Shown: piece by piece, positions 1 to 64,000 of the stretch
Layout of the letters: each line of letters begins with the position of its first letter
How positions within the stretch are numbered: the stretch's first letter is position 1
From: Azoarcus sp. DN11
GTDB taxonomy: Bacteria > Pseudomonadota > Gammaproteobacteria > Burkholderiales > Rhodocyclaceae
Assembly: GCF_003628555.1 (NCBI RefSeq)
Contig: NZ_CP021731.1
Location: 1,860,001 to 1,924,000, forward strand
Length of the DNA: 64,000 nucleotides
Direction: 5' to 3'
Notes under the pieces: generated by a model
Databases searched by the model: none
The model's input: only the letters and a program-made list of their open reading frames with translations
Told to the model about the DNA's origin: nothing
Position numbers and translations under genes: made by a program

Positions 1-234
1 AAACCCTCGCTCGTCGTCGGCGCGCTGTTCGCCTTCATCCTCGCCTTCGGCGATTTCGTCGCGCCGACCTACCTCGGCGGCGGTGCGCCGCCGACGCTGA
101 GCAACCTGATCATCGACACGACCAAATCCGGCCAGCAGTGGCCGCGCGCGGCGGTCGTCGCGATCGTGATGATCCTGACCCTCGTCCTCACCTCCCTCGC
201 GGCGGTGCGGCTTGCCTACGGGAGGCGCAAATGA
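1..234 (+). CDS. ABC transporter permease, C-terminal fragment
   Basis: This is the last 77 residues of an inner-membrane permease whose start lies left of the window. Two hydrophobic stretches are visible, one near the edge (VGALFAFILAFGDFVAP) and one before the C-terminus (AAVVAIVMILTLVLTSLAAV), followed by a short basic tail. The stop overlaps the start of the next permease gene in an ATGA arrangement, which indicates translational coupling. Together with the following permease and ATPase it forms a PotB/PotC/PotA-like importer of the polyamine/opine/2-aminoethylphosphonate group. The substrate-binding protein is not in the window and is probably upstream. Because creatinase follows, creatine or another guanidino compound is a reasonable substrate guess, but that is context only. 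Confidence 0.85.
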   Translation, partial: KPSLVVGALFAFILAFGDFVAPTYLGGGAPPTLSNLIIDTTKSGQQWPRAAVVAIVMILTLVLTSLAAVRLAYGRRK

Positions 235-1100
235 TGTCGGGAAATGGGATGCTGAAAACCGGCCGGTGGTTCGGGTGGGCCTACACGGGCTACACCTTCC
301 TCTTCATCCTGGCGCCGATCGCCGCCAGCCTGGTGTTCTCGTTCAACGCGGACCGCTTCCCGTCGCTGCCGCTGAAGGGATTCACGACGGACTGGTACGG
401 CGGCACCTTCACCGATCCGCTCGTGATCGAGGCCTTCCAGCGCAGCGTGATGGTGTCGATCCCAGTGGCGCTGCTGTCGACGATCCTCGGCTTCTGCGCG
501 GCCTACTGCGATTTCCGCTTCGAGTTCCGCGGCAAGTCGCTGTTCGGCCTGCTGATGCTGCTGCCGCCGACGATTCCCGCCGTCATCATGGGCCTGGGGA
601 TGCTGTCCTACCTGTCGCGCATCAACCTCGCCGGCGAAGTGTGGGCCGTGCTGATCAGCCATGTCGTGATCGCGCTGCCGTTCGCGATGGCGATGATCCG
701 GCTGCGTCTCGCGCAGATGGACAGCGCGCTCGAAGAAGCGTCGTGGAACCTGCGCGCCTCGCCGGCGCAGACGCTGTGGCACGTCGTCCTGCCGTTCTGC
801 AAGCAGAGCCTGGTCGCCGCCTTCCTGATCACCGCCGCGGTGTCCTTCGACGAGTTCGCCGTCGCGTGGTTCGTGTCGGGCCTGAACGAGACGGTGCCGG
901 TGCGCGTGCTGGTGTTCCTGCAGGGGCAGGTCAGCCCGGTGATCAACGCGATCGGCACGGCGGTATTCACGTCCTCGATCCTCCTCGTCGCGATCGGCAT
1001 GGGATTTTCCGGCATGGGCAAGGCGAAACGCGCCGCCGCCGACTCCCCGGTGCAGCCTGCGGGCGGCGCGCTGGTAACCAACAACGGTTTGTCTTTGTGA
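231..1100 (+). CDS. ABC transporter permease, PotC-like
   Basis: This is an inner-membrane permease of 289-290 residues, about the usual length for the PotC group. About six hydrophobic segments can be seen. The conserved cytoplasmic EAA loop (EEASWNLRASPAQTLWHVVLP) lies around residues 168-188 and docks with the ATPase. Two in-frame ATG codons at 231 and 234 compete. The first overlaps the stop of the upstream permease and was chosen because coupling is typical here. The stop lies 8 bases before the ATPase start, so the three genes form one operon. Substrate is not readable from the sequence. The family handles polyamines, opines, thiamine and phosphonates, and the adjacent creatinase suggests a guanidino compound. 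Confidence 0.88.
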   Translation: MMSGNGMLKTGRWFGWAYTGYTFLFILAPIAASLVFSFNADRFPSLPLKGFTTDWYGGTFTDPLVIEAFQRSVMVSIPVALLSTILGFCAAYCDFRFEFRGKSLFGLLMLLPPTIPAVIMGLGMLSYLSRINLAGEVWAVLISHVVIALPFAMAMIRLRLAQMDSALEEASWNLRASPAQTLWHVVLPFCKQSLVAAFLITAAVSFDEFAVAWFVSGLNETVPVRVLVFLQGQVSPVINAIGTAVFTSSILLVAIGMGFSGMGKAKRAAADSPVQPAGGALVTNNGLSL

Positions 1101-1108
1101 GAACGACT

Positions 1109-2197
1109 ATGACTCAAGCACTGGTAGAGATCGATCGCGTATCGAAGAGATTCGGCGACTACACGGCGGTCACCGAGACCTCGTTCAGCATCGGGCAGGG
1201 CGAGTTCCTGGCGATCATGGGCTCGAGCGGCTGCGGCAAGACGACCATGCTGCGCATGCTGGCGGGGCTCGAGGAGCCTTCGGCGGGCGAGATCCGCCTC
1301 GAGGGGTGCTCGCAGAAGGGCTTGCCGCCGTGGCGGCGCGAGTTGCCGCTGGTGTGGCAGAGCCTCGCGCTGTTCCCCTTCCTGAGCGTGCTCGACAACG
1401 TCGGCTTCGGCCTCAAGATGCGCGGCGTCGCGAAGGCCGAGCGCGACCGGCGTTCGCTCGCGTGGCTGCACAAGCTCGAGCTCGGCGAGTTCGCGAGCCG
1501 CAACGTGATGCAGCTCTCGGGCGGCCAGCGGCAGCGCGTCGCGCTGGCGCGCGCCCTCGTCACCGAGCCCAAGGTGCTGCTGCTCGACGAGCCGCTGAGC
1601 GCGCTCGACGCCCACCTCAGCGTGCGCATGCAGGCGCTGCTGCGCTCCCTGCAGCGCGAACTGGGCATCACCTTCGTGTATGTCACGCACAGCCAGACCG
1701 AAGCCTTCTCGATGGCCGACCGGGTCGTGATCATGAGCCGCGGCAAGGTGGAGCAGATCGGCTCGCCGCAGGCGATCTACCGCCATCCCGCGAACCGTTT
1801 CGTTGCCGAGTTCATCGGCAACGTCACGATCCTGCGCGGGAGCGTCGCCGACGCCGGCGATCAGGCCATCCGCCTCAACACCGCCACGGGCGGGATGACG
1901 GTGTCGCGCGGCAATTTTGCCGGGGCGCACGGCGCGCAGGCGGACTTCTACGTCAATGCCGACCAGATCGCGATCGGCGACGAGGCCCGGCACGAGAACC
2001 ATGTCCGCGCGCGTTTCCTGAGCCACAAGTTCATCGGGAACATGGTCACGCTGTTCCTCGAGGTGCCCGGAATCGACGACGACCTCAAGGTGATCCTGCC
2101 CGAACGCACCTACGACTGCCTCGGCGTGCAGCCCGGCGACTCGGTCGTGGCGTCCTGGCCGGCGGCTGCGGCGCATTTTTTCGGCGGCACCGCCTGA
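1109..2197 (+). CDS. ABC transporter ATP-binding protein, PotA-like
   Basis: This is the cytoplasmic ATPase of the importer, 362 residues. Walker A is GSSGCGKTT at residues 38-46, followed by a Q-loop (LVWQSLALFP), the signature LSGGQRQRV, Walker B VLLLDEP and the switch histidine in THSQTEAF. After the nucleotide-binding domain (about 1-240) comes a C-terminal TOBE-like regulatory domain, as in PotA, MalK and FbpC. Start is the ATG at 1109, eight bases after the permease stop. It is preceded by weak ribosome-binding sequence only, so coupled translation is likely. A long overlapping frame starts further upstream, but only the part from 1109 has ABC homology. Confidence 0.92.
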   Translation: MTQALVEIDRVSKRFGDYTAVTETSFSIGQGEFLAIMGSSGCGKTTMLRMLAGLEEPSAGEIRLEGCSQKGLPPWRRELPLVWQSLALFPFLSVLDNVGFGLKMRGVAKAERDRRSLAWLHKLELGEFASRNVMQLSGGQRQRVALARALVTEPKVLLLDEPLSALDAHLSVRMQALLRSLQRELGITFVYVTHSQTEAFSMADRVVIMSRGKVEQIGSPQAIYRHPANRFVAEFIGNVTILRGSVADAGDQAIRLNTATGGMTVSRGNFAGAHGAQADFYVNADQIAIGDEARHENHVRARFLSHKFIGNMVTLFLEVPGIDDDLKVILPERTYDCLGVQPGDSVVASWPAAAAHFFGGTA

Positions 2198-2375
2198 GCC
2201 TGCGGGATGCATTCGGCCGATGTTTTCGCCGTCGTCGTTTTCAAGAAAACGCCCGTCGAAGTGCGGAAATTAGGGGCGCATCCCGTTCTTTAGCATGGAC
2301 TCACGTTGTCGGTGCGCAGGTTCCCAGGCCACCGGCGATGTTTTCGGCAACACCCATTACATATAACAGGAGTGG

Positions 2376-3626
2376 ATGGACATGACGAATCTGGTTACCG
2401 GCATTCAGTCGATCTCGGAGATGAAGGATCTGCTGCGCATCGAGAACGGCGAAAAGGTGAAGCACACGTTCTCGGAGCAGGAATTCCACAACCGCCAGGC
2501 GAAGCTGCGCGCCTACATGGCGGCCAACGACATCGACGCCGTGCTGTTCACGTCGATGCACAACATCAACTACTACAGTGACTTCCTGTACTGCTCGTTC
2601 GGCCGCCCCTATGGCCTGGTCGTGACGCAGGAGAAGGTCGTCTCCATCAGCGCCAACATCGACGGCGGCCAGCCGTGGCGCCGCACCGTGGGCGACTACA
2701 ACATCGTCTACACCGACTGGCGCCGTGACAACTACTTCCGCGCGATCCAGCAGGAAATCGCCAACAAGGGCCGTGTCGGCGTCGAATATGACCACATCCC
2801 GGTCGAGCGCCTGGAAAAGCTGAAGGCCGCGCTGCCGGCCGTCACGCTGACCGACATCGGCGCGCCGACGATGCGCATGCGCATGGTGAAGTCGGCCGAG
2901 GAAATCGCGCTGATCAAGCACGGCGCACAGGTGTGCGACGTCGGCGGTTCGGCGTTGGCTGCGGCCGTGCATGAAGGCGTGGCCGAGCACGAAGTCGCGC
3001 TCGCCTCGACCCAGGCGATGATCCGCGAGATCGCCAAGCGCTTCCCCGACTCGGAGCTGATGGACACCTGGACCTGGTTCCAGTCCGGCATCAACACCGA
3101 CGGCGCGCACAACCCGGTGACCACGCGCAAGGTGCAGAAGGGCGACATCCTGTCGCTGAACTGCTTCTCGATGATCTCCGGCTACTATACGGCGCTCGAG
3201 CGCACGATGTTCTTCGATCACTGCGACGACGCCTCGCTCAAGCTGTGGGAGGTCAACGTCAAGGTGCACGAGGCCGGCCTCAAGCTGGTGAAGCCGGGCA
3301 TCCGCTGCTGCGACGTCGCCGCCCGGTTGAACGAGATCTTCGCCGAGCAAGGCCTGCTGCAGTACCGCACCTTCGGCTACGGCCACTCCTTCGGGGTGCT
3401 GTCGCACTACTACGGCCGCGAGGCCGGCCTCGAATTCCGCGAGGACATCGAGACGGTGCTGGAACCGGGCATGGTCGTGTCGATCGAGCCGATGATCATG
3501 CTGCCCGAAGGCATGCCCGGCGCCGGCGGCTACCGCGAGCATGACATCCTCGTCGTGACCGAGAACGGCGCCGAGAACATCACCGGCTTCAAGTACGGGC
3601 CGGAGCACAACATCATCCGCCGCTAA
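2376..3626 (+). CDS. Creatinase (creatine amidinohydrolase)
   Basis: The enzyme hydrolyses creatine to sarcosine and urea in the cytoplasm (EC 3.5.3.3). The 416-residue protein matches Pseudomonas putida creatinase (403 residues) along its whole length with a constant offset of 13. Catalytic His232 corresponds to His245 in NTDGAHNPVTT. Glu262 corresponds to Glu275, and the substrate-pocket Cys60/Phe62/Arg64 to Cys73/Phe75/Arg77 in LYCSFGRPY. The pita-bread fold of M24 peptidases is present, but this family needs no metal. ATG codons at 2376 and 2382 are both possible. AGGAG at 2368-2372 is spaced 3 and 9 bases from them, so 2382 may be the real start. It follows an importer operon after a 178-base gap and ends before a hairpin. 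Confidence 0.95.
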   Translation: MDMTNLVTGIQSISEMKDLLRIENGEKVKHTFSEQEFHNRQAKLRAYMAANDIDAVLFTSMHNINYYSDFLYCSFGRPYGLVVTQEKVVSISANIDGGQPWRRTVGDYNIVYTDWRRDNYFRAIQQEIANKGRVGVEYDHIPVERLEKLKAALPAVTLTDIGAPTMRMRMVKSAEEIALIKHGAQVCDVGGSALAAAVHEGVAEHEVALASTQAMIREIAKRFPDSELMDTWTWFQSGINTDGAHNPVTTRKVQKGDILSLNCFSMISGYYTALERTMFFDHCDDASLKLWEVNVKVHEAGLKLVKPGIRCCDVAARLNEIFAEQGLLQYRTFGYGHSFGVLSHYYGREAGLEFREDIETVLEPGMVVSIEPMIMLPEGMPGAGGYREHDILVVTENGAENITGFKYGPEHNIIRR

Positions 3627-3639
3627 GCCGACGGAATCC

Positions 3640-3663
3640 GGCCTGCCGCGCCCGCGGCAGGCC
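3640..3663 (+). terminator. Hairpin after creatinase
   Basis: A perfect 10-bp stem (GGCCTGCCGC at 3640-3649 with GCGGCAGGCC at 3654-3663) closes a 4-base loop 13 bases after the creatinase stop. Only two T residues follow, so it is a weak intrinsic terminator or a 3' stabilising hairpin. Confidence 0.55.
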
Positions 3664-3745
3664 TTCAAAATCAAGACCGCCCCGCAAGGGGGGGCCTACA
3701 TCATGCGCCGACCGGCTTCGGACACACACGCGTGGCGCGTTTCGG

Positions 3746-4198
3746 TCAGGCCGACTTCGATTGGAGGGTGTCGGACTCGGTCCGGCTCTCATCCTCACGG
3801 CCCAGGCTGAGCTTTCCGGGGCCCAGCAGGGCAACGTAGAACATGCCGCCCATGATCGCCAGATTCTTCAGAAAATGATTCAGCTGGTTCGAATAGCTGG
3901 CGGCATCGGCACTCCAGTACGGGTGAAAGATCAGGGTGGTCGGAATCAGGAAGAGGATGAAGGCGCCCGCCGCGAAGCGCGCTTTCCAGCCGAGGATGAG
4001 GGACAAGCCGCCCAGCACTTCGAGGGCAATCGTTCCGGTGAGGAGCAGTTCGCTCATGGGAAGTCCCTTCGAGGCCATATAGCCCGCGACGGCGGCGAAT
4101 CGCCCGATCTTGCCGATGCCCGAAATGAGGAAGATGAGGCCCAGCAGGCTTCGCCCGATCAGAAGTCCTGCTGCTTGCCTGTCCTGTACTTGTGTCAT
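3746..4198 (-). CDS. DoxX family membrane protein
   Basis: This is a 150-residue inner-membrane protein with four hydrophobic segments. The first (LLIGRSLLGLIFLISGIGKI) carries the typical DoxX start. The family includes quinone-linked thiosulfate oxidation subunits and many proteins of unknown role, often tied to redox or aromatic stress. Here it is transcribed divergently from a LysR regulator, with only 121 bases between the two starts. That suggests the LysR protein controls it. A charged tail (residues 130-150) extends past the membrane part. A second DoxX gene lies at 44928. Confidence 0.8.
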   Translation of the reverse strand: MTQVQDRQAAGLLIGRSLLGLIFLISGIGKIGRFAAVAGYMASKGLPMSELLLTGTIALEVLGGLSLILGWKARFAAGAFILFLIPTTLIFHPYWSADAASYSNQLNHFLKNLAIMGGMFYVALLGPGKLSLGREDESRTESDTLQSKSA

Positions 4199-4286
4199 GA
4201 AGCGCTCCTTTTGAGAATAACCGTTCGGCCGTGTCGACCTTTGCTGCGCGCATTTTGAGGGTTACGGATGTTTGCTTAAATATGGA

Positions 4287-4312
4287 ATAATCGAAATTAC
4301 TTTTTCGATTAT
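4287..4312. promoter_or_regulatory. Perfect inverted repeat, likely LysR autoregulatory site
   Basis: ATAATCGAAA (4287-4296) and TTTCGATTAT (4303-4312) are exact inverted copies separated by 6 bases. They end 7 bases before the LysR start at 4320 and sit in the divergent promoter of the DoxX gene. Position and symmetry fit an operator for the adjacent LysR protein. Binding is inferred. Confidence 0.6.
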
Positions 4313-4319
4313 CGATAAA

Positions 4320-5231
4320 ATGTCCATCGATCGTTTTGAGGCAATGCGCGTCTTCTGCCGTATCGTCGAAATGGGCAGCTTCAGTCGCGCTGCCCGGCAT
4401 CTCAGCATGTCGAATTCTTCGGCGACCAACCACCTCACGAACCTGGAAGGACACCTCGGCGTCCGGCTGCTCAACCGGACGACGCGCAAGCTTTCCCTGA
4501 CCGACGAGGGCCGAGCCTGTTACGAGCGGGGCCGCGACTTGCTGGATGGACTCGGCGAATTGGAGGAGGGCTTGCGGGGGGCGAAAGTCGTGCCCCGGGG
4601 GGTACTCCGGGTGGACGTGCCGACCGCCATCGGGCGCATGTATGTTGCCCCGGCGCTGCCTCGTTTCGCTGAGCTTTATCCCGAGGTGACCGTCAGGATG
4701 ACGCTCGGTGACCAGGTTCTCGCGCCAGAAGAAGCGGGCGTGGATGTTTCCATCCGCATCGGGGACCTTAAGGATTCGGCGCGCGTGGCAAGGACGCTTC
4801 ATCAGACGCACTACGTCTGCTGCGCGTCGCCTGAGTTCCTCGCCCGGTACGGTACGCCGGCGGTGCCGCAGGATCTGGCAAGGTATCCGCAGATCGGTTT
4901 CCTGCAGCCGACCTCGAGGCAACCCGTTCCCTGGTTCTTCAGAAAAGGCGATACCGCATTCGAGCAAATGCCGGAAGCCCGCATCTGGATCAATCACGCC
5001 GAATCGTTGATCGACGCGGCGATATCCGGCGGCGGCGTGGTCCAGCTTTTTTCGCTTTCGCTGCAGCGCCATTTCGCGAGTGGGGTCCTCGTGCCGATCC
5101 TGGCGGACTGGTCGGCGCCGGGTCCGCCGATATCGGTCCTCTATCCACCAAGCCGCTACCAGCCCGCGAAGATCAGCGCGTTCGTAAAGTTCGTGAGCGA
5201 GCTGTTTGATGATCAGCTCGACGAAGGGTAG
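4320..5231 (+). CDS. LysR-family transcriptional regulator
   Basis: This is a 303-residue DNA-binding regulator. The N-terminal winged helix-turn-helix spans roughly residues 1-60 (FEAMRVFCRIVEMGSFSRAA, then a recognition helix in SNSSATNHLTNLE). It is followed by a linker helix and a periplasmic-binding-protein-like effector domain (about 90-295). It belongs to the CrgA-like subgroup by overall appearance. Start ATG 4320 was preferred to the upstream in-frame start at 4272 because homology begins at MSIDRFEAMRVF and the inverted repeat lies between the two. Divergent from the DoxX gene, it is not obviously tied to creatine metabolism. Confidence 0.88.
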   Translation: MSIDRFEAMRVFCRIVEMGSFSRAARHLSMSNSSATNHLTNLEGHLGVRLLNRTTRKLSLTDEGRACYERGRDLLDGLGELEEGLRGAKVVPRGVLRVDVPTAIGRMYVAPALPRFAELYPEVTVRMTLGDQVLAPEEAGVDVSIRIGDLKDSARVARTLHQTHYVCCASPEFLARYGTPAVPQDLARYPQIGFLQPTSRQPVPWFFRKGDTAFEQMPEARIWINHAESLIDAAISGGGVVQLFSLSLQRHFASGVLVPILADWSAPGPPISVLYPPSRYQPAKISAFVKFVSELFDDQLDEG

Positions 5232-5303
5232 GGAACGATGCTCCTTGCGGCCTGCATCGTGGCGGATGCGAACCGGCCGCGCTCAATATTGTTGTCAATC
5301 TAG

Positions 5304-5330
5304 GAAATAATGAGATATTAATTGTCAATA
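5304..5330 (+). promoter_or_regulatory. LysR-type box upstream of amidohydrolase copy 1
   Basis: This 27-base element aligns without gaps with those at 13652-13678 and 17109-17135. The core is TAAT-N5-ATTA, which satisfies T-N11-A (T5308, A5320), flanked by a shared 5' GMAATAAT and 3' TTGTMAATA. A TAGTAT hexamer at 5351-5356, 21 bases downstream, could be the -10 and would put the core around -55 to -70, the usual LysR recognition position. It lies 89 bases before the gene start. Confidence 0.65.
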
Positions 5331-5418
5331 TATAGATCAATCGTATTGGCTAGTATTCCTCCGGGCAAGTACCCCTCTGTCGCGCACCTGAGCGCAAACC
5401 TGCCTGGAGACGGATCAC

Positions 5419-6105
5419 ATGGAAAGCCCGCTCAATGAGATGCTCAAACAAGCCTTCGCACAAGCCACCAAGCTGTACCAGGAGCGCGGCTTCCAGCGCC
5501 GCGTGGGCTTTGGCAAGAAGCCGGCGCTGATCAACGTCGACCTCGCCAATGCCTGGACGCGCCCGGGCAACCCCTTCACCTGCGAGAAGATCGACGACGA
5601 GATCATCCCCGGCGTGCAGCGCCTGCTGAAGGCGTGCCGCGAGAACAATCATCCGGTGATCCACGTGACGACCTGCTACCAAGTCACCGACCGCAACAAT
5701 CCGAATACTGACATGGGCCTGTGGCACAACAAGATTCCGGTCGATGTCGTGAATCAGGCAGACGAGAACATCTGGGCGATCGACTCGCGCATCGCGCCGA
5801 TCGCCGGTGAGCAGGTGCTGGTCAAGAAGCGCGCGAGCTCCTTCCATGGCACCTACCTCGCGGGCTTCCTGCGCGCGGCCGGGGTCGACACCATCCTCGT
5901 GACCGGCGTGACCGCATCGGCCTGCGTGCGCACGACGCTGTGCGACGGCTTGGCCGAAGGCTTCCGCACGATCGCCGTGCGCGAGTGCATCGGCGACCGC
6001 GTGCCCGGCGCGGTCGAGTGGAACCTGTTCGACATCGACGCCAAGTTCGCCGACGTGGAGTCGGTCGATCGCTGCGTCGACTACCTGTACTCGATGAAGG
6101 GCTGA
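5419..6105 (+). CDS. N-carbamoylsarcosine amidohydrolase, copy 1
   Basis: The enzyme hydrolyses N-carbamoylsarcosine to sarcosine, CO2 and ammonia (EC 3.5.1.59), the last step of creatinine breakdown through N-methylhydantoin. It is a 228-residue cysteine hydrolase of the isochorismatase fold. It shares long identities with the Arthrobacter enzyme, for example LYQERGFQRRVGFG, DLANAWTRPG and WNLFDIDAKFADVES. The triad is Asp41, Lys136 and Cys169 (VTASACVRTT), equivalent to Asp51/Lys144/Cys177. The Arthrobacter protein has about 30 extra C-terminal residues. From codon 7 to the stop the DNA is identical to copy 2 at 13773. The first residues (MESPLNE) differ. It is transcribed alone after an AT-rich LysR-type promoter. 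Confidence 0.93.
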   Translation: MESPLNEMLKQAFAQATKLYQERGFQRRVGFGKKPALINVDLANAWTRPGNPFTCEKIDDEIIPGVQRLLKACRENNHPVIHVTTCYQVTDRNNPNTDMGLWHNKIPVDVVNQADENIWAIDSRIAPIAGEQVLVKKRASSFHGTYLAGFLRAAGVDTILVTGVTASACVRTTLCDGLAEGFRTIAVRECIGDRVPGAVEWNLFDIDAKFADVESVDRCVDYLYSMKG

Positions 6106-6109
6106 TTCC
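5439..6109 (+). repeat. 671-bp exact repeat, copy 1
   Basis: Bases 5439-6109 are identical to 13793-14463 (offset 8354). The block covers nearly the whole N-carbamoylsarcosine amidohydrolase gene and stops 4 bases after its stop codon. Flanks on both sides differ, so the repeat boundary coincides with the gene and no insertion-sequence ends are visible. Confidence 0.95.
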
Positions 6110-7000
6110 GGTCGGGCCGGGTGAGGCGCGCGCGCCCTGGGCGGCCCCTCGCTGGTGAATGCATGCCCGAAATCAACAACTGATGGCGAAGACGGTCGCG
6201 GCCCGAACGCCGGGGCGAAGCCATACGAAATTGGCAAACGGGTTAATAACACAGATTCAGAAAATGAATTGAATCCGATAGTCGAGATCCGTGTGGAAAT
6301 TATTCCGGGTTAGCTCCATTTTCTGCGAAAGAAATTTCCATGCTCTGCACAAATCAAGTGCGTAGATAAAGCTTGCTATATTTTATGGCGGCTGCAGATC
6401 GTTCTGCCGACTTGAAGGCGTTTTGGTGAACTATTAGATTGTCGAGCAAGCGCACGGCTGTCCGTGATTAATCCGTATTTGATCGCAGGTATTGTCAATG
6501 GACGAATTGTGCGAAAAATAAATTTGCGCGGCAATCGTTCCGGTACGAGCGCCATGAATTCCCCTTCGCTCTGACATCATATCCATCCTTGTTTGCGCTT
6601 GAAATGGCGAAAAATCTTGTAGATACAAGATAATAGGCGCCGTTGCAAGTGATTTTATACAGGGTGGAATTCCGCCCTTCGTGATGGAATGTGACGTGCC
6701 GATCCTGATTCGGAGAGGACGTTAGAATCGTCACGTCCATATTTTTCATTTCAGATTCAGGTTTGCCGGAATCACCGTTCCGGATGTCTCTTATTGTCCA
6801 TGACGAGTTCCAATGGGGTGGAGGTGAGGTGGCATAAAATCAGTTCGCGCATCAATGCCCCAGGAAGAGACATTAATAATGCGCCTTGCACAAGTGTGGT
6901 GCGGCAAATGAAAAGATAATCAAAAAAAAGGTCTGATTGGATTCGTAATAATTGGCGTCTCCTGCGGGAATTTCTTGTGTTTCCGATTTCTCGTTAAGTT
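6110..7000. other. AT-rich intergenic region without recognisable gene
   Basis: Nearly 900 bases between the amidohydrolase and the N-methylhydantoinase promoter hold no convincing gene. Short reading frames on the minus strand (for example 6495-6749) have no family resemblance, and their codon use is unlike the neighbours. From about 6240 on the base composition is clearly more AT-rich than the rest of the window. A TTGCAC/GTGCGGCAA partial dyad around 6885-6907 lies about 100 bases upstream of the sigma-54 promoter. It could belong to an activator site, but it is weak. Confidence 0.6.
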
Positions 7001-7016
7001 GGCATTGCAATTGCTT
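7001..7016 (+). promoter_or_regulatory. Sigma-54 (RpoN) -24/-12 promoter
   Basis: The sequence TGGCATTGCAATTGCT matches the consensus TGGCAC-N5-TTGC[A/T] at all but one base. GG and GC are separated by exactly 10 bases, which is the strict requirement. Transcription would begin near 7027, leaving a 5' leader of about 26 bases that contains the CAGGAGA ribosome site (7041-7047) and the start at 7053. An enhancer-binding activator must exist elsewhere. Confidence 0.75.
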
Positions 7017-7052
7017 ACCGGTTAATTGCCAATTTATTTTCAGGAGACTGTT

Positions 7053-9149
7053 ATGGCAAGAATCGGAGTAGACGTCGGAGGCACCTTTACGGATCTGGTG
7101 CTTGAGGTCGAAGGGGAGGACCAAGGCAAGCATCGGGTCTACGTGCATAAGGTGCCGAGCACTCCATGGGATCAGTCGGAAGGGGTGCTGGGCGGCATCC
7201 TGGAGATTTGCCGCATCGGCGGAATTTATCCCAGCGATGTGCGCCTGATCGTGCACGGCACGACGGTCGCGACCAATATCACGATCGAGCACAATGGCGC
7301 CGAGGTCGGGATGCTCACGACGCGGGGCTTCCGCGACATCCTGCACATCGGCCGGCACAAGCGTCCGGAGAATTTCTCCCTGCAGTTCGACGTGCCGTGG
7401 CAGTCGCGCCCGCTGGTGAAGCGGCGCAACCGTATCGCCATTAGCGAGCGCATCATGCCGCCGCACGGCGAGGTGATCCAGGTGCTGGCCGAAGACGAAG
7501 TGCGCGCCGCCGCCGAACTCTTCAAGGCGCGCGGCATCCGCTCCGTGATCGTGTGTTTCCTCTATTCGTTCCTGAACGATGCGCACGAACGCCGCGCGAA
7601 GGAGATCATTCAGGAGGTGCTGCCCGATGCCTACGTCTCGTGCTCCTCGGAGGTCGCGAACGTCATCCGCGAGTACGAGCGCTTCTCGACGACGGCGATG
7701 AACGCCTACGTCGGCCCCAAGACATCCCTCTACCTGAAGAATCTCGAGCATAAACTCGTCGATGCAGGGATCAAGGCGCACCTGCGCATCATGCAGTCGA
7801 ACGGCGGCGTGTCGACGGTCGAGAAGTGCTCGAAGGAGGCCGTCACGATCCTGATGTCGGGGCTTGCCGGCGGCGTGATGGGCGGCCGCTGGGCCGGCGC
7901 GCTGTCGGAGGAGAAGAACGTCATCACCGTCGACATCGGCGGCACGTCGGCGGACTTCAGCACGATCCCCGACGGCAAGGTGAAGATCATGAACCCGCGC
8001 GACACCTACGTCGGCGCGTATCCGATCCTCGCGCCGATGATCGACCTCGCGACGATGGGGGCGGGCGGGGGCTCGATCGCCTACATCGACGAAGGCGGCG
8101 CCTTCCGCGTCGGGCCGCGTTCGGCCGGCGCCGATCCGGGACCGGCATGTTACGGCAAGGGCGGCACGGAGCCGACCGTCACCGACGCACAAGTCGTGCT
8201 GGGGCGTCTCGACCCCGACCATTTCCTCGGCGGCGGCATCGAGATCGACGCCGGGCTCGCGCGCGAAGCGATCCGCACGAAGGTCGCAGAGCCGCTCGGG
8301 CTCACGGTCGAAGAGGCCGCGCTCGGCATCATCCGTATCCTCAACTCCAACATGTCGCTCGCGATCCGCGCGAATTCGGTCGCCAAGGGCTACGACCCGC
8401 GCAAGTTCGCGCTCGCCCCGTTCGGCGGTGCGGGGCCGCTCAACGGCGTTGCGCTCGCCGAAGCGGTGTCGGCGCGCGAAGTGATCGTGCCGCCCGCGCC
8501 GGGAATCACCGCGGCGATCGGGCTGCTCGTCACCGACATGCAGTACGAGTTCACGCGCTCGGTGCCGACGCTGCTCAAGGACGTCGAACAGCCCGCGCTC
8601 GACAGGCTCAACCGCGTGATCGACGAGCTCACGGCGCTGTGCCGCGAGCGGCTCGACGACGATGGCGTGCCGGCTGACAACCAGCACTTCGTGCGCATCG
8701 CCGAATGCCGCTACCACGGACAGGGCTTCGAACTGCGCGCGGACATCCCCAACGGCCGGATCGACGGCGAGAAGCTCGCCGCGGTCAAGGCGAACTTCCA
8801 GGCACAGCACCGGCGGGACTACGGCTGGGCGTTCGACGACGTCGATGTCGAGATCGTGACGATCCGCATCATCGGCATCGCCCGCACCCGGCCGCTCGCG
8901 TGGCCCGAACTGGAGAATGCCGCCGGCAGCGGGCCCGAAGCGGCGCTGATGTACGAGCGGCCGACGATCTTCGATGACCGGAAGACCTACGCGACACCGC
9001 GCTATGACAGGAAGAAGCTGAAGGCCGGGCACGAGCTGTCCGGCCCCGCGATCATCGTCCAGCACGACTCGACGACGCTGGTTCCGCCGGGCTACGTCGC
9101 GCGGGTTTCGGCCAAGGGCAACATCCATATCAATGCGCAGCGCGTCTAA
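7053..9149 (+). CDS. N-methylhydantoinase (ATP-hydrolysing) subunit A
   Basis: This is the 698-residue ATP-binding subunit of a hydantoinase A/B type enzyme. The likely reaction is ATP-dependent opening of N-methylhydantoin to N-carbamoylsarcosine (EC 3.5.2.14). The actin-like ATPase fold shows DVGGTFTD at 7-14, HGTTVATN near 68-75, a second phosphate loop DIGGTSADF near 294 and GGAGP near 459. Hydantoinase A N-terminal, central and C-terminal domains follow in the usual order. Homologues also act as 5-oxoprolinase, acetone carboxylase or caprolactamase. The N-methylhydantoin assignment rests on the flanking N-carbamoylsarcosine amidohydrolases. Start ATG 7053 has a good ribosome site (CAGGAGA), and the in-frame start at 7026 lies at the predicted transcription start. 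Confidence 0.88.
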   Translation: MARIGVDVGGTFTDLVLEVEGEDQGKHRVYVHKVPSTPWDQSEGVLGGILEICRIGGIYPSDVRLIVHGTTVATNITIEHNGAEVGMLTTRGFRDILHIGRHKRPENFSLQFDVPWQSRPLVKRRNRIAISERIMPPHGEVIQVLAEDEVRAAAELFKARGIRSVIVCFLYSFLNDAHERRAKEIIQEVLPDAYVSCSSEVANVIREYERFSTTAMNAYVGPKTSLYLKNLEHKLVDAGIKAHLRIMQSNGGVSTVEKCSKEAVTILMSGLAGGVMGGRWAGALSEEKNVITVDIGGTSADFSTIPDGKVKIMNPRDTYVGAYPILAPMIDLATMGAGGGSIAYIDEGGAFRVGPRSAGADPGPACYGKGGTEPTVTDAQVVLGRLDPDHFLGGGIEIDAGLAREAIRTKVAEPLGLTVEEAALGIIRILNSNMSLAIRANSVAKGYDPRKFALAPFGGAGPLNGVALAEAVSAREVIVPPAPGITAAIGLLVTDMQYEFTRSVPTLLKDVEQPALDRLNRVIDELTALCRERLDDDGVPADNQHFVRIAECRYHGQGFELRADIPNGRIDGEKLAAVKANFQAQHRRDYGWAFDDVDVEIVTIRIIGIARTRPLAWPELENAAGSGPEAALMYERPTIFDDRKTYATPRYDRKKLKAGHELSGPAIIVQHDSTTLVPPGYVARVSAKGNIHINAQRV

Positions 9150-9159
9150 GGAGAAGCAG

Positions 9160-10968
9160 ATGCATCCGTCCAGCACCAAGGTCGACCCGATCACCCTGCA
9201 GGTCATCAGCGGCGCGCTGCACACCATCGCCGAGGAGATGGGCCACGTGCTCTATCGCATGTCCTTCTCGTCGATCATCCGCGAGTCGCAGGACATCGGC
9301 GCAGGCCTCTTCGACCTGCAGTTCAACACGCTCACCGAGTCCGAGGGTTCGCCGCTGCACATCGGCTCGATTCCCGCCTACCTGCGCGGCATCGACCAAT
9401 GCCTGCAGGGCGGCGTGTGGAACGAGGGCGACGTCGTCCTGCACAACCATCCGTACTACGGTGCAAGCCACAGCCCGGACCTGTGCATCGTCGTGCCGGT
9501 GTTCTGGCGCGGCGAGCTCGTCGCCTTCGCGGCCAACACCGCGCATCACGTCGACATCGGCGCGGCGACACCGGGCCTCATCATCGACATCCCGGACGTC
9601 TTCGCCGAGGGCATGCTCTTCGCCGGCATCAAGCTCTACGAGGGCGGCAAGCGCAACGAGGGCCTGTGGCAGTACATCGGCCACAACAGCCGCACCGCGA
9701 AGCAGACCAGGGACGACATCGACGCGCAGATCGCCTCGGCGATGCTCGGCGCGCAGCGGCTGCGCGAGTTGCTCGATACCCATGGCAAGGAGACGGTGTT
9801 CGGTGCCGCGGACCAGCTCATGGACTACACCGAGACCATGATGCGCAGCCGCATCGCCGAGATTCCCGATGGCGAATACTTCGCCGAAGGCTATCTCGAC
9901 GACGACGGCGCGAACCGCGACAAGCGCCTGCCGATCAAGGTCTGCGTGCGCGTCACCGGCGACAGCGTCGAGGTCGACCTCACCGGCTCGGCCGATCAGG
10001 TGCCGACCGGCTTCAACGTGCCTTTCGAAGGTTCGACCAAGCCGGCCTGCTACTGCGCCTTCCGCGCGATGCTCACCGATGCCGCGCTGATGGAGGTGAA
10101 GCTGCCGCCGAACGAAGGCTCCTTCCGTCCGATCAAGGTCACGGCGCCGAAAGGTTCGATCTTCAACCCGATCTACCCGGCCGCCGCCGAGGCGCGCTTC
10201 ACGCAGTGCAACCGGATGATCGACCTCATCATCAAGGCGCTCGCGCCGGTGATCCCGCAGCGGGTCACGGCTGGCAACTCGGCGACGCTGTCCTTCGCCG
10301 CGTACTCGGGCATCAAGGCCGATGGCGACTACTGGGTATTCCTCGAAGTCAATGAGGGCGCCTACGGCGGCCGGCCGCATTCGGACGGACCGGACTCGAT
10401 CGACAACCTGATGGCCAACACGCGCAACAACCCGATCGAGGATCTCGGCATGCACCTGCCGATGGTGTGCGACCGCTACGAGCTGCGCGACGACGTGGTG
10501 CCCGGAGCGGGGCAGTTTCGCGGCGGCATCGGCGTTGTCAAGACGCAGCGCCTGCTCACCGACGGTGCGATCACGCACGAGTCCGAGCGCCACCTCGACG
10601 TGCCATGGGGTGCCTTCGGCGGCGCTGACGGCGCCGCGGGACGGGTCGAGATCTTCCACGCGAACGGAACGACGTACGACACCTACGCCAAGTTCTCGAA
10701 CCTGCGCGTGGAGGCAGGGGGCGGCATGTCGTACTACGCGCCCTGCGGCGGTGGCTATGGCGACCCGCTCGACCGTCCCGCCCGCAAGGTGCTCGAGGAT
10801 GTCATGGACGATTTCTGCACCCTCGACCACGCCCGCGAGGTCTATGGAGTGATCATCTCCGGGGACCTCCTCCTCGACGAGGCGGCCACGCAGGCGCGCC
10901 GCACGCTGCTCCGCCTGGAGCGGCAGACGGCGGACGCGATGCCCGCTCCCGAGCCCGCGCCGGCCTGA
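9160..10968 (+). CDS. N-methylhydantoinase subunit B
   Basis: This is the 602-residue partner of subunit A, carrying the hydantoinase B/oxoprolinase domain over most of its length. Family hallmarks are PITLQVISGALHTIAEEMG at the N-terminus, RESQDIGAGLFD, the GDVVLHNHPYYGASHSPDL metal/active-site region and the C-terminal GGGGMSYYAPCGGGYGDPLDR type glycine-rich segment (here EAGGGMSYYAPCGGGYGDPL). Start ATG 9160 follows AAGGAGAAG after the hyuA stop at 9149, so the two are co-translated. An earlier in-frame start at 9133 would overlap hyuA and has no ribosome site. A heterooligomer with subunit A is expected. Confidence 0.9.
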   Translation: MHPSSTKVDPITLQVISGALHTIAEEMGHVLYRMSFSSIIRESQDIGAGLFDLQFNTLTESEGSPLHIGSIPAYLRGIDQCLQGGVWNEGDVVLHNHPYYGASHSPDLCIVVPVFWRGELVAFAANTAHHVDIGAATPGLIIDIPDVFAEGMLFAGIKLYEGGKRNEGLWQYIGHNSRTAKQTRDDIDAQIASAMLGAQRLRELLDTHGKETVFGAADQLMDYTETMMRSRIAEIPDGEYFAEGYLDDDGANRDKRLPIKVCVRVTGDSVEVDLTGSADQVPTGFNVPFEGSTKPACYCAFRAMLTDAALMEVKLPPNEGSFRPIKVTAPKGSIFNPIYPAAAEARFTQCNRMIDLIIKALAPVIPQRVTAGNSATLSFAAYSGIKADGDYWVFLEVNEGAYGGRPHSDGPDSIDNLMANTRNNPIEDLGMHLPMVCDRYELRDDVVPGAGQFRGGIGVVKTQRLLTDGAITHESERHLDVPWGAFGGADGAAGRVEIFHANGTTYDTYAKFSNLRVEAGGGMSYYAPCGGGYGDPLDRPARKVLEDVMDDFCTLDHAREVYGVIISGDLLLDEAATQARRTLLRLERQTADAMPAPEPAPA

Positions 10969-11009
10969 CCGGCGCGGCAGCACCCACCCCGTAATCCGTA
11001 GCTCCGACA

Positions 11010-11031
11010 CACCCGGCCGCAAGGCCGGGTG
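11010..11031 (+). terminator. Intercistronic hairpin
   Basis: A perfect 9-bp stem CACCCGGCC/GGCCGGGTG with a GCAA tetraloop lies 41 bases after subunit B. It has no T-run, so it may stabilise or attenuate the transcript between the hydantoinase and permease genes rather than end it. Confidence 0.5.
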
Positions 11032-11108
11032 GGGAGGCGTGCGCACGTGTTTCGCGCGTGTGTCCGTGAACTCATTAGACAAATTTGAAAATCATCAGGA
11101 GGTAAGTC

Positions 11109-12599
11109 GTGAGCGTTCATAACAACACGCAGTCCGAGATCTGGAACGAGGACCTCGCCCCGACCGATCCGGCCCACAGGACCTGGCGCTGGCAGGATTA
11201 CGCCGCCCTGTGGATCGGCATGGTCATGTGCATCCCATGCTACATGCTGGCGGCGGGTCTGATGGACCAGGGCATGTCGGCGACCCAGTCGGTCATGATC
11301 GTGCTTGCCGGCAATGCCATCGTGTTGATTCCCATGCTGTTGATCGGTCATCCCGGCGCCCGCTACGGCGTGCCCTTCGCGGTGCTGGTGCGATCGTCCT
11401 TTGGCGTGCAGGGCAACAAATTGCCGGCCTTGTTGCGGGCACTGGTCGCCTGCGGCTGGTTCGGCATCCAGTGCTGGGTGGGAGGAAGTGCCATCTATGC
11501 AATCGGCAATCTTCTGAGCGGCGGCCTGCTGGTGGGGCCGAAGATGGCGTGGGCCGGTGTCAACGCGGGGCAATTGGTGTGCTTCTTCATTTTCTGGGCG
11601 CTCCATCTTTATTTCATCGCCCGGGGGCCGGAGTCGGTGAGGAAGATCGAGACCTTCACCGCTCCCCTCAAAGTCGTGATCGTGCTCGCGCTGCTGTGGT
11701 GGGCCTACGACAAGGCTGACGGCTTCGGCCTGATGTTCTCCGCGCCGTCCCAATTCGGTCCTGGCGGTCAGAAGGAGGGCCAGTTCTGGGCAGTATTCTG
11801 GCCATCGCTCACGGCGATGGCGGGGTTCTGGTCGACGCTGGCGATGAACATCCCCGACTTCACGCGCTTTTCCGCGTCCCAGCGCGAACACTACGTGGGC
11901 CAGGCGGTCGGCCTGCCGATCCCGATGGCCTTGCTGGCATTCGTCGGTGTCGCCGTCACCTCCGCCACCGTCGTCATCTATGGCAAGGCGATCTGGGACC
12001 CGGTCGACCTGGCGAGCCGGATGGAAGGCGTCGCCGTGGCGATCGGCCTGGCGATCATCACCCTCGATACGCTGTGCGTGAACCTCGCGGCCAATACGGT
12101 CGCGCCGGCCTACGACTTCGCCGCCATCTTCCCGCGGCATGTCAACTTCGCCCGGGGAGGCTTCATCACGGCGGTCATCGGTGTCGTGATCATGCCGTGG
12201 AAGCTCGCGGAATCCACCCAGGGCTACATCTTTACCTGGCTCATCGGCTACGGCGCGCTGCTCGGGCCGGTGCTCGGGATCATGCTGGCCGATTACTGGC
12301 TGATCCGCCGCACGCGGCTCGATGTCGACGATCTCTTCGACTTGAACGGACGGTATGCCTACCGGAACGGCTGGAATGTGTCTGCGCTGATCGCGTTCGC
12401 CAGCGGCGTCCTGCCGAACCTGCCGGGATTCCTCCACGCCGCCTTTCCCGTTGCTTTTGCCGAAGTGCCGGCGTTCTTCACGGAACTCTACAACTACGCG
12501 TGGTTTGTGGGCCTGTTCCTGTCCCTTGGGGTTTACCGGTTGTTGATGGCTTCCGAAACCGTACGGGTGAGCCAGGGTCTTGCCGTCGAAAGAGTCTGA
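11109..12599 (+). CDS. NCS1-family permease, hydantoin/creatinine-type uptake
   Basis: This is a 496-residue inner-membrane symporter with about 12 hydrophobic segments. The third segment reads ACGWFGIQCWVGG. Its Trp117 and Gln121 fall at the same numbers as the hydantoin-contacting Trp117 and Gln121 of the Na+/benzylhydantoin symporter Mhp1. GFWSTLAMNIPDFTRF (Trp241) and NLAANTVAPAYD (Asn325/Asn329) correspond to further substrate-site regions. N-methylhydantoin, hydantoin or creatinine is therefore the likely substrate, with cytosine or allantoin as the main alternatives. The start is GTG 11109 with a strong AGGAGGT site at 11097-11103. It follows the hydantoinase genes on the same strand and precedes an outer-membrane channel gene. 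Confidence 0.88.
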   Translation: MSVHNNTQSEIWNEDLAPTDPAHRTWRWQDYAALWIGMVMCIPCYMLAAGLMDQGMSATQSVMIVLAGNAIVLIPMLLIGHPGARYGVPFAVLVRSSFGVQGNKLPALLRALVACGWFGIQCWVGGSAIYAIGNLLSGGLLVGPKMAWAGVNAGQLVCFFIFWALHLYFIARGPESVRKIETFTAPLKVVIVLALLWWAYDKADGFGLMFSAPSQFGPGGQKEGQFWAVFWPSLTAMAGFWSTLAMNIPDFTRFSASQREHYVGQAVGLPIPMALLAFVGVAVTSATVVIYGKAIWDPVDLASRMEGVAVAIGLAIITLDTLCVNLAANTVAPAYDFAAIFPRHVNFARGGFITAVIGVVIMPWKLAESTQGYIFTWLIGYGALLGPVLGIMLADYWLIRRTRLDVDDLFDLNGRYAYRNGWNVSALIAFASGVLPNLPGFLHAAFPVAFAEVPAFFTELYNYAWFVGLFLSLGVYRLLMASETVRVSQGLAVERV

Positions 12600-12676
12600 T
12601 CGGGTGCGCAACGGCGCCTGGCCAGCAACACAAATACAGAACCAGAACATCACCACGCACATTAGGAGCATGTGAC

Positions 12677-13492
12677 ATGAATCAGTTATCAGGGAAGATC
12701 GGACTGCGCCGCGTCGGGGCCGTAATCGGCGGCATCCTCGCGTTTATCCTTGCAGGTCATCTCGGTTCCGCGACGGCCTCGGATTGGAGCGAAACCGACG
12801 TGCAGATCCTGAACGGCACGCGTTTCCGCGATCCAGGCAATCCCCACGACGTCACGAAGACGACGGTGACGCTGCAGCACGTGAGCGGCTACGCCTATGG
12901 GCGCAACTACTTCTTTGTGGATTCCTATTGGGGAACGAAGAACGCACCGCGCGCGAACGACATCTACGGTGAGTACTACCACTACCTGAGCCTGGGCAAG
13001 ATCACCGGCGCGAAGTTCGGCGAGGGCGTGCTGAAGGACGTCAGCCTGACCGCGGGCGTCAACGCGGGTGCCTCGACCAGGGGCGCGGCGACGCGGGTCC
13101 TGCTCTACGGCGTGACGCTGGATTTCGCGGTGCCCGGCTTCAGCTACTTCAACGTGGACCTGCTCGCCTACGACGACCGTTCGCAGTTCAACGGCGTGCA
13201 AACCCGTTACCGGAACAGCTACCAGGTGACCCCGGTATGGCGGCTGCCGTTCAGCATCGGCCCCACGCACTGGTCCTTCGAGGGCTTCTGCGACTTCATC
13301 GGCGCGCGCGGGCAGGGCACCGTCAATCAGACCCTGTGCCAGCCGCAACTGCGGCTCGATGTCGGCCAACTCGTGTCGGGTCGCCGCGATGCGTTCTACA
13401 TCGGCACCGAGTACCAGTACTGGCGCAACAAGTATGGCATCGACGGTCTCAATGAGAGCTTCCCCAACATCATGGCCGTCGTGAAGTTCTAG
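12677..13492 (+). CDS. Tsx-like outer-membrane channel
   Basis: This is a 271-residue exported protein. A signal peptide with hydrophobic core VIGGILAFILAGHLGSATA ends near residue 34. The remainder has alternating aromatic/polar strands and ends in phenylalanine (MAVVKF), as expected for a beta-barrel recognised by the Bam machinery. Motifs such as ETDVQILNGTRFRDP and HWSFEGFCDFIGARG resemble the nucleoside-specific channel Tsx family. In this operon it would carry a small cyclic amide (N-methylhydantoin or creatinine) across the outer membrane. That substrate is inferred from context. Start ATG 12677 follows TAGGAG. It is separated from the permease by 77 bases. Confidence 0.8.
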   Translation: MNQLSGKIGLRRVGAVIGGILAFILAGHLGSATASDWSETDVQILNGTRFRDPGNPHDVTKTTVTLQHVSGYAYGRNYFFVDSYWGTKNAPRANDIYGEYYHYLSLGKITGAKFGEGVLKDVSLTAGVNAGASTRGAATRVLLYGVTLDFAVPGFSYFNVDLLAYDDRSQFNGVQTRYRNSYQVTPVWRLPFSIGPTHWSFEGFCDFIGARGQGTVNQTLCQPQLRLDVGQLVSGRRDAFYIGTEYQYWRNKYGIDGLNESFPNIMAVVKF

Positions 13493-13529
13493 GCACATAT
13501 CCGCCGATATTGCGGAGTCGCCGCGGGCG

Positions 13530-13551
13530 GCCGTCGGTCGTTCCCGACGGC
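13530..13551 (+). terminator. Hairpin after channel gene
   Basis: GCCGTCGG (13530-13537) pairs with CCGACGGC (13544-13551) around a 6-base loop, 37 bases after the channel stop. No T-run follows, so its role as a terminator is uncertain. Confidence 0.4.
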
Positions 13552-13651
13552 TCCGTGCTCGTCTCCGTCGACGCCGGGATTTCCTTGTGCCGGCAAGCGG
13601 ATAGGGGCGTTGGCCGCGTGTCGATGATCGCTGAAATAATGTCTTTTAAAC

Positions 13652-13678
13652 GCAATAATATACGATTAATTGTAAATA
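13652..13678 (+). promoter_or_regulatory. LysR-type box upstream of amidohydrolase copy 2
   Basis: This is the second member of the three-site family: TAAT-ATACG-ATTA core (T13656-N11-A13668) with the same flanks as the boxes at 5304 and 17109. TAGTAT at 13701-13706, 23 bases downstream, is the candidate -10. It lies 95 bases before the amidohydrolase start. Upstream bases 13633-13641 also match the 17109 promoter (AAATAATG block at the same spacing). Confidence 0.65.
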
Positions 13679-13772
13679 GACGAAGCAATAGTAGGGCGAC
13701 TAGTATTTCCTGCAGGCAAAGACAACTTTGTCGCAACCCCAAGGATGAAAACGATCTGGAGATCATGCTGAA

Positions 13773-14459
13773 ATGGATACCGAACTGAACACGATGCTCA
13801 AACAAGCCTTCGCACAAGCCACCAAGCTGTACCAGGAGCGCGGCTTCCAGCGCCGCGTGGGCTTTGGCAAGAAGCCGGCGCTGATCAACGTCGACCTCGC
13901 CAATGCCTGGACGCGCCCGGGCAACCCCTTCACCTGCGAGAAGATCGACGACGAGATCATCCCCGGCGTGCAGCGCCTGCTGAAGGCGTGCCGCGAGAAC
14001 AATCATCCGGTGATCCACGTGACGACCTGCTACCAAGTCACCGACCGCAACAATCCGAATACTGACATGGGCCTGTGGCACAACAAGATTCCGGTCGATG
14101 TCGTGAATCAGGCAGACGAGAACATCTGGGCGATCGACTCGCGCATCGCGCCGATCGCCGGTGAGCAGGTGCTGGTCAAGAAGCGCGCGAGCTCCTTCCA
14201 TGGCACCTACCTCGCGGGCTTCCTGCGCGCGGCCGGGGTCGACACCATCCTCGTGACCGGCGTGACCGCATCGGCCTGCGTGCGCACGACGCTGTGCGAC
14301 GGCTTGGCCGAAGGCTTCCGCACGATCGCCGTGCGCGAGTGCATCGGCGACCGCGTGCCCGGCGCGGTCGAGTGGAACCTGTTCGACATCGACGCCAAGT
14401 TCGCCGACGTGGAGTCGGTCGATCGCTGCGTCGACTACCTGTACTCGATGAAGGGCTGA
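13773..14459 (+). CDS. N-carbamoylsarcosine amidohydrolase, copy 2
   Basis: This is the second gene for the 228-residue enzyme that turns N-carbamoylsarcosine into sarcosine. Residues 8-228 are identical to copy 1 and so is the DNA. Only the first seven codons differ (MDTELNT). The catalytic Asp41, Lys136 and Cys169 are all present, so both copies should be active. It follows the Tsx-like channel gene after 280 bases and has its own LysR-type promoter region. The upstream regions of the two copies share short elements but are not duplicated. An identical body with different ends and promoters suggests recent duplication or continuing gene conversion. Confidence 0.93.
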   Translation: MDTELNTMLKQAFAQATKLYQERGFQRRVGFGKKPALINVDLANAWTRPGNPFTCEKIDDEIIPGVQRLLKACRENNHPVIHVTTCYQVTDRNNPNTDMGLWHNKIPVDVVNQADENIWAIDSRIAPIAGEQVLVKKRASSFHGTYLAGFLRAAGVDTILVTGVTASACVRTTLCDGLAEGFRTIAVRECIGDRVPGAVEWNLFDIDAKFADVESVDRCVDYLYSMKG

Positions 14460-14463
14460 TTCC
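13793..14463 (+). repeat. 671-bp exact repeat, copy 2
   Basis: Identical to 5439-6109 on the same strand. Recombination between the two direct copies would delete or amplify the 8.35-kb segment carrying the N-methylhydantoinase, permease and channel genes. Confidence 0.95.
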
Positions 14464-14646
14464 CGGTTTCCGTGCGACGGCCGGGGCTGCGCGATCGCGT
14501 GGTCCCGGCAACCTTGATTTTCGGGAGGAACTTCACATAGCGAGATCGTAAGCCCGGTGGCCCTTTACTGGCCGCCCCAGGATGGATGTAGTGCCCGAAT
14601 CACGACCAAAAAAATAAACGGGAAGTATTCGATCGAGGAGACATGG

Positions 14647-15999
14647 ATGACTACAACTGTATTGGAAGGCGCCCATATAGGCGCACGCCGTTCGGGAGTG
14701 CAGAGGGTGAATTCGACATATCGCAAGATAACCTCGCGCCTCATGCCCTTCCTGTTTATCTGCTATGTGGCGGCCTATCTCGACCGCATCAACGTCGGTT
14801 TTGCCCAACTGCAGATGAAGGACGCGCTTGGCTTCAGTGACGCCGTTTACGGACTCGGCGCCGGAATCTTCTTTGCCGGCTATTTCCTTTTCGAGGTGCC
14901 CAGCAACCTGATCCTCGAGAAGATCGGGGCGCGAAAGACATTGGTGCGCATCATGGTGCTCTGGGGCCTCACGTCCGCCAGCATGATGTTCATCACCACG
15001 CCCACCGTGTTCTATGTCTTGCGATTCCTGCTCGGCGTGTTCGAGGCCGGATTCTTCCCGGGCATGATCTACTACCTCACGTTCTGGTACCCGGCGAACC
15101 GGCGCGGGCGAGTCATGGCGCTCTTTCTGACTGCGGTCGCGATGGCCGGCGTCGTGGGCGGGCCGCTTTCGGGCTGGGTGATGGGCAAACTGACGGGTTT
15201 GCACGGCTTGGGCGGCTGGCAGTGGATGTTCCTGATCGAGGGGGTGCCGTCCTGCGCCCTCGGGATCATCGCCTACTTTTACCTCGACGATCGGCCTCAA
15301 CATGCGAAGTGGCTGACCGAAGAAGAAAAATCGATCGTCGTCGATCAGTTGCGCCGTGATCATGACAACACCCCGTTCTTTCACGACCATTCGTTCGGCG
15401 ATGCGATGAAGTCGCCGCGTGTGTACGCGATGGCGCTGACCTGGTTCACGTTCATCTGCGGGGTCTATGCGATCAGCTTTTGGCTGCCGACCTTGATCAA
15501 GGGGGCGGGCGTCACCGATATCTTCTCCATCGGCATGTACTCGGCGATTCCCTACGGTACGGCGGTGCTGACGATGATCCTCGTCTGCCGCCATTCCGAT
15601 GCGACGGGAGAGCGGCGTTGGCACGCTGCGCTTTGTGCGTTCATCGGTGCGGTTGCGCTGGCCTCGATCTCGCAGACTGCAGGCGATCTCACGTTGTCGC
15701 TCGCGGTGATGAGCGTCGCGACCGCCGGGATCTTCACGCTGCAACCGCTGTTCTGGGCGATCGCCACCGATTTCCTCGGGGGTACGAAGGCGGCAGCGGG
15801 GACTATCGCCTTCATCAACAGCCTCGGTTTGATAGGTGGCTTCGCGAGCCCCACGATACTGGGGTGGGTTAAGGTCACGACGGGCAGCCTCAGCAACGGC
15901 TTGTTCCTGATTGCGGGCTTCCTCACGATCGGCGCCCTGATCACGCTGCGGTTCCGCAAGTGGGGGAAGACGCAGGCGTCCCTACGGCACGCAGCCTGA
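14647..15999 (+). CDS. MFS transporter, anion:cation symporter type
   Basis: This is a 450-residue inner-membrane carrier of the major facilitator superfamily. Twelve hydrophobic segments can be placed. The family signature between segments 2 and 3 is represented by LILEKIGARKTLVRIM, and segment 1 carries CYVAAYLDRINVGFA, typical of the tartrate/phthalate/hydroxyphenylacetate (ACS) family. Such carriers import organic acids with protons. Substrate unknown. Start ATG 14647 is preferred: GAGGAG at 14635-14640 precedes it, and homology begins shortly after. It follows amidohydrolase copy 2 after 187 bases and ends at a strong terminator facing a convergent LysR gene. Confidence 0.88.
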   Translation: MTTTVLEGAHIGARRSGVQRVNSTYRKITSRLMPFLFICYVAAYLDRINVGFAQLQMKDALGFSDAVYGLGAGIFFAGYFLFEVPSNLILEKIGARKTLVRIMVLWGLTSASMMFITTPTVFYVLRFLLGVFEAGFFPGMIYYLTFWYPANRRGRVMALFLTAVAMAGVVGGPLSGWVMGKLTGLHGLGGWQWMFLIEGVPSCALGIIAYFYLDDRPQHAKWLTEEEKSIVVDQLRRDHDNTPFFHDHSFGDAMKSPRVYAMALTWFTFICGVYAISFWLPTLIKGAGVTDIFSIGMYSAIPYGTAVLTMILVCRHSDATGERRWHAALCAFIGAVALASISQTAGDLTLSLAVMSVATAGIFTLQPLFWAIATDFLGGTKAAAGTIAFINSLGLIGGFASPTILGWVKVTTGSLSNGLFLIAGFLTIGALITLRFRKWGKTQASLRHAA

Positions 16000-16099
16000 C
16001 CCAGTTCTGTGCGATCGAGCCGCATACGTTGTTCGCGGAGATCGCGACCTCGTGCCGAACCGGTTTTCGATCCGCAACCGTTGCTTCTTCCCCGCTCGC

Positions 16100-16137
16100 G
16101 ATCCGCAGGTGCTCCAGGCCTGCGGGTCGCATTTTTT
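16100..16137 (+). terminator. Intrinsic terminator after MFS gene
   Basis: A 10-bp stem (16100-16109 with 16119-16128, one G-T pair) is followed by GCATTTTTT. It separates the MFS gene from the convergent LysR gene ending at 16151. Confidence 0.75.
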
Positions 16138-16150
16138 CATCCCGGTGCCG

Positions 16151-17068
16151 CTATTCCCGTCCCTCATGCGCGATGCCGAATTCCTCGGCGTTGTCGTGGA
16201 GGAACTGCGCGAATCGGTCTACGGTGGGCGTCGGAATGTCCTTGCGCCAGCACACCAGCGTCTCCATCGGCTTTTGGCGTCCTGCCAGCGGGCGGATCAC
16301 GAGGCCCTTGCGTTGGATGTTCTCTGCGCAGCGCGCATACAGCGCCACCCCGATGTTCGCGGCGACCAGCCCGAAGATGCCGTCGCTGGTCGAGGCCTCC
16401 TGCGCGACGGAGGGCGAGAAGTTCGCGGCGTGGCACAGCGCGAAGAAATGTGTGCGGAAGGTCTCCCACGAGTCTTGCGAGCCGAGGATGAACTTCTCGT
16501 TGGCGAGATCGCGGATCGAGATCGAGGGCTTGTTGACGAGTGGATGCGCGGCCGGCAGCAGCACGACCAGGTCCTCGCGCGCGATCATGAGCTGGCTCAC
16601 CGAGGGCGACTCGAAGGGACCGATCAGGAAGCCGATGTCGATGCGCGATTCGAGCAAGGCCTCCTTCTGCTTCGAGCTCGGGAAGTGAAACAGCTCGACC
16701 TTGATGCCCGGATGGGTGTGCAGGAACTTCTCGATGATCATCGGCAGCTTGCCGTTGATCGCAAAGTCCATGTACGCGATGCGCAGGTAGCCCACCTTGC
16801 CGTCGGCGGCCGCCTGCGCGAGCAGCGACGCCTTCTCGATGTGCCCGAGTGCGAGGCGGCATTCGTACAGGAAGGTGCGACCCGCCTCGGTAAGCTGCAC
16901 GACGCGCGTGGTGCGCGACAGCAGCTCCGCGCCGACGGCCTCCTCGAGGTGCTGGATCGTGCGCGTTAGCGCCGACTGCGTCATATGCAGGTGCTCGGCG
17001 GCGGGGCGGAACTGCAGCTCCTCGGCAACCGCGATGAAGGCGCGCATGTGGCGGATTTCGAAGCGCAT
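16151..17068 (-). CDS. LysR-family regulator of the shared-box regulon (proposed)
   Basis: This is a 305-residue LysR-type activator/repressor. The N-terminal helix-turn-helix is MRFEIRHMRAFIAVAEELQF followed by PAAEHLHMTQSALTRTIQHLE. The C-terminal effector-binding domain spans about residues 90-295. It resembles the CbnR/BenM/CatM group more than the CrgA group. It is divergent from the ketosynthase gene, with 152 bases between starts. That gap contains a T-N11-A box matching the boxes before both N-carbamoylsarcosine amidohydrolase copies, so this protein is the best candidate to control all three promoters. The effector is unknown. A pathway intermediate such as N-carbamoylsarcosine or N-methylhydantoin would fit. 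Confidence 0.88.
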   Translation of the reverse strand: MRFEIRHMRAFIAVAEELQFRPAAEHLHMTQSALTRTIQHLEEAVGAELLSRTTRVVQLTEAGRTFLYECRLALGHIEKASLLAQAAADGKVGYLRIAYMDFAINGKLPMIIEKFLHTHPGIKVELFHFPSSKQKEALLESRIDIGFLIGPFESPSVSQLMIAREDLVVLLPAAHPLVNKPSISIRDLANEKFILGSQDSWETFRTHFFALCHAANFSPSVAQEASTSDGIFGLVAANIGVALYARCAENIQRKGLVIRPLAGRQKPMETLVCWRKDIPTPTVDRFAQFLHDNAEEFGIAHEGRE

Positions 17069-17108
17069 GGGAGGGCAGAATCCAGTGAGAAAATAATGAT
17101 CTAAATAA

Positions 17109-17135
17109 GCAATAATCTAACATGAACTGTAAATA
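17109..17135 (+). promoter_or_regulatory. LysR-type box in LysR/ketosynthase divergent promoter
   Basis: This is the third member of the box family: TAAT-CTAAC-ATGA core (T17113-N11-A17125) with flanks GCAATAAT and CTGTAAATA. Candidate -10 TAGGAT lies at 17156-17161, 21 bases downstream, as before copy 1. It is 86 bases from the ketosynthase start. Confidence 0.65.
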
Positions 17136-17220
17136 ATTTATGGAATAGTGTCGATTAGGATTCAGATATCAACGACCGCCCGGGACTGGGCGGCCCGCGA
17201 CATCAACACGAGAGGACACT

Positions 17221-18534
17221 ATGGTTGGAGCAGTTGGGGGGAGGGTGGCGCTGCGGCGCGTGGTCGTGACGGGGTGGGGGCTCGCGACCCCGCTCGGTGT
17301 CGGCGTCGAGCGCACGTGGGCGCGCCTGCTTTCGGGCGAGTCGGGCATCCGCGCGATCGACCGCTTCGAGGTCGGCGACCTGCCCTCGCGCATCGCCGGC
17401 CTGCTGCCCGAAGGCGCCTGTGCCGACGGCGGTTTCGACGCCGATGAATGGGTGCCGGCCAAGGACCAGCGCAAGATGGACCGCTTTGCGATGTACGCGC
17501 TATGTGCGGCCCGGCAGGCGCTCGAGGATGCGGACTGGCAGCCGTCGTCGCAGCACGCGCGCGAGCGGACCGGCGTGCTGATCGGCTCGGGCATCGGTGG
17601 CCTGCCCGCACTCGCTGAAGGCGCCCTGACCCTTGAACACAAGGGCGCACGACGCATCTCGCCCTTCTTCATCCCGTCCGCGCTCGTGAACCTCGCGGCG
17701 GGCCAAGTCGGAATCCGCCATGGCCTGCTGGGACCGACTCACGGTGTGGCGACCGCCTGCGCGAGTGGTGCGCACGCGATCGGCGACGCCGCGCGCATGG
17801 TGATGTTGGGTGACGCCGACGTGATGGTGGCCGGCGGTACTGAGGGCGCCGTGTCGCGCCTGGGCATCGCCGGCTTCTGTGCCGCGCGTGCCCTGTCGAC
17901 CGGCTTCAACGACACGCCGCAGGCTGCCTCCCGCCCGTGGGACGCCGCGCGCGACGGCTTCGTGATCGGCGAGGGCAGCGGCATCGTCGTGCTGGAGGAG
18001 TACGAGCACGCGCGGGCGCGCGGGGTGCGCATCCATGCCGAGGTGCTGGGTTACGGATTGTCCGGCGACGGCTACCACATCGCGGCGCCGCCCGAGGACG
18101 GCGGCGGCGCCCGGCGCGCAATGCGTGCTGCATTGGCCTGGGCGGGCGTTGCCCCGGAGGAAGTGGACTACGTGAACGCCCACGCGACTTCGACACCGCT
18201 CGGTGACCTGGTCGAACTGCGCGCGCTGTGCGAGGTCTTCGGTAGTCACGCCACGCGCGGTGGAGAGGGTGGGCTGTCGGTGTCCTCGACCAAGTCGGCG
18301 ATGGGGCATCTGCTCGGTGCCGCGGGGGCAGTCGAGGCCATCGTATGCATGCTCGCACTGCGCGACCAGATCGTGCCGCCAACGCTCAATCTCGCCGAAC
18401 CGCCGGCGGAATTCGTCGGCATGAACTTCGTGCCCGGCGTTGCCCAGCGCCGTACCGTGCGCACTGCGCTGTCGAACTCCTTCGGTTTTGGCGGGACCAA
18501 TGCAGCGCTGCTCTTCGGTGCCGTCAACGACTGA
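17221..18534 (+). CDS. Beta-ketoacyl-ACP synthase II (FabF-like)
   Basis: This is a 437-residue condensing enzyme of the thiolase fold, close in length to FabF. The Cys-His-His triad is complete: Cys180 in TACASGAHA, His321 in NAHATSTP and His363 in KSAMGHLLGAAG. The C-terminal NSFGFGGTNAALLF motif is also present. It would condense malonyl-ACP with an acyl-ACP. It stands alone, without the acyl carrier protein, FabD or FabG genes that normally surround the housekeeping copy. It is driven from a LysR-type divergent promoter, so it is probably an accessory, inducible ketosynthase. Its product is unknown. Confidence 0.9.
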   Translation: MVGAVGGRVALRRVVVTGWGLATPLGVGVERTWARLLSGESGIRAIDRFEVGDLPSRIAGLLPEGACADGGFDADEWVPAKDQRKMDRFAMYALCAARQALEDADWQPSSQHARERTGVLIGSGIGGLPALAEGALTLEHKGARRISPFFIPSALVNLAAGQVGIRHGLLGPTHGVATACASGAHAIGDAARMVMLGDADVMVAGGTEGAVSRLGIAGFCAARALSTGFNDTPQAASRPWDAARDGFVIGEGSGIVVLEEYEHARARGVRIHAEVLGYGLSGDGYHIAAPPEDGGGARRAMRAALAWAGVAPEEVDYVNAHATSTPLGDLVELRALCEVFGSHATRGGEGGLSVSSTKSAMGHLLGAAGAVEAIVCMLALRDQIVPPTLNLAEPPAEFVGMNFVPGVAQRRTVRTALSNSFGFGGTNAALLFGAVND

Positions 18535-18636
18535 AGGGAGGCCGTTCTCAGTACTTCGATCATCCCGCGAAGCCGGTTAAAGCTGGCAAATGATTCTCGT
18601 GGCGCCGTGAGATCGGCGCCATCGTTTTCGACAGGG

Positions 18637-18668
18637 AAAAATCGGCGCGGCCTGTCAAGGCCGCGCCG
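18637..18668 (-). terminator. Intrinsic terminator of small exported-protein gene
   Basis: Read on the minus strand, an 11-bp perfect stem (18668-18658 with 18653-18643) is followed by ATTTTT. It lies 12 bases after the stop of the gene at 18680-18961. Confidence 0.85.
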
Positions 18669-18679
18669 CCGCTTCCCGC

Positions 18680-18961
18680 TCAGCTCTTCTCGGTTTCCGT
18701 CTCGGTCTTGACGTTGATGCCGTCGGCCGGATTCAAGTAGATCTCGACGCGGTCGCCGATCGTGTTGGTGCCGTTCAGCTTGTAACAGTCGCTTTTCGTG
18801 ACCTTGGCGCGCTGGAACTTGAATCCGGCGTCGACCAGTGTGCGCATCGAGTTCGCGGCCGGTTGCGGATCCTTCGGCGCGGCCGTGCACTTCGGGTCGG
18901 CATAGGCACTGGTACCGATCAGCAGGGCGGCGACGGCAAGGGTGAAGTGACGGACGTTCAT
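18680..18961 (-). CDS. Small exported protein of unknown function
   Basis: This is a 93-residue protein with a clear signal peptide (MNVRHFTLAVAALLIGTSAYA, cleavage after about residue 21). The mature part of about 72 residues contains two cysteines (Cys25 and Cys59 by rough count) that could form a disulfide. A region VTKSDCYKLNGTNTIGDRVEIYLNPADG resembles small periplasmic PepSY-like or heme/cation-binding modules, but no family can be named with confidence. The start at 18961 is supported by GAGGAGACC immediately upstream. An in-frame start at 19009 would hide the signal peptide. It is transcribed alone toward a strong terminator. Confidence 0.72.
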   Translation of the reverse strand: MNVRHFTLAVAALLIGTSAYADPKCTAAPKDPQPAANSMRTLVDAGFKFQRAKVTKSDCYKLNGTNTIGDRVEIYLNPADGINVKTETETEKS

Positions 18962-19170
18962 GGCGGTCTCCTCTATCCATGTGATGCATGCCGGGTTGGC
19001 ATGGATCACATTCTCGGGGAGCGAAGGTGAACCGGTCCTGAAGCGCGCCGTTCGAAATCATGGCTGTCGATTAATGCGACAAGGGATCGACCAAGGGGGG
19101 CGAATGTCTCAATATTGTCCGATCAACCGGTCCGAGCGACGGTTTGAATGACTTATGGTGCAGCGCAGCG

Positions 19171-19203
19171 TGCATTTGAGTGCAGTTAGTGCACAATGAT
19201 GCA
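19171..19203. promoter_or_regulatory. Two TGCA-N6-TGCA operators (BzdR/BoxR type)
   Basis: TGCA repeats occur at 19159, 19171, 19181, 19190 and 19200. Two pairs have the spacing TGCA-N6-TGCA: 19171-19184 and 19190-19203, centres 19 bases apart. This matches the operator pattern described for BzdR, the benzoyl-CoA-responsive repressor of anaerobic benzoate genes in Azoarcus. It lies 55-87 bases before the korC start. Confidence 0.65.
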
Positions 19204-19257
19204 TGAAATGTTCGTGGCGCTCATGCGCATGCTTTTTCCGATACAGGAAGGACGCAC

Positions 19258-21108
19258 TTGAAACCGACTGACATCAGAGATCCCGGCTACCTGCACAAGG
19301 TGGTCGACTGTCAGTGGGCCTGTCCGGCCCACACGCCCGTGCCCGAATACATCCGGCAGATTGCCGCGGGCGACTTCTCGACTGCGTACATGCTCAACTG
19401 GCAGTCGAACGTGTTCCCCGGCATCCTCGGGCGGGTATGTGACCGTCCATGCGAGCCGGCCTGTCGGCGCGGGCGGGTCGATGCCGAGCCGGTCGCGATC
19501 TGCCGCCTCAAGCGCGTCGCCGCCGACTTCAAGGACGACATCCGTGATCGTCTGCCGACGCCGTCCAAGAAGAACGGCAAGCGCATCGCATGCATCGGGG
19601 GCGGCCCGGCGTCGCTGACCGTGGCGCGCGACCTCGCGGTGCTGGGCTATGAGGTCACCGTGTTCGACAGCGGATCGTCGCCCGGCGGCATGATGCGCAG
19701 CCAGATCCCCAAGTTCCGCCTGCCCGACAGCGTCATCGACGAGGAGTGCGGCTACATCGAGAGCCTCGGGGTCGAGCTGCGCCGCAATCACTGGATCGGC
19801 AGCCTGGGCGAGGTGCTCGCCGGCGACTGGGATGCGGTGTTCGTCGGCACCGGCGCGCCGCGCGGGCGTGACGCCAACCTGCCGGGGCGCAACCAGGCCG
19901 CGGCGCACGTCCATATCGGCATCGACTGGCTCGCGAACGTCGCCTTCGGCCACGTCACGTCGATCGGCAAGCGCGTGATCGTGCTTGGTGGCGGCAACAC
20001 CGCGATGGACTGCTGCCGCTCCGCGCGGCGGCTGGGCGGCGAGGACGTGCGGGTGGTGGTGCGCAGCGGCTTCGAGGAGATGAAGGCGTCGCCGTGGGAG
20101 AAGGAGGATGCCCTTCACGAGGGGATCCCCATCCACAACTATCTCGTGCAGAAGGCCTTCACGCACGCCAACGGACGCCTCACGGGCGTGCTGTTCGAGA
20201 AGGTGCGCGCCGAATACGACGACCAGGGGCGCCGCTCGCTGGTGCCGACTGGCGAGCCGGACGTGCACATGGAATGCGACGACGTGCTGATCGCGATCGG
20301 CCAGGAGAATGCCTTCCCGTGGATCGAGCGCGACATCGGTGTCGAATTCGACCGCTCGGGTATGCCGGTGCTGGACACGCAGACGCTGCAATCGACGCTG
20401 CCGCGCGTGTTCTTCGGCGGCGATGCGGCGCTCGGTCCGAAGAACATCATCACCGCGGTCGCGCAGGGCCACGAGGCGGCGATCTCGATCGACCTCTTCT
20501 GCAGCGGGCTGCCGCTCACGCAGCGCCCCGCACCGACGATGAACCTCGTGAGCCAGAAGATGGGCATCCACGAGTGGAGCTACGACAACAAGGTCTCGGA
20601 AGAGGCACGCCGCAAGGTGCCGGTGAAGGCGATCGAGGAGGCGCTGAAGGACATCAAGTCCGAGTTCGAGCTCGGCTACGACTTCAAGCTCGCCTGCGCG
20701 GAGACGGCCCGCTGCCTCAACTGCGACGTCGCCACGGTGTTCAAGCCGAAGCTGTGCATCGAGTGCGACGCCTGCGTCGACATCTGTCCGACCGAGTGCA
20801 TCACCTTCACGCAGAACGGCGAGGACGAGGATCTGCGCGGGCGGCTGAAGGCCCCGGCGAAGAATCGCGACCAGGCGCTGTATCTCGCCGAAGGGCTCAA
20901 GACGGGCCGGGTGATGGTCAAGGACGAGAACGTCTGCCTGCACTGCGGCATGTGTGCCGAGCGCTGCCCGACGGGCGCATGGGACATGCAGAAGTTCGAG
21001 TTGAACCTTGCTTACGCCGGCGAAACCGTCGAATCCCCACGTTCACCTTGTTCGCCGTCCCGCGAGGGGGCGAAGGCGCCCCTCGTGGCGGCCGTAAGGG
21101 AGGCCTGA
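19258..21108 (+). CDS. korC: NADP+:ferredoxin oxidoreductase subunit of 2-oxoacid oxidoreductase (KorC)
   Basis: This is a 616-residue flavoprotein of the GltD/glutamate-synthase small-subunit type fused to a bacterial ferredoxin domain. The N-terminal cysteines (CQWACPAHTPVPEYI, CDRPCEPACRRG) bind a [4Fe-4S] cluster, and GGGPASLTVARDLA binds FAD. GGGNTAMDCCRSARRLG binds NADP(H). The C-terminal part holds two cluster motifs, CIECDACVDICP and CLHCGMCAERCP. It would pass electrons between the ferredoxin-reducing KorAB and NADP+, as in the 2-oxoglutarate:NADP+ oxidoreductase known from Azoarcus evansii. Start TTG 19258 is supported by AGGAAGG 8 bases upstream. The last 30 residues lie over a GC-rich hairpin and look like a non-conserved tail. 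Confidence 0.85.
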   Translation: MKPTDIRDPGYLHKVVDCQWACPAHTPVPEYIRQIAAGDFSTAYMLNWQSNVFPGILGRVCDRPCEPACRRGRVDAEPVAICRLKRVAADFKDDIRDRLPTPSKKNGKRIACIGGGPASLTVARDLAVLGYEVTVFDSGSSPGGMMRSQIPKFRLPDSVIDEECGYIESLGVELRRNHWIGSLGEVLAGDWDAVFVGTGAPRGRDANLPGRNQAAAHVHIGIDWLANVAFGHVTSIGKRVIVLGGGNTAMDCCRSARRLGGEDVRVVVRSGFEEMKASPWEKEDALHEGIPIHNYLVQKAFTHANGRLTGVLFEKVRAEYDDQGRRSLVPTGEPDVHMECDDVLIAIGQENAFPWIERDIGVEFDRSGMPVLDTQTLQSTLPRVFFGGDAALGPKNIITAVAQGHEAAISIDLFCSGLPLTQRPAPTMNLVSQKMGIHEWSYDNKVSEEARRKVPVKAIEEALKDIKSEFELGYDFKLACAETARCLNCDVATVFKPKLCIECDACVDICPTECITFTQNGEDEDLRGRLKAPAKNRDQALYLAEGLKTGRVMVKDENVCLHCGMCAERCPTGAWDMQKFELNLAYAGETVESPRSPCSPSREGAKAPLVAAVREA

Positions 21109-21114
21109 TCCACC

Positions 21115-22971
21115 ATGACGACACCAGCAATCCAGCACTGCAACGACTTCGTGATCAAGTTCGCGAACGTCAACGGCTCGGGTTCCGCCTCGGCGAACGA
21201 ACTCTTCGCGCGTGCGATCATCCGCATGGGCGTGCCGGTCGCGCCGCGCAACATCTTCCCGTCCAACATCCAGGGGCTGCCCACGTGGTACGAGGTGCGC
21301 GTGTCCGAAGCCGGCTGGCTCGGGGCGCGCGGCGGCTGCGACATGATGGTCGCGATGAATCCGCAGACCTGGGACCGTGACGTCGCCGCGATCGATCCGG
21401 GCGGCTACCTCTTCTACGACTCGACCAAACCGCTGCCGCCGTCGAAGTTCCGCGACGACATCACCGTGCTGGGCATTCCGCTCACCGCGATGTGCAACGC
21501 CGAGTACGAGGACGCGCGCCAGCGCCAGCTGTTCAAGAACATCATGTACGTCGGGGCGCTGCTGGCGCTGCTCGACATGGAGTTCGCGTCGGCTGAGCAG
21601 CTTCTCGTCGACCGCTACCGTGGCAAGGACCAGCTCATCACGGCCAACGTCAATGCGCTGCGCCTGGGCTACGACTACGCGAAGGAGCACCTGCCGTGCC
21701 CGATCGGGCTCACGGTGAAGCGCGCTGACGCGGTGGGCGACCGCATCATGGTGGACGGCAACAGCGCTTGTGGCCTCGGTGCTGTCTATGGTGGCGCCAC
21801 CGTCGCAGGCTGGTATCCGATCACGCCCTCGACCTCGGTCATCGAAGCCTTCTCCAGCTACTGCCGCAAGTTCCGCACCGACCCGGACAACGGCCGTGCG
21901 CGCTACGCGATCGTGCAGGCCGAGGACGAGCTCGCGTCGATCGGCATGGTGATCGGCGCCGGCTGGAACGGCGCGCGCGCCTTCACCGCGACCTCCGGCC
22001 CGGGCATCTCGCTGATGCAGGAGTTCTTCGGCCTGGCGTATTTCGCCGAGATCCCCGCGGTGATCGTCGATGTGCAGCGCGGCAGCCCCTCGACCGGCAT
22101 GCCGACGCGCACGCAGCAGTCGGATCTGTTGTCCTGCGCCTACGCCTCGCACGGCGACACGCGCCATGTGCTGCTGTTCCCGCAGGACGCGTACGAGTGC
22201 TTCAGCCTGACCGCGCAGGCCTTCGATCTCGCCGAGCGCCTGCAGACGCCGGTGTTCGTGCTCTCCGACCTCGACATCGGCATGAACGAGCAGCTGTGCG
22301 CGCCCTTCGACTGGGACGACAGCCGGCGCTACGACCGCGGCAAGCTCATGAGCTATGACGAACTCGAAGCGGGCAAGGACTTCGGCCGCTACCTCGACGT
22401 CGACGGCGACGGCATCCCGTACCGCACGATTCCCGGCACCCACCCGACCAAGGGCGCGTACTTCACCCGCGGCACGACGCGCAACCCGTACGCGAAATAC
22501 AGCGAGACCGGTGCGGACTACGTGTACAACATGGAGCGCCTGCGCCGGAAGTTCAACACGGCGAAGGACCTGGTGCCCGCACCGGTGCTGAAGAAGGCGG
22601 AGCAGCCTACGCATGTGGGGGTCATCTACTACGGCTCCACGGCGCCCGCGATGGCCGAGGCCGGCGCGCTGCTCGCGGCCGACGGCATCCACGTCGACAC
22701 GCTGCGCGTGCGCGGCTTCCCGTTCAGCGACACGGTGATGCAGTTCATCGCCGAGCGCGACGCGGTGTTCGTCGTCGAACAGAACGAGAGCGCGCAGCTG
22801 CGCTCGCTGCTGATCAACGAAGGCGAAATCGATCCGAAGAAGCTCGTGCGCGTGCTGCACTACGACGGCTCGCCGATCACCGCGCGCTTCATCGCCGGCA
22901 AGATCGCCGACGCCCTGAGCGACCGCAAGGTGAGCCCCATCGGACAACCCCAGCGCAAGGTGGCCTCATGA
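21115..22971 (+). CDS. korA: 2-oxoglutarate:ferredoxin oxidoreductase, gamma-alpha subunit (KorA)
   Basis: This is a 618-residue fusion of the gamma domain (about 15-195, including GSGSASANELFARAIIRMGVP) and the alpha pyrimidine-binding domain (about 205-600, GNSACGLGAVYGGATVAGWYPITPSTSVIEA). That layout is typical of two-subunit 2-oxoacid:ferredoxin oxidoreductases. With KorB it decarboxylates a 2-oxoacid, most likely 2-oxoglutarate, to the acyl-CoA and reduces ferredoxin. In related denitrifiers this supplies low-potential electrons for benzoyl-CoA reductase. Start ATG 21115 is six bases after korC, and the stop overlaps the korB start, so the three are one operon. Other 2-oxoacids (pyruvate, branched-chain, aryl pyruvates) cannot be excluded from sequence alone. 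Confidence 0.88.
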   Translation: MTTPAIQHCNDFVIKFANVNGSGSASANELFARAIIRMGVPVAPRNIFPSNIQGLPTWYEVRVSEAGWLGARGGCDMMVAMNPQTWDRDVAAIDPGGYLFYDSTKPLPPSKFRDDITVLGIPLTAMCNAEYEDARQRQLFKNIMYVGALLALLDMEFASAEQLLVDRYRGKDQLITANVNALRLGYDYAKEHLPCPIGLTVKRADAVGDRIMVDGNSACGLGAVYGGATVAGWYPITPSTSVIEAFSSYCRKFRTDPDNGRARYAIVQAEDELASIGMVIGAGWNGARAFTATSGPGISLMQEFFGLAYFAEIPAVIVDVQRGSPSTGMPTRTQQSDLLSCAYASHGDTRHVLLFPQDAYECFSLTAQAFDLAERLQTPVFVLSDLDIGMNEQLCAPFDWDDSRRYDRGKLMSYDELEAGKDFGRYLDVDGDGIPYRTIPGTHPTKGAYFTRGTTRNPYAKYSETGADYVYNMERLRRKFNTAKDLVPAPVLKKAEQPTHVGVIYYGSTAPAMAEAGALLAADGIHVDTLRVRGFPFSDTVMQFIAERDAVFVVEQNESAQLRSLLINEGEIDPKKLVRVLHYDGSPITARFIAGKIADALSDRKVSPIGQPQRKVAS

Positions 22972-24023
22972 CCTATCTCGCCAAACCCAAGCTCCTCGCG
23001 GCCGACGCGCCGCGCAACGCGCTCGGCTACACCCGGCGCGACTACGAGGGCGCGATCTCGACGCTGTGCGCCGGCTGCGGCCACGACTCGATCAGCGCGT
23101 CCGTCGTGCAGGCCTGCTTCGACCTCGACATCGAACCGCACAAGGTCGCCAAGCTCTCGGGCATCGGCTGTTCGTCGAAGACGCCGGACTACTTCCTCGG
23201 CAACTCGCACGGCTTCAACTCGGTGCACGGGCGCATGCCTTCGGTGCTCACCGGCGCGGCGCTGGCGAACCGCAACCTGTTGTATCTCGGCGTGTCGGGC
23301 GACGGCGACTCGGCCTCGATCGGCATCGGCCAGTTCGCGCACGCGATGCGCCGCGGCGTGAACATGACCTACATCGTCGAGAACAACGGCGTGTATGGCC
23401 TCACCAAGGGGCAGTTCTCGGCCACCGCCGACAAGGGCTCGAAGAGCAAGAAGGGCGTGGTCAACCGCGACAACCCGATCGACCTCGCGACGCTGGCGCT
23501 GCAACTCGGCGCCACCTATGTCGCCCGCAGCTTCTCCGGCGACAAGGAACAGCTCGTGCCGCTCATCAAGGGCGCGCTGCGCCACGGCGGGCCGGCCTTC
23601 ATCGACGTCATCAGCCCGTGCGTGACCTTCAACAACCACGCCGGCTCGACGAAGAGCTACGACTACGTGCGCGAGCACAACGCCGCGGTGAACCGCGTCG
23701 ACGTGATCCTGCCCAAGGCGCAGATCGAAGCGTCCTACCCGCCGGGCAGCCTGCGCCGCGTGGTGCAGCACGACGGCTCGATCCTGCACCTGCGCAAGGT
23801 GGGCGTCGACTACGACCCGGCGGATCGCATCGGCGCGATGAACTACCTGCAGGAGCGCCAGGCGCTGGGCGAGATCGTCACGGGCTTGCTGTATGTCGAC
23901 AGCAGCGGCCAGGACATGCATGCCAACCTCAACACCGTCGAGAAGGCGCTGAACCAGCTCGGCGACGCCTACCTGTGCCCGGGCAGCAAGGCGCTGGAGG
24001 CGCTCAACGCGACGCTGCGCTGA
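22968..24023 (+). CDS. korB: 2-oxoglutarate:ferredoxin oxidoreductase, beta subunit (KorB)
   Basis: This is the 351-residue thiamine diphosphate-binding subunit. The TPP/Mg motif is GDGDSASIGIGQFAHAMRRG ending in ENNGVYGLT. Cluster cysteines are in CAGCGHDS near residues 25-28 and in SPCVTFNNHAG near 220. GIGCSSKTP is also characteristic. Start ATG 22968 overlaps the korA stop by four bases. The gene closes the korCAB operon and ends 19 bases before a terminator belonging to the opposite strand. Confidence 0.9.
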   Translation: MTYLAKPKLLAADAPRNALGYTRRDYEGAISTLCAGCGHDSISASVVQACFDLDIEPHKVAKLSGIGCSSKTPDYFLGNSHGFNSVHGRMPSVLTGAALANRNLLYLGVSGDGDSASIGIGQFAHAMRRGVNMTYIVENNGVYGLTKGQFSATADKGSKSKKGVVNRDNPIDLATLALQLGATYVARSFSGDKEQLVPLIKGALRHGGPAFIDVISPCVTFNNHAGSTKSYDYVREHNAAVNRVDVILPKAQIEASYPPGSLRRVVQHDGSILHLRKVGVDYDPADRIGAMNYLQERQALGEIVTGLLYVDSSGQDMHANLNTVEKALNQLGDAYLCPGSKALEALNATLR

Positions 24024-24042
24024 AAGCGGCCGCGCAGCCAAG

Positions 24043-24072
24043 AAAAAACCCGCCGGATTGTTGTCCGGCGGG
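24043..24072 (-). terminator. Strong intrinsic terminator (leftward operon)
   Basis: On the minus strand a perfect 9-bp stem (24072-24064 with 24057-24049, 6-base loop) runs into TTTTTT. It ends the leftward transcript of the FAH-family gene at 24117-24959. It could also slow rightward korB transcription as a hairpin without a T-run. Confidence 0.85.
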
Positions 24073-24116
24073 GTGAATTTCCGCAATGGAAGCAGAAAGA
24101 GGAAGGGGTTAAGCGC

Positions 24117-24959
24117 TCAGTCGGCGATGACCATGTGCTGCTGCTCGCCCAGCCCGGCGATCGCCGCGTCGATGCGCTCGCCGGCGCGCAGGTAGCGCTG
24201 CGGCGTCATGCCCATGCCGACGCCGGCGGGCGTGCCGGTGAAGATCAGGTCGCCCGGCTGCAGGGTCATCAGGCCGCTGATGTAGCTGATGATCTGCGCG
24301 GGGTTGAAGATCATATTGGCGGTGTTGCTGTCCTGCATGCGCTCGCCATTCACCGCGAGCTGCATCGCCAGTTCGCCCGGCTTGGCGACCTCGTCGGCCG
24401 TCGCGAGCCACGGCCCGATCGGCGCGAAGGTGTCGAAGCTCTTGCCCTTGGTCCATTGGCCGCCGCGTTCGAGCTGCCAGTAGCGCTCGGACATGTCCAG
24501 CCCGGTCATGTAGCCGGCGACGTGGTCCAGTGCGTCTCCGACCGCGACGCGCCGCGCCGTCGTGCCGATGGCGATCACGAGTTCGAGTTCCCAGTCGGTC
24601 TTTTCCGAGCCGGGCGGCAGGACGATCGCATCGTGCGGGCCGCAGATCGCGGTCTGCGACTTCATGAACACGATCGGTTCCTGCGGGATCGGCAGGTTGG
24701 CCTCGCGCGCATGGTCGGCGTAGTTGAGGCCGATGCACACGATCTTGCCGATTCCCGCCAGCGGCGGGCCGAGGCGGGTGCCGGCGGGCACGATGGGAAG
24801 GCTGTGCGGGTCCAGTCCGCGCAGCCGCGCGAGACTGGACGGCGCGAGGGTGGCGCCGTTGATGTCGGGCAGCACGCCCGACAGGTCGCGCATCCTGCCC
24901 TCGGCGTCGATCAGGCCGGGGCTTTCCTGGCCCGGGTCTCCGAAGCGAACGAGTTTCAC
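24117..24959 (-). CDS. Fumarylacetoacetate hydrolase family protein
   Basis: This is a 280-residue FAH-fold hydrolase/decarboxylase/isomerase. After an N-terminal domain (about 1-65) comes the conserved core: IGKIVCIGLNYADHAREAN, PIVFMKSQTAICGPHDAIVLPP and metal-binding WELELVIAIG (Glu pair), then GYMTGLDMSERYWQ and IFTGTPAGVGMG. Members act on 2,4-dioxo acids (acylpyruvases, ureidoglycolate-lyase-like proteins, oxaloacetate decarboxylases). It sits at the end of a leftward operon with two racemase-superfamily proteins and an MFS carrier. Its substrate is probably the product of those enzymes, but that is not known. Gap to the next upstream gene is 51 bases. Confidence 0.85.
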   Translation of the reverse strand: MKLVRFGDPGQESPGLIDAEGRMRDLSGVLPDINGATLAPSSLARLRGLDPHSLPIVPAGTRLGPPLAGIGKIVCIGLNYADHAREANLPIPQEPIVFMKSQTAICGPHDAIVLPPGSEKTDWELELVIAIGTTARRVAVGDALDHVAGYMTGLDMSERYWQLERGGQWTKGKSFDTFAPIGPWLATADEVAKPGELAMQLAVNGERMQDSNTANMIFNPAQIISYISGLMTLQPGDLIFTGTPAGVGMGMTPQRYLRAGERIDAAIAGLGEQQHMVIAD

Positions 24960-25010
24960 AGCCGTTCTCCTTGAAGCGCGAGGCGGCTGCGCGGACTCGC
25001 GCGGCGAGCC

Positions 25011-25754
25011 TCACTCATGGTTGATCCAGCGCGCGAGGGGCTCGGCGATGCCGATGCAGGGCTTGGCGCCCGGGCGCGCGAACGTGCCCTGTTCGGCCTT
25101 GCGCGGGTTCAGTGCGACCAGCGTTTCGGCCTGCTTGACCGCCGCCTCGACGCAATCGACGACCGGCACCGGAATGCGCTCGCGCACGCGGCGCGCGAGG
25201 CCGGCGAGCGGTGCGCCGGCAAGCACCACGACGTCGGCGCTGTCCTCGTTCACCGCCTGCGTCGCCAGTTCGACGAGCAGGCCTTCCTTCTCCTCCTGCA
25301 CGTCCGAGATCGAGCGGAAGCTGCCGCCCAGCGCACGCACGCCGGCGCAGCGTTCGTGCAGGCCGTGCCACGCGACGCATTCGTGATACCAGGGTTCCAG
25401 CGACTGCGAGAAGGTTACGATCGCGAAGCGCTTGCCGAGCATGCAGGCGGTGAGCATGCCCGCTTCGGCCAGCCCGATCACCGGGATCGGGAAGAGCTCG
25501 CGCGCGCCGCCCAGGCCGGGGTCGCCGAAGGCGGCGATCACGGCGGCGTCGACGCCGGTGTGCATCTCGGCGAGCATTTCGAGCGCCACGGCGCCGCCGA
25601 TCACGGCTTCGGCGCGCGTCGCGATGTAGGGCACGCCGCGCGGGGCGGTCGCGGTGACGAGTTCGGTCTGCGCGCCGGCGACGCCCATCGCCGCGTTGGC
25701 GATGCGGTCGGTGACGCTCTGCGAGGTATTCGGGTTCAGCAGCAGGATTTTCAT
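25011..25754 (-). CDS. Asp/Glu/hydantoin racemase superfamily protein lacking both usual cysteines
   Basis: This is a 247-residue protein of the HyuE/DCG1 group: ILLLNPNTSQSVT at the N-terminus, IAAFGDPGLGGAREL and VIGLAEAGM. Canonical hydantoin and allantoin racemases have a cysteine before FGDPG and a second in VLGCAGM. Here these positions appear to be Ala75 and Gly180 (VLAGAPLAG), while Cys201 occurs in VVDCVEAAV. A two-base racemase mechanism is therefore doubtful. Start ATG 25754 was chosen. A GTG at 25775 overlaps the upstream stop and would add seven residues. It is co-transcribed with the arylmalonate-decarboxylase-like gene 23 bases upstream. Confidence 0.78.
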   Translation of the reverse strand: MKILLLNPNTSQSVTDRIANAAMGVAGAQTELVTATAPRGVPYIATRAEAVIGGAVALEMLAEMHTGVDAAVIAAFGDPGLGGARELFPIPVIGLAEAGMLTACMLGKRFAIVTFSQSLEPWYHECVAWHGLHERCAGVRALGGSFRSISDVQEEKEGLLVELATQAVNEDSADVVVLAGAPLAGLARRVRERIPVPVVDCVEAAVKQAETLVALNPRKAEQGTFARPGAKPCIGIAEPLARWINHE

Positions 25755-25776
25755 CTTCGATCCATCCAATTTCACT

Positions 25777-26505
25777 TTAGGCCACTTCGCGGAACAGGCG
25801 ACCCCAGCCCTTGATCTCGCGGGTGTCGATGCCGGCCATGCGCAACTGCTTCCATACGACGGTGGACACCGTGTCGTAGAGGGGAATCCCGGTCTCGGCT
25901 TCCAGTTCCTCGGCGAGCTGGGCGGCGTGCAGGTTGGTGCAGAAGGTCGTGATCGCCTCGGGGCGCGACTGTGCGACCTGGCGGATCATGCCGCGCAGGG
26001 TGTCCTCCGTGACTTCGGCGAAGTCGAAATTCACGCTGATGCCGAGGTGCTGCTCGGCGGGGATGTCGACACCCAGCGTCGCGTAGTTGGCGACGATGCG
26101 CGCCTGCACGTCGGGCACGTAGGGCGTCGCGAGGCCGAGCGTCTTGGTGCCGGTCTTCGCGAGGATCTCGTTCAGTGCGAGCACCGAGGTCGTCGCGGGG
26201 ATGCCGGTCACTTCGGTGATGCAGCGGCACAGCTGCACGTCGCGCTCGAAGCCGAGCCAGCCGGAGGAGGTGCCGCTCCAGCCGATCGAATCGACGTGCG
26301 CGTCGGCGAGCAGTTTTGCCGCTGCGAGGATCTTGGTGTCGTCGAACTGGCCGAGGGCCTGGTCCTTGAGCGAGATCTCGGTGACGGTGACGCGGGAGAA
26401 GTGCGCGGACACGCCGGGCACTTCGGCGACGATTGCGCTCGTTAGCGGTTCGAGGGAGGTGTTGGAGGAGGGCGTCAGCACGCCCAGGCGGATGCGTTTG
26501 CTCAT
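25777..26505 (-). CDS. Arylmalonate decarboxylase / maleate isomerase-like protein
   Basis: This is a 242-residue protein of the Asp/Glu racemase superfamily. It shares GTSSGWLGFERD (Gly78) and a single catalytic-type Cys189 in TTFCTNLHAA. It ends in GWGRLFREVA, like the GYGRLF end of Bordetella arylmalonate decarboxylase, in which Gly74 replaces the first cysteine and Cys188 is catalytic. Maleate cis-trans isomerases have cysteines at both places. One-cysteine chemistry (decarboxylation) is thus more likely than racemisation. Substrate unknown. The neighbours (racemase-like protein, FAH hydrolase, hydantoinase across the regulators) suggest breakdown of a substituted cyclic amide or malonate. 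Start ATG 26505 has GAGGATCC upstream. Confidence 0.78.
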   Translation of the reverse strand: MSKRIRLGVLTPSSNTSLEPLTSAIVAEVPGVSAHFSRVTVTEISLKDQALGQFDDTKILAAAKLLADAHVDSIGWSGTSSGWLGFERDVQLCRCITEVTGIPATTSVLALNEILAKTGTKTLGLATPYVPDVQARIVANYATLGVDIPAEQHLGISVNFDFAEVTEDTLRGMIRQVAQSRPEAITTFCTNLHAAQLAEELEAETGIPLYDTVSTVVWKQLRMAGIDTREIKGWGRLFREVA

Positions 26506-26538
26506 GGGGATCCTCTGGCGTTGGAGTCTGGTCGGTCG

Positions 26539-26583
26539 AAAAAACGGGGCCCCGCGGCAGGGAGGGGGAGCCGCGGAGCCCCG
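26539..26583 (-). terminator. Terminator/attenuator between MFS and decarboxylase-like gene
   Basis: Minus-strand stem of 13 pairs with one mismatch (26583-26570 with 26558-26545) followed by TTTTTT (26544-26539). It lies right after the MFS stop and about 33 bases before the next gene, which therefore depends on read-through or a promoter hidden in this short gap. Confidence 0.8.
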
Positions 26584-26589
26584 GGGAGA

Positions 26590-27900
26590 TCAGACCGGGA
26601 TCTTCTTGTCGTAGTCGATCAGCATCGTAGAGCAGATGAACAGGCCTGCACCGGCGGCGGCGAACAGCATCAGCGCCATGTAGTACGAGCCGGTCGCCTG
26701 GACGATCAGGCCGACGAGGATGGGCACGCCGATGCCCGCGCAGTTGCCGCCGAGGTTCATCACGCCGCCGAGGAAGCCCACCCGGTTGCGCGTGCCGAGG
26801 ATCGACGGGACGCACCAGAAGAGGCCGCACCAGCGCAGGAAGAACAGCGTGACCGACAGCAGCACGACGACGGTGACCGGGTCGGTGATCTGCGCGACGC
26901 TGTAGATCGAGACGGTCGCGAGGATCGACGCGATGCCGAACAGCGTGCGCAGCACCTTGCCCTGTGAGGCGCCCGTTTCCTTCCACTTGTCGGCGATCCA
27001 GCCGCCGATCAGTTCGCCGACGAAGCCGGCGAAGAACATGATGAACACGGCGCCGCCCATCTGCTTGATGTCGAAACCGTGCTGCTTCGACAGGTAGGTC
27101 GGCATCCAGGTGAGCAGGCCGTAGAACAGCGCGTTGAAGCACATCCAGCCGAAGAACATGCCCCACACCGAGCGGTAGCGGAAGAAGTCCATCAGCTTGC
27201 CGCTGGTCACGGACGGCTGCGCAGCGAGTTCCTTCGCGTGTGCCTCCTCGATGTATTCGGCTTCGGCGTCATTGACGCCCGCATGTTCGCGCGGGCGGTT
27301 GCGGATGTACGAATACGCCCAGAAACCCGCGATCAGCGTACCCACGCCGGCGATGATGAAGGCCGCGCGCCACGAACCCATCACCGCGATCAGGGCGGAG
27401 ATCAGCATCGCGCCGAGCGCCGCGCCCAGCGGTGCGCCGCCGTCGAGGAGCGTCGCGCCGCGGCCGCGCTCGTTCTGCGTCATCCAGATGGCGTTGAGCT
27501 TGCCGCCCGCGGGGTAGATCGGAGCTTCCGCCGCGCCGAGGCCGAGGCGCGTGATGAGCAGGCTCACCCAGCCCGTACACACGCCTGCGATCGCCTGGAA
27601 GAAGCCCCAGCCGAGCGTGGCGCCGGCGATGACATGGCGCGGGCCGTACTTGTCCGCGAGCATGCCGCCCGGGATCTGCATGAAGGCGTAGGTCCAGAAG
27701 AACGAACTCAGCAGCAGACCCTGGGCGGCGGGGCCGATGTCGAACTCCTTCGCGATCATCGGCATCGCGACGGATAGCGAGGCGCGGTCGATGTAGTTGA
27801 TCGAGATGAGGAACAACATCATCAGGAAGATCCGCCAGCGGACCTTCGTCTGCGTCTCCGGTATCGCTGCTGCCCGCTCCAGGGCGATTTCAGCTTTCAT
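26590..27900 (-). CDS. MFS transporter, anion:cation symporter type
   Basis: This is a 436-residue twelve-segment carrier. Segment 1 reads LMMLFLISINYIDRASLSVA and the segment 2-3 loop GGMLADKYGPRHVI. Segment 5 contains GGAPLGAALGA, all typical of the glucarate/hexuronate/phthalate (ACS) family. It probably imports an organic acid used by the adjacent catabolic genes. Start ATG 27900 is supported by GGAAAGGAGACACC upstream. The in-frame start at 27954 is not. It is divergent from a frameshifted GntR gene, and the TTGTCGACAA operator lies between them. Confidence 0.87.
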   Translation of the reverse strand: MKAEIALERAAAIPETQTKVRWRIFLMMLFLISINYIDRASLSVAMPMIAKEFDIGPAAQGLLLSSFFWTYAFMQIPGGMLADKYGPRHVIAGATLGWGFFQAIAGVCTGWVSLLITRLGLGAAEAPIYPAGGKLNAIWMTQNERGRGATLLDGGAPLGAALGAMLISALIAVMGSWRAAFIIAGVGTLIAGFWAYSYIRNRPREHAGVNDAEAEYIEEAHAKELAAQPSVTSGKLMDFFRYRSVWGMFFGWMCFNALFYGLLTWMPTYLSKQHGFDIKQMGGAVFIMFFAGFVGELIGGWIADKWKETGASQGKVLRTLFGIASILATVSIYSVAQITDPVTVVVLLSVTLFFLRWCGLFWCVPSILGTRNRVGFLGGVMNLGGNCAGIGVPILVGLIVQATGSYYMALMLFAAAGAGLFICSTMLIDYDKKIPV

Positions 27901-28154
27901 GTGGTGTCTCCTTTCCACAGCTTTTATGTGTCGTGGCCATTCCGGACCGGCCATGCCGCCGGGCCGACGCCTCCTTTACCGCGTGTTGCTCGCTTTCGAC
28001 GCCGGGTCCCGGGGTGCGGGCCTTGCGTCCTTTCTTGCTTTTCTTTTTCGCTGTCGATTGCGGACCGGGTTTGTCGACCGGGTGGATCGCCGACCGGAAA
28101 GACGTTCGACAGCGGTGTGCGAGTCAATATAGGTGTGGCGCCGACATGAAGTCA

Positions 28155-28171
28155 ATAAATTGTCGACAAAA
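28155..28171. promoter_or_regulatory. TTGTCGACAA operator 1 (GntR type)
   Basis: This 17-base element is identical to 29992-30008, with the 10-bp palindrome TTGTCGACAA at 28160-28169. It is located between the divergent MFS gene (start 27900) and GntR gene (start 28221). Repetition in both GntR-flanked promoters makes it the likely binding site of one or both FCD-type GntR proteins. Confidence 0.72.
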
Positions 28172-28220
28172 AAGTTTAAAGTTGGCTGACAATAAACGCA
28201 GACCCGATTGAGAGAGTTTC

Positions 28221-29001
28221 ATGAGGCCACGACAATCAGTTCAGGATAGTCCGCGCGCGTGCGAGAGCGGGCAGGATAGTCCGGAGCCCACGGTGCTGCG
28301 CATGGCGCCAGTGCGCAGGGCGCGCGCAACGGCGGGCGCCGATCCGGACGCCATCTACCGCCGCATTCTTGCCGCGATCATCGAGCACCGCCTGGCGCCC
28401 GGCCGCAAGCTGGTCGAGGAACGGCTTGCGGCGGTGTTCGGCGCCAGCCGCGCGATGATCCGGCAGGTGCTCACGCGGCTGTCGCACGAGATGGTGGTCA
28501 CGCTGGTGCCGAATCGCGGCGCCTTCGTCGCCGAGCCCACCGTGGAGGAGGCGCGCGAGGTGTTCGAGGCACGCCGGCCGGCTCATTGAACCGGCGCTTG
28601 CCCGCAAGCTCGCGGCGTCGGCGACGTCGGCGCAACTCGCGCGCCTGCGCCAACTCGTGGTCGCGGAGGAAAGGGCGCGCGCCGCGCGGGACCGGCCGCA
28701 GGTGGTGAAGCTGTCGGGCGAGTTCCACCTCGAGATCGCGGAGATGGCCGGGAATGCGATTCTCGCGCGCCAGATGCACGAACTGGCGTCACTCACCTGC
28801 CTCATCATCTTCCTGTACGACTCGCCGGCCGGGCGCGCATGCCCGGACGACGAGCATCGCCGGCTGCTGGAAGCGTTCGCGAAGCGCGACGGGGAGACCG
28901 CGGCGGCGCTGATGCTGCATCACCTGGACCACGTCGAGCAGTCGCTCGACATCAGCCTGTCGGCGCAGGAAGACGACGATCTGGAGCGGATCTTCTCCTG
29001 A
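28221..29001 (+). pseudogene. GntR-family (FCD) regulator with frameshift
   Basis: The first frame (28221-28589) encodes a GntR winged helix (IYRRILAAIIEHRLAPGRKL to NRGAFVAEPTVEEAREVFEARRP) and then stops at TGA 28587. From about 28580 the FCD effector domain continues in another frame to 29001 (LIEPALARKLAASATSAQLARLRQLV and onward, ending DDDLERIFS). Removing one G from GGCCGGC at 28577-28583 restores a continuous protein of about 259 residues. It aligns end to end with the paralogue at 29015-29770. Either the gene is broken in this strain or the extra base is a sequencing/assembly error. If broken, regulation of the divergent MFS operon would fall to the intact paralogue. Confidence 0.85.
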
Positions 29002-29014
29002 GGCCGCTGGGCGT

Positions 29015-29770
29015 TCAGCCGGCGAGCGCGGCTTCGAGGTCGAGTTCTTCGGGACGCCCGCGCGAAAGGTCGAGGCAGGCTTCCACGTGCTCGAGGTGCT
29101 CGGTCATCAGGCGGATCGCGGTGGCTTCATCGCGATCGGCCAGCGCCTGCGTGATCTCGGAATGCTCCTGGTCGCGGCAGGCGGGCACCGAAGGGGCGTC
29201 GTACAGGAAGATGATGAGGCAGGTGAGTGACGCCAGTTCGTGCATCAGGCGCGCGGCCAGCGCGCTGCCGGAGAGTTCCGCGAGCAGGATGTGGTATTCG
29301 CCGGAGAGGCGGATGATCGCGCGGCGGTCGCGTGCGGCGCGGGCGGCTTCCTCGGCTTCGACGTGGGCGCGCAGGCGCGCGATGATCGCCGGATCCTTCT
29401 TCGCGATGATGCGCCGCACGACGAGGGCTTCGAGGGGGCGGCGCACCTCGAACACCTCGCGCGCCTCCTCCACGGTGGGCTCGGCGACGAAGGCGCCGCG
29501 GTTGGGATGCAGCACGACCACGCGTTCGAGCGCGAGCCGCGCGAGCACCTGGCGCACGCGCGCGCGGCTCGCGCCGAAGATCTTCGCCAGCTTGTCCTCG
29601 CCGAGCTTGGTGCCCGGCGGCAGCCGGTGTTCCATGATCGACGTGATGATCCGCTCGTAGATTTCCAGGTCCGACGCGCCGCCTTCGCCCTCGTTGACCG
29701 GCCGCTCGTCCTGCAAGGGGGCCGGCGACGATGCGCGGACGCCGCGCCGTTTGACCGTCTTCGTCTGCAT
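29015..29770 (-). CDS. GntR-family (FCD) transcriptional regulator
   Basis: This is a 251-residue repressor-type protein. The N-terminal winged helix (about 40-105) reads LEIYERIITSIMEHRLPPG to HPNRGAFVAEPTVEEAREVF. The all-helical FCD ligand domain (about 110-240) has the metal/ligand histidines seen in SGEYHILLAEL and MTEHLEHVE. It is a close paralogue of the frameshifted gene at 28221. Start ATG 29770 was chosen because it begins the conserved part. The longer frame to 29923 overlaps the promoter. It is divergent from the hydantoinase gene, with the second TTGTCGACAA operator between them. Likely ligands are dicarboxylates or pathway intermediates. Confidence 0.88.
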   Translation of the reverse strand: MQTKTVKRRGVRASSPAPLQDERPVNEGEGGASDLEIYERIITSIMEHRLPPGTKLGEDKLAKIFGASRARVRQVLARLALERVVVLHPNRGAFVAEPTVEEAREVFEVRRPLEALVVRRIIAKKDPAIIARLRAHVEAEEAARAARDRRAIIRLSGEYHILLAELSGSALAARLMHELASLTCLIIFLYDAPSVPACRDQEHSEITQALADRDEATAIRLMTEHLEHVEACLDLSRGRPEELDLEAALAG

Positions 29771-29991
29771 CCTGTCGTTCTGCACCAGAGGGGGCCCGCA
29801 AGATCGGGCCGGAACCTGAATTTTACGATTCGCGCCGACGCAGCCGCAAGAAAGGGGCGCGTGGTGTCGGCATTTGCCGCGTGATCGGCAATCGAGCCGG
29901 GACGCCGTTGCCGATCTTCGCAAGGCGGGTCTGTTGTCTCCGGGCGTGAAGATTGTGCATGGGCGGTTCTTGCATGTCGAAAAAAATATCG

Positions 29992-30008
29992 ATAAATTGT
30001 CGACAAAA
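29992..30008. promoter_or_regulatory. TTGTCGACAA operator 2 (GntR type)
   Basis: Identical over 17 bases to 28155-28171. The palindrome is at 29997-30006, 89 bases before the hydantoinase start and 227 bases from the GntR start. A TATATT at 30017-30022 may be part of the hydantoinase promoter, so binding here would block it. Confidence 0.72.
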
Positions 30009-30094
30009 CGAATGTTTATATTGGACAGACGTGGCGCCAGCGAGAGCGGCGTTCAAGCCCGTCGGCCAGGACCCATAAAAGGATGGAGACGACA

Positions 30095-31534
30095 ATGCAC
30101 AGCTTCGACCTGGTGGTGCGCAGCGCCCACGTTGTGACGGCAGCCGACGAGTTCGACTGCGACATCGGGATCCGCGACGGCGTGATCGCCGCGCTGGGGA
30201 GGGATCTGCCTGCCGGCCGGCAGGAGATCGACGCCGCCGGCCGCTACGTGATGCCGGGGGGCATCGACGGCCACTGCCACCTCGACCAGCCGATGAGCGA
30301 CGGTACGAAGATGGCCGACGACTTTCACTCGGGCACGCTGTCGGCCGCGTGCGGCGGCACGACGACGGTGGTGCCCTTCGCGTGCCAGTTCAAGGGGCAG
30401 TCGCTGCGCGCGGCGGTGGACGACTACCACGCGCGCGCCGGCGGCAAGGCCGTCATCGATTACGCCTTCCATCTCATCGTGAGCGACCCGACACCGGACG
30501 TGCTGCAGCGCGAACTCCCCGAGCTGATCAAGGAAGGCTACACGTCGTTCAAGATCTACATGACCTACGACGACCTCAAGCTCAACGACCGCCAGATCCT
30601 CGAGACGCTCGCGGTGGCGCGCCGCGAGGGCGCGCTGGTGATGATCCACGCCGAGAACACCGACTGCATCGCGTGGCTCACGGAGCAGCTGCTCGCCGCC
30701 GGCCACACGGCGCCGCGCTTCCACGCGGCCTCGCGGCCGATGCTGGTGGAGCGCGAGGCGACGCACCGCGCGATCGCGCTGTCGGAGCTGGTCGATGTGC
30801 CGATCCTCATCGTGCACGTCTCGGGCCGCGAGGCCGTGGAGCAGATCCGCTGGGCGCAGGGCCGCGGCCTGCAAGTGTATGGCGAGACCTGCCCGCAGTA
30901 CCTGTTCCTGACCAGCGAGCATCTCGAAGGCGAGGATCTGCACGGCGCGAAATGCGTGTGCAGCCCGCCGCCGCGTGACAAGGCGAACCAGAAGGCGGTG
31001 TGGGACGGGCTGGAGAACGGCGTGTTCCAGGTCTTCTCGTCGGACCACGCGCCGTTCCGCTTCGACGACCCGCAGGGGAAGAAGGCCGCGGGCGAGGACG
31101 CCTCCTTCGACCAGATCCCGAACGGCATCCCCGGGCTGGAGACGCGCATGGCGCTGCTGTTTTCGGAAGGCGTGCTCACCGGCCGCATCGACCCGCAGAG
31201 CTTCGTCGCGCTCACTTCGACCAACGTCGCGCGGCTCTACGGCCTGTACCCGCGCAAGGGCAGCATCGCGGTCGGCTGCGACGCGGACATCGTGATCTGG
31301 GATACCGATATCGACGTGACGATCCGCAACGAGAGGCTGCACCACAACGTCGACTACACGCCCTACGAGGGCATGCACCTGAAGGCCTGGCCGAGTGTGA
31401 CGATCTCGCGCGGCGAAGTGGTGTGGGCGAACGGCCAGGCGCAGGCGCAAAAAGGCCGCGGGCGCTTCCTCGAATGCGCGAAGCCGCTGCCGGCACGCCC
31501 GAAGAGCGAGCGCAAGCTGGTGCGGGAAGGCTAG
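30095..31534 (+). CDS. D-hydantoinase / dihydropyrimidinase
   Basis: This is a 479-residue amidohydrolase of the cyclic amidase type, which opens dihydropyrimidines or 5-substituted hydantoins to N-carbamoyl amino acids. The binuclear metal centre is complete: HxH in DGHCHLDQP, the carboxylated lysine in SFKIYMTYDD, His in MIHAENTD, His in IVHVSGREA and Asp in SSDHAPFR. It needs no ATP, unlike the HyuA/B enzyme at 7-11 kb. Start ATG 30095 has GGATGGAGA at 30081-30089. ATG 30083 lies within that site. No carbamoylase (N-carbamoyl amino acid amidohydrolase) is next to it. It is divergent from the intact GntR gene. Confidence 0.9.
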   Translation: MHSFDLVVRSAHVVTAADEFDCDIGIRDGVIAALGRDLPAGRQEIDAAGRYVMPGGIDGHCHLDQPMSDGTKMADDFHSGTLSAACGGTTTVVPFACQFKGQSLRAAVDDYHARAGGKAVIDYAFHLIVSDPTPDVLQRELPELIKEGYTSFKIYMTYDDLKLNDRQILETLAVARREGALVMIHAENTDCIAWLTEQLLAAGHTAPRFHAASRPMLVEREATHRAIALSELVDVPILIVHVSGREAVEQIRWAQGRGLQVYGETCPQYLFLTSEHLEGEDLHGAKCVCSPPPRDKANQKAVWDGLENGVFQVFSSDHAPFRFDDPQGKKAAGEDASFDQIPNGIPGLETRMALLFSEGVLTGRIDPQSFVALTSTNVARLYGLYPRKGSIAVGCDADIVIWDTDIDVTIRNERLHHNVDYTPYEGMHLKAWPSVTISRGEVVWANGQAQAQKGRGRFLECAKPLPARPKSERKLVREG

Positions 31535-31577
31535 GGCACACGGCAGCGGTCCGTATCATGATGGACGGCTAGCCTGC

Positions 31578-31617
31578 GAAGTCCGCCTCCGGTATCGTGG
31601 GGCGGACTTCTTGCTTT
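31578..31617 (+). terminator. Intrinsic terminator after hydantoinase
   Basis: Perfect 10-bp stem GAAGTCCGCC/GGCGGACTTC (31578-31587, 31601-31610) followed by TTGCTTT. It lies just upstream of the next gene, so that gene may be attenuated or have its own promoter. Confidence 0.7.
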
Positions 31618-31632
31618 GGAACCGGGCGCCCG

Positions 31633-32811
31633 ATGCCGATGCGCAAACTCTACCGGGGCCGCGATCCGCGTCGCGCCCAGAACATTGCCGAACTGCGTGC
31701 GATGGCCGCCGCGCGCATCCCCAACTTCTGCTTCGAATATCTCGAAGGCGGCGCCGACGACGAGGTGACGCTGCGGCAGAACCGCGCGAGCCTCGACGCG
31801 ATCACCTTCCAGCCGCGCACGCTGGTCGACGTCTCCGAACGCGACCTCGGCTGCGAGCTGTTCGGCGAGCGCATCGCGATGCCGGCGATCATCGCGCCGA
31901 CCGGCTTCAACGGCCTGCTGTCGCACGAGGGCGACCTGATGCTCGCCGAGGTCGCGCGCGAGGCCGGTATCCCGATGTGCCAGAGCATGGTGTCGACGGT
32001 GTCGCTGGAGCGTATCGTCGCGACCGGCGTGCGCCACTGGATGCAGATCTATCCGTTCAAGGACCGCGAGAACCTCGCCGGCGTCGTGAAGCGCGCGGAG
32101 GAGGCGGGCTCCGAGGCGATCGTCCTGACGACCGACGTGGCGGCCTTCGGCAACCGCGAATGGGACCGGCGCAACTACCGCGCGCCGATGAAGCTCAATC
32201 TCGACAACACGTTCGATGTCGCGACGCGCTGGCGCTGGCTCTTCGACGTGTTGATCCCGCACGGCATGCCGCGTTTCCGCAACCTGGGCGACTTTCTGCC
32301 GCCGGGGCAGGACAGCGCGCGCAACGCGGCGACCTTCCTGGCGAGCCAGATGGACCCGTCGCTGAACTGGGACGACGTCGCGTGGCTGCGCGACCTCTGG
32401 CCGCGAAAGCTGATCGTGAAGGGCATCCTGCGCCCGGATGACGCGGAGCGCGCGAAACTGCTCGGTGTGGACGGACTGGTCATCACCAACCACGGCGGCC
32501 GGCAGCTCGACACCTGCGTCGCGCCGATCGACGTGCTGCCGGAGATCCGCGCGGCGGTCGGGGCGGACATGACGCTGATCATCGACAGCGGCCTGCGCCG
32601 CGGCAGCGACTTCGTGAAGGCGCGCGCGCTGGGGGCCGACGCGTCGATGTCCGGGCGCGCGACGCTGTACGGCCTCGCGGCAGCCGGCAAGCCCGGCGTC
32701 ACGCGGGCGCTGGAGATCCTGCGTTCGGAGATCGACCGGACGCTCGCGCTGCTCGGCTGCCCGCTGCTGACGCGGCTCGGGCCCGATTGCATACGCCAGC
32801 CGCTGCGCTGA
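31633..32811 (+). CDS. FMN-dependent alpha-hydroxy acid dehydrogenase (L-lactate/mandelate type)
   Basis: This is a 392-residue TIM-barrel flavoenzyme that oxidises an L-2-hydroxy acid to the 2-oxo acid. The N-terminus reads NIAELRAMAAARIPNFCFEYLEGGADDE. FMN-binding segments include IIAPTGFNG, CQSMVSTVSLE, LIVKGIL and the DSGLRRGSD/ADASMSGRATLYG region. The catalytic base and neighbouring arginine are in NHGGRQLD. The insert around residues 195-235 may contact the membrane, as in L-lactate and mandelate dehydrogenases that feed the quinone pool. ATG codons at 31633 and 31639 are equivalent candidates, both with poor ribosome sites. It follows the hydantoinase gene after a terminator. Confidence 0.87.
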   Translation: MPMRKLYRGRDPRRAQNIAELRAMAAARIPNFCFEYLEGGADDEVTLRQNRASLDAITFQPRTLVDVSERDLGCELFGERIAMPAIIAPTGFNGLLSHEGDLMLAEVAREAGIPMCQSMVSTVSLERIVATGVRHWMQIYPFKDRENLAGVVKRAEEAGSEAIVLTTDVAAFGNREWDRRNYRAPMKLNLDNTFDVATRWRWLFDVLIPHGMPRFRNLGDFLPPGQDSARNAATFLASQMDPSLNWDDVAWLRDLWPRKLIVKGILRPDDAERAKLLGVDGLVITNHGGRQLDTCVAPIDVLPEIRAAVGADMTLIIDSGLRRGSDFVKARALGADASMSGRATLYGLAAAGKPGVTRALEILRSEIDRTLALLGCPLLTRLGPDCIRQPLR

Positions 32812-33006
32812 GCGGATCCCCTCGGGGGCGCACGCGGCGCCCCGCAACTTATTGGCGTCGCGCGCGCGCTGAGCGCTTACACTCTCGCCCTTGGCGGATT
32901 TTTCCGGCGTCTGCCGTGGCCCTCGTGCCCCCTCCGTGCCGCGGCCGTTGCGCGAATGCGCGCCCCTCTTCGATCCATTTTTCCCGCCGTTTCTGAAAGG
33001 TATTCG

Positions 33007-33498
33007 ATGCACCCGCTTCACGATATTGACGCACTCCTGTTGCTCGCCCTGGCGCTCGCTTCGAAGCGGCGCCCGGCCGAGCTTGTCGAGGCCATCGCGG
33101 CAGTCGATCTGCTGCAGGGGGCCATCCCGCCGGAGGCGAAGCTGGCCGATTCGTTCCAGCGCCTGTCGGCGAACGGCCTCATCTGCGTGGAGGAGGGGCG
33201 TTTCTCGCTGAATGCGGCGTCGCAGGCGATCGTCACCGGCTTGCCGAAGAAGGCGGATACGGCCGAGCGCATTTTCGAGGTCCGGCAGCGGCTCGGCGCG
33301 CATGTCGGGCAGGGCGAGCAGGCCGCGGCCGTGCCGACGGTCGAGCAACTGAACGCCGCAATCCTCGCACACCGCGCGTCGGGGCAAGGGGCGGGCAAGA
33401 ACCTGCTGATGCCCAAGCCCAAGACCGCCGACACCGAAAAGAAGCGCGCGGGACACTGGCGCAAGCCCGCCGGCGCCGCGCGTCGGCGCAAGGGCTGA
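33007..33498 (+). CDS. Hypothetical protein, winged-helix-like N-terminus
   Basis: This is a 163-residue soluble protein. The N-terminal 80 residues (HDIDALLLLALALASKRRPAELVEAIAAVDLL and LADSFQRLSANGLICVEEGRFSLN) look like a small winged-helix module. The middle is helical. The C-terminal 35 residues are very basic (KKRAGHWRKPAGAARRRKG) and probably bind nucleic acid. No named family was recognised. It starts at ATG 33007 after GAAAGGT and ends 7 bases before the DEAD-box helicase gene, so the two are probably co-transcribed and may act together on RNA. Confidence 0.7.
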   Translation: MHPLHDIDALLLLALALASKRRPAELVEAIAAVDLLQGAIPPEAKLADSFQRLSANGLICVEEGRFSLNAASQAIVTGLPKKADTAERIFEVRQRLGAHVGQGEQAAAVPTVEQLNAAILAHRASGQGAGKNLLMPKPKTADTEKKRAGHWRKPAGAARRRKG

Positions 33499-33505
33499 GG
33501 CGCAA

Positions 33506-34957
33506 GTGAGCATGAGCGAATCGATCCTGCCGCAGGCGGACTCGGCCACCCCCGACGCGCCGGGGGCCACCCCTGCCGCGCGCCCCTTCGGCGAGCTGCC
33601 GCTGTCGCCGGCGCTGCTGGCGACGCTGGAGCAGCTCGAATACCGGACGATGACGCCCATCCAGGCGGCCAGCCTGCCCCTGGCGCTCGCCGGGCACGAC
33701 CTGATCGCGCAGGCCAGGACCGGTAGCGGCAAGACGGCGGCCTTCGCGCTGACGCTGCTCACCAACCTGAACCCGCGCCGCTTTGCGGTGCAGGCGATGG
33801 TGCTGTGTCCGACGCGCGAGCTGGCGGACCAGGTGACGCAGGAGATCCGCCGCCTGGCGCGATCGGCCGACAACATCAAGATCCTGTCGCTGTGCGGCGG
33901 CACGACGATGCGCCCGCAGCGGGCGAGCCTGGAGCACGGCGCGCACATCGTCGTCGGTACGCCGGGTCGCATCATGGACCACCTCGATCGTGGCAGCCTG
34001 AGGCTGGATGCGCTCAACACGCTGGTGCTCGACGAAGCCGACCGCATGCTCGACATGGGCTTCCACGACGACATCGCGTTCGTCGCCAGCCAGTGCCCGG
34101 TGCGGCGCCAGACCTTGCTGTTCTCCGCGACCTATCCCGAGGGGATCGAGCGGCTCGCGCAGCAGTTCCTGCGCAACCCGCAGCAGGTGAAGCTGACCGG
34201 GCAGCACGAGGGCAGCAAGATCCGCCAGCGCTTCTATGAGATCAAGCACGAGGAGCGTCTGCAGGCCGTCGGTACGCTGCTCAGGCACTACCGCCCGGTC
34301 AGCACGCTGGCGTTCTGCAACACCAAGCAGCAGTGCCGGGAACTGGTCGATGTTCTGCACAAGCAGGGCTTCCATGCGTTGACGCTGCACGGTGATCTCG
34401 AACAGCGCGAGCGCGACCAGGTGCTGATCCAGTTCGCCAACCGCAGCTGTTCCGTGCTGGTCGCGACCGACGTGGCAGCGCGCGGCCTCGACATCTCGCA
34501 ACTCGAAGCGGTCATCAACGTCGACGTCACGCCCGATCCGGAAGTCCACATCCATCGCATCGGTCGTACCGGCCGTGCCGACGAGGACGGCTGGGCGCTG
34601 ACGCTGTGCAGCCCAGCGGACAAGCGCCGCGTGGCCACCATCGCGCAGGTGACGGGCATCGAGCCGGAGTGGCATGGCCTGGGTTCCCTGCAGGGCGGGG
34701 ACGAATCACCGCTGCTGCCGCCGATGGTGACCCTGCAGATCCTGGGCGGGCGCAAGGACAAGATCCGGCCCGGCGACGTGCTCGGCGCGCTGACCGGGGA
34801 GGCGGGCTTCACGCGCGAGCAGGTCGGCAAGATCACCGTGACCGACCAGACGACCTACGTCGCGGTCGTGCGCGAGATCGCTGGCGAAGCCGTGCGCAGG
34901 CTGTCCGCGGGCCGGCTCAAGGGCAAGCCGGTGAAGGTGCGCGCGCTCGCCGGCTGA
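33506..34957 (+). CDS. dbpA: ATP-dependent RNA helicase DbpA
   Basis: This is a 483-residue DEAD-box helicase acting in 50S ribosome assembly. Motifs in order: Q-motif (YRTMTPIQAASLPLAL), ARTGSGKT, PTRELADQ, TPGRIMDH, DEAD in VLDEADRMLDMG, SAT, then helicase C motifs LATDVAARGLDI (here VATDVAARGLDI) and HRIGRTGR. The C-terminal domain of about 75 residues (VTLQILGGRKDKIRPGDVLGAL) is the DbpA RNA-binding domain that recognises hairpin 92 of 23S rRNA. Start GTG 33506 (GAGG five bases upstream) or ATG 33512. The difference is two residues. Confidence 0.92.
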   Translation: MSMSESILPQADSATPDAPGATPAARPFGELPLSPALLATLEQLEYRTMTPIQAASLPLALAGHDLIAQARTGSGKTAAFALTLLTNLNPRRFAVQAMVLCPTRELADQVTQEIRRLARSADNIKILSLCGGTTMRPQRASLEHGAHIVVGTPGRIMDHLDRGSLRLDALNTLVLDEADRMLDMGFHDDIAFVASQCPVRRQTLLFSATYPEGIERLAQQFLRNPQQVKLTGQHEGSKIRQRFYEIKHEERLQAVGTLLRHYRPVSTLAFCNTKQQCRELVDVLHKQGFHALTLHGDLEQRERDQVLIQFANRSCSVLVATDVAARGLDISQLEAVINVDVTPDPEVHIHRIGRTGRADEDGWALTLCSPADKRRVATIAQVTGIEPEWHGLGSLQGGDESPLLPPMVTLQILGGRKDKIRPGDVLGALTGEAGFTREQVGKITVTDQTTYVAVVREIAGEAVRRLSAGRLKGKPVKVRALAG

Positions 34958-34966
34958 ATCGCCGCA

Positions 34967-35509
34967 TCACGGCTTCGGCGTATCGGCGGCCGCGTGCCAC
35001 AGCGGCCGGCCGGTGACGTCCAGATGGCAGAGGTAGGCGCGCAGGTCGAATTCCAGCTGGTGGTAGTCGGGCTCCATGTGCCGGCACAGCTGGTAGAAGG
35101 CCTTGTCGTGCTCGCGCTCGCGGATGTGGGCCAGTTCGTGCACGACGATCATGCGCAGGAACTCCGGCGGCATGTCGCGGAACACGGCCGCGACGCGAAT
35201 CTCGCACTTTGCCTTGAGCTTGCCGCCCTGCACGCGTGACACGCGCGTGTGCGTGCCCAGCGCGTGCTGGATCACGTGCAGCTTGCTGTCGTACGCCACC
35301 TTGCTGAGTTGCCCGGCATTGCGCAGGAATTCGTCCTTGAGCGCCTGCACGTAGTCGTAGAGCGCCCGGTCGCTGCGCACCGCGTGCGTCTGCGGATATT
35401 TCTTCAGCAGCAGGTCGCCGAGCCGGTCCTCCTCGATCAGCTTGCGCACCTGGGCGGCGAGATCGGGTGGGTAGCCCGCGAGATAATCGGGTGCGGTTCG
35501 GGGATGCAT
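34967..35509 (-). CDS. YgjP-like metal-dependent hydrolase (M48/DUF45)
   Basis: This is a 180-residue zinc metallopeptidase-like protein with HELAH in [19 protein letters not shown] and a downstream acidic/His segment, as in YgjP/WLM and SprT-like proteins. Function in bacteria is uncertain. Nucleotide- or protein-processing roles have been proposed for the family. Start ATG 35509 ([10 protein letters not shown]) is preferred over a longer frame to 35605, whose first 32 residues lack similarity. It is convergent with dbpA, with only 9 bases between stops and no visible terminator. Confidence 0.82.
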
Positions 35510-35762
35510 GCGTGTCGGCGGGGCGCGAAGGGGCAATTGTACCGCTGCTGTGGCACCGGGATTCTTCGCGCTGCCGCAGGCCAAGAATGTTTCCGTTCGC
35601 CACAATTCTGTGACGACGGTGTGCAGGGATGCATGTATCCTTCTGCCCTCGACGCGGGATGCGGATCGCCTAGGCGTCCGACCGGGAAAAGCGGCGCATG
35701 GAGCCGTTCAACACCGGGTGCAGTCATACTGTGCGGTGCATCCGTGGATTCGAAGCCTGACC

Positions 35763-37400
35763 ATGACCTCATTGACGAATTCTTCAGCCTGGCGCGCACT
35801 CGCCGCCCACCGTGACGAACTCGGCGAGCAGCACCTGCGCGAACTCTTCGCGGCGGACAGCGTCCGTTTCGATCGGTTCTCGCTGCGTGCCGCGGGCCTC
35901 TTCCTCGACTATTCGAAGAACCGCATCGTGCCGCGCACGCTGGAACTGCTCACCGCGCTCGCACGCGACCGCGGGCTGGAAGCCGAGCGCGCGGCGATGT
36001 TCGCCGGGCGTCGCATCAACACCACAGAAGGCCGCGCCGCGCTGCATGTCGCGCTGCGCAACCGCAGCGATACGCCGGTCGAGCTCGACGGTCAGGACGT
36101 GATGCCGGACGTGCGCGAGGTGCTCGGCCGCGTGGGCCGCTTCGCCGAAGCGGTGCGCAGCGGCGAGTGGCGCGGCTTCGCGGGCGGGACGATCACCGAC
36201 GTCGTCAACATTGGCATCGGCGGCTCCGACCTCGGTCCGGCGATGGCCTGCCAGGCGCTCGCCGCCTGCGGGCACGAACGCCTGACGATGCACTTCGTGT
36301 CGAACATCGACGGCGACCACCTCGCCAGCGTGCTCGCGAAGGTCGATCCGGCGCGCACGTTGTTCATCATCGCGTCGAAGACCTTCACGACGATCGAGAC
36401 GATGACCAACGCCGCGAGTGCGCGTGCGTGGTTCCTCGCCAACGGCGGCAGCGAGGCGGCGATTCCGCAGCACTTCGTCGCGGTGTCGACGAACGCCGAG
36501 CGCGTCGCCGCCTTCGGCATCGATCTCGCGAACATGTTCGGCTTCTGGGACTGGGTCGGCGGGCGCTACTCGATGTGGTCGGCGGTCGGCCTGCCGATCG
36601 CCCTCTACGTCGGGCGCGACAACTTCGAAGCGCTCCTCGACGGCGCGCACGCGATGGACCGCCACTTCGCCGAGGCCCCGCTCGAAGCCAACATGCCGGT
36701 CATCCTCGGCCTGCTGGGCGTGTGGTATCGCGCTTTCTTCGGTTCGACGAGCGTCTCGATCGCGCCGTATGCACAGGCCCTCGCGCGGCTGCCGGCCTAC
36801 CTGCAGCAGCTCGAGATGGAGAGCAACGGCAAGTCGGTGACGCGCGACGGCAAGCCGGTCGACACCGTGACCTGCCCGGTGATCTGGGGCGAACCCGGCA
36901 CCAACGGCCAGCACGCCTTCTTCCAGCTGCTGCACCAGGGCACGGACCTGATTCCGGTCGATTTCATCGCGCCGCTCAAGCCGAGCCACGATCTGGCCGA
37001 ACACCACCGTCTGCTGCTGGCGAACTGCATCGCGCAGAGCAAGGCGCTGATGGTGGGCAAGACGGCCGACGAGGTGCGTGCCGAACTCGTCGCCGGTGGC
37101 ATGACCGGCGACGCCCTCGAAGCGCTGGTCCCGCACCGCGTCTTCCCCGGCAACCGCCCGAGCAACACGCTGCTGCTGCCGGACCTCTCGCCGCGCGCGC
37201 TGGGTGCGCTGATCGCGCTCTACGAGCACAAGGTCTTCGTGCAGAGCGTGATCTGGGGCGTCAACGCCTTCGATCAGTGGGGCGTGGAGCTGGGCAAGCA
37301 GATCGCCACGCGCATCGCGGGCGAACTGGGCGGCGGTGCGGCCGGCGAGCACGATGCATCGACGAAAGGCCTGATCGCCGCCGTGCGCGCGGCGCACTGA
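35763..37400 (+). CDS. pgi: Glucose-6-phosphate isomerase
   Basis: The enzyme interconverts glucose-6-phosphate and fructose-6-phosphate. The 545-residue protein has the usual length. Signatures [25 protein letters not shown], the active-site stretch [21 protein letters not shown] and the C-terminal [17 protein letters not shown] are all present. Catalytic Glu ([11 protein letters not shown] region), His and Lys (ELGK) are in place. Start ATG 35763 begins the conserved [16 protein letters not shown]. The long upstream extension of the same frame has no similarity. It is a single gene, with no operon partners visible. Confidence 0.95.
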
Positions 37401-37435
37401 CGCTGCGCCTGCCGTCCGCCCGCGGGCGGGATCGC

Positions 37436-38431
37436 TCAGCGCGGCGCGGTGATCGCTCGACAGTGGAGAAAGTCCACCGCGTCGGCGAAAGCCTGAAGCA
37501 TCGCGGGTGAAAAGGGATTGTGCCCGGCGTCGGGGACGATGCGCAGGCTGCTGCCCGGCACCGCGCGATGCAGGCGTTCCGCATTCTCGACTCGACAGAC
37601 GCGATCCTGTTCGCCATGCAGGATCGCGACGGGAAGGGTGCCGAGCCGCGCGGCAAGTTCCAGCAGGCGGGTCTCTCCGAGGAAGCACTCGTGCCGCAGG
37701 TAATGCGCCTGCACGCGGTACTTGGCGAGCAGGGCGTCGCGCTCGCCGGCGTCTGCCCATTCCGGTGCGGGCGCGGCCGATCCGTCTGAGAGGGTCGTCT
37801 CCCATTGCACCCAGCGGCGTACCGCTTCGATAGCGATCGCGACGTCGCCGCCGAGCACGGCGTCGAACAGCCGATTGGGCAGTGCGCGCTCCCGGTCGCC
37901 GGGCGCGGCCTCGTCGAGCAGGTGCCAGCTTTCCGGGAACAGCGCTGCGGCCGAGACGAAGAACCACTCCAGGTCGGCGCGGCCGGTCAGGAAAACCCCG
38001 CGCAGGATCGCCCCTAGGCAGGCATCCCGATGCTGCGCAGCGTAGGCGATGGCGAGCGCCGCGCCCCATGAGCCGCCGACGACCAGCCAGCGCTCGATGC
38101 CCAGATGCAGCCGCAGCCGCTCGATGTCGGCGACGAGGTCCGCCGTCGTGTTGTGCGCGCATCCGCCGCGCGGCGTGCTGCGCCCGCAGCCGCGCTGGTC
38201 GAAGAGCACGATGCGGAAGCGTGCGGGATCGAACAGCTGCCGCATGCGCGGCGAGCAGCCGCTGCCCGGTCCGCCATGAAGGATCAACACCGGCAGGCCT
38301 TGCGGATTGCCGCATTGCTCGTGATGGAGCGCATGGCCGTTACCGGCCGCGAGCAAGCCGGATTGCCACGGCTCGATGGTGGGGAATGGCAACGGACAGG
38401 GGGTACTCGCGGGCGGCACGGTAACGGGCAT
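37436..38431 (-). CDS. pip: Prolyl aminopeptidase (proline iminopeptidase)
   Basis: This is a 331-residue alpha/beta-hydrolase that removes N-terminal proline from peptides. Oxyanion segment HGGPGSGCSPRMRQLFDP, nucleophile Ser in VVGGSWGAALAIAYA, and the Asp/His pair in EQDRVCRVEN and DAGHNPF form the active site. DQRGCGRSTPRGGCAHNTT is the family signature. Start ATG 38431 (MPVTVPPASTP) was chosen. An earlier in-frame start at 38518 lies inside the long hairpin downstream of copK. It is convergent with pgi, with 35 bases between stops. Confidence 0.92.
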   Translation of the reverse strand: MPVTVPPASTPCPLPFPTIEPWQSGLLAAGNGHALHHEQCGNPQGLPVLILHGGPGSGCSPRMRQLFDPARFRIVLFDQRGCGRSTPRGGCAHNTTADLVADIERLRLHLGIERWLVVGGSWGAALAIAYAAQHRDACLGAILRGVFLTGRADLEWFFVSAAALFPESWHLLDEAAPGDRERALPNRLFDAVLGGDVAIAIEAVRRWVQWETTLSDGSAAPAPEWADAGERDALLAKYRVQAHYLRHECFLGETRLLELAARLGTLPVAILHGEQDRVCRVENAERLHRAVPGSSLRIVPDAGHNPFSPAMLQAFADAVDFLHCRAITAPR

Positions 38432-38473
38432 GGGCGGAATACTAGCGGATCGTGTGTCGCGCTCCCATAGAAA

Positions 38474-38515
38474 GCGAATCAGCCCGTCTGCCGTATGGCA
38501 GACGGGCTGATTCGC
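38474..38515 (-). terminator. 19-bp perfect hairpin after copK-like gene
   Basis: Bases 38474-38492 and 38497-38515 are exact inverted copies around a GTAT loop. On the minus strand it follows the CopK stop by 26 bases and is followed by TTTC. It probably terminates that gene before pip. Confidence 0.75.
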
Positions 38516-38541
38516 CATATTCTCCCGGCGAACGCTCGGTT

Positions 38542-38823
38542 TCAGTTCGTCTGATGTTCGCGGTGGAGCACGCTATCGAGCCGCCAGATCTCGTTCCCCT
38601 TCATCATGATCTGTTTTCCGTCCTTGGTTTCCATCGCATGTCCCTCCTTCATGGAAACCACTTGGCCAACCTTGTTCTCCATGGCCATTTTGCCGTCCTT
38701 GAAGACGTATACGGTCGAGCCGTCCTTCAACTCATACGACTTTTCAACCTTGCCCTGATCAGCGGCAAACGCCGTGGTGGCGATCAGGATGGCGGCGGCA
38801 GCACTGGCAATTTTCATCAACAT
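38542..38823 (-). CDS. copK: Periplasmic copper-binding protein, CopK-like
   Basis: This is a 93-residue secreted protein. The signal peptide MLMKIASAAAAILIATTAFA is followed by a 73-residue mature domain matching CopK of Cupriavidus metallidurans: KSYELKDGSTVYVFKDGKMAMENK, METKDG and IMMKGNEIWRLD. The Cu(I)-binding methionines of CopK have counterparts in GKMAMENK, SMKEG, AMETKD and IMMKG. CopK binds Cu(I) and Cu(II) in the periplasm during copper stress. Start ATG 38823 follows TAGGAGTCAATC. ATG 38817 is a second choice. Unusually, no copABCD or CopRS genes are adjacent. A paired repeat lies upstream. Confidence 0.87.
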   Translation of the reverse strand: MLMKIASAAAAILIATTAFAADQGKVEKSYELKDGSTVYVFKDGKMAMENKVGQVVSMKEGHAMETKDGKQIMMKGNEIWRLDSVLHREHQTN

Positions 38824-38935
38824 GATTGACTCCTATGAGATTTGACGCCGCAAGAATATGCGGTGTTGAGCGCTCATTCATGAGCGACCACGTGCTCATG
38901 TTAGGAGGTTTCACCAAACATCATGATGACTGCGA

Positions 38936-39002
38936 CATTACGTTGTCGTCATTAAAATGTCAGATTCGACCGCCGCTTTCGGTGCATGACAACAATGTAA
39001 TG
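38936..39002. promoter_or_regulatory. Inverted pair of 17-bp boxes upstream of copK
   Basis: CATTACGTTGTCGTCAT at 38936-38952 and, on the opposite strand, CATTACATTGTTGTCAT at 38986-39002 match at 15 of 17 positions. Each contains a TGACA/TGTAAT-like imperfect dyad similar to heavy-metal response-regulator boxes. The region is the upstream side of copK (start 38823) and also upstream of the exported protein gene at 39260. A CopR/CusR-type regulator is the likely ligand. Confidence 0.55.
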
Positions 39003-39259
39003 TAGCCAGTTCGATCCTGAGGCGGTGGAGCTGTTCGTTTCCGAAGAGGAGCAATTGAGACGGATGGTTGCGTTGAAATGCAGTGGGACCCAGGTGGCGA
39101 TGAGTTCGCTCTGAAAGGTTGTGCGCCAGACCACCCGGTTACGTGCTTGTAATGTCAAGGTCATCCTGTCGTCAGCGCCGCAGGCGCACGCTGCCAATGC
39201 CAGTGAGTGATCGGGCGCTGATAAAGGCGCTGCAATTTCCACCACCTCCGGAGGTCATC

Positions 39260-39553
39260 ATGAAATCCAGGACTGCATTCACCCTCAGCGCCGCCTGTGT
39301 CGCGATCACAATGTCCTTTAGCGCGGGTGCCACATCTGACGCCACAGGCACCGCACAGTCAAATGCGCCGACCGCGGCAGCGGCGCCGACCGCGGCAGCG
39401 CCAGCGCAATCGTTTTTGCGGCACAGCCACGTGACGGAAAAGCTCGGCGTACCTGCCACGCAAACTGCGCCTTCGGGCGACAAGGCAAAGAAGGCGGATG
39501 TGCAGGACGGAGCCGCACAGAAGCGACATGATCATCAACGCGACATGAAATAG
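39260..39553 (+). CDS. Small exported, His-containing protein of unknown function
   Basis: This is a 97-residue protein with a signal peptide (MKSRTAFTLSAACVAITMSFSAGA). A low-complexity Ala/Pro/Thr linker (about 34-50) follows, and then a charged tail with FLRHSHVTEKLG and KRHDHQRDMK. The histidine/methionine content and position opposite copK suggest metal handling, but no family was recognised. Start ATG 39260 follows GGAGGTC. An upstream in-frame start at 39119 would bury the signal peptide. Confidence 0.6.
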   Translation: MKSRTAFTLSAACVAITMSFSAGATSDATGTAQSNAPTAAAAPTAAAPAQSFLRHSHVTEKLGVPATQTAPSGDKAKKADVQDGAAQKRHDHQRDMK

Positions 39554-40042
39554 AGACCACATACTCATGCAAGACGCGCCGAATCTGGTTACGCGCGCGC
39601 ACGGTGAAAGATGTGGCTGCCGTCTCCTTGCCGCCGCTGTTGGTTGTCCCGAGCACTCGGTCAACTACCGCTATTGCGCCCTCGTTCTCCGCAGGCACTG
39701 GCTCGTTGAATGTGATCACCAGTGTCTCGGCGCAGGCATCATTGGAGGAGTGGTTCCGGGAGCGTGGCATGACTTGGGGCCGATCGATCCCGTGAAGCTG
39801 ATTCTTTTCAGCAACGCATAGCGCTGCTGCCGGTGCCTGTTTTTGGGACGCTGGCAGTGAATGCGCTTGGCCCGCTCCAGGGATCGCTGCAGAGCCAGAG
39901 GGCCGCCATGCATCTCATGAAAATCACTAGGTGAACTTCCCCAATTTTCCGATGTGCGATCGGGCGCTGCGGCGCATCCTGTGATCCGGCCGGGCAGTGA
40001 TGTCGCGGCCAGACCCCAACAGACTACACAGGAGACACGTTC
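39554..40042. other. Region without a convincing gene, upstream of pqqA
   Basis: About 490 bases contain only short overlapping frames on both strands (for example 39567-39821 plus, 39318-39770 minus) with no recognisable family. The minus-strand frame holds LVITFNEPVPAENEG, which could be a decayed fragment, but evidence is thin. The last 100 bases presumably carry the pqq promoter. No clear -35/-10 could be assigned. Confidence 0.5.
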
Positions 40043-40117
40043 ATGAAATGGGAAACCCCTTCGGCTTGCGATTTCCGCTTCGGCTTCGAAATCACGATGT
40101 ACATCGCGACGCGTTGA
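40043..40117 (+). CDS. pqqA: PqqA, precursor peptide of pyrroloquinoline quinone
   Basis: This is a 24-residue peptide beginning MKWETPSACDFRFGFEITMY. The conserved Glu16 and Tyr20 (E-x3-Y) are the residues cross-linked by PqqE/PqqD to make the PQQ backbone. The ribosome site GGAGA (40031-40035) precedes the ATG by 7 bases. It is followed by pqqBCDE in order. Confidence 0.95.
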   Translation: MKWETPSACDFRFGFEITMYIATR

Positions 40118-40174
40118 GCGTCCGGCCGCGGCCTGCCCAAGCGGGCCGTGGCGTCTTGAGAGGAGGCGGGAGCG

Positions 40175-41089
40175 GTGAAAATCAGGGTGCTCGGTTCGGG
40201 GGCGGGGGGCGGATTCCCGCAATGGAACTGCAACTGCCGCAACTGCGACGGCCTGCGGCGGGGGACGGTACGTACCCACGCCCGTACGCAGTCGTCCATC
40301 GCGGTGAGCGGTGACGACGAGAACTGGGTGCTGTTCAACGCCTCGCCCGACGTGCTGCAGCAGATCCGCGCGTTTCCCGACCTGCAGCCGGCCCGCGCGT
40401 TGCGCGACACGGCGATCCGTGCGATCGTGCTGATCGACGCGCAGATCGACCACACGACGGGGCTGCTGATGCTGCGCGAGCACCGGTCCCCGCATCAGCT
40501 CTGGTGCACGGCCGAGGTGCGCGAGGACCTGTCGGCCGGCAATCCGCTCTTCGGCGTGCTCGGCCATTACTGCGGCATCGACTGGCACGAGCTGCCGCTC
40601 GCCGGACGCTTCGACATTGATGGGGTGCCGGGCGTGGCGTTCGAGGCGCTGCCGCTCACGAGCAACGCGCCGCCGTACTCGCCGCATCGCGACCAGCCGC
40701 GCCCGGGCGACAACATCGGCGTGACGCTGGTCGATGCGAAGAGCGGCCGCCGCGTGTTCTACGCGCCGGGCCTCGGCGAGATGGAAGAGCATGTGTGGGC
40801 GGCGATGCAGGCGGCCGATTGCGTGCTGGTCGACGGCACCTTGTGGACCGATGACGAGATGATCCGTCTCGGCGCCTCGTCGAAGACTTCGCGCGCGATG
40901 GGCCACCTGCCGCAGTCGGGCCCCGGCGGCATGCTCGAATGGCTCGATCGCCTGCCTGAACGCACGCGCAAGGTGCTGATCCACATCAACAACACGAACC
41001 CGATCCTCGACGAGGACAGTGCCGAGCGCGCGCAGCTTGCGGCGCACGGCATCGAGGTGGCTTACGACGGCATGGAGCTGTCGTTGTGA
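40175..41089 (+). CDS. pqqB: PqqB, metallo-beta-lactamase-fold PQQ biosynthesis protein
   Basis: This is a 304-residue protein with the PqqB signature [26 protein letters not shown] at the N-terminus and [14 protein letters not shown] near the C-terminus. It hydroxylates or otherwise processes the Glu-Tyr intermediate in PQQ synthesis. As in other PqqB proteins the lactamase metal motif is modified ([14 protein letters not shown]). Start GTG 40175 follows AGGAGGCGGGAGC. The stop lies 42 bases before pqqC. Confidence 0.95.
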
Positions 41090-41130
41090 GCGCCGTCCGC
41101 GGATCGATTGCATTGGAAGGAGAGAGCGAG

Positions 41131-41922
41131 ATGGATTTCGACGTAGCGATCGAGGATGCCGCCGCGCGGGTATGTGCGAACGACGCGCCGCCGCTGAGCC
41201 GCGAGGAGTTCGAGGCCCGCCTGCGCGGCAAGAGCGCAAGCTACCACATCCATCACCCCTTCCACGTGATGATGGCCGAAGGGAAGCTCACGCGCGTGCA
41301 GCTGCAGGGCTGGGTCGCCAACCGCTTCTACTACCAGATCGCGATTCCGGTGAAGGACGCCGCGATCATGTCGAACTGCCCGGATCGCGAGATCCGCCGC
41401 GAGTGGATCCAGCGCATGCTCGATCATGACGGGTATGCTCAGTTGGGTGAGGGCGGCGGGGTGAAGGATCCCGGTGGGATCGAGGCGTGGATCCGCTTGG
41501 GGGAGGCCGTGGGCCTCACGCGTGACGACGTCACCTCGCTGCGCCATGTCGTGCCGGCGGCGCGTTTCGCCGTCGACGCCTACGTCAATTTCGCGCGCCA
41601 GCGCCCGTGGCAGGAGGCGATCGCGTCCAGCCTGACCGAACTCTTCGCGCCGCACATCCACCAGCAGCGCATCGACACCTGGCCAGAAATGTACCCGTGG
41701 GTCGATCCCGAAGGGCTGCAGTATTTCCGCAACCGCCTCACGCAGGCGCGGCGCGACGTCGCCCACGGCCTGCGCTTCACGCTCGACTACTTCAGCCGCA
41801 GCCGCGCGCTGCAGGAGCGGGCGCTGGAGATCCTGCAGTTCAAGCTCGACGTGCTGTGGGCACTCGCCGACGCGATCATGCTGAGCCAGTGCGAAATGGA
41901 AATCCGGGGGCCGAAGACATGA
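41131..41922 (+). CDS. pqqC: PqqC, pyrroloquinoline-quinone synthase
   Basis: This is a 263-residue cofactorless oxidase that closes the ring and oxidises AHQQ to PQQ in the last step. Family stretches include [49 protein letters not shown] and the helical C-terminus [16 protein letters not shown]. Start ATG 41131 has GGAAGGAGAG upstream. The GTG at 41086 in frame overlaps pqqB and is less likely. The stop overlaps the pqqD start (ATGA). Confidence 0.95.
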
Positions 41923-42194
41923 CCGCGCCGGTCGCCATGGATGCGTGCCCGCTCGTGTCGCGCCGTTTCCGCCTACAGTGGGAGGAGGCGCAGCAGGCGT
42001 GGGTGCTGCTCTATCCTGAAGGGATGGTGAAGCTCAACCAGAGCGCCGGCGAGATCATGCGGCGTTGCGACGGCAGCCGCACGGTGGCCGTGATCGTCGC
42101 GGAACTGGAGCAGGCCTTCGGTGCGAGCGGACTCGCGGATGACGTCGCGCAGTTCCTCGAGCTCGCGCGCGGCCAGCAGTGGATCGAAGGGTAG
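41919..42194 (+). CDS. pqqD: PqqD, peptide chaperone
   Basis: This is a 91-residue winged-helix RiPP recognition element that binds PqqA and presents it to PqqE. Conserved segments are [33 protein letters not shown] and ELARGQQWI. It overlaps pqqC by four bases and is followed by pqqE after 10 bases. Confidence 0.95.
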
Positions 42195-42204
42195 GGAGGG
42201 CACC

Positions 42205-43329
42205 ATGTCCGCCACCGCCATTCCCGCGCAACCCGGCCCGCCGCTGTGGCTGCTCGCCGAACTCACCTACCGCTGCCCGCTGCACTGCGCGTTCTGCTAC
42301 AACCCGGTCGATTTCACGTCGAGCGGGCCGGAGCTTTCCACCGAGGACTGGCTGCGCGTGCTGCGCGAGGCGCGCGCGGCGGGCAGCGTGCAATGCGGCT
42401 TCTCGGGCGGCGAGCCGATGCTGCGCGACGACCTCGAAGTGCTCGTCGCCGAGGCGCATCGTCTGGGCTTCTACACCAACCTCCTGACCTCCGGCGTCGG
42501 CCTCACGCCCGAGCGCGCCGCGGCGCTGAAGACGGCCGGCCTCGATCACATCCAGCTGTCGTTCCAGGACTCGACGCGCGAGCTCAACGACTTTCTGTCG
42601 CACACCCGCACCTTCGACCTCAAGCAGCGCGTCGCCACGCTGATCAAGGAGAATGGCTGGCCGATGGTGATGAACTGCGTGATCCATCGGCTGAACATCG
42701 AATACATCGACCGCATCATCGAGATGGCGGTCGAGCTGGGCGCGGAGTACCTCGAACTCGCGAACAGCCAGTACTACTCGTGGGCGCTGCTGAACCGCGA
42801 CCAGTTGCTGCCCACGCGCGCGCAGATCGAGCGGGCCGAGCGCGTGACCAACGAATACCGGGAAAAGTACGGCGACCGCATCCGCATTTTCTTCGTCGTG
42901 CCCGATTACCATGAGAAGCGCCCGAAGAAGTGCATGAACGGCTGGGGCAACGTTTTCCTCACCGTCACGCCGGACGGCACCGCGCTGCCCTGTCACACGG
43001 CAAAGATGCTGCCGGGCCTCGCCTTCCCCAACGTGCGCGAGATGGGCGTGCGCGAGATCTGGTACACGGAAGGCTTCAACCGCTATCGCGGCGACGGCTG
43101 GATGAAGGAGTCCTGCCGCAGCTGCCCGGACAAGGAAAAGGACCTCGGCGGCTGCCGCTGCCAGGCCTACATGCTTGCGGGCGATCCGGCCGAAGCCGAT
43201 CCGGTGTGCGACCGGTCGCCGGCGCATCATGTCGTGGTCGAGGCGCTGGCGCGGGCGGAAGCAGGCAAGGGACGGGAGGTGCCGCTGGTGTTCCGCGATC
43301 CGGTGGCGTCGCGGCGGCTTGCCGGCTGA
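42205..43329 (+). CDS. pqqE: PqqE, radical SAM PqqA glutamate-tyrosine cross-linking enzyme
   Basis: This is a 374-residue radical SAM enzyme. The cluster cysteines Cys24, Cys28 and Cys31 (RCPLHCAFC) bind the SAM [4Fe-4S] cluster. C-terminal SPASM cysteines appear in CHTAK, CRSCPDKEKDLGGCRCQA and CDRSP and bind auxiliary clusters. It joins Glu16 and Tyr20 of PqqA. Start ATG 42205 follows GGGAGGGCACC. No pqqF protease gene follows. Other peptidases commonly substitute. Confidence 0.95.
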   Translation: MSATAIPAQPGPPLWLLAELTYRCPLHCAFCYNPVDFTSSGPELSTEDWLRVLREARAAGSVQCGFSGGEPMLRDDLEVLVAEAHRLGFYTNLLTSGVGLTPERAAALKTAGLDHIQLSFQDSTRELNDFLSHTRTFDLKQRVATLIKENGWPMVMNCVIHRLNIEYIDRIIEMAVELGAEYLELANSQYYSWALLNRDQLLPTRAQIERAERVTNEYREKYGDRIRIFFVVPDYHEKRPKKCMNGWGNVFLTVTPDGTALPCHTAKMLPGLAFPNVREMGVREIWYTEGFNRYRGDGWMKESCRSCPDKEKDLGGCRCQAYMLAGDPAEADPVCDRSPAHHVVVEALARAEAGKGREVPLVFRDPVASRRLAG

Positions 43330-43366
43330 CCGCCGGAAGCATCCCGCGAGGCCGGAGCCGGCGATA

Positions 43367-43561
43367 TCAGCGGCGATAGCGCCAGCTGCGGCTGTCGTCG
43401 TCCCAGTAGCGATAACCGTCGCCGTAGCCGCGGTTGCCCCAGTAGCGGTGATGGTGGCCATAGCCGCCATGGTCGTCGTAATCCAGCGGCAGGATGATAC
43501 AGCCGCCGAGCAGGCCGGCCACGAGGGACGTGGCGAGGAGCTTGGTGAATGTGCGAGCCAT
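43367..43561 (-). CDS. Small glycine/tyrosine-rich lipoprotein
   Basis: This is a 64-residue protein. The signal sequence ends in the lipobox LLGGC (lipidated Cys about residue 21). The mature part is rich in Gly, Tyr, His, Arg and Trp (HHRYWGNRGYGDGYRYWDDDSRSW). It is a common uncharacterised type of small outer-envelope lipoprotein. The start is supported by AAGGAGG upstream on the minus strand. Function unknown. It is convergent with pqqE. Confidence 0.75.
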   Translation of the reverse strand: MARTFTKLLATSLVAGLLGGCIILPLDYDDHGGYGHHHRYWGNRGYGDGYRYWDDDSRSWRYRR

Positions 43562-43682
43562 GATTGACCTCCTTGTCAGTGGTCAACGTCCCGCCGGCGG
43601 TGGCCGTGCACTGCCGGTCATGACTCGTTTGTAAGACTGTGTATGCGAAGTGCCATGCAAGCACGGCACTTCGGTCATGCGC

Positions 43683-44633
43683 TCATGCCGCGAGCAGCGG
43701 CTCCAGGTAGTCGGGCTTCGGTCCGGCGGGCACGATTCCCGTCGGATTGAGCGCCTTGATGGAATAGTAGCCGGCCTTGATATGGTCGGGGCGAACGCTC
43801 GCTGCGAAGGCCGGGATCGCCAGCAGGCGCACGAGGTAGGCGAGTACCGCGGGGTAGGCGGAGAGCGGCCGCAGGTTGCACTTGAACAGGCTGTAGTAGG
43901 CCAGCTCGAAGCGCACCAGTGTGACGAAGGCGCGGATGTCGCTCTCGGTCAGCCGGTCGCCTGCGAGCCAGTCGGCACGTGCGAGCCGCTCCTCCATCCA
44001 GTCCAGCGTCCCGAAAACCTCCGCGACCGCTTCCTCGTAGGCCTTCTGGGTACCTGCGAAGCCGGCCCGATACACGCCGTTGTTGAATCCCGCGTACAGG
44101 CGCTCGTTGACGGCGTCGATCTCCGCTTCCAGCCCGGCCGGGCGCAGGTCGACGTCCTGCGTGGCGAGCGCGGCGAAGTCCTTGTCGAGGATGCGGACGA
44201 TGTCCGACGACTCGTTATTGACGATCGTGCGCGTCTTCTTGTCCCACAGCACCGGCACCGTCGCGCGGCCGGTGTGCGTCGGGTCGGCCAGGGTATAGAT
44301 CTCATGCATGTAGCTCGCGCCATTGACGCGGTCGAAGTCGGTGCCGTCGCGGCCGGTGAAAGCCCAGCCCTGGTCACCCAGGCGCGGGTCGACCGCGCAC
44401 ACGTCGATCACGTGTTCGAGGCCCTTCAGGCGCAGCGCGATCAGCGTCCTGCACGCCCACGGGCAGATGTAGGCGACGTAGAGCTGGTAGCGACCCGCTT
44501 CCGGCGAAAAGCCTTTCGCGCTGTCCGCGCCGATCCGGTCGCGAAACCCGGAGTGCTGGCGGATGAAGCGCCCGTCGGCGTCGCTCTTCTGCACCGGCTG
44601 CCAGTTTTCCGCCCATTGTCCGTTTACAAGCAT
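43683..44633 (-). CDS. Glutathionyl-hydroquinone reductase-like GST (xi class)
   Basis: This is a 316-residue thiol reductase. The active-site motif YICPWACRT (nucleophile Cys57) followed by an all-alpha C-terminal domain (about 150-290) is typical of xi-class enzymes such as YqjG and PcpF. These remove glutathione from S-glutathionyl-hydroquinones with a second glutathione. Start ATG 44633 (MLVNGQWAENW) follows GAGAGAGGAA. A longer frame to 44735 lacks similarity at its start. It would protect against quinones from aromatic metabolism. Divergent from a DoxX gene, with 294 bases between starts in which no further gene was seen. Confidence 0.9.
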   Translation of the reverse strand: MLVNGQWAENWQPVQKSDADGRFIRQHSGFRDRIGADSAKGFSPEAGRYQLYVAYICPWACRTLIALRLKGLEHVIDVCAVDPRLGDQGWAFTGRDGTDFDRVNGASYMHEIYTLADPTHTGRATVPVLWDKKTRTIVNNESSDIVRILDKDFAALATQDVDLRPAGLEAEIDAVNERLYAGFNNGVYRAGFAGTQKAYEEAVAEVFGTLDWMEERLARADWLAGDRLTESDIRAFVTLVRFELAYYSLFKCNLRPLSAYPAVLAYLVRLLAIPAFAASVRPDHIKAGYYSIKALNPTGIVPAGPKPDYLEPLLAA

Positions 44634-44927
44634 GTTTTCCTCTCTCTGTTCGGGGTTCGACCCTCGTTGGTGGGGAGAAGGTATTGGACCCGTGGCGGAA
44701 GATATAGGACCCCCGCCGGGCATTACTGTTGCCATAAGCGGAACAGCGCGTGGTTCTTTGTGTGGGGCCCGATGCGTGGCGGCCGGACTTATTGTTGCTG
44801 GTTGTGGAACATATCATGTCAATTTGCGCTGTTTTCCGGCGTTTTCTCGCCCGGTACAGTTTGGGTTGTGGTCAGCACGCATTTCAAAAAAGGCGGACGG
44901 CCCCCACCCAATCAATGGAGAAATAAA

Positions 44928-45380
44928 ATGAGCAACGGACTCGTGAATCGCCTTCTCGCTACCAACGCCGGCTGGGGGGCGCTGGCGCTGCGCCTCCCGG
45001 TGGGCATCATCTTTGCCGCGCATGGCGCGCAGAAGCTCTTTGGCTGGTTCGGCGGCTACGGCCTCGAAGGGACGGGGAAGTGGATGGCGTCGATCGGTCT
45101 CGAGCCGGGTTACCTGATGGCGCTGCTGGGCGGCGGCGCGGAATTTTTCGGTGGCCTCGCGCTGATCATCGGCCTGCTCGTGCGTCCGGCATCGGCGGTG
45201 CTGGCCTTTGCGATGTTGGTGGCGATCTTCAGCGTGCACGCGGCCAACGGTCTGTTCATGAAGAACAACGGCTACGAGTACGGGTTGGCGCTGCTGGCAG
45301 TCGCCATCTCGCTGCTGTTCAGCGGTGCGGGCAAGGCCTCGCTGGACGCCGTGCTGGCGCCCGCGGGCGGCAAGCGTTAA
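44928..45380 (+). CDS. DoxX family membrane protein
   Basis: This is a 150-residue four-helix membrane protein. It opens with ALRLPVGIIFAAHGAQKLFGWFGGYGLEGTGKWMASIGL, the classical DoxX/YphA pattern. Function is not established in bacteria. Many members appear with redox or stress genes. The start is ATG 44928 after GGAGAAATAAA. It is followed after 32 bases by an esterase gene that is probably co-transcribed, and divergent from a quinone-detoxifying GST. Confidence 0.85.
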   Translation: MSNGLVNRLLATNAGWGALALRLPVGIIFAAHGAQKLFGWFGGYGLEGTGKWMASIGLEPGYLMALLGGGAEFFGGLALIIGLLVRPASAVLAFAMLVAIFSVHAANGLFMKNNGYEYGLALLAVAISLLFSGAGKASLDAVLAPAGGKR

Positions 45381-45412
45381 TCGAAACCGGCACCATTCGA
45401 GCGGAAACGACC

Positions 45413-46042
45413 ATGCAAGACGACTCCTCCATCCTCGTTCAGAAACCTGCCGGCACGGGCCGGCGCCTCATCCTCCTGTTCCACGGCGTGGGAGCCACGC
45501 CGGAAAATCTCCTGCCGCTCGCCGCAGCGATCGCGACGACCGAACCGGCCGCCTGGGTGGTGAGCGTGCGCTCGCCGGATCCGTCGGATTTCGGCATGGG
45601 CTGGCAGTGGTTCCCGGTGCGCGCCGTTACCGAGGAAAACCGCATCGACCGCATCGCCGCTGCAATGCCGGGCTTCGTCCAGGCAGTGCGGGGCTGGCAG
45701 AAGCGGTCGGGGCTTGATCCCGAGGCCACGACGCTGATCGGCTTTTCGCAAGGCGCCATCATGGCGCTCGAATCGACTCAGCTGCCCGACGCGATCGCCG
45801 CGCAGGTGATTTCCATCGCCGGACGGTTTGCGCAACCGCCCCGGATCTGCCCGGAGACCATCACGGTGCACTTCGTGCATGGCGACGACGACCCGGTGAT
45901 CGACCCGCGCTACAGCATCGCAGCGGCAGACCGGCTCGCTTCGATGGGCGCGCGAGTCGATCTGAACATGATTCCCGAGGTGGGGCACATGATCGATCAA
46001 GGCGTCGTTGAGCGGGTGTGCGAACAGGTGCGCAAAGGGTGA
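45413..46042 (+). CDS. Phospholipase/carboxylesterase family hydrolase (YpfH-like)
   Basis: This is a 209-residue alpha/beta-hydrolase. Oxyanion HGVGATPENLLPLA, nucleophile Ser in IGFSQGAIMALE, acid Asp in HGDDDPVIDPR and His in PEVGHMIDQ make a complete triad. Related enzymes hydrolyse short acyl esters or thioesters. Substrate unknown. Start ATG 45413 directly follows the DoxX gene, suggesting an operon. Confidence 0.85.
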   Translation: MQDDSSILVQKPAGTGRRLILLFHGVGATPENLLPLAAAIATTEPAAWVVSVRSPDPSDFGMGWQWFPVRAVTEENRIDRIAAAMPGFVQAVRGWQKRSGLDPEATTLIGFSQGAIMALESTQLPDAIAAQVISIAGRFAQPPRICPETITVHFVHGDDDPVIDPRYSIAAADRLASMGARVDLNMIPEVGHMIDQGVVERVCEQVRKG

Positions 46043-46091
46043 ACAGTGGGGGGGCGCGATTCCCGTCCCCCACGGTAGGCGGCGTGTCCCG

Positions 46092-47147
46092 TTACGATCC
46101 GGGCCGTGACACGGGATTCAGGCGCCAGCCCGCGCGCGGGTCCGTCCTGCGCCTTCGATAAGCGCCGGGCGGCGTGCCCGTCCACTGCTTGAATGCGCGG
46201 TTGAACGCGGCTGGGTCATCGAAGCCGAGATCGGCGCCGATGTTGGCGATCGGTTCATCCGAGCGTGAAATGCGTGCGATCGCCACGTCGCGCCGCAGGG
46301 CATCCTTGATCGCCTGGAAGTGCGTGCCTTCGGCGTCGAGGTGGCGGGCGAGGGTGCGGGGTGAGATGTGCAGGGCGCGGGCGACGTCCCGCACCGTTTG
46401 CGGCGTGCCGAGGTGCGCTTCGAGCAGGTCGCGCACGCGGTGGGTGACCAGGCGTTCGCTCACCGAAACGTGGATCCAGTCCATCGGGGCCCTGCGCAGG
46501 AAGGCCGCGAGCGAGGCCTTGTCCTGGCGGATGGGGGCATCCATGAAGGCGGGTTCGATGTGGAGTGCGGTGAGCGGGCGGTCGAAGCGCGCGGGGCCGG
46601 CGTACATGTTGATGTATTCGCCGGCGTGCGGTGGGGGCGGGTAGGCGAGGTCGACGTGGGCGAAGAGGAGCTTGCGGTCGATCATCCACGACGCGATGCC
46701 TTGCGCGAGCATCAGCATCAGTTCCAGGATCAGCACCCGCGCATCGCCCAGGTCGGTCCGCTCGACCAGCGTGATACGCGTGAGGCCGTCATCGTCGTGC
46801 ATCTCGAAATGGATGTCGTCCAGCATCAGCCGAAAGAAGCCGCAATACCGGTGCAGCGCGACGCGCAGGTTGGCAGCGTCGAGCAGACACAGGCACAGGA
46901 ACTTGAGCGTGCCGGCGCGCAGGGGGCGCGAGAAGAAGAGAGGCGTCTCGTCATCCAGTTCGACCGCGAGCGTGCGGTAGAACAGCGCGAACTGTTCAAC
47001 GGTGACGCGCGCCGATTCCTGTTCGAGCAGCGCCGGTGCAATGCCGGCGCGGGCGATGCAGTCCCGGGCGAGCGCCCGGCGCTCACCGAGCCGCTCGACG
47101 AGCTGGCCGATCATGCGGATCGGAACGGTGACGGATGGCCGGTTCAT
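46092..47147 (-). CDS. AraC-family transcriptional regulator
   Basis: This is a 351-residue regulator with an arabinose-binding-like N-terminal domain (about 20-205) as in OruR/ArgR-like and fatty-acid-linked AraC proteins. The C-terminal double helix-turn-helix (about 245-340) contains VRDVARALHISPRTLARHLDAEG and IANIGADLGFDDPAAFNRAFKQWTGTPPGAYR. It is divergent from an acyl-CoA dehydrogenase/thiolase/acyl-CoA ligase operon, with 230 bases between starts, and is most likely its activator. Confidence 0.88.
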   Translation of the reverse strand: MNRPSVTVPIRMIGQLVERLGERRALARDCIARAGIAPALLEQESARVTVEQFALFYRTLAVELDDETPLFFSRPLRAGTLKFLCLCLLDAANLRVALHRYCGFFRLMLDDIHFEMHDDDGLTRITLVERTDLGDARVLILELMLMLAQGIASWMIDRKLLFAHVDLAYPPPPHAGEYINMYAGPARFDRPLTALHIEPAFMDAPIRQDKASLAAFLRRAPMDWIHVSVSERLVTHRVRDLLEAHLGTPQTVRDVARALHISPRTLARHLDAEGTHFQAIKDALRRDVAIARISRSDEPIANIGADLGFDDPAAFNRAFKQWTGTPPGAYRRRRTDPRAGWRLNPVSRPGS

Positions 47148-47227
47148 GCTTCAGTGATTCCCATGAGTCGGTGAATCGTGGCAGGAAATGTCAATCGATG
47201 GGCGTTTTCTGCCATCTACAAGCATGA

Positions 47228-47245
47228 CCATACGCAATAGTATGG
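47228..47245. promoter_or_regulatory. CCATAC-N6-GTATGG dyad
   Basis: A 6-6-6 perfect inverted repeat midway between the AraC gene and the acyl-CoA dehydrogenase gene, 82 bases upstream of the AraC start codon and about 133 bases before the dehydrogenase. It is a candidate AraC binding or autoregulation site. Confidence 0.4.
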
Positions 47246-47377
47246 GTCGCAAATCACGACATCTGAAACAGTTAAGCCGTTGCCGGTGGGGTGATTGATT
47301 CGGAAACTCGCCGAGTTCTGGCAATTAAAGCACAGATGCACCCATTGCCCGCCAAGTGGTGGTGACGAGGAGAGATC

Positions 47378-48514
47378 ATGGATTTCCAGTTGAACGCGGA
47401 GCAGCGCGAGATCCGCGAGCTCGCGCGGCGTTTCTCGGACCGCGAGATCGTGCCGCGTGCCGCCGGGGCCGATCGCAGCAAGGCCTTCCCGCTCGAGGTG
47501 CATCAACGCGCGCAGGAGCTGGGCCTGCTCGGCATCAACCTCCCGGAATCGGTCGGGGGCGGCGGTCTGGGCTGCCTCGAACTAGTGCTGGTGACCGAAG
47601 CCTTGTGCCGCGGCTGCCTCGGCATCGGCACTGCCTTGTGCGTGAATGCGCTGGCGACCGAGCCGATCGTGATTGCGGGTACCGAGGCGCAGCGCAGGCG
47701 CTATCTCGCCGCGGCGGCGCAGGGGGCGTTGGCGAGCTTCGCGATGACGGAGCCGGGAGCGGGGTCGGACGTGGCCGGCATCCGCACGCGCGCCGAGCGC
47801 GTGTCCGGCGGCTACATGCTGACGGGCAGCAAGATCTGGATCTCGAACGCCAACGTCGCCGAGTTCTTCGTCGTCTTCGCCAAGACCGCGCCGGATGCCG
47901 GCCACCGGGGCATGACGGCCTTCATCGTGCCGCGCGCAAGCCGGGGGCTGTCGGTCGGCGAGCCGCTGGGCAAGCTCGGACAGTGCGCCGCGCCCACCTG
48001 CGAGGTCTTCCTCGACAAGGTGTTCGTGCCGGAAGACCACCGGCTGGGCCAGGACGGCAGCGGCTTCGAGCTCGCGATGACGGTGTTCGACCACTCGCGG
48101 CCGATGGTCGCGGCCTTCGGGGTCGGACTCATCGAGCGTTGCATCGACGAGGCGCTGGCTTACGCGACCGAGCGCCGAAGCATGGGCAGGCGCCTGGTCG
48201 AGCATCAGGCCGTCGCGCATAAGCTCGCCGAGATGCGCATGAAGCTCGAGGCGGCGCGCCTGCTCACCTACCAGGCGGCGTGGCTGCTGGATCAGGGCCG
48301 GCCGAACACGATCGAGGCGTCGGTCGCCAAGGCCTTTGCCGCCGATGCGGCGATGTGGGCCGCGACCGAGGCGGTGCAGATTTTCGGCGGCATGGGCTAC
48401 TCGACCGAGTATCCGGTGGAAAAACTCTTCCGCGACGCCAAGGTGCTGCAGATCTACGAAGGCACGAGCGAAATCCAGCGCAACATCATCGCCCGGGAAA
48501 TGCAGCGGGCTTGA
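47378..48514 (+). CDS. Acyl-CoA dehydrogenase
   Basis: This is a 378-residue FAD enzyme that introduces the alpha-beta double bond in acyl-CoA. Signatures: [21 protein letters not shown] (substrate/FAD), [20 protein letters not shown] and the C-terminal [40 protein letters not shown]. The Glu in YEGTSEIQ is the usual catalytic base of short/medium-chain enzymes. Start ATG 47378 follows GAGGAGAG. It is the first gene of a three-gene operon with a thiolase (17 bases downstream) and an acyl-CoA ligase. Substrate chain type is not readable. Confidence 0.93.
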
Positions 48515-48530
48515 ACGACAGGAGCAATCG

Positions 48531-49721
48531 ATGACTCAACCCCACCCTCACGAAGCGCTGATCCTCGGCGCCGTCCGCACCCCCTTCGGCCGCCGCGGCG
48601 GCGCGCTGCGCGAGACCCGTCCCGACGAACTGCTGGCGACGGCGATCGGCGGCGTGCTGCAGCGCACCGGCCTGCCCGCCGATCGCGTCGGCGACGTGCT
48701 CGCGGGCTGCGTGAGCCAGGCCGGCGAGCAGGGCGCCAATATCGGCCGCCAGGCGGCGCTGCTGGCGGGTCTGCCGGCCGAGGTGCCGGGCGTGTCGATG
48801 AACCGCATGTGCGGCTCCAGCCAGTTCGCGGTGCATGCGGCGTCGCAGGCAGTGGCGGCGGGCGATCTCGATTTCGCGATCGGCTGCGGCGTGGAGAGCA
48901 TGAGCCGCGTGCCGATGTTCCTTGATTTGACGCTGGGCGAGGGGGATTTTCGCGGCTTCGACGGCCTGCATCCCGACATCCTGCGTCGTTACGCGATCCC
49001 GCATCAGGTGGAGAGCGCCGAGCGCATCGCCGAGCAGTGGAAACTGTCGCGCGCGGACATGGACGACTTCGCGATCGAGAGCCATCGCCGCGCCGAAGCC
49101 GCCCGGGCCGCCGGCGTGCATGCCGAGATCCTGCCGGTGACGGGCGTGGACAGGGAAGGGGGGGCGATCACGCTGGCCCACGACGAGGGCATCCGCGCAT
49201 CGATCGACGTGGACCGGATGCGCGGCATGGCACCGGTGTTCCGGCAGCCGGGCGAAGGCGGCGTCACCGCCGCCAACGCGAGCCAGATGTCGGACGGTGC
49301 GTCGGCGGTGCTGGTGGGGCGCCGCGGGGCGGCCGAGGCGCACGGGATCAGGCCGCGGGCCCGCTTCCGTGCGCGTGTGGCGGTCGGTTCCGACCCGGTG
49401 ATGCAGCTCACCGGCGTGATCCCCGCTGCACGGCGCGCGCTGGAGGTCGCCGGGCTGTCGATCCGCGACCTCGACTGGATCGAGGTGAACGAGGCCTTCG
49501 CCAGCGTCGCGCTATGCTTCGCACGTGAGTTCGCGCCGGACCTCGACAAGCTCAATCCGTGGGGCGGCGCGATCGCCCATGGCCACCCGCTGGGCGGCAC
49601 CGGCGCCGGTCTGATGGCAAAGATGCTCGCCGGGCTGGAGCACCGCGGCGGCCAGTTCGGCCTGCAGGTGATGTGCATCGGCCACGGCATGGCGACGGCC
49701 ACGGTGATCGAACGGATCTGA
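48531..49721 (+). CDS. Thiolase (acetyl-CoA C-acyltransferase)
   Basis: This is a 396-residue thiolase. The nucleophile Cys is in [12 protein letters not shown], the second active-site pair is His in GHPLGGTGA and Cys in CIGHGMATA. The N-terminal [15 protein letters not shown] and NEAFASVAL are also typical. It cleaves 3-oxoacyl-CoA with CoA. Start ATG 48531 has GACAGGAGCAATCG upstream, 17 bases after the dehydrogenase. No enoyl-CoA hydratase or 3-hydroxyacyl-CoA dehydrogenase is in this operon, so the cycle must be completed by genes elsewhere. Confidence 0.93.
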
Positions 49722-49791
49722 AGCGACGAAGCAAGCAGGCAGACGAACAGGGGCACAGCCGAGACCCCGGTACAACAAAGGAGACGAGAGG

Positions 49792-51369
49792 ATGAGTGCC
49801 GTGAAAACCGCCGACCTGAACGCGAACGCGCGTCGGGCCGCGCGCAACCTGATCGGCGATGCGTTCGCGCGATCGGTGCGCCGCAACCCGGAACGCGAGG
49901 CGCTGCGCTTCGAGGCGCGCAGCTGGCGTTACGCCGAGCTCGACCGCGCGGCCAATCGCGTGGCCAACCGATTGCTGGGGTTGGGCCTCGTCGCCGGCGA
50001 CCGTGTCGCGGCCTACGGGCGCAATTCCGATGCCTACGTGCTGCTGTGGCTGGGCTGCGCGAAGGCCGGCCTCATCCACGTGCCGATCAATTACGCGCTG
50101 CTCGACGCGGAACTGCGCTACATCGTCGACCAGTCGGGTGCGCGTGCGCTGTTCTGCGACGCCGACATGGCGGTGCACGTCGAGGCGCTCGGGCCGACGC
50201 TGGGTTGCGAATGGCGCGGGACGCTGGACGGCGGCAGCGGGCAGGACGTGCTCGAGTGGGCGCAGGGTGCGGGGGATGACGTGGCACCGCACATCGACAC
50301 GACGGATGAGGACATTGCCCAGCTCCTGTACACGTCCGGCACGACCGCCGCGCCCAAGGGGGCAATGATGAGCCATCGCGCGTTGCTGGCCGAATACACG
50401 AGCACGCTGCTCGCGACGGACATCCGCGGCGAGGACGTCTCGCTGGCCGCGCTGCCGCTCTACCATTCGGCGCAGATGCACGTCTTCCTGATGCCACAGC
50501 TGCTGGTCGGAGCCACGACGCGGCTGGTGCAGGCTCCGCAGCCGGACCGCTGCTTCGAGCTGTTCGAGCGTGAGCGCGTGACGTCCTTCTTCGCGCCACC
50601 GACGGTGTGGATCGCCTTCCTGCGTCATCCGGGCTTCGATGCGGCGCGCCTCGCCTCGCTGCAGAAAGGTTATTACGGCGCGTCGATCATGCCGGTGCCG
50701 GTGCTGCAGGAGCTCGCGTCGCGCCTGCCGGCGCTGAAGCTCTACAACTGCTATGGCCAGAGCGAGATCGCCCCGCTTGCGACCGTGCTGCGTCCGGAAG
50801 AACACGCCGAGCGCCCGGCCTCGGCGGGGCGGCCGATTTTCAACGTCGAGACGCGCATCGTCGATGTGAACATGCAGGACGTCGCGCCCGGGGAGATGGG
50901 CGAGATCGTGCATCGTTCGCCGCAGCTCATGAGTGGCTACTGGGACAAACCGGAGGAGACGGCAGGCACTTTCGCCGACGGCTGGTTCCGCACCGGCGAC
51001 GTCGGTTACCTGGACGAAGGCGGCTATCTCTACATCACCGACCGCATCAAGGACATCATCAAGAGCGGTGGGGTGGTGGTGGCGAGCCGCGAGGTGGAGG
51101 AGTGCCTGTACACACACCCGGCGGTGGCGGAGGTTGCAGTGATCGGCGTGCCTGACGAACGCTGGATCGAGGCCGTCGCGGCCGTCGTTGCCTTGAAGCA
51201 GGGCGCCACGGCGAGCGCGGACGAGCTGATCGCGCACGTGCGCGAGAATCTGGCCGCGTTCAAGGTGCCCAAGCGGGTGTACTTCGTTGAGGACATGCCG
51301 CGCAACGCGTCGGGGAAGTTGCTGAAACGCGAGCTGCGGGAACGATTCCGTACGGAAAGTGGCAACTAG
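49792..51369 (+). CDS. Acyl-CoA ligase (AMP-forming)
   Basis: This is a 525-residue adenylate-forming enzyme that activates a carboxylic acid with ATP and CoA. Motifs: the P-loop YTSGTTAAPKGAMMSH, NCYGQSEIAPLAT, GWFRTGDVGYLDEGGYLYITDRIKDIIKSGG and the C-terminal catalytic Lys in NASGKLLKREL. It resembles medium/long-chain fatty acid and aryl acid CoA ligases. It would feed the dehydrogenase and thiolase in the same operon. Start ATG 49792 follows AAGGAGACGAGAGG. Confidence 0.9.
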   Translation: MSAVKTADLNANARRAARNLIGDAFARSVRRNPEREALRFEARSWRYAELDRAANRVANRLLGLGLVAGDRVAAYGRNSDAYVLLWLGCAKAGLIHVPINYALLDAELRYIVDQSGARALFCDADMAVHVEALGPTLGCEWRGTLDGGSGQDVLEWAQGAGDDVAPHIDTTDEDIAQLLYTSGTTAAPKGAMMSHRALLAEYTSTLLATDIRGEDVSLAALPLYHSAQMHVFLMPQLLVGATTRLVQAPQPDRCFELFERERVTSFFAPPTVWIAFLRHPGFDAARLASLQKGYYGASIMPVPVLQELASRLPALKLYNCYGQSEIAPLATVLRPEEHAERPASAGRPIFNVETRIVDVNMQDVAPGEMGEIVHRSPQLMSGYWDKPEETAGTFADGWFRTGDVGYLDEGGYLYITDRIKDIIKSGGVVVASREVEECLYTHPAVAEVAVIGVPDERWIEAVAAVVALKQGATASADELIAHVRENLAAFKVPKRVYFVEDMPRNASGKLLKRELRERFRTESGN

Positions 51370-51427
51370 GATTCCCAGGCTCCGCGGCCGGTCGTCGCCT
51401 GGCGCCAAAGGTCCTCCCTGACGTGAA

Positions 51428-51456
51428 AACGCCCGACGCATCCGCCGGGCGTTTTT
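51428..51456. terminator. Bidirectional terminator between convergent genes
   Basis: AACGCCCG (51428-51435) pairs with CGGGCGTT (51446-51453) and TTTTT runs on the plus side. AAAA lies on the left for the opposite strand. It sits between the acyl-CoA ligase and the LysR gene ending at 51469. Confidence 0.85.
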
Positions 51457-51468
51457 CGCTCGAGCCGG

Positions 51469-52443
51469 TCATCCTCGCAGTCTGGAAGCCGGCGGGGGGT
51501 CGGTGGCCGTGTCGGCCGCGTCCGGTTCGGCAGTCAGCATCTGCGCGATGTCCGGATCGTTGCTGAACGCCTCCGAAAAGTAGTTCACGAAGCTCTTCAC
51601 CTTCAGCGAGGGGCGGCGCGATGGCTGGAAGACGACGTTGAGCGGCAACGGCGGCGGGCGGTAGCGCGTGAGGATGGCCTTGACGCGGCCGGCGCGCAGG
51701 TCGTCGCCGAAGGTCCAGAGGGGGGAATTGCTGATGCCGAGTCCTTCACAGACGGCCTGGCGGATGGCCTCGGAGCTGTTGGACTGGAAGTTGCCGTCGA
51801 CGCGGACGCTGTATGGGCGGCCCTCGGCGTCGAGATAGTTCCATTCGTCGAGCGTCGCGAGGCCGGTGTAGATCAGGCAGTTGTGCCGGGTGAGATCGTT
51901 AGGGTGCTGCGGTTCGCCGTGCAGCTCGATGTAGGACGGCGCGGCGAGGGTGGCGCGGTGGGCGGTGCTGATGCGGCGGGCGATCAGGCCGCTGTCCTTG
52001 AGCTCGCCGACACGAAAGGCGACATCGATACCGGCGGTGACGAGGTCGGTGAAGCCGTCGTCGAGCTGAAGATTGACCTTGAGCTTGGGGAAGCGAGCGT
52101 AGAAGGCCGGCAGGCGCGGCACGATGTGCAGGCGCCCGAAGGCGACCGGGGCCGCGACGCGCAGCAGGCCGGAGATCTCGTGTTCGGCGCGATGCACCTC
52201 GATATGCGCTTCCTCCAGCGTATCGAGGACTTGCCGGCAGCGTTCGTAGTAGAGCTGGCCGGCTTCGGTGAGCGCGTGGCTGCGCGAGGAACGCAGCAGG
52301 AGCGGGGTGCCCACCAGCTTCTCGAGCGCCTGCACCTGCTTGCTGACGGCGGATTGCGTGGTGCGTGCCTCGCGCGCGACGGCGGAGAAATTGCCCGTTT
52401 CGGCGACGCGGACGAAGGTTTCCATCAGGCGCATGCGGTCCAT
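51469..52443 (-). CDS. LysR-family transcriptional regulator
   Basis: This is a 324-residue CrgA-like LysR protein. The helix-turn-helix is MDRMRLMETFVRVAETGNFSAVAREARTTQSAVSKQVQALEKLVG. The effector domain spans about 90-295. The last 25 residues are Ala/Asp/Pro-rich and not conserved. It is divergent from an ene-reductase gene, with 137 bases between starts, a classic arrangement for LysR control of OYE-family genes that respond to electrophiles. Confidence 0.88.
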   Translation of the reverse strand: MDRMRLMETFVRVAETGNFSAVAREARTTQSAVSKQVQALEKLVGTPLLLRSSRSHALTEAGQLYYERCRQVLDTLEEAHIEVHRAEHEISGLLRVAAPVAFGRLHIVPRLPAFYARFPKLKVNLQLDDGFTDLVTAGIDVAFRVGELKDSGLIARRISTAHRATLAAPSYIELHGEPQHPNDLTRHNCLIYTGLATLDEWNYLDAEGRPYSVRVDGNFQSNSSEAIRQAVCEGLGISNSPLWTFGDDLRAGRVKAILTRYRPPPLPLNVVFQPSRRPSLKVKSFVNYFSEAFSNDPDIAQMLTAEPDAADTATDPPPASRLRG

Positions 52444-52580
52444 CGCGACTCCGGATCATTCCTGTGGGGAATAGATGCTATCACCGCGTCGGGCTACTCT
52501 ATCGGGCCACGCATGAAGATAATCGCCGCAAAGCGATCAGGCGACTGATCGCGATTGCGATCCACGAAGGAAACTGATCC

Positions 52581-53681
52581 ATGACCGACCCCCGCAAGCT
52601 CTTCCAGCCCGCCCGCATCGGCGACATCGAAGTCGCCAACCGCGTCGTGATGGCGCCCCTGACGCGCAGCCGCGCCGACGAGGCGGCCGGCGACGTTCCC
52701 GGCAGCGCGATGAACATCGAGTACTACCGCCAGCGCAGCAACGCCGGCCTGATCATCAGCGAAGGCACGCAGGTCTCGCCGGTGGGCAAGGGCTACATGG
52801 CGACGCCGGGTATCTATTCCGATGCGCAGGTCGAAGGCTGGAAGGCGATCACGCAGGCCGTGCATGCAGCGGGCTCGAAGATCGTCGCGCAGATCTGGCA
52901 TGTCGGCCGCGTGACGCATCCGGATCTGACCGGCGGGGCCCAGCCGGTGGCGCCCTCGGCGGTCAGGCCGAAGGTTGTCGCCCACACCCGCAACGGCAAG
53001 GTCGAGGTGCCCGAGCCGCGCGCGCTGAGCGTCGACGAGATCGCGAGCGTCGTGCAGGAATTCCGGCGTGCCGCCGCGAACGCGATCCGTGCGGGATTCG
53101 ACGGCGTCGAGATTCACGGCGCGAACGGCTATCTGGTCGACCAGTTCCTGCGCGACGGCGCCAACCAACGCACCGACCGGTACGGCGGCTCGGTCGAGAA
53201 CCGCGCGCGCTTTGCGCTCGAAGTCATCGACGCGGTGGTCGCCGAAATCGGGGCAGGGCGCGTCGGCATCCGGCTGTCGCCGGTCACGCCCGCGAACGAC
53301 CTGTCGGACAGCAACCCGCAGGCGGTCTTCGGCTACCTCGTCGAGGAACTGAACAAGCGCGGCATCGCGTTCATCCACTTCATCGAAGGTGCGACGGGCG
53401 GTGCGCGCGACGTGCCGGGCTTCGACTTCGCCTGGGCGCGCAAGGCCTTCCAGGGCACCTACATCGCGAACAACGGCTACGACCGCGCGATGGCGATCGA
53501 CGCGGTCGAGTCGGGCAGAGCGGACGCCGTGGCTTTCGGTCGCCTGTACATCGCGAACCCCGACCTCGTGCATCGGCTGAAGCACGACACCGTGCTCAAC
53601 GCGCCGAACCCGAAGACCTTCTACGCGCCCGGGCCGGAAGGCTATACCGACTATCCGACGCTGGAGACCGCCGCGGCCTGA
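52581..53681 (+). CDS. Alkene reductase of the Old Yellow Enzyme family (NemA-like)
   Basis: This is a 366-residue FMN-dependent enzyme reducing activated C=C bonds, N-ethylmaleimide and nitro compounds with NADPH. Features: LFQPARIGDIEVANRVVMAPLTRSRAD, the FMN stretch QIWHVGRVTHPD and the His/Asn substrate pair in EIHGANGYLVDQFLRDGANQRTDRYGGS. The C-terminal VAFGRLYIANPDL is also present. Start ATG 52581 follows GAAGGAAACTGATCC. It is a single-gene transcript ending in a terminator. Likely induced through the divergent LysR protein. Confidence 0.93.
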   Translation: MTDPRKLFQPARIGDIEVANRVVMAPLTRSRADEAAGDVPGSAMNIEYYRQRSNAGLIISEGTQVSPVGKGYMATPGIYSDAQVEGWKAITQAVHAAGSKIVAQIWHVGRVTHPDLTGGAQPVAPSAVRPKVVAHTRNGKVEVPEPRALSVDEIASVVQEFRRAAANAIRAGFDGVEIHGANGYLVDQFLRDGANQRTDRYGGSVENRARFALEVIDAVVAEIGAGRVGIRLSPVTPANDLSDSNPQAVFGYLVEELNKRGIAFIHFIEGATGGARDVPGFDFAWARKAFQGTYIANNGYDRAMAIDAVESGRADAVAFGRLYIANPDLVHRLKHDTVLNAPNPKTFYAPGPEGYTDYPTLETAAA

Positions 53682-53737
53682 TCGCTCTCCCTGACCCTTA
53701 TCGGCAGCGCCGTCCTCCTCCCGGAAGCTGCCGCCTG

Positions 53738-53771
53738 CGCCCCGACTGGCTTGTCCAGGCGGGGCGTTTTT
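53738..53771 (+). terminator. Intrinsic terminator after ene-reductase
   Basis: CGCCCC (53738-53743) pairs with GGGGCG (53761-53766), with an inner CTGG/CCAG pair, followed by TTTTT. Confidence 0.85.
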
Positions 53772-53866
53772 CATGTGCGCGGGGTTGATGGTGCTGGCGA
53801 CGGCCTTGGTTGTTGATTTCTTAAATTCAGCAATAGCAAAATGATTGACGATAGACGAATTGATGT

Positions 53867-53884
53867 CTAGCAGCCTGTCGGACT
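53867..53884 (+). repeat. IS left terminal inverted repeat
   Basis: CTAGCAGCCTGTCGGACT, exact inverse of 55402-55419. Confidence 0.92.
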
Positions 53885-53926
53885 ATCGCCCGGTAAAATG
53901 CCGTGTCACCCTTGGAGCCTGACTGC

Positions 53927-55285
53927 GTGAGCCGCTTCCGCCCGATCGACCGCCAAACGGACTACCTGCTGCCGCCGTCGGTGCAGGACTGGCTACCCGA
54001 ATCGCACCTGGCGCGCTACGTGGTCGATGTGGTCGACGGGCTGGACCTGTCGGAACTGGAGCGAGCCTACGCCGGCCGTGGAAGCGACGCCTACCATCCG
54101 GCGCTGCTGCTGTCGCTGCTGATCTACGGCTACGCGACGGGGACGCACTCGAGCCGCAAGATCGAGCGGGCCACCTACGATTCGCTGGCCTTCCGCTTCA
54201 TCGCCTGCGACCAGCACCCGGACCATGACACCTTGGCGAGCTTCCGGCGCCGCTTCGGCGAGCAGTTCGCCGATATCTTCGTGCAGGTACTGCAAGTGGC
54301 GCGTGAGAATCGGCTCTCGCGCTTTGGCACGGTGAGTCTGGACGGCTCCAAGATCCACGCCCACGCCAGTCGGCACAGCGCGCTCTCCTACGGACACGCC
54401 GAAAAGATCGAAGCCCAGCTCAAGGCCGAAGTGCAGGAAATGCTCAAGCTGGCCGAAGCGGCCGATCAAAGCAGCGTGCCCGAAGGCGTGGATCTGCCGG
54501 CGGAAATTGCGCGTCGCGAAGCGCGGCTGGCCGCCATCGCCGCCGCCAAGGCCAAGATCGAGGCGCGCGCCGCCGAACGCTTCGCGCACGAGCAGGCCGA
54601 GTACGAGGCCAAGATGGCCAAACGCCAAGCCAAGCAGGCGGCCACGGGCAAGAAGCCCGGTGGCAAGCCCCCCAAGCCGCCCCAGGCGGGTCCGGGCGCC
54701 GAGGACCAGATCAATCTCACCGACGAGGACTCGCGCATCATGAAAGTGGCCGGCGGCGGCTTCGAGCAGTGCTACAACGCCCAGGCGGTGGTCGATACCG
54801 AATCGATGCTGGTGATGGTCCCCCACGTCACCCAGGCGGGCAACGACAAGGAGCAGGTCGAACCGATGCTGACGCGCATCGGCGCCTTGCCCGAAGGGCT
54901 CAATCGGCCCGAACAACTGCTGGCCGACACCGGTTTCTTCAGCGAACGCAACGTCCAGTGCTGCCAGGACGCCGGGGTCGAACCGCTGATCGCCGTGGGG
55001 CGTGATGAGCACCATCCCGATTGGCGCAGCCGCTTCGACGAACCCGCGCCGCTCGAGCGCTCAGCCAGCCACGTCGAACAGATGAAGCACGCCCTCAAGA
55101 CCCGCGCGGGCCGCGCGGCCTACGCGCTCAGGAAACAGACGGTAGAGCCGGTGTTCGGCATCATCAAGTCAGTGATGGGCTTCCGCCAGTTTCTGCTGCG
55201 GGGCTTGGACAACGTGTGCAACGAATGGACCCTGGTGTGCCTGGCGTGGAACTTCAAGCGCATGGCCGTATTGCGTCCGCAGTGA
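53927..55285 (+). CDS. IS1182-family transposase
   Basis: This is a 452-residue DDE transposase. The N-terminal domain begins SRFRPIDRQTDYLLPPSVQDWLPE. The catalytic acidic residues are in VSLDGSKIHAHAS, LLADTGFFSERN and VEPVFGIIKSVMGFRQF. A Lys/Ala-rich coiled region with a GKKPGGKPPKPP linker lies around residues 215-255. Start GTG 53927 (GGAG upstream) gives the family-like N-terminus. A GTG at 53903 would add eight residues. The gene is intact, so the element may still be mobile. Confidence 0.9.
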   Translation: MSRFRPIDRQTDYLLPPSVQDWLPESHLARYVVDVVDGLDLSELERAYAGRGSDAYHPALLLSLLIYGYATGTHSSRKIERATYDSLAFRFIACDQHPDHDTLASFRRRFGEQFADIFVQVLQVARENRLSRFGTVSLDGSKIHAHASRHSALSYGHAEKIEAQLKAEVQEMLKLAEAADQSSVPEGVDLPAEIARREARLAAIAAAKAKIEARAAERFAHEQAEYEAKMAKRQAKQAATGKKPGGKPPKPPQAGPGAEDQINLTDEDSRIMKVAGGGFEQCYNAQAVVDTESMLVMVPHVTQAGNDKEQVEPMLTRIGALPEGLNRPEQLLADTGFFSERNVQCCQDAGVEPLIAVGRDEHHPDWRSRFDEPAPLERSASHVEQMKHALKTRAGRAAYALRKQTVEPVFGIIKSVMGFRQFLLRGLDNVCNEWTLVCLAWNFKRMAVLRPQ

Positions 55286-55401
55286 GAAAAAAGGACAGGG
55301 GCATTGTGATTTCGAACAAAAACCGCCGATTGGAGCCTGAAATGCCCATCGTCTCTCACAATGTGAAATCAATCCCTCGGCCGCGGTGCCCGCGAGCTTG
55401 A

Positions 55402-55419
55402 AGTCCGACAGGCTGCTAG
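55402..55419 (+). repeat. IS right terminal inverted repeat
   Basis: AGTCCGACAGGCTGCTAG, exact inverse of 53867-53884, 42 bases before the next gene start. Confidence 0.92.
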
Positions 55420-55461
55420 GATTTGAATCGTCCACCCCACCAAACAGAGAAGACCAAATCC

Positions 55462-56424
55462 ATGACCACCAAAAAATTCGCCTCCCAGGCCGACCTCGAA
55501 GAAAAGAAGATCAGCTGGGACAAGCTCTCCGACAACGCGTATGCCTACACCGCCGAGGGCGACCCCAACACCGGCGTGATCATCGGCGACGACGGCGTGA
55601 TGATCATCGACGCGACCGCGACGCCGGTCGCCGCGCAGGGCGTGATCGCCAAGGTGCGCGAGATCACCGACAAGCCGATCAAGTACGTCGTGCTGACGCA
55701 CTACCACGCCGTGCGCGTGCTCGGCGCCTCCGGCTACAAGAGCGAAGGACTCGAGCAGATCATCGCCAGCCGCGACACGTACGACTTGATCGTCGAGCGC
55801 GGCCAGCAGGACATGGATTCGGAGATCGGCCGCTTCCCGCGCCTCTTCCAGGCGGTCGAGAGCGTGCCGGGCCTCACCTGGCCGACGCTGACCTTCGAAG
55901 GCGAGATGACCCTGTGGCTGGGCACGCTCGAAGTGAAGATCAAGCAGCTCGGCCGCGGCCACACGAAGGGCGACACCGTCGTCTATCTGCCCTCGCAGAA
56001 CATCTGCTTCTCGGGCGACCTGGTCGAAGCGGACGCCGCCTGCTATACCGGCGACGCCTATCTCGCCGACTGGCCGCAGACCCTCGCCAACCTCGCCGCG
56101 ATGAAATTCGACAAGCTCGTCCCGGGGCGCGGCCCCGCGCTGATCGGGCGCGAGGCGGTCGATGCCGGCCTCGCCTACACCCGCGATTTCGTCTCGACGC
56201 TGTACCGCAGCGCGCAGGAAGCGGTCGCGCAGGGCTTCGACCTGAAAGCGACGATGGCGCACACGCGCAAGAACATGGACCCGAAGTTCGGCCAGGTCTT
56301 CATCTACGAGCACTGCCTGCCCTTCGATGTGACCCGCGCGCACGACGAGGCGAGCGGCATCCGCGATCCGCGCATCTGGACCGCCGAGCGCGACCAGCAG
56401 ATGTGGCATTCGCTGCAGGAATGA
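55462..56424 (+). CDS. Metallo-beta-lactamase-fold hydrolase with altered metal motif
   Basis: This is a 320-residue protein of the MBL fold. GVIIGDDGVMIIDATATP and VVLTHYHAVRVLGASGYKSEG correspond to the usual HxHxDH loop, but the Asp and last His are replaced (HYHAVR). A later RGHTKGDTVVYLPSQNICFSGDLVEA and the C-terminal QVFIYEHCLPFDVTRA are conserved features. This subfamily is found beside aromatic monooxygenase genes. A lactonase or thioesterase role is possible, but a single-metal or metal-free site must be considered. Start ATG 55462 lies 42 bases after the insertion sequence. Confidence 0.78.
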   Translation: MTTKKFASQADLEEKKISWDKLSDNAYAYTAEGDPNTGVIIGDDGVMIIDATATPVAAQGVIAKVREITDKPIKYVVLTHYHAVRVLGASGYKSEGLEQIIASRDTYDLIVERGQQDMDSEIGRFPRLFQAVESVPGLTWPTLTFEGEMTLWLGTLEVKIKQLGRGHTKGDTVVYLPSQNICFSGDLVEADAACYTGDAYLADWPQTLANLAAMKFDKLVPGRGPALIGREAVDAGLAYTRDFVSTLYRSAQEAVAQGFDLKATMAHTRKNMDPKFGQVFIYEHCLPFDVTRAHDEASGIRDPRIWTAERDQQMWHSLQE

Positions 56425-56582
56425 CGCTGCCGGAGCCGTCGGCTTCCTGACGGTTCCGATCCCTGATTTTCCTGGCTGAGCAATCAGCCGATCAGAGTCG
56501 CGCCCCCTGCGGGCGCACGACTCCGGGCCGACGCACGCCAAGAGGCGGGTCCGGAACCATGAAAACAAACGGAGGAGACACC

Positions 56583-58262
56583 GTGCTGAGCACGTTCCAA
56601 TACCCGAAGTTCGAGTACGTCCGCCCGCCCGAGATCGCCGAAGGGCGCGAGGGCCATTACCCGGTGGTGATCGTCGGCGCCGGCCCGGTCGGCCTCACCG
56701 CCGCGATCGACCTCGCCCAGCAGGGCCAGCGCGTGCTGCTGCTCGACAACGACGACACCGTGTCGATCGGCTCGCGTGGCGTGTGCTACGCGAAACGCAC
56801 GCTCGAGGTGCTGGATCGCCTCGGCTGTGCCGAAGAGATGGTGCAGAAGGGCGTGTCGTGGAACGTGGGCCGCACCTTCTTCCGCGAGGAAGAGGTGTTC
56901 AACTTCAACCTGTGCCCGGAGCCGGACCACCACCGGCCGGGCATGATCAACCTGCAGCAGTATTACCTCGAAGACGATCTGATCAAGCGCGCGCGCCAGC
57001 TGCCGAACCTCGAGATCCGCTTCCGGAACACCGTGATCGGCGTGACGCCGGCCGGGGATCGCGCGACGCTGCGGGTCGAGACCGCCGACGGCGCCTACAC
57101 CGTGCATGCCGACTGGCTCATCGTCGCCGACGGCGCGCGCAGCCCGATCCGCACGATGCTGGGCCTCGACATCGACGGCAAGATCTTCATGGACCGCTTC
57201 CTGATCGCCGACGTCGTGATGAAGGCCGATTTCCCGACCGAGCGCTGGTTCTGGTTCGACCCACCGTTCCATCGCAACCAGTCGGTGCTGCTGCACCGCC
57301 AGGCCGACAACGTGTTCCGCATCGACTTCCAGCTCGGCTGGAACGTCGATCCCGAAGAAGAAAAGAAGCCCGGGAACGTCATCCCGCGCATCAAGGCGAT
57401 GCTCGCAGATGACGGAAATGAGGACCGCGAATTCGAACTGGAATGGGTCAGCGTCTACACTTTCCAGTGCCGGCGCATGAACCGCTTCAACCACGGCCGC
57501 GTGCTCTTCGTCGGCGACTCGGCGCATCAGGTCTCGCCCTTCGGCGCACGGGGCGCGAACTCGGGCATCCAGGACACGGACAACCTCGTGTGGAAACTGA
57601 AGCTCGTGATGGACGGCAAGGCACCCGCGACGCTGTTGGACACCTACTCGGAAGAGCGCTGCTACGCCGCCGACGAGAACATCATGAACTCGACCCGCTC
57701 CACCGATTTCATCACGCCGAAAAGTACGGTCAGCAAGACCTTCCGCAATGCCGTGCTGGGCCTCGCCGAGAACCACGCCTTCGCCCGCGCCCTGGTGAAC
57801 TCGGGGCGCCTGTCGGTGCCCAGCTTCCTCGCCGACTCGAGCCTGAACACGGCCGATTCGGAAGTCTTTGCCGGCAGCATGATCCCGGGTGCGCCGCTCG
57901 ACGACGCCCCGATCCAGACGACCGACGGCACGCAGTGGCTGCTCGGTGCGGTCGGCAACCGTTTCCAGCTGTTGCACTACATCCCGGATGCGGGCGCCCT
58001 CGATGCCGCCACCGCTCGGGCGCTGCGCAGCCTGATCGACGCGCCGATCCCGGTCGAAGCGATCGTCGTCGCCGAGCGCGGCACCGCGCCCGCCGGGCTG
58101 ACGACGCTGATCGACGCGAAGGGCCGCGTGCGCGAACGCTACGACCTGCGCGAAGGCACGAGCTACCTCGTGCGCCCGGACCAGCACGTCGCCGCCCGCT
58201 GGCGCGCGCTGGATGTCGCCCAGGTGCGTGCCGCCGTGGCGCGCGCGACCTGCAACGCCTGA
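56583..58262 (+). CDS. FAD-dependent aromatic monooxygenase (MhpA/PheA-like)
   Basis: This is a 559-residue flavoprotein hydroxylase. The Rossmann motif VVIVGAGPVGLTAAIDLAQQG lies near 30-50, the NAD(P)H/FAD motif DGARSPIR near 198 and GDSAHQVSPFGARGANSGIQDTDNLVWKL near 310-340. A thioredoxin-like C-terminal domain follows. It resembles 3-hydroxyphenylpropionate and 2,4-dichlorophenol hydroxylases and should add a hydroxyl to an aromatic ring. GGAGGAGA at 56571-56578 points to GTG 56583 as start. An ATG at 56559 would add eight residues but lacks a site. The gene leads a run of closely spaced or overlapping genes. Confidence 0.87.
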   Translation: MLSTFQYPKFEYVRPPEIAEGREGHYPVVIVGAGPVGLTAAIDLAQQGQRVLLLDNDDTVSIGSRGVCYAKRTLEVLDRLGCAEEMVQKGVSWNVGRTFFREEEVFNFNLCPEPDHHRPGMINLQQYYLEDDLIKRARQLPNLEIRFRNTVIGVTPAGDRATLRVETADGAYTVHADWLIVADGARSPIRTMLGLDIDGKIFMDRFLIADVVMKADFPTERWFWFDPPFHRNQSVLLHRQADNVFRIDFQLGWNVDPEEEKKPGNVIPRIKAMLADDGNEDREFELEWVSVYTFQCRRMNRFNHGRVLFVGDSAHQVSPFGARGANSGIQDTDNLVWKLKLVMDGKAPATLLDTYSEERCYAADENIMNSTRSTDFITPKSTVSKTFRNAVLGLAENHAFARALVNSGRLSVPSFLADSSLNTADSEVFAGSMIPGAPLDDAPIQTTDGTQWLLGAVGNRFQLLHYIPDAGALDAATARALRSLIDAPIPVEAIVVAERGTAPAGLTTLIDAKGRVRERYDLREGTSYLVRPDQHVAARWRALDVAQVRAAVARATCNA

Positions 58263-58276
58263 TGGAGACCGCTGCC

Positions 58277-58501
58277 ATGGCCCTCAACACGCAACCGAAC
58301 CTGCACGAACCCGGCAAGCGCCACTTCCGCGCCTTCTCTCCCGGCGACGACTTCTACGAAGCACTGATCGAGACTCACCGCGAACTCACCGACGAGCAGA
58401 GCGCGATGGTGAACGCCCGCCTGATCCTGCTGCTTGCGAACCACATCGGCGACCTCTCGGTGTTGCGCGAGGCGATGCACATCGCCCGCGAAGGCGTCTG
58501 A
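58277..58501 (+). CDS. DUF2783 family small protein
   Basis: This is a 74-residue soluble protein (FSPGDDFYEALIETHRELTDEQSAMVNARLILLLANHIGD) of the DUF2783 type, which repeatedly occurs next to flavin aromatic monooxygenases. Role unknown. It may be an accessory or effector of the hydroxylase. GGAGA before ATG 58277 favours that start. An ATG at 58262 overlapping the monooxygenase stop is the alternative. Confidence 0.75.
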   Translation: MALNTQPNLHEPGKRHFRAFSPGDDFYEALIETHRELTDEQSAMVNARLILLLANHIGDLSVLREAMHIAREGV

Positions 58502-58521
58502 CAACGATTACGGAGACGGAC

Positions 58522-59073
58522 ATGAGCACCCTGATCCAGAAGATCCACCACGTGGCCTATCGCTGCCACGACGCATTCGTCACCGCGCGCTGGTACGAGA
58601 AGCATCTCGGCATGAAGCTGGTCCTGTCGATCGCCGAGGACGCCGTGCCCTCGACCGGCGAACCCGACCCCTACATGCACATCTTCCTCGACGCTGGCAT
58701 GGGCAACGTGCTCGCCTTCTTCGAGCTGCCGACGCGCCCGACGATGGGCCGCGACCCCAACACGCCGGCCTGGACGCAGCACCTTGCGCTGCAGGTCGAG
58801 TCGATGGACGTGTTGATGGCGACGAAGGCGCGGCTCGAATCCGAAGGCATCGACGTGATCGGGCCGACCGACCACGCACTCTTCCAGTCCATCTACTTCT
58901 TCGACCCGAACGGCCACCGCCTGGAACTCGCCGCGAACACCGCGTCGCCGCAGATGCTCGAAGCGCTCGACAAGGTGAAGTGGGACATGCTCGAAGAGTG
59001 GGCGCAGACCAAGAAGGCACCGAAACACGCGGCGTGGATGCACGACGGCAGCTACAAGGAGATGTTCAAGTGA
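58522..59073 (+). CDS. VOC-family protein, putative ring-cleavage dioxygenase or isomerase
   Basis: This is a 183-residue vicinal-oxygen-chelate protein. The metal ligands are probably His in KIHHVAYRC, His in WTQHLALQVES and Glu in GHRLELAAN, the 2-His-1-Glu set of extradiol dioxygenases and glyoxalases. In this operon it could open the hydroxylated ring or isomerise the product before the FAH-type hydrolase. Length is that of a one-domain VOC protein with a helical tail (from about 145). The stop overlaps the GTG start of the next gene. Confidence 0.78.
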   Translation: MSTLIQKIHHVAYRCHDAFVTARWYEKHLGMKLVLSIAEDAVPSTGEPDPYMHIFLDAGMGNVLAFFELPTRPTMGRDPNTPAWTQHLALQVESMDVLMATKARLESEGIDVIGPTDHALFQSIYFFDPNGHRLELAANTASPQMLEALDKVKWDMLEEWAQTKKAPKHAAWMHDGSYKEMFK

Positions 59074-60083
59074 AGCTCGCGACCCTCAAGCAGGGCGGCC
59101 GCGACGGCACGCTCGTCGTCGTCAGTCGCGACCTGACCCGCTGCCGCGCCGTCCCCGCGATCGCCCGCACGCTGCAGGCCGCGCTCGACGACTGGGGCGA
59201 CTGCGAGCCGCAGCTGCGCCAGGTGTACGAGGCGCTCAACAGCGGTGCCGTCGATTCGCAGCCCTTCGACGAAGCCGCCTGCCACTCGCCGCTGCCGCGC
59301 GCCTACCAATGGGCGGACGGCTCGGCCTACCTCAACCACGTCGAACTCGTGCGCAAGGCACGCGATTCGGAAGTGCCGGCGAGCTTCTACACCGACCCGC
59401 TGATGTACCAGGGCGGCTCGGACAGCTTCATCGGCCCGCGCGACAAGGTCGTCGCCGACGAGCGCTGGGGCATCGACTTCGAGGCCGAAGTCACGGTCGT
59501 GACTGGCGACGTGACCATGGGTGCGACGCCAGAAGAGGCCGCGAAGGCGATCCGGCTGGTGATGCTGGTGAATGACGTATCCCTGCGCGGCCTGATCCCG
59601 AACGAACTCGCTAAGGGCTTCGGCTTCTTCCAGTCGAAGCCGGCCTCTGCCTTCAGCCCGGTGGCGGTCACGCCCGACGAACTCGGCGACGCGTGGCAAG
59701 ACGCGAAGGTGCATCTGCCGCTGGTCGTGCATCTCAACGACAAACTGTTCGGCAAGCCCAACGCCGGTGTCGACATGGCGTTCAACTTCGGCCAGCTCGT
59801 CGCCCACGTCGCGAAGACGCGCGAGCTCGAAACCGGCTCGATCATCGGTTCGGGTACCGTATCGAACAAGGCCGGCGACCTGTGGGGCTCGTCGATCGAG
59901 CACGGCGGCGTCGGCTACTGCTGCCTCGCCGAAGTGCGCACCTGGGAAACGATCGAGCAGGGCAAGCCCGCGACGTCTTTCATGCGCGACGGCGACACGG
60001 TACGCATCGAAATGTTCGATGCGGCGGGCCGCAGCATCTTCGGCTGCATCGAAAATACCGTCACGAAGCCCGCCGCGCACTAA
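59070..60083 (+). CDS. Fumarylacetoacetate hydrolase family protein (fumarylacetoacetase-like)
   Basis: This is a 337-residue protein with the N-terminal beta domain of bacterial fumarylacetoacetases (MKLATLKQGGRDGTLVVVSRDLTRCRAV) and the FAH catalytic core (QGGSDSFIGPRDKV, WGIDFEAEVTVVTGDV, FGFFQSKPASAFSPVAVTPDELG). It would split a fumaryl- or acylpyruvate-type intermediate into two acids, one probably acetoacetate given the next gene. Start GTG 59070 overlaps the VOC stop (GTGA). Homologues act in the tyrosine/homogentisate pathway. Confidence 0.87.
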   Translation: MKLATLKQGGRDGTLVVVSRDLTRCRAVPAIARTLQAALDDWGDCEPQLRQVYEALNSGAVDSQPFDEAACHSPLPRAYQWADGSAYLNHVELVRKARDSEVPASFYTDPLMYQGGSDSFIGPRDKVVADERWGIDFEAEVTVVTGDVTMGATPEEAAKAIRLVMLVNDVSLRGLIPNELAKGFGFFQSKPASAFSPVAVTPDELGDAWQDAKVHLPLVVHLNDKLFGKPNAGVDMAFNFGQLVAHVAKTRELETGSIIGSGTVSNKAGDLWGSSIEHGGVGYCCLAEVRTWETIEQGKPATSFMRDGDTVRIEMFDAAGRSIFGCIENTVTKPAAH

Positions 60084-60182
60084 CTCGGACAAGCACGGCA
60101 AGGCGCTGGCATGCGTGATGCCGGGGGGATAGAATGGAACGACAGGAAGCTGGTTCGTCAACGAGACACGATGGAGCCTGAC

Positions 60183-62159
60183 ATGACCGACAACGCCGTC
60201 GCACCGCTCTGGACGCCCTCCGCGGACCGCATCGCCGCCGCCAACGTCACCGCCTTCCGCCTTGCCGCCGAAAAGCGCTGGGGTGTGTCGCTGTCCGACT
60301 ACGATGCGCTGTACGCCTGGTCAGTCGCCGCGCCTGACCAGTTCTGGGTGAGTGTTTGGGAAGATGGCGGCGTGATCGGCCAGCGCGGCGAGCGCGTGCT
60401 GGTCGACGGCGACAGGATGCCCGGGGCCAAGTGGTTCCCCGACGCGCGCCTGAACTTCGCGCAGAACCTGCTGCGCTCGCGCGACGCCAGGGATGCGATC
60501 GTCTTCTGGGGCGAGGACCGCGTGCAGAACCGCATGTCACACGGCGAGTTGTACCGCGCGGTCGCACACCTTGCCGCCGCGCTGCGTGAGCAGGGCGTGC
60601 AGAAGGGCGACCGCGTCGCGGCCTACATGCCCAACATGCCCGAGACGGCGATCGCGATGCTGGCCGCGGCGAGCATCGGCGCGATCTTCACCTCGGCGTC
60701 GCCGGACTTCGGCGCGCAGGGCGTGCTCGACCGCTTCGGCCAGACCGCGCCGAAGGTGCTCGTCGCCTGCGACGGCTACTTCTACGGCGGCAAGACCATC
60801 GACGTGCTCGGCAAGCTCGGCGACATCGTGCGCCAGTTGCCGTCGGTGAAGCGCGTCGTCGTCGTGCCCTACGTGCATGCCGAACACGACCTGAAGCACG
60901 TGCCACACGCGCTCATGTGGTCGGATTTCGTCATGCCCTTCCACCTCGTCGACGACATCGCCTTCGAGCCGCTGCCCTTCGACCACCCGCTCTACATCAT
61001 GTACTCGTCGGGCACGACCGGCGTGCCGAAGTGCATCGTTCATTGCGCGGGCGGCGCGCTGCTGCAGCACCTGAAGGAACATCGCCTGCACGCGGATGTG
61101 AAGCCGGGCGACCGCCTGTTCTACTTCACGACCTGCGGCTGGATGATGTGGAACTGGCTCGTGTCCGGCCTCGCCGCGGGCGCGACGCTGCTGCTCTACG
61201 ACGGCTCGCCCTTCGCGTCCGACAACGGGGTCCTCTTCGACTACGCCGATGCCGAGCACATGACGCACTTCGGCACCTCGGCAAAGTTCATCGACGCCGC
61301 CGCGAAGTTCGGCCTGAAACCGCGCGAAACGCACAACCTCGCCAGCGTGCGCGCGATGATGAGCACCGGCAGCCCGCTCGTGCCGGAAGGCTTCGACTAC
61401 GTCTATCGCGACATCAAGGCCGACCTGCAGCTGTCGTCGATTTCGGGCGGCACCGACATCATCTCGTGCTTCGTCCTCGGCTCGCCGGTGCTGCCGGTGT
61501 GGCGCGGCGAAATCCAGTGCCGCGGGCTGGGCATGGCAGTCGACGTATGGGACGACGAAGGCCGGCCACTGCGGGGTGACAAGGGCGAACTCGTCTGCAC
61601 CAAGCCTTTCCCGGTGATGCCGATCGGCTTCTGGGGCGACGACGATGGCTCGAAGTACCACGCGGCCTATTTCGACCGCTTTCCGAACATCTGGTGTCAC
61701 GGCGACTTTTGTGAGATCACCGGGCACGGCGGGTTGGTGATCCACGGCCGCTCCGACGCGACGCTGAACCCCGGCGGGGTGCGCATCGGCACCGCGGAAA
61801 TCTACCGCCAGGTCGAGAAGCTGGCGGAAGTCGTCGAATCGCTCGTGATCGGGCAGGACTGGCCGCCGCAGAACCCGAACGACGTGCGCGTCGTGCTGTT
61901 CGTGAAGCTGCGCGAAGGGTTGGCGCTCGACGATGCGCTCGTCGCCCGCATCAAGCAGACCATCCGCGACAACACCACGCCGCGCCACGTTCCGGCGAAA
62001 GTGCTGCAGGTCGCCGACATTCCGCGCACCAAGAGCGGGAAGATCGTCGAACTCGCCGTACGCAACGTCGTGCATGGACGACCGGTGAAGAACCAGGAAG
62101 CGCTGGCGAACCCCGAAGCGCTGGCGTTCTTCCGCGACCGGCAGGAACTGGCCGGATAG
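60183..62159 (+). CDS. Acetoacetyl-CoA synthetase
   Basis: This is a 658-residue AMP-forming ligase of the acetoacetate-CoA ligase type (EC 6.2.1.16). The N-terminal region [38 protein letters not shown] [19 protein letters not shown]-loop [36 protein letters not shown] and C-terminal Lys in [14 protein letters not shown] are typical. It activates the acetoacetate released by the preceding FAH-type hydrolase for thiolysis. Start ATG 60183 has GGAG within ATGGAGCCTGAC. ATG 60171 is possible. The gap to the hydrolase gene is 99 bases. Confidence 0.92.
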
Positions 62160-62267
62160 TGATGTGACCGCAGGCGCGAGTGCGACGCGCATCCCGACGG
62201 CGAGTGATCCGGTCGGGGTGGCGCGGCCGCCGTGCGAGTCGTCTTGCCCGTGCGCCGGCCGGTGTTC

Positions 62268-63251
62268 CTACGGCTGTGTTGCCATTCGCTCCAGCGCCCG
62301 CGCCGCGCCGGTCAGCCCGGCGTAGGGCGCATGGATGACCCAGGTGGGAATCTGTGCGAGATACGCGCTGAACCGCCCTTTCGCCTCGAAGCGCGCCCGG
62401 AAGCGCGAGTGCACGAAATACTCGCCCAGCTTCGGCACGATGCCGCCGCCGATGTAGATCCCGCCGCGCGCCCCGAGCGTCAGCGCGACATCCGCTGCGA
62501 CGGTGCCGAGGAAGGCGCAGAAATCGTCTACGGCTGCCACGCACAACGGGTCTGTGCGATCGAGCGCGTGCCGGGTGATATCGACTGCGGTACGCGCCGG
62601 CGCGGCGACACCGGCAAGGGTGGCCTCGGCCTCGTATAGCGCAACGAGCCCCGCTCCGGAGAGGATGCGTTCGGCCGACACATGCGGATGGCGCTGCGCG
62701 AGCCAGGAGATCAAGGCCGCTTCGTGCGCATCCGAGGCGGCGAGCGTCACGTGGCCGCCTTCACTTTCGAGCGGCATGTAGTCGCTGCCGCACGGCACGA
62801 GGCCCGACACGCCCAGCCCCGTACCGGCGCCGAGCAGGCCGATGGCGTGCCCCGGGGCGGCGCGGCCGCCGCCCACCCGGGCAAGCTCGGATTCACGCAG
62901 CGCCGGCAGCGCGAGCGCGAGCGCCGTGAAGTCGTTGATCACCTGCAACTGCGCCAGGCCCAGCCGTTCGCGCAGTTCCGTCATCGAGAACGCCCAGTCG
63001 CGGTTCGTCATCCGGACGAAATCGCCGTCCACTGCGGTGGCGATGCCGAAAGCGCACCAGCGCGGCCGGGGGAGGCGGGCTTCGGCGAGGTAGTGCTCGA
63101 TGGATTCGGCGGGGCCGGCGAAGTCGGCACAGGGCAGGGTTCGCACCGCCTCCAGTTCGCCGCCGGGGCCGGCAATCAGCGCGAACCGGGCGTTTGTGCC
63201 ACCAATGTCGCCGACGAGGCGGGGAAAGGTTTCGGAAGGACCGAAAATCAT
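62268..63251 (-). CDS. glk: Glucokinase
   Basis: This is a 327-residue ROK-distant bacterial glucokinase that phosphorylates glucose with ATP. N-terminal phosphate loop LVGDIGGTNARFAL, sugar-binding TNRDWAFSMTELRERL and VINDFTALALALP, then GAGTGLGVSGLVP, SEGGHVTLA and the C-terminal GGIYIGGGIVPKL. Start ATG 63251. It lies on the minus strand, convergent with acetoacetyl-CoA synthetase and just downstream of tRNA-Thr on the same strand. Confidence 0.92.
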   Translation of the reverse strand: MIFGPSETFPRLVGDIGGTNARFALIAGPGGELEAVRTLPCADFAGPAESIEHYLAEARLPRPRWCAFGIATAVDGDFVRMTNRDWAFSMTELRERLGLAQLQVINDFTALALALPALRESELARVGGGRAAPGHAIGLLGAGTGLGVSGLVPCGSDYMPLESEGGHVTLAASDAHEAALISWLAQRHPHVSAERILSGAGLVALYEAEATLAGVAAPARTAVDITRHALDRTDPLCVAAVDDFCAFLGTVAADVALTLGARGGIYIGGGIVPKLGEYFVHSRFRARFEAKGRFSAYLAQIPTWVIHAPYAGLTGAARALERMATQP

Positions 63252-63279
63252 CGCAGAATCCTCGAATCAGTGGTTCTGC

Positions 63280-63355
63280 TGGTGCCGACAATCTGACTCG
63301 AACAGATGACCTACCGCTTACAAGGCGGTTGCTCTACCAACTGAGCTATGCCGGC
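63280..63355 (-). tRNA. tRNA-Thr (anticodon UGU)
   Basis: 76 nucleotides including an encoded CCA end (63282-63280). The acceptor stem GCCGGCA pairs with TGTCGGC (one G-T), the D-arm is TAGCTCAGTTGGTAGAGC, and the anticodon loop CTTGTAA gives UGU. The T-arm ends TTCGAGT. All arms fold, so the gene looks functional. Confidence 0.97.
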
Positions 63356-63365
63356 GCGGGCGGCA

Positions 63366-64000
63366 TTATAGCTTAACGCCGGCGTCCTGAAAGCGCTGAT
63401 AGATTGCCTCGACTTCGGCGCGGCAATCCAGCAGGGCCTGTACGGTCGGGGCGTAGAGCTGGGTGCCGGACATTCGCGTGATTTCCTGGAACGCGTTGTC
63501 GAGCGTCCAGGCGGGTTTGTAGCTGCGCGCGCAGGCGAGGGCGTCGAAAACGTCGGCAGTGGCGACGATGCGTGCTTCAAGGGGGATGGCGTCGCCGTGC
63601 AGGCCGTGCGGATAGCCGCTGCCGTCCATGCGTTCGTGGTGGGCGATGACGATGTTGCGCAGCATGTCGATGTTCGACAGGGACGCGAGGCCGAAGTCGT
63701 TGATGATCCGTTCGGCCATCTGCTGGCCGACGATGACGTGCTGGCGCATCTCCTCGCGCTCGATGTCGTCGAGCTTGCCCGGTTTCAGCAGGATACGGTC
63801 GGGTACGCCGATCTTGCCGATGTCGTGGAGGGCGGAAAACAGGAAGACGTTTTCGGCGTAGTCGTCGGTCTTGCCGTGCGAGGGGCCGATCTCGCGCGCG
63901 ATCAGGCGCGCATAGCGGGCCATGCGGTCGAGGTGGGCGCCGGTCTCGAGGTCGCGCACGTGCGCGAACTGGCTCGCGAGCCGCAGGCCGCCGACGAGCA
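63366..64000 (-). CDS. HD-GYP domain protein, N-terminus beyond window
   Basis: This is the last 210 or so residues of a cyclic-di-GMP phosphodiesterase-type protein. The HD pair is in FSALHDIGKIGVPDRIL, the GYP motif in AHHERMDGSGYPHG, and helix DLETGAHLDRMARYARLIA precedes them. The reading frame continues through the window edge (LRLASQFAHVRDLETG), so the apparent GTG at 63959 is internal. A receiver or sensor domain probably lies outside. It ends 10 bases from the tRNA-Thr gene. Confidence 0.87.
   Translation of the reverse strand, partial: LVGGLRLASQFAHVRDLETGAHLDRMARYARLIAREIGPSHGKTDDYAENVFLFSALHDIGKIGVPDRILLKPGKLDDIEREEMRQHVIVGQQMAERIINDFGLASLSNIDMLRNIVIAHHERMDGSGYPHGLHGDAIPLEARIVATADVFDALACARSYKPAWTLDNAFQEITRMSGTQLYAPTVQALLDCRAEVEAIYQRFQDAGVKL

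Follow-up and report, generated by a model that had tools for sequence, protein, structure and literature searches.

The locus raises the question of why a ketosynthase resembling those of fatty-acid synthesis should stand beside genes for the breakdown of creatinine, behind what looks like the same promoter element. The window, a stretch of 64,000 nucleotides from Azoarcus sp. DN11, holds creatinase, N-methylhydantoinase and N-carbamoylsarcosine amidohydrolase genes, identified by sequence, in one cluster (see the table), and these enzymes fit a creatinine-type pathway as assigned. The amidohydrolase matches 1nba, which we take to be the N-carbamoylsarcosine amidohydrolase from Arthrobacter, over query residues 2-225 (E 6e-72). 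D41, K136/K137 and C169, presumably the Asp-Lys-Cys catalytic triad of this enzyme, are invariant across 11 aligned sequences, 1nba standing outside that alignment. Similar as it is in sequence to 1nba, the gene is here duplicated and placed under a predicted LysR box.

Table. Features of the window; bits given for the three LysR boxes are from a matrix of 17 sites in other genomes of the genus.
Feature	Position	Strand	Remarks
Creatinase (creatine amidinohydrolase)	2376-3626	+	1chm E 2e-203
Second LysR gene	4272-5231	+	considered, then dismissed as box-binding regulator
Putative LysR operator, amidohydrolase copy 1 promoter	5305-5330	+	24.8 bits, weakest of the three
TAG.AT hexamer, -10-like, amidohydrolase copy 1	5351-5356	+	position conserved in 20-site alignment
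N-carbamoylsarcosine amidohydrolase copy 1, isochorismatase fold	5419-6105	+	1nba E 6e-72; PF00857
Candidate operator, older type, upstream of HyuA	6849-6877	+	weak, 8.7 bits, gapped scan
HyuA, N-methylhydantoinase subunit	7026-9149	+	7hk5 E 3e-199
HyuB, likely N-methylhydantoinase subunit	9133-10968	+	caprolactamase-beta family model, 259 bits, below cut-off
NCS1 family transporter	11109-12599	+	TIGR00800, above cut-off
Putative LysR operator, amidohydrolase copy 2 promoter	13653-13678	+	36.6 bits
TAG.AT hexamer, -10-like, amidohydrolase copy 2	13701-13706	+	20-site alignment
N-carbamoylsarcosine amidohydrolase copy 2	13773-14459	+	CDS differs from copy 1 at 9 bases
MFS transporter	14557-15999	+	homologue next after FabF-like gene in G001, G003, G010
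LysR-type regulator LysR2	16151-17068	-	PF00126 E 6e-21, PF03466 E 5e-42; tracks box in genus
Putative LysR operator, LysR2/FabF-like divergon	17110-17135	+	35.9 bits
TAG.AT hexamer, -10-like, upstream of FabF-like gene	17156-17161	+	20-site alignment
FabF-like beta-ketoacyl-ACP synthase	17221-18534	+	TIGR03150 571 bits, cut-off 493.75

The initial annotation had described three 27-base elements, starting at 5304, 13652 and 17109, that align without gaps, each with a T-N11-A core, the third lying between the LysR gene and the FabF-like ketosynthase gene. All of this is borne out: 18 of the 27 columns are invariant, the pairwise identities are 20, 19 and 22 of 27, the core is present in all three sites, and the coordinates place the third box where it was said to be. 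Each box is indeed followed by a TAG.AT hexamer and a gene start, but the annotated distances were off by 1-2 bases; for the boxes at 5304, 13652 and 17109 the gap to the hexamer is 20, 22 and 20 bases, and that to the start codon 88, 94 and 85. When the whole genome (4,956,835 bases) was scanned with a pattern derived from the three sites themselves, allowing up to three mismatches, only these three matched, and the reversed pattern matched nowhere. With the matrix from the 17 sites of other genomes the same boxes rank first, the next-best score in the window being 6.0 bits and the maximum on the reversed window 5.1. The three boxes are more than chance. Among the 20 boxes found in the genus, one lacks the T of T-N11-A, and the dyad, in an alignment judged by eye, is imperfect.

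We then followed box and regulator across the genus, Aromatoleum. An ortholog of LysR2 (89-99% identity) occurs in 8 of 17 genomes, the best match beyond these carriers being only 37% identical among 61 genomes searched. The same box occurs in exactly these eight genomes, at 17 sites besides the three in the window. The amidohydrolase is found in the same eight, and box, LysR and amidohydrolase are jointly missing from the other nine; relatives that keep the genes and lose the boxes, which would have spoken against the annotation, are the opposite of what we found. All 20 matches lie upstream of amidohydrolase copies, the LysR/ketosynthase divergon or an M19 dipeptidase gene, and in every carrier the region that separates LysR2 from its divergent neighbour contains a box. 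Of 297 genomes sampled from the family, 5 have the box (at most one mismatch), and these are all the known carriers that the sample includes. At class level, only this genome was positive for the amidohydrolase among 369 searched, so that its carriers are patchy.

Conservation within the promoters was compared in two sets, from both of which the close relative G015 was omitted. In five FabF-like/LysR promoters the half-sites are 100% identical, the spacer 35% and the upstream flank 47%. In nine amidohydrolase promoters the half-sites are 94 and 96% identical, the spacer 43% and the upstream region 36%; the amidohydrolase promoters of the genus share descent, and their similarity alone proves little. 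On the co-occurrence, the placement of the box in the LysR divergon and the amidohydrolase promoters, and the conservation of the half-sites, we assign the boxes to LysR2. We regard it as very probable that they are operators of this protein, through which a compound of the pathway would co-activate the FabF-like gene and the two amidohydrolase copies, and that the regulator controls itself. The single LysR regulon joining creatinine catabolism to a condensing enzyme that the annotation had predicted is thus well supported by comparison. LysR2 would bind at about -59 to -34 from the transcription start predicted from the TAG.AT hexamer. Upon accumulation of an inducer, most likely N-methylhydantoin or N-carbamoylsarcosine, it would activate the genes that follow the three boxes, and it may control its own gene, whose start is 41 bases from the box. 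With such shared activation the cell would produce the condensing enzyme at the same time as the enzyme that cleaves N-carbamoylsarcosine in creatinine-type catabolism.

The box before the FabF-like gene could instead be a leftover of an ancestral arrangement in which LysR was divergent from an amidohydrolase-FabF pair: upon loss of the amidohydrolase the promoter would have been inherited by chance, and co-regulation would serve no purpose. G004 and G014 show such an order: their LysR gene diverges from an amidohydrolase gene, and the FabF-like gene follows an amidohydrolase and has no box of its own; LysR divergent from an amidohydrolase is also common in other genera. Against this, the invariance of the half-sites beside so variable a spacer suggests that selection maintains the operator at the FabF promoter. 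The FabF-like gene is itself under constraint, being free of stops over the matched stretch in 8 of 8 genomes, with dN/dS of 0.055-0.166. An origin by deletion would in any case be compatible with present-day use, and we consider a purposeless leftover unlikely.

Whether the ketosynthase belongs with the creatinine genes at all can be judged from its relatives. The FabF-like protein is 52% identical to its closest paralogue in the same genome. Its TACASG, NAHATST and K...GH motifs, to which we assign the Cys-His-His triad of the ketosynthase active site, are intact in all eight genus copies. Degenerate relics, whether of FabF or of FabB, were rejected on account of intact motifs. By family scores and catalytic motifs these proteins are like FabF (KAS II) and FabB (KAS I) of fatty-acid synthesis; unlike those, they are additional paralogues associated with a cluster of catabolic genes. 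A FabF-type gene lies between amidohydrolase and LysR in Caballeronia humi and Paraburkholderia franconis, and no such gene was seen within the fetched stretch in 9 of 11 loci from Caballeronia, Paraburkholderia and Pandoraea, some of which end at contig ends. Pseudomonas, Thauera and marine gammaproteobacteria have a ketosynthase of a separate clade, FabB in type, close to these genes. A chance neighbourhood would agree with the finding that, of 46 creatinine loci from outside the genus, only 15 have a ketosynthase within the fetched stretch, several of these being close kin. However, none of 29 comparison loci has one, two separate clades are involved, both standing apart from the further FabF/FabB copies in those genomes, and of 199 Pseudomonas genomes the two that have the FabB type are also the two that have the amidohydrolase, with a few kb between the genes. 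We therefore hold chance to be distinctly improbable.

Another regulator could bind the boxes, either an unlinked factor or the LysR encoded at 4272-5231, directly upstream of amidohydrolase copy 1. The distribution of the latter across the 17 genus genomes dismisses it: a copy at 77-100% identity occurs in five, two of them without any box (the four non-self matches are each listed with one internal stop codon), and five of the eight box genomes have only hits of at most 40% identity. LysR2 tracks the box (8 of 8 box genomes, 0 of 9 boxless), and binding by a different regulator seems very unlikely. That the box, AT-rich and at a near-constant distance from the -10-like hexamer, is merely a core promoter or UP element common to homologous promoters is scarcely credible, given its absence elsewhere in the genome and from sampled genomes without the LysR (those of the genus and of the 297-genome family sample) and its position upstream of genes of three different kinds in the genus.

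Outside the genus, Proteobacteria that carry a LysR ortholog have in common a looser motif upstream of amidohydrolase, HyuA or DctP genes. It was found at 39 of 46 amidohydrolase promoters, from which its matrix was built, and failed at 7. Across 907 kb the scan gave 50 hits, the 39 at amidohydrolase genes and 11 at HyuA (8) or DctP (3), with none on the reversed sequence and none in the 515 kb of 29 LysR loci where no creatinine genes were detected. This motif is akin to the Aromatoleum box as judged by eye, since the other-genera matrix found nothing that reached 19 bits in the five Aromatoleum/Azoarcus loci scanned with it, and the Aromatoleum matrix reached at most 15.0 on the other genera's promoters. 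Besides the candidate upstream of HyuA in the window, weak older-type matches occur at the HyuA promoters of G004 (9.0) and G014 (5.0). At the creatinase gene the genome-wide pattern scan found no box, and the older-type matrix scored below zero on the three creatinase promoters scanned; the LysR regulon would thus not be the whole pathway. On FabB promoters of other genera the ungapped motif stayed below threshold (best 7.4). With the spacer lengthened by one base, the similar promoters of Pseudomonas L111, L116 and L120 score 16.6 at FabB, a value with a background of 2e-6 per position, yet the background maximum is 21.1; Marinobacterium L098 and L099 and P. baetica L104 reach about 8.5, and L100, L102, L107, L108, L113, L119 and L127 at most 6.2. 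For a direct box at FabB there is thus only a hint, in some loci. The gene order in Oceanimonas and its relatives points instead to a possible read-through into FabB from the amidohydrolase promoter.

Divergently transcribed, self-controlled LysR regulons of the AlsR, HcaR and BenM/CatM type are well known. LysR2 is like them in being divergent from its presumed target, with a putative operator in the common intergenic region, and its best family-model scores are for AlsR and HcaR, both below cut-offs. It is unlike them in its linkage to ureide genes of the creatinine type and to a condensing enzyme, and in that the putative operator is spread over several promoters. As described in PMC8864220, AmtR, a TetR-family nitrogen regulator, controls creatine/creatinine genes in Corynebacterium glutamicum, including N-carbamoylsarcosine amidase and hyuB homologues, as in this cluster; the regulator proposed here is by contrast LysR-type. 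That main text mentions neither LysR nor beta-ketoacyl. In the open-access literature, mostly at the level of abstracts, we found no LysR control of creatine/creatinine genes, and abstracts yielded nothing on a ketosynthase with the creatinine pathway or on Aromatoleum with creatinine.

Taken together, we lean towards a dedicated beta-ketoacyl-ACP synthase being a working part of proteobacterial creatinine/N-methylhydantoin catabolism. It would have been recruited at least twice, as a FabF type (Aromatoleum, Caballeronia and Paraburkholderia) and as a FabB type (Pseudomonas, Thauera and marine gammaproteobacteria), and would be expressed together with the pathway, in Aromatoleum under the direct control of the LysR that governs it. 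Its role, we guess, is extra or replacement fatty-acid elongation; a more specific and doubtful guess is that it sustains elongation or alters the product mix when by-products (formaldehyde, cyanate) impair the housekeeping enzyme. For creatine/creatinine breakdown in Proteobacteria, the analysis supplies a candidate regulator and operator that can be tested. It also raises the question of why nitrogen-waste catabolic clusters have, apparently twice, acquired a fatty-acid condensing enzyme of their own, the answer to which could reveal a hidden toxicity of the pathway or a new reaction in a very well studied enzyme family.

The three 27-base elements were present as the initial annotation described them, on sequence inspection and alignment. 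A pattern derived from these same three sites and allowing up to three mismatches matched the whole single-contig genome (4,956,835 bases) at these sites and nowhere else; the reversed pattern gave no match in that genome. Because this pattern owes its form to the very sites it recovers, a fairer test is a matrix built on 17 sites that all lie in other genomes of the genus. It placed the three boxes at the top of the window with 36.6, 35.9 and 24.8 bits; the next match scored 6.0 bits and the maximum on the reversed window was 5.1.

Features of the window and of related loci (G, Aromatoleum genomes, G000 being this one; L, LysR2-type loci from relatives)
Feature	Location	Strand	Remark
Creatinase gene	from 2376		
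Other LysR gene	4272-5231	+	
Box 1	5304-5330		
Amidohydrolase copy 1	5419-6105		
Amidohydrolase copy 2	13773-14459		
Stretch shared by both copies	5439-6109; 13793-14463		identical across 671 bases; promoters and flanks differ
Motif before HyuA	6849-6877		weak, of the older type; 8.7 bits
HyuA gene	7026-9149		
Box 2	13652-13678		
LysR2 gene	16151-17068	-	
Box 3	17109-17135		
FabF-like ketosynthase gene	17221-18534		
FAD/ferredoxin protein and 2-oxoacid:acceptor oxidoreductase genes	19258-24023		after the FabF-like gene; also beside it in G015
G015 copy of amidohydrolase 1	L067:6859-7150		matches residues 1-59 only; box still recognisable
Box upstream of M19 membrane dipeptidase gene, then TRAP-type binding protein gene	L068:5698-5723; L070:8675-8700		no box before an M19 dipeptidase gene in the window

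The conservation in relatives expected of the proposed regulon was found in the genus Aromatoleum, to which the genome was assigned by its named relatives. Orthologs of LysR2 (89-99% identical besides itself) occurred in 8 of 17 genus genomes, the best non-ortholog match among 61 genomes searched being 37%. The box, with up to two mismatches, was found in the same eight genomes (20 matches; none in the reversed control), as was the amidohydrolase, in 13 copies. Twelve of the 20 boxes precede amidohydrolase copies (one gene partial, two divergent from LysR) and two an M19 dipeptidase, while in six genomes a box precedes the LysR/FabF-like divergon. The other two full-length amidohydrolase copies, one in G004 and one in G006, have boxes that look degraded by eye; that of G006 scores 24.4. 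Half-sites were kept while spacers diverged: with G015 excluded from both sets, mean identity over left half, spacer and right half was 100%, 35% and 100% in five FabF promoters and 94%, 43% and 96% in nine amidohydrolase promoters. In a family sample of 297 genomes, which leaves out three known carriers (G001, G003 and G006), the box with at most one mismatch occurred in five, exactly the other known carriers.

Within the genus, LysR2 and the box always occur together. The distribution of the second LysR gene in the window does not follow the box, and the gene was rejected as regulator on that ground: copies of 77-100% identity occur in G000, G002, G006, G015 and G016, of which G002 and G016 have no box, and five of the eight box genomes give matches of 40% or less only. 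Its matches in G002, G006, G015 and G016 each contain one internal stop codon as listed. The regulator described for the Corynebacterium genes is the TetR-type AmtR (PMC8864220). Titles and abstract openings of mostly non-subscription literature contained no regulon joining LysR to creatinine, N-carbamoylsarcosine or creatinase, and no link between ketoacyl and N-carbamoylsarcosine.

Judged by sequence, the pathway is of the creatine/creatinine type: sequence matches link the amidohydrolases to N-carbamoylsarcosine amidohydrolase (1nba, E 6e-72), the creatinase to 1chm (E 2e-203) and HyuA to N-methylhydantoinase (7hk5, E 3e-199). A G006 amidohydrolase copy is adjoined by sarcosine oxidase, serine hydroxymethyltransferase and serine dehydratase genes. 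Within-genome identity of the amidohydrolase copies (98.7% in G000, 98.4% in G010, 99.0% in G004) exceeds their identity to the other genomes compared, suggesting gene conversion; no such rise was clearly seen in G015 and G006.

A scan of named genomes with the LysR2 alignment gave 80 loci out of 223 relatives found. Outside Aromatoleum/Azoarcus, 46 of 75 loci had amidohydrolase or Hyu genes within the retrieved sequence, with LysR often divergent from the amidohydrolase; the other 29 include loci cut at contig ends (e.g. L085, L093, L155), where pathway genes may sit outside the sequence retrieved. Of 46 amidohydrolase promoters, 39 carried a motif like G[TC]ATCAAT-N7-AA-rich-GAATTGGA. The matrix fitted to these 46 (two others were left out, one containing Ns and one at a contig end) gave 50 matches in the 46 loci, all within 300 bases before amidohydrolase (39), HyuA (8) or DctP (3) genes; the 39 are nearly all sites used in the fit, and the HyuA and DctP promoters lay outside it. 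There were no matches on the reversed sequence of these loci or in the 29 others. This matrix had no match of 19 bits or more in five Aromatoleum/Azoarcus loci, and the Aromatoleum matrix reached at most 15.0 on other genera. By eye, Burkholderia-group promoters (e.g. Pandoraea GTAATAAT-N7-TAAATGTAATTGGAC), two Halomonas-group HyuA promoters (GCAATAAT...) and those before HyuA in G004 and G014 appear intermediate; the last two carry GCAATAGT- and GTAATAGT-type matches, then CTAGTAT. We infer that the genus box and the other-genera motif are one evolving operator; the genus-level regulon is independent of this kinship.

The FabF-like product exceeds the cut-off score for fabF, and its catalytic motifs are intact. 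Caballeronia humi (L092) and Paraburkholderia franconis (L094) have a FabF-like gene (69-70%) between amidohydrolase and LysR on the same strand, with GlyA and MFS genes. Thirteen further loci have a 36-40% identical gene near LysR and pathway genes, with motifs kept in all 13; for the Oceanimonas member, KAS I enzymes are among the best solved matches. In all, a ketosynthase was present in 15 of 46 creatinine loci versus 0 of 29 others (p = 3e-4, only a rough guide because loci cut at contig ends and near relatives are included).

The tree covered 48 rows (39 different) and included 14 of 20 available cluster genes. It sets the FabF-type cluster genes apart from other FabF genes as a single group (10 rows, 7 different; 100/98); those of FabB type make up a second group (14 rows, 9 different; 100/100), distinct from the same genomes' other FabB genes. 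Long branches were flagged as meeting (the entire FabB branch joining L188/L190 is one case), and L162, L191 and L192 are apparently wrongly picked reading frames; we take both inner groups, from this same tree with those rows included, to be untouched by this. The betaproteobacterial Thauera MAG locus L127 carries a FabB-type ketosynthase gene belonging to a group whose other members are gammaproteobacterial, suggesting that the cluster was transferred. Homologues of the P. baetica cluster FabB (at least 91%; next best 64%) occur in 2 of 199 Pseudomonas genomes, one being the query's source; the amidohydrolase occurs in the same two, 3.8 and 8.2 kb from FabB by listed coordinates. Among the best 120 of 7993 FabF matches, named ones below the cluster group are mostly alphaproteobacterial (64-66%), with one Oryzomicrobium match (68%) above them; the genome's own FabF paralogue is 52% identical. 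This comparison hints at an alphaproteobacterial source.

A dN/dS of 0.055-0.166 over 28 pairs (three sequences lacking a few N-terminal residues, some dS near or above 1) shows that the FabF-like gene is being retained. The results support the ketosynthase belonging with the pathway. The favoured guess is that it would supplement or alter the elongation of fatty acids while cells grow on the pathway substrates; damage to the housekeeping enzyme by formaldehyde or cyanate might be the reason.
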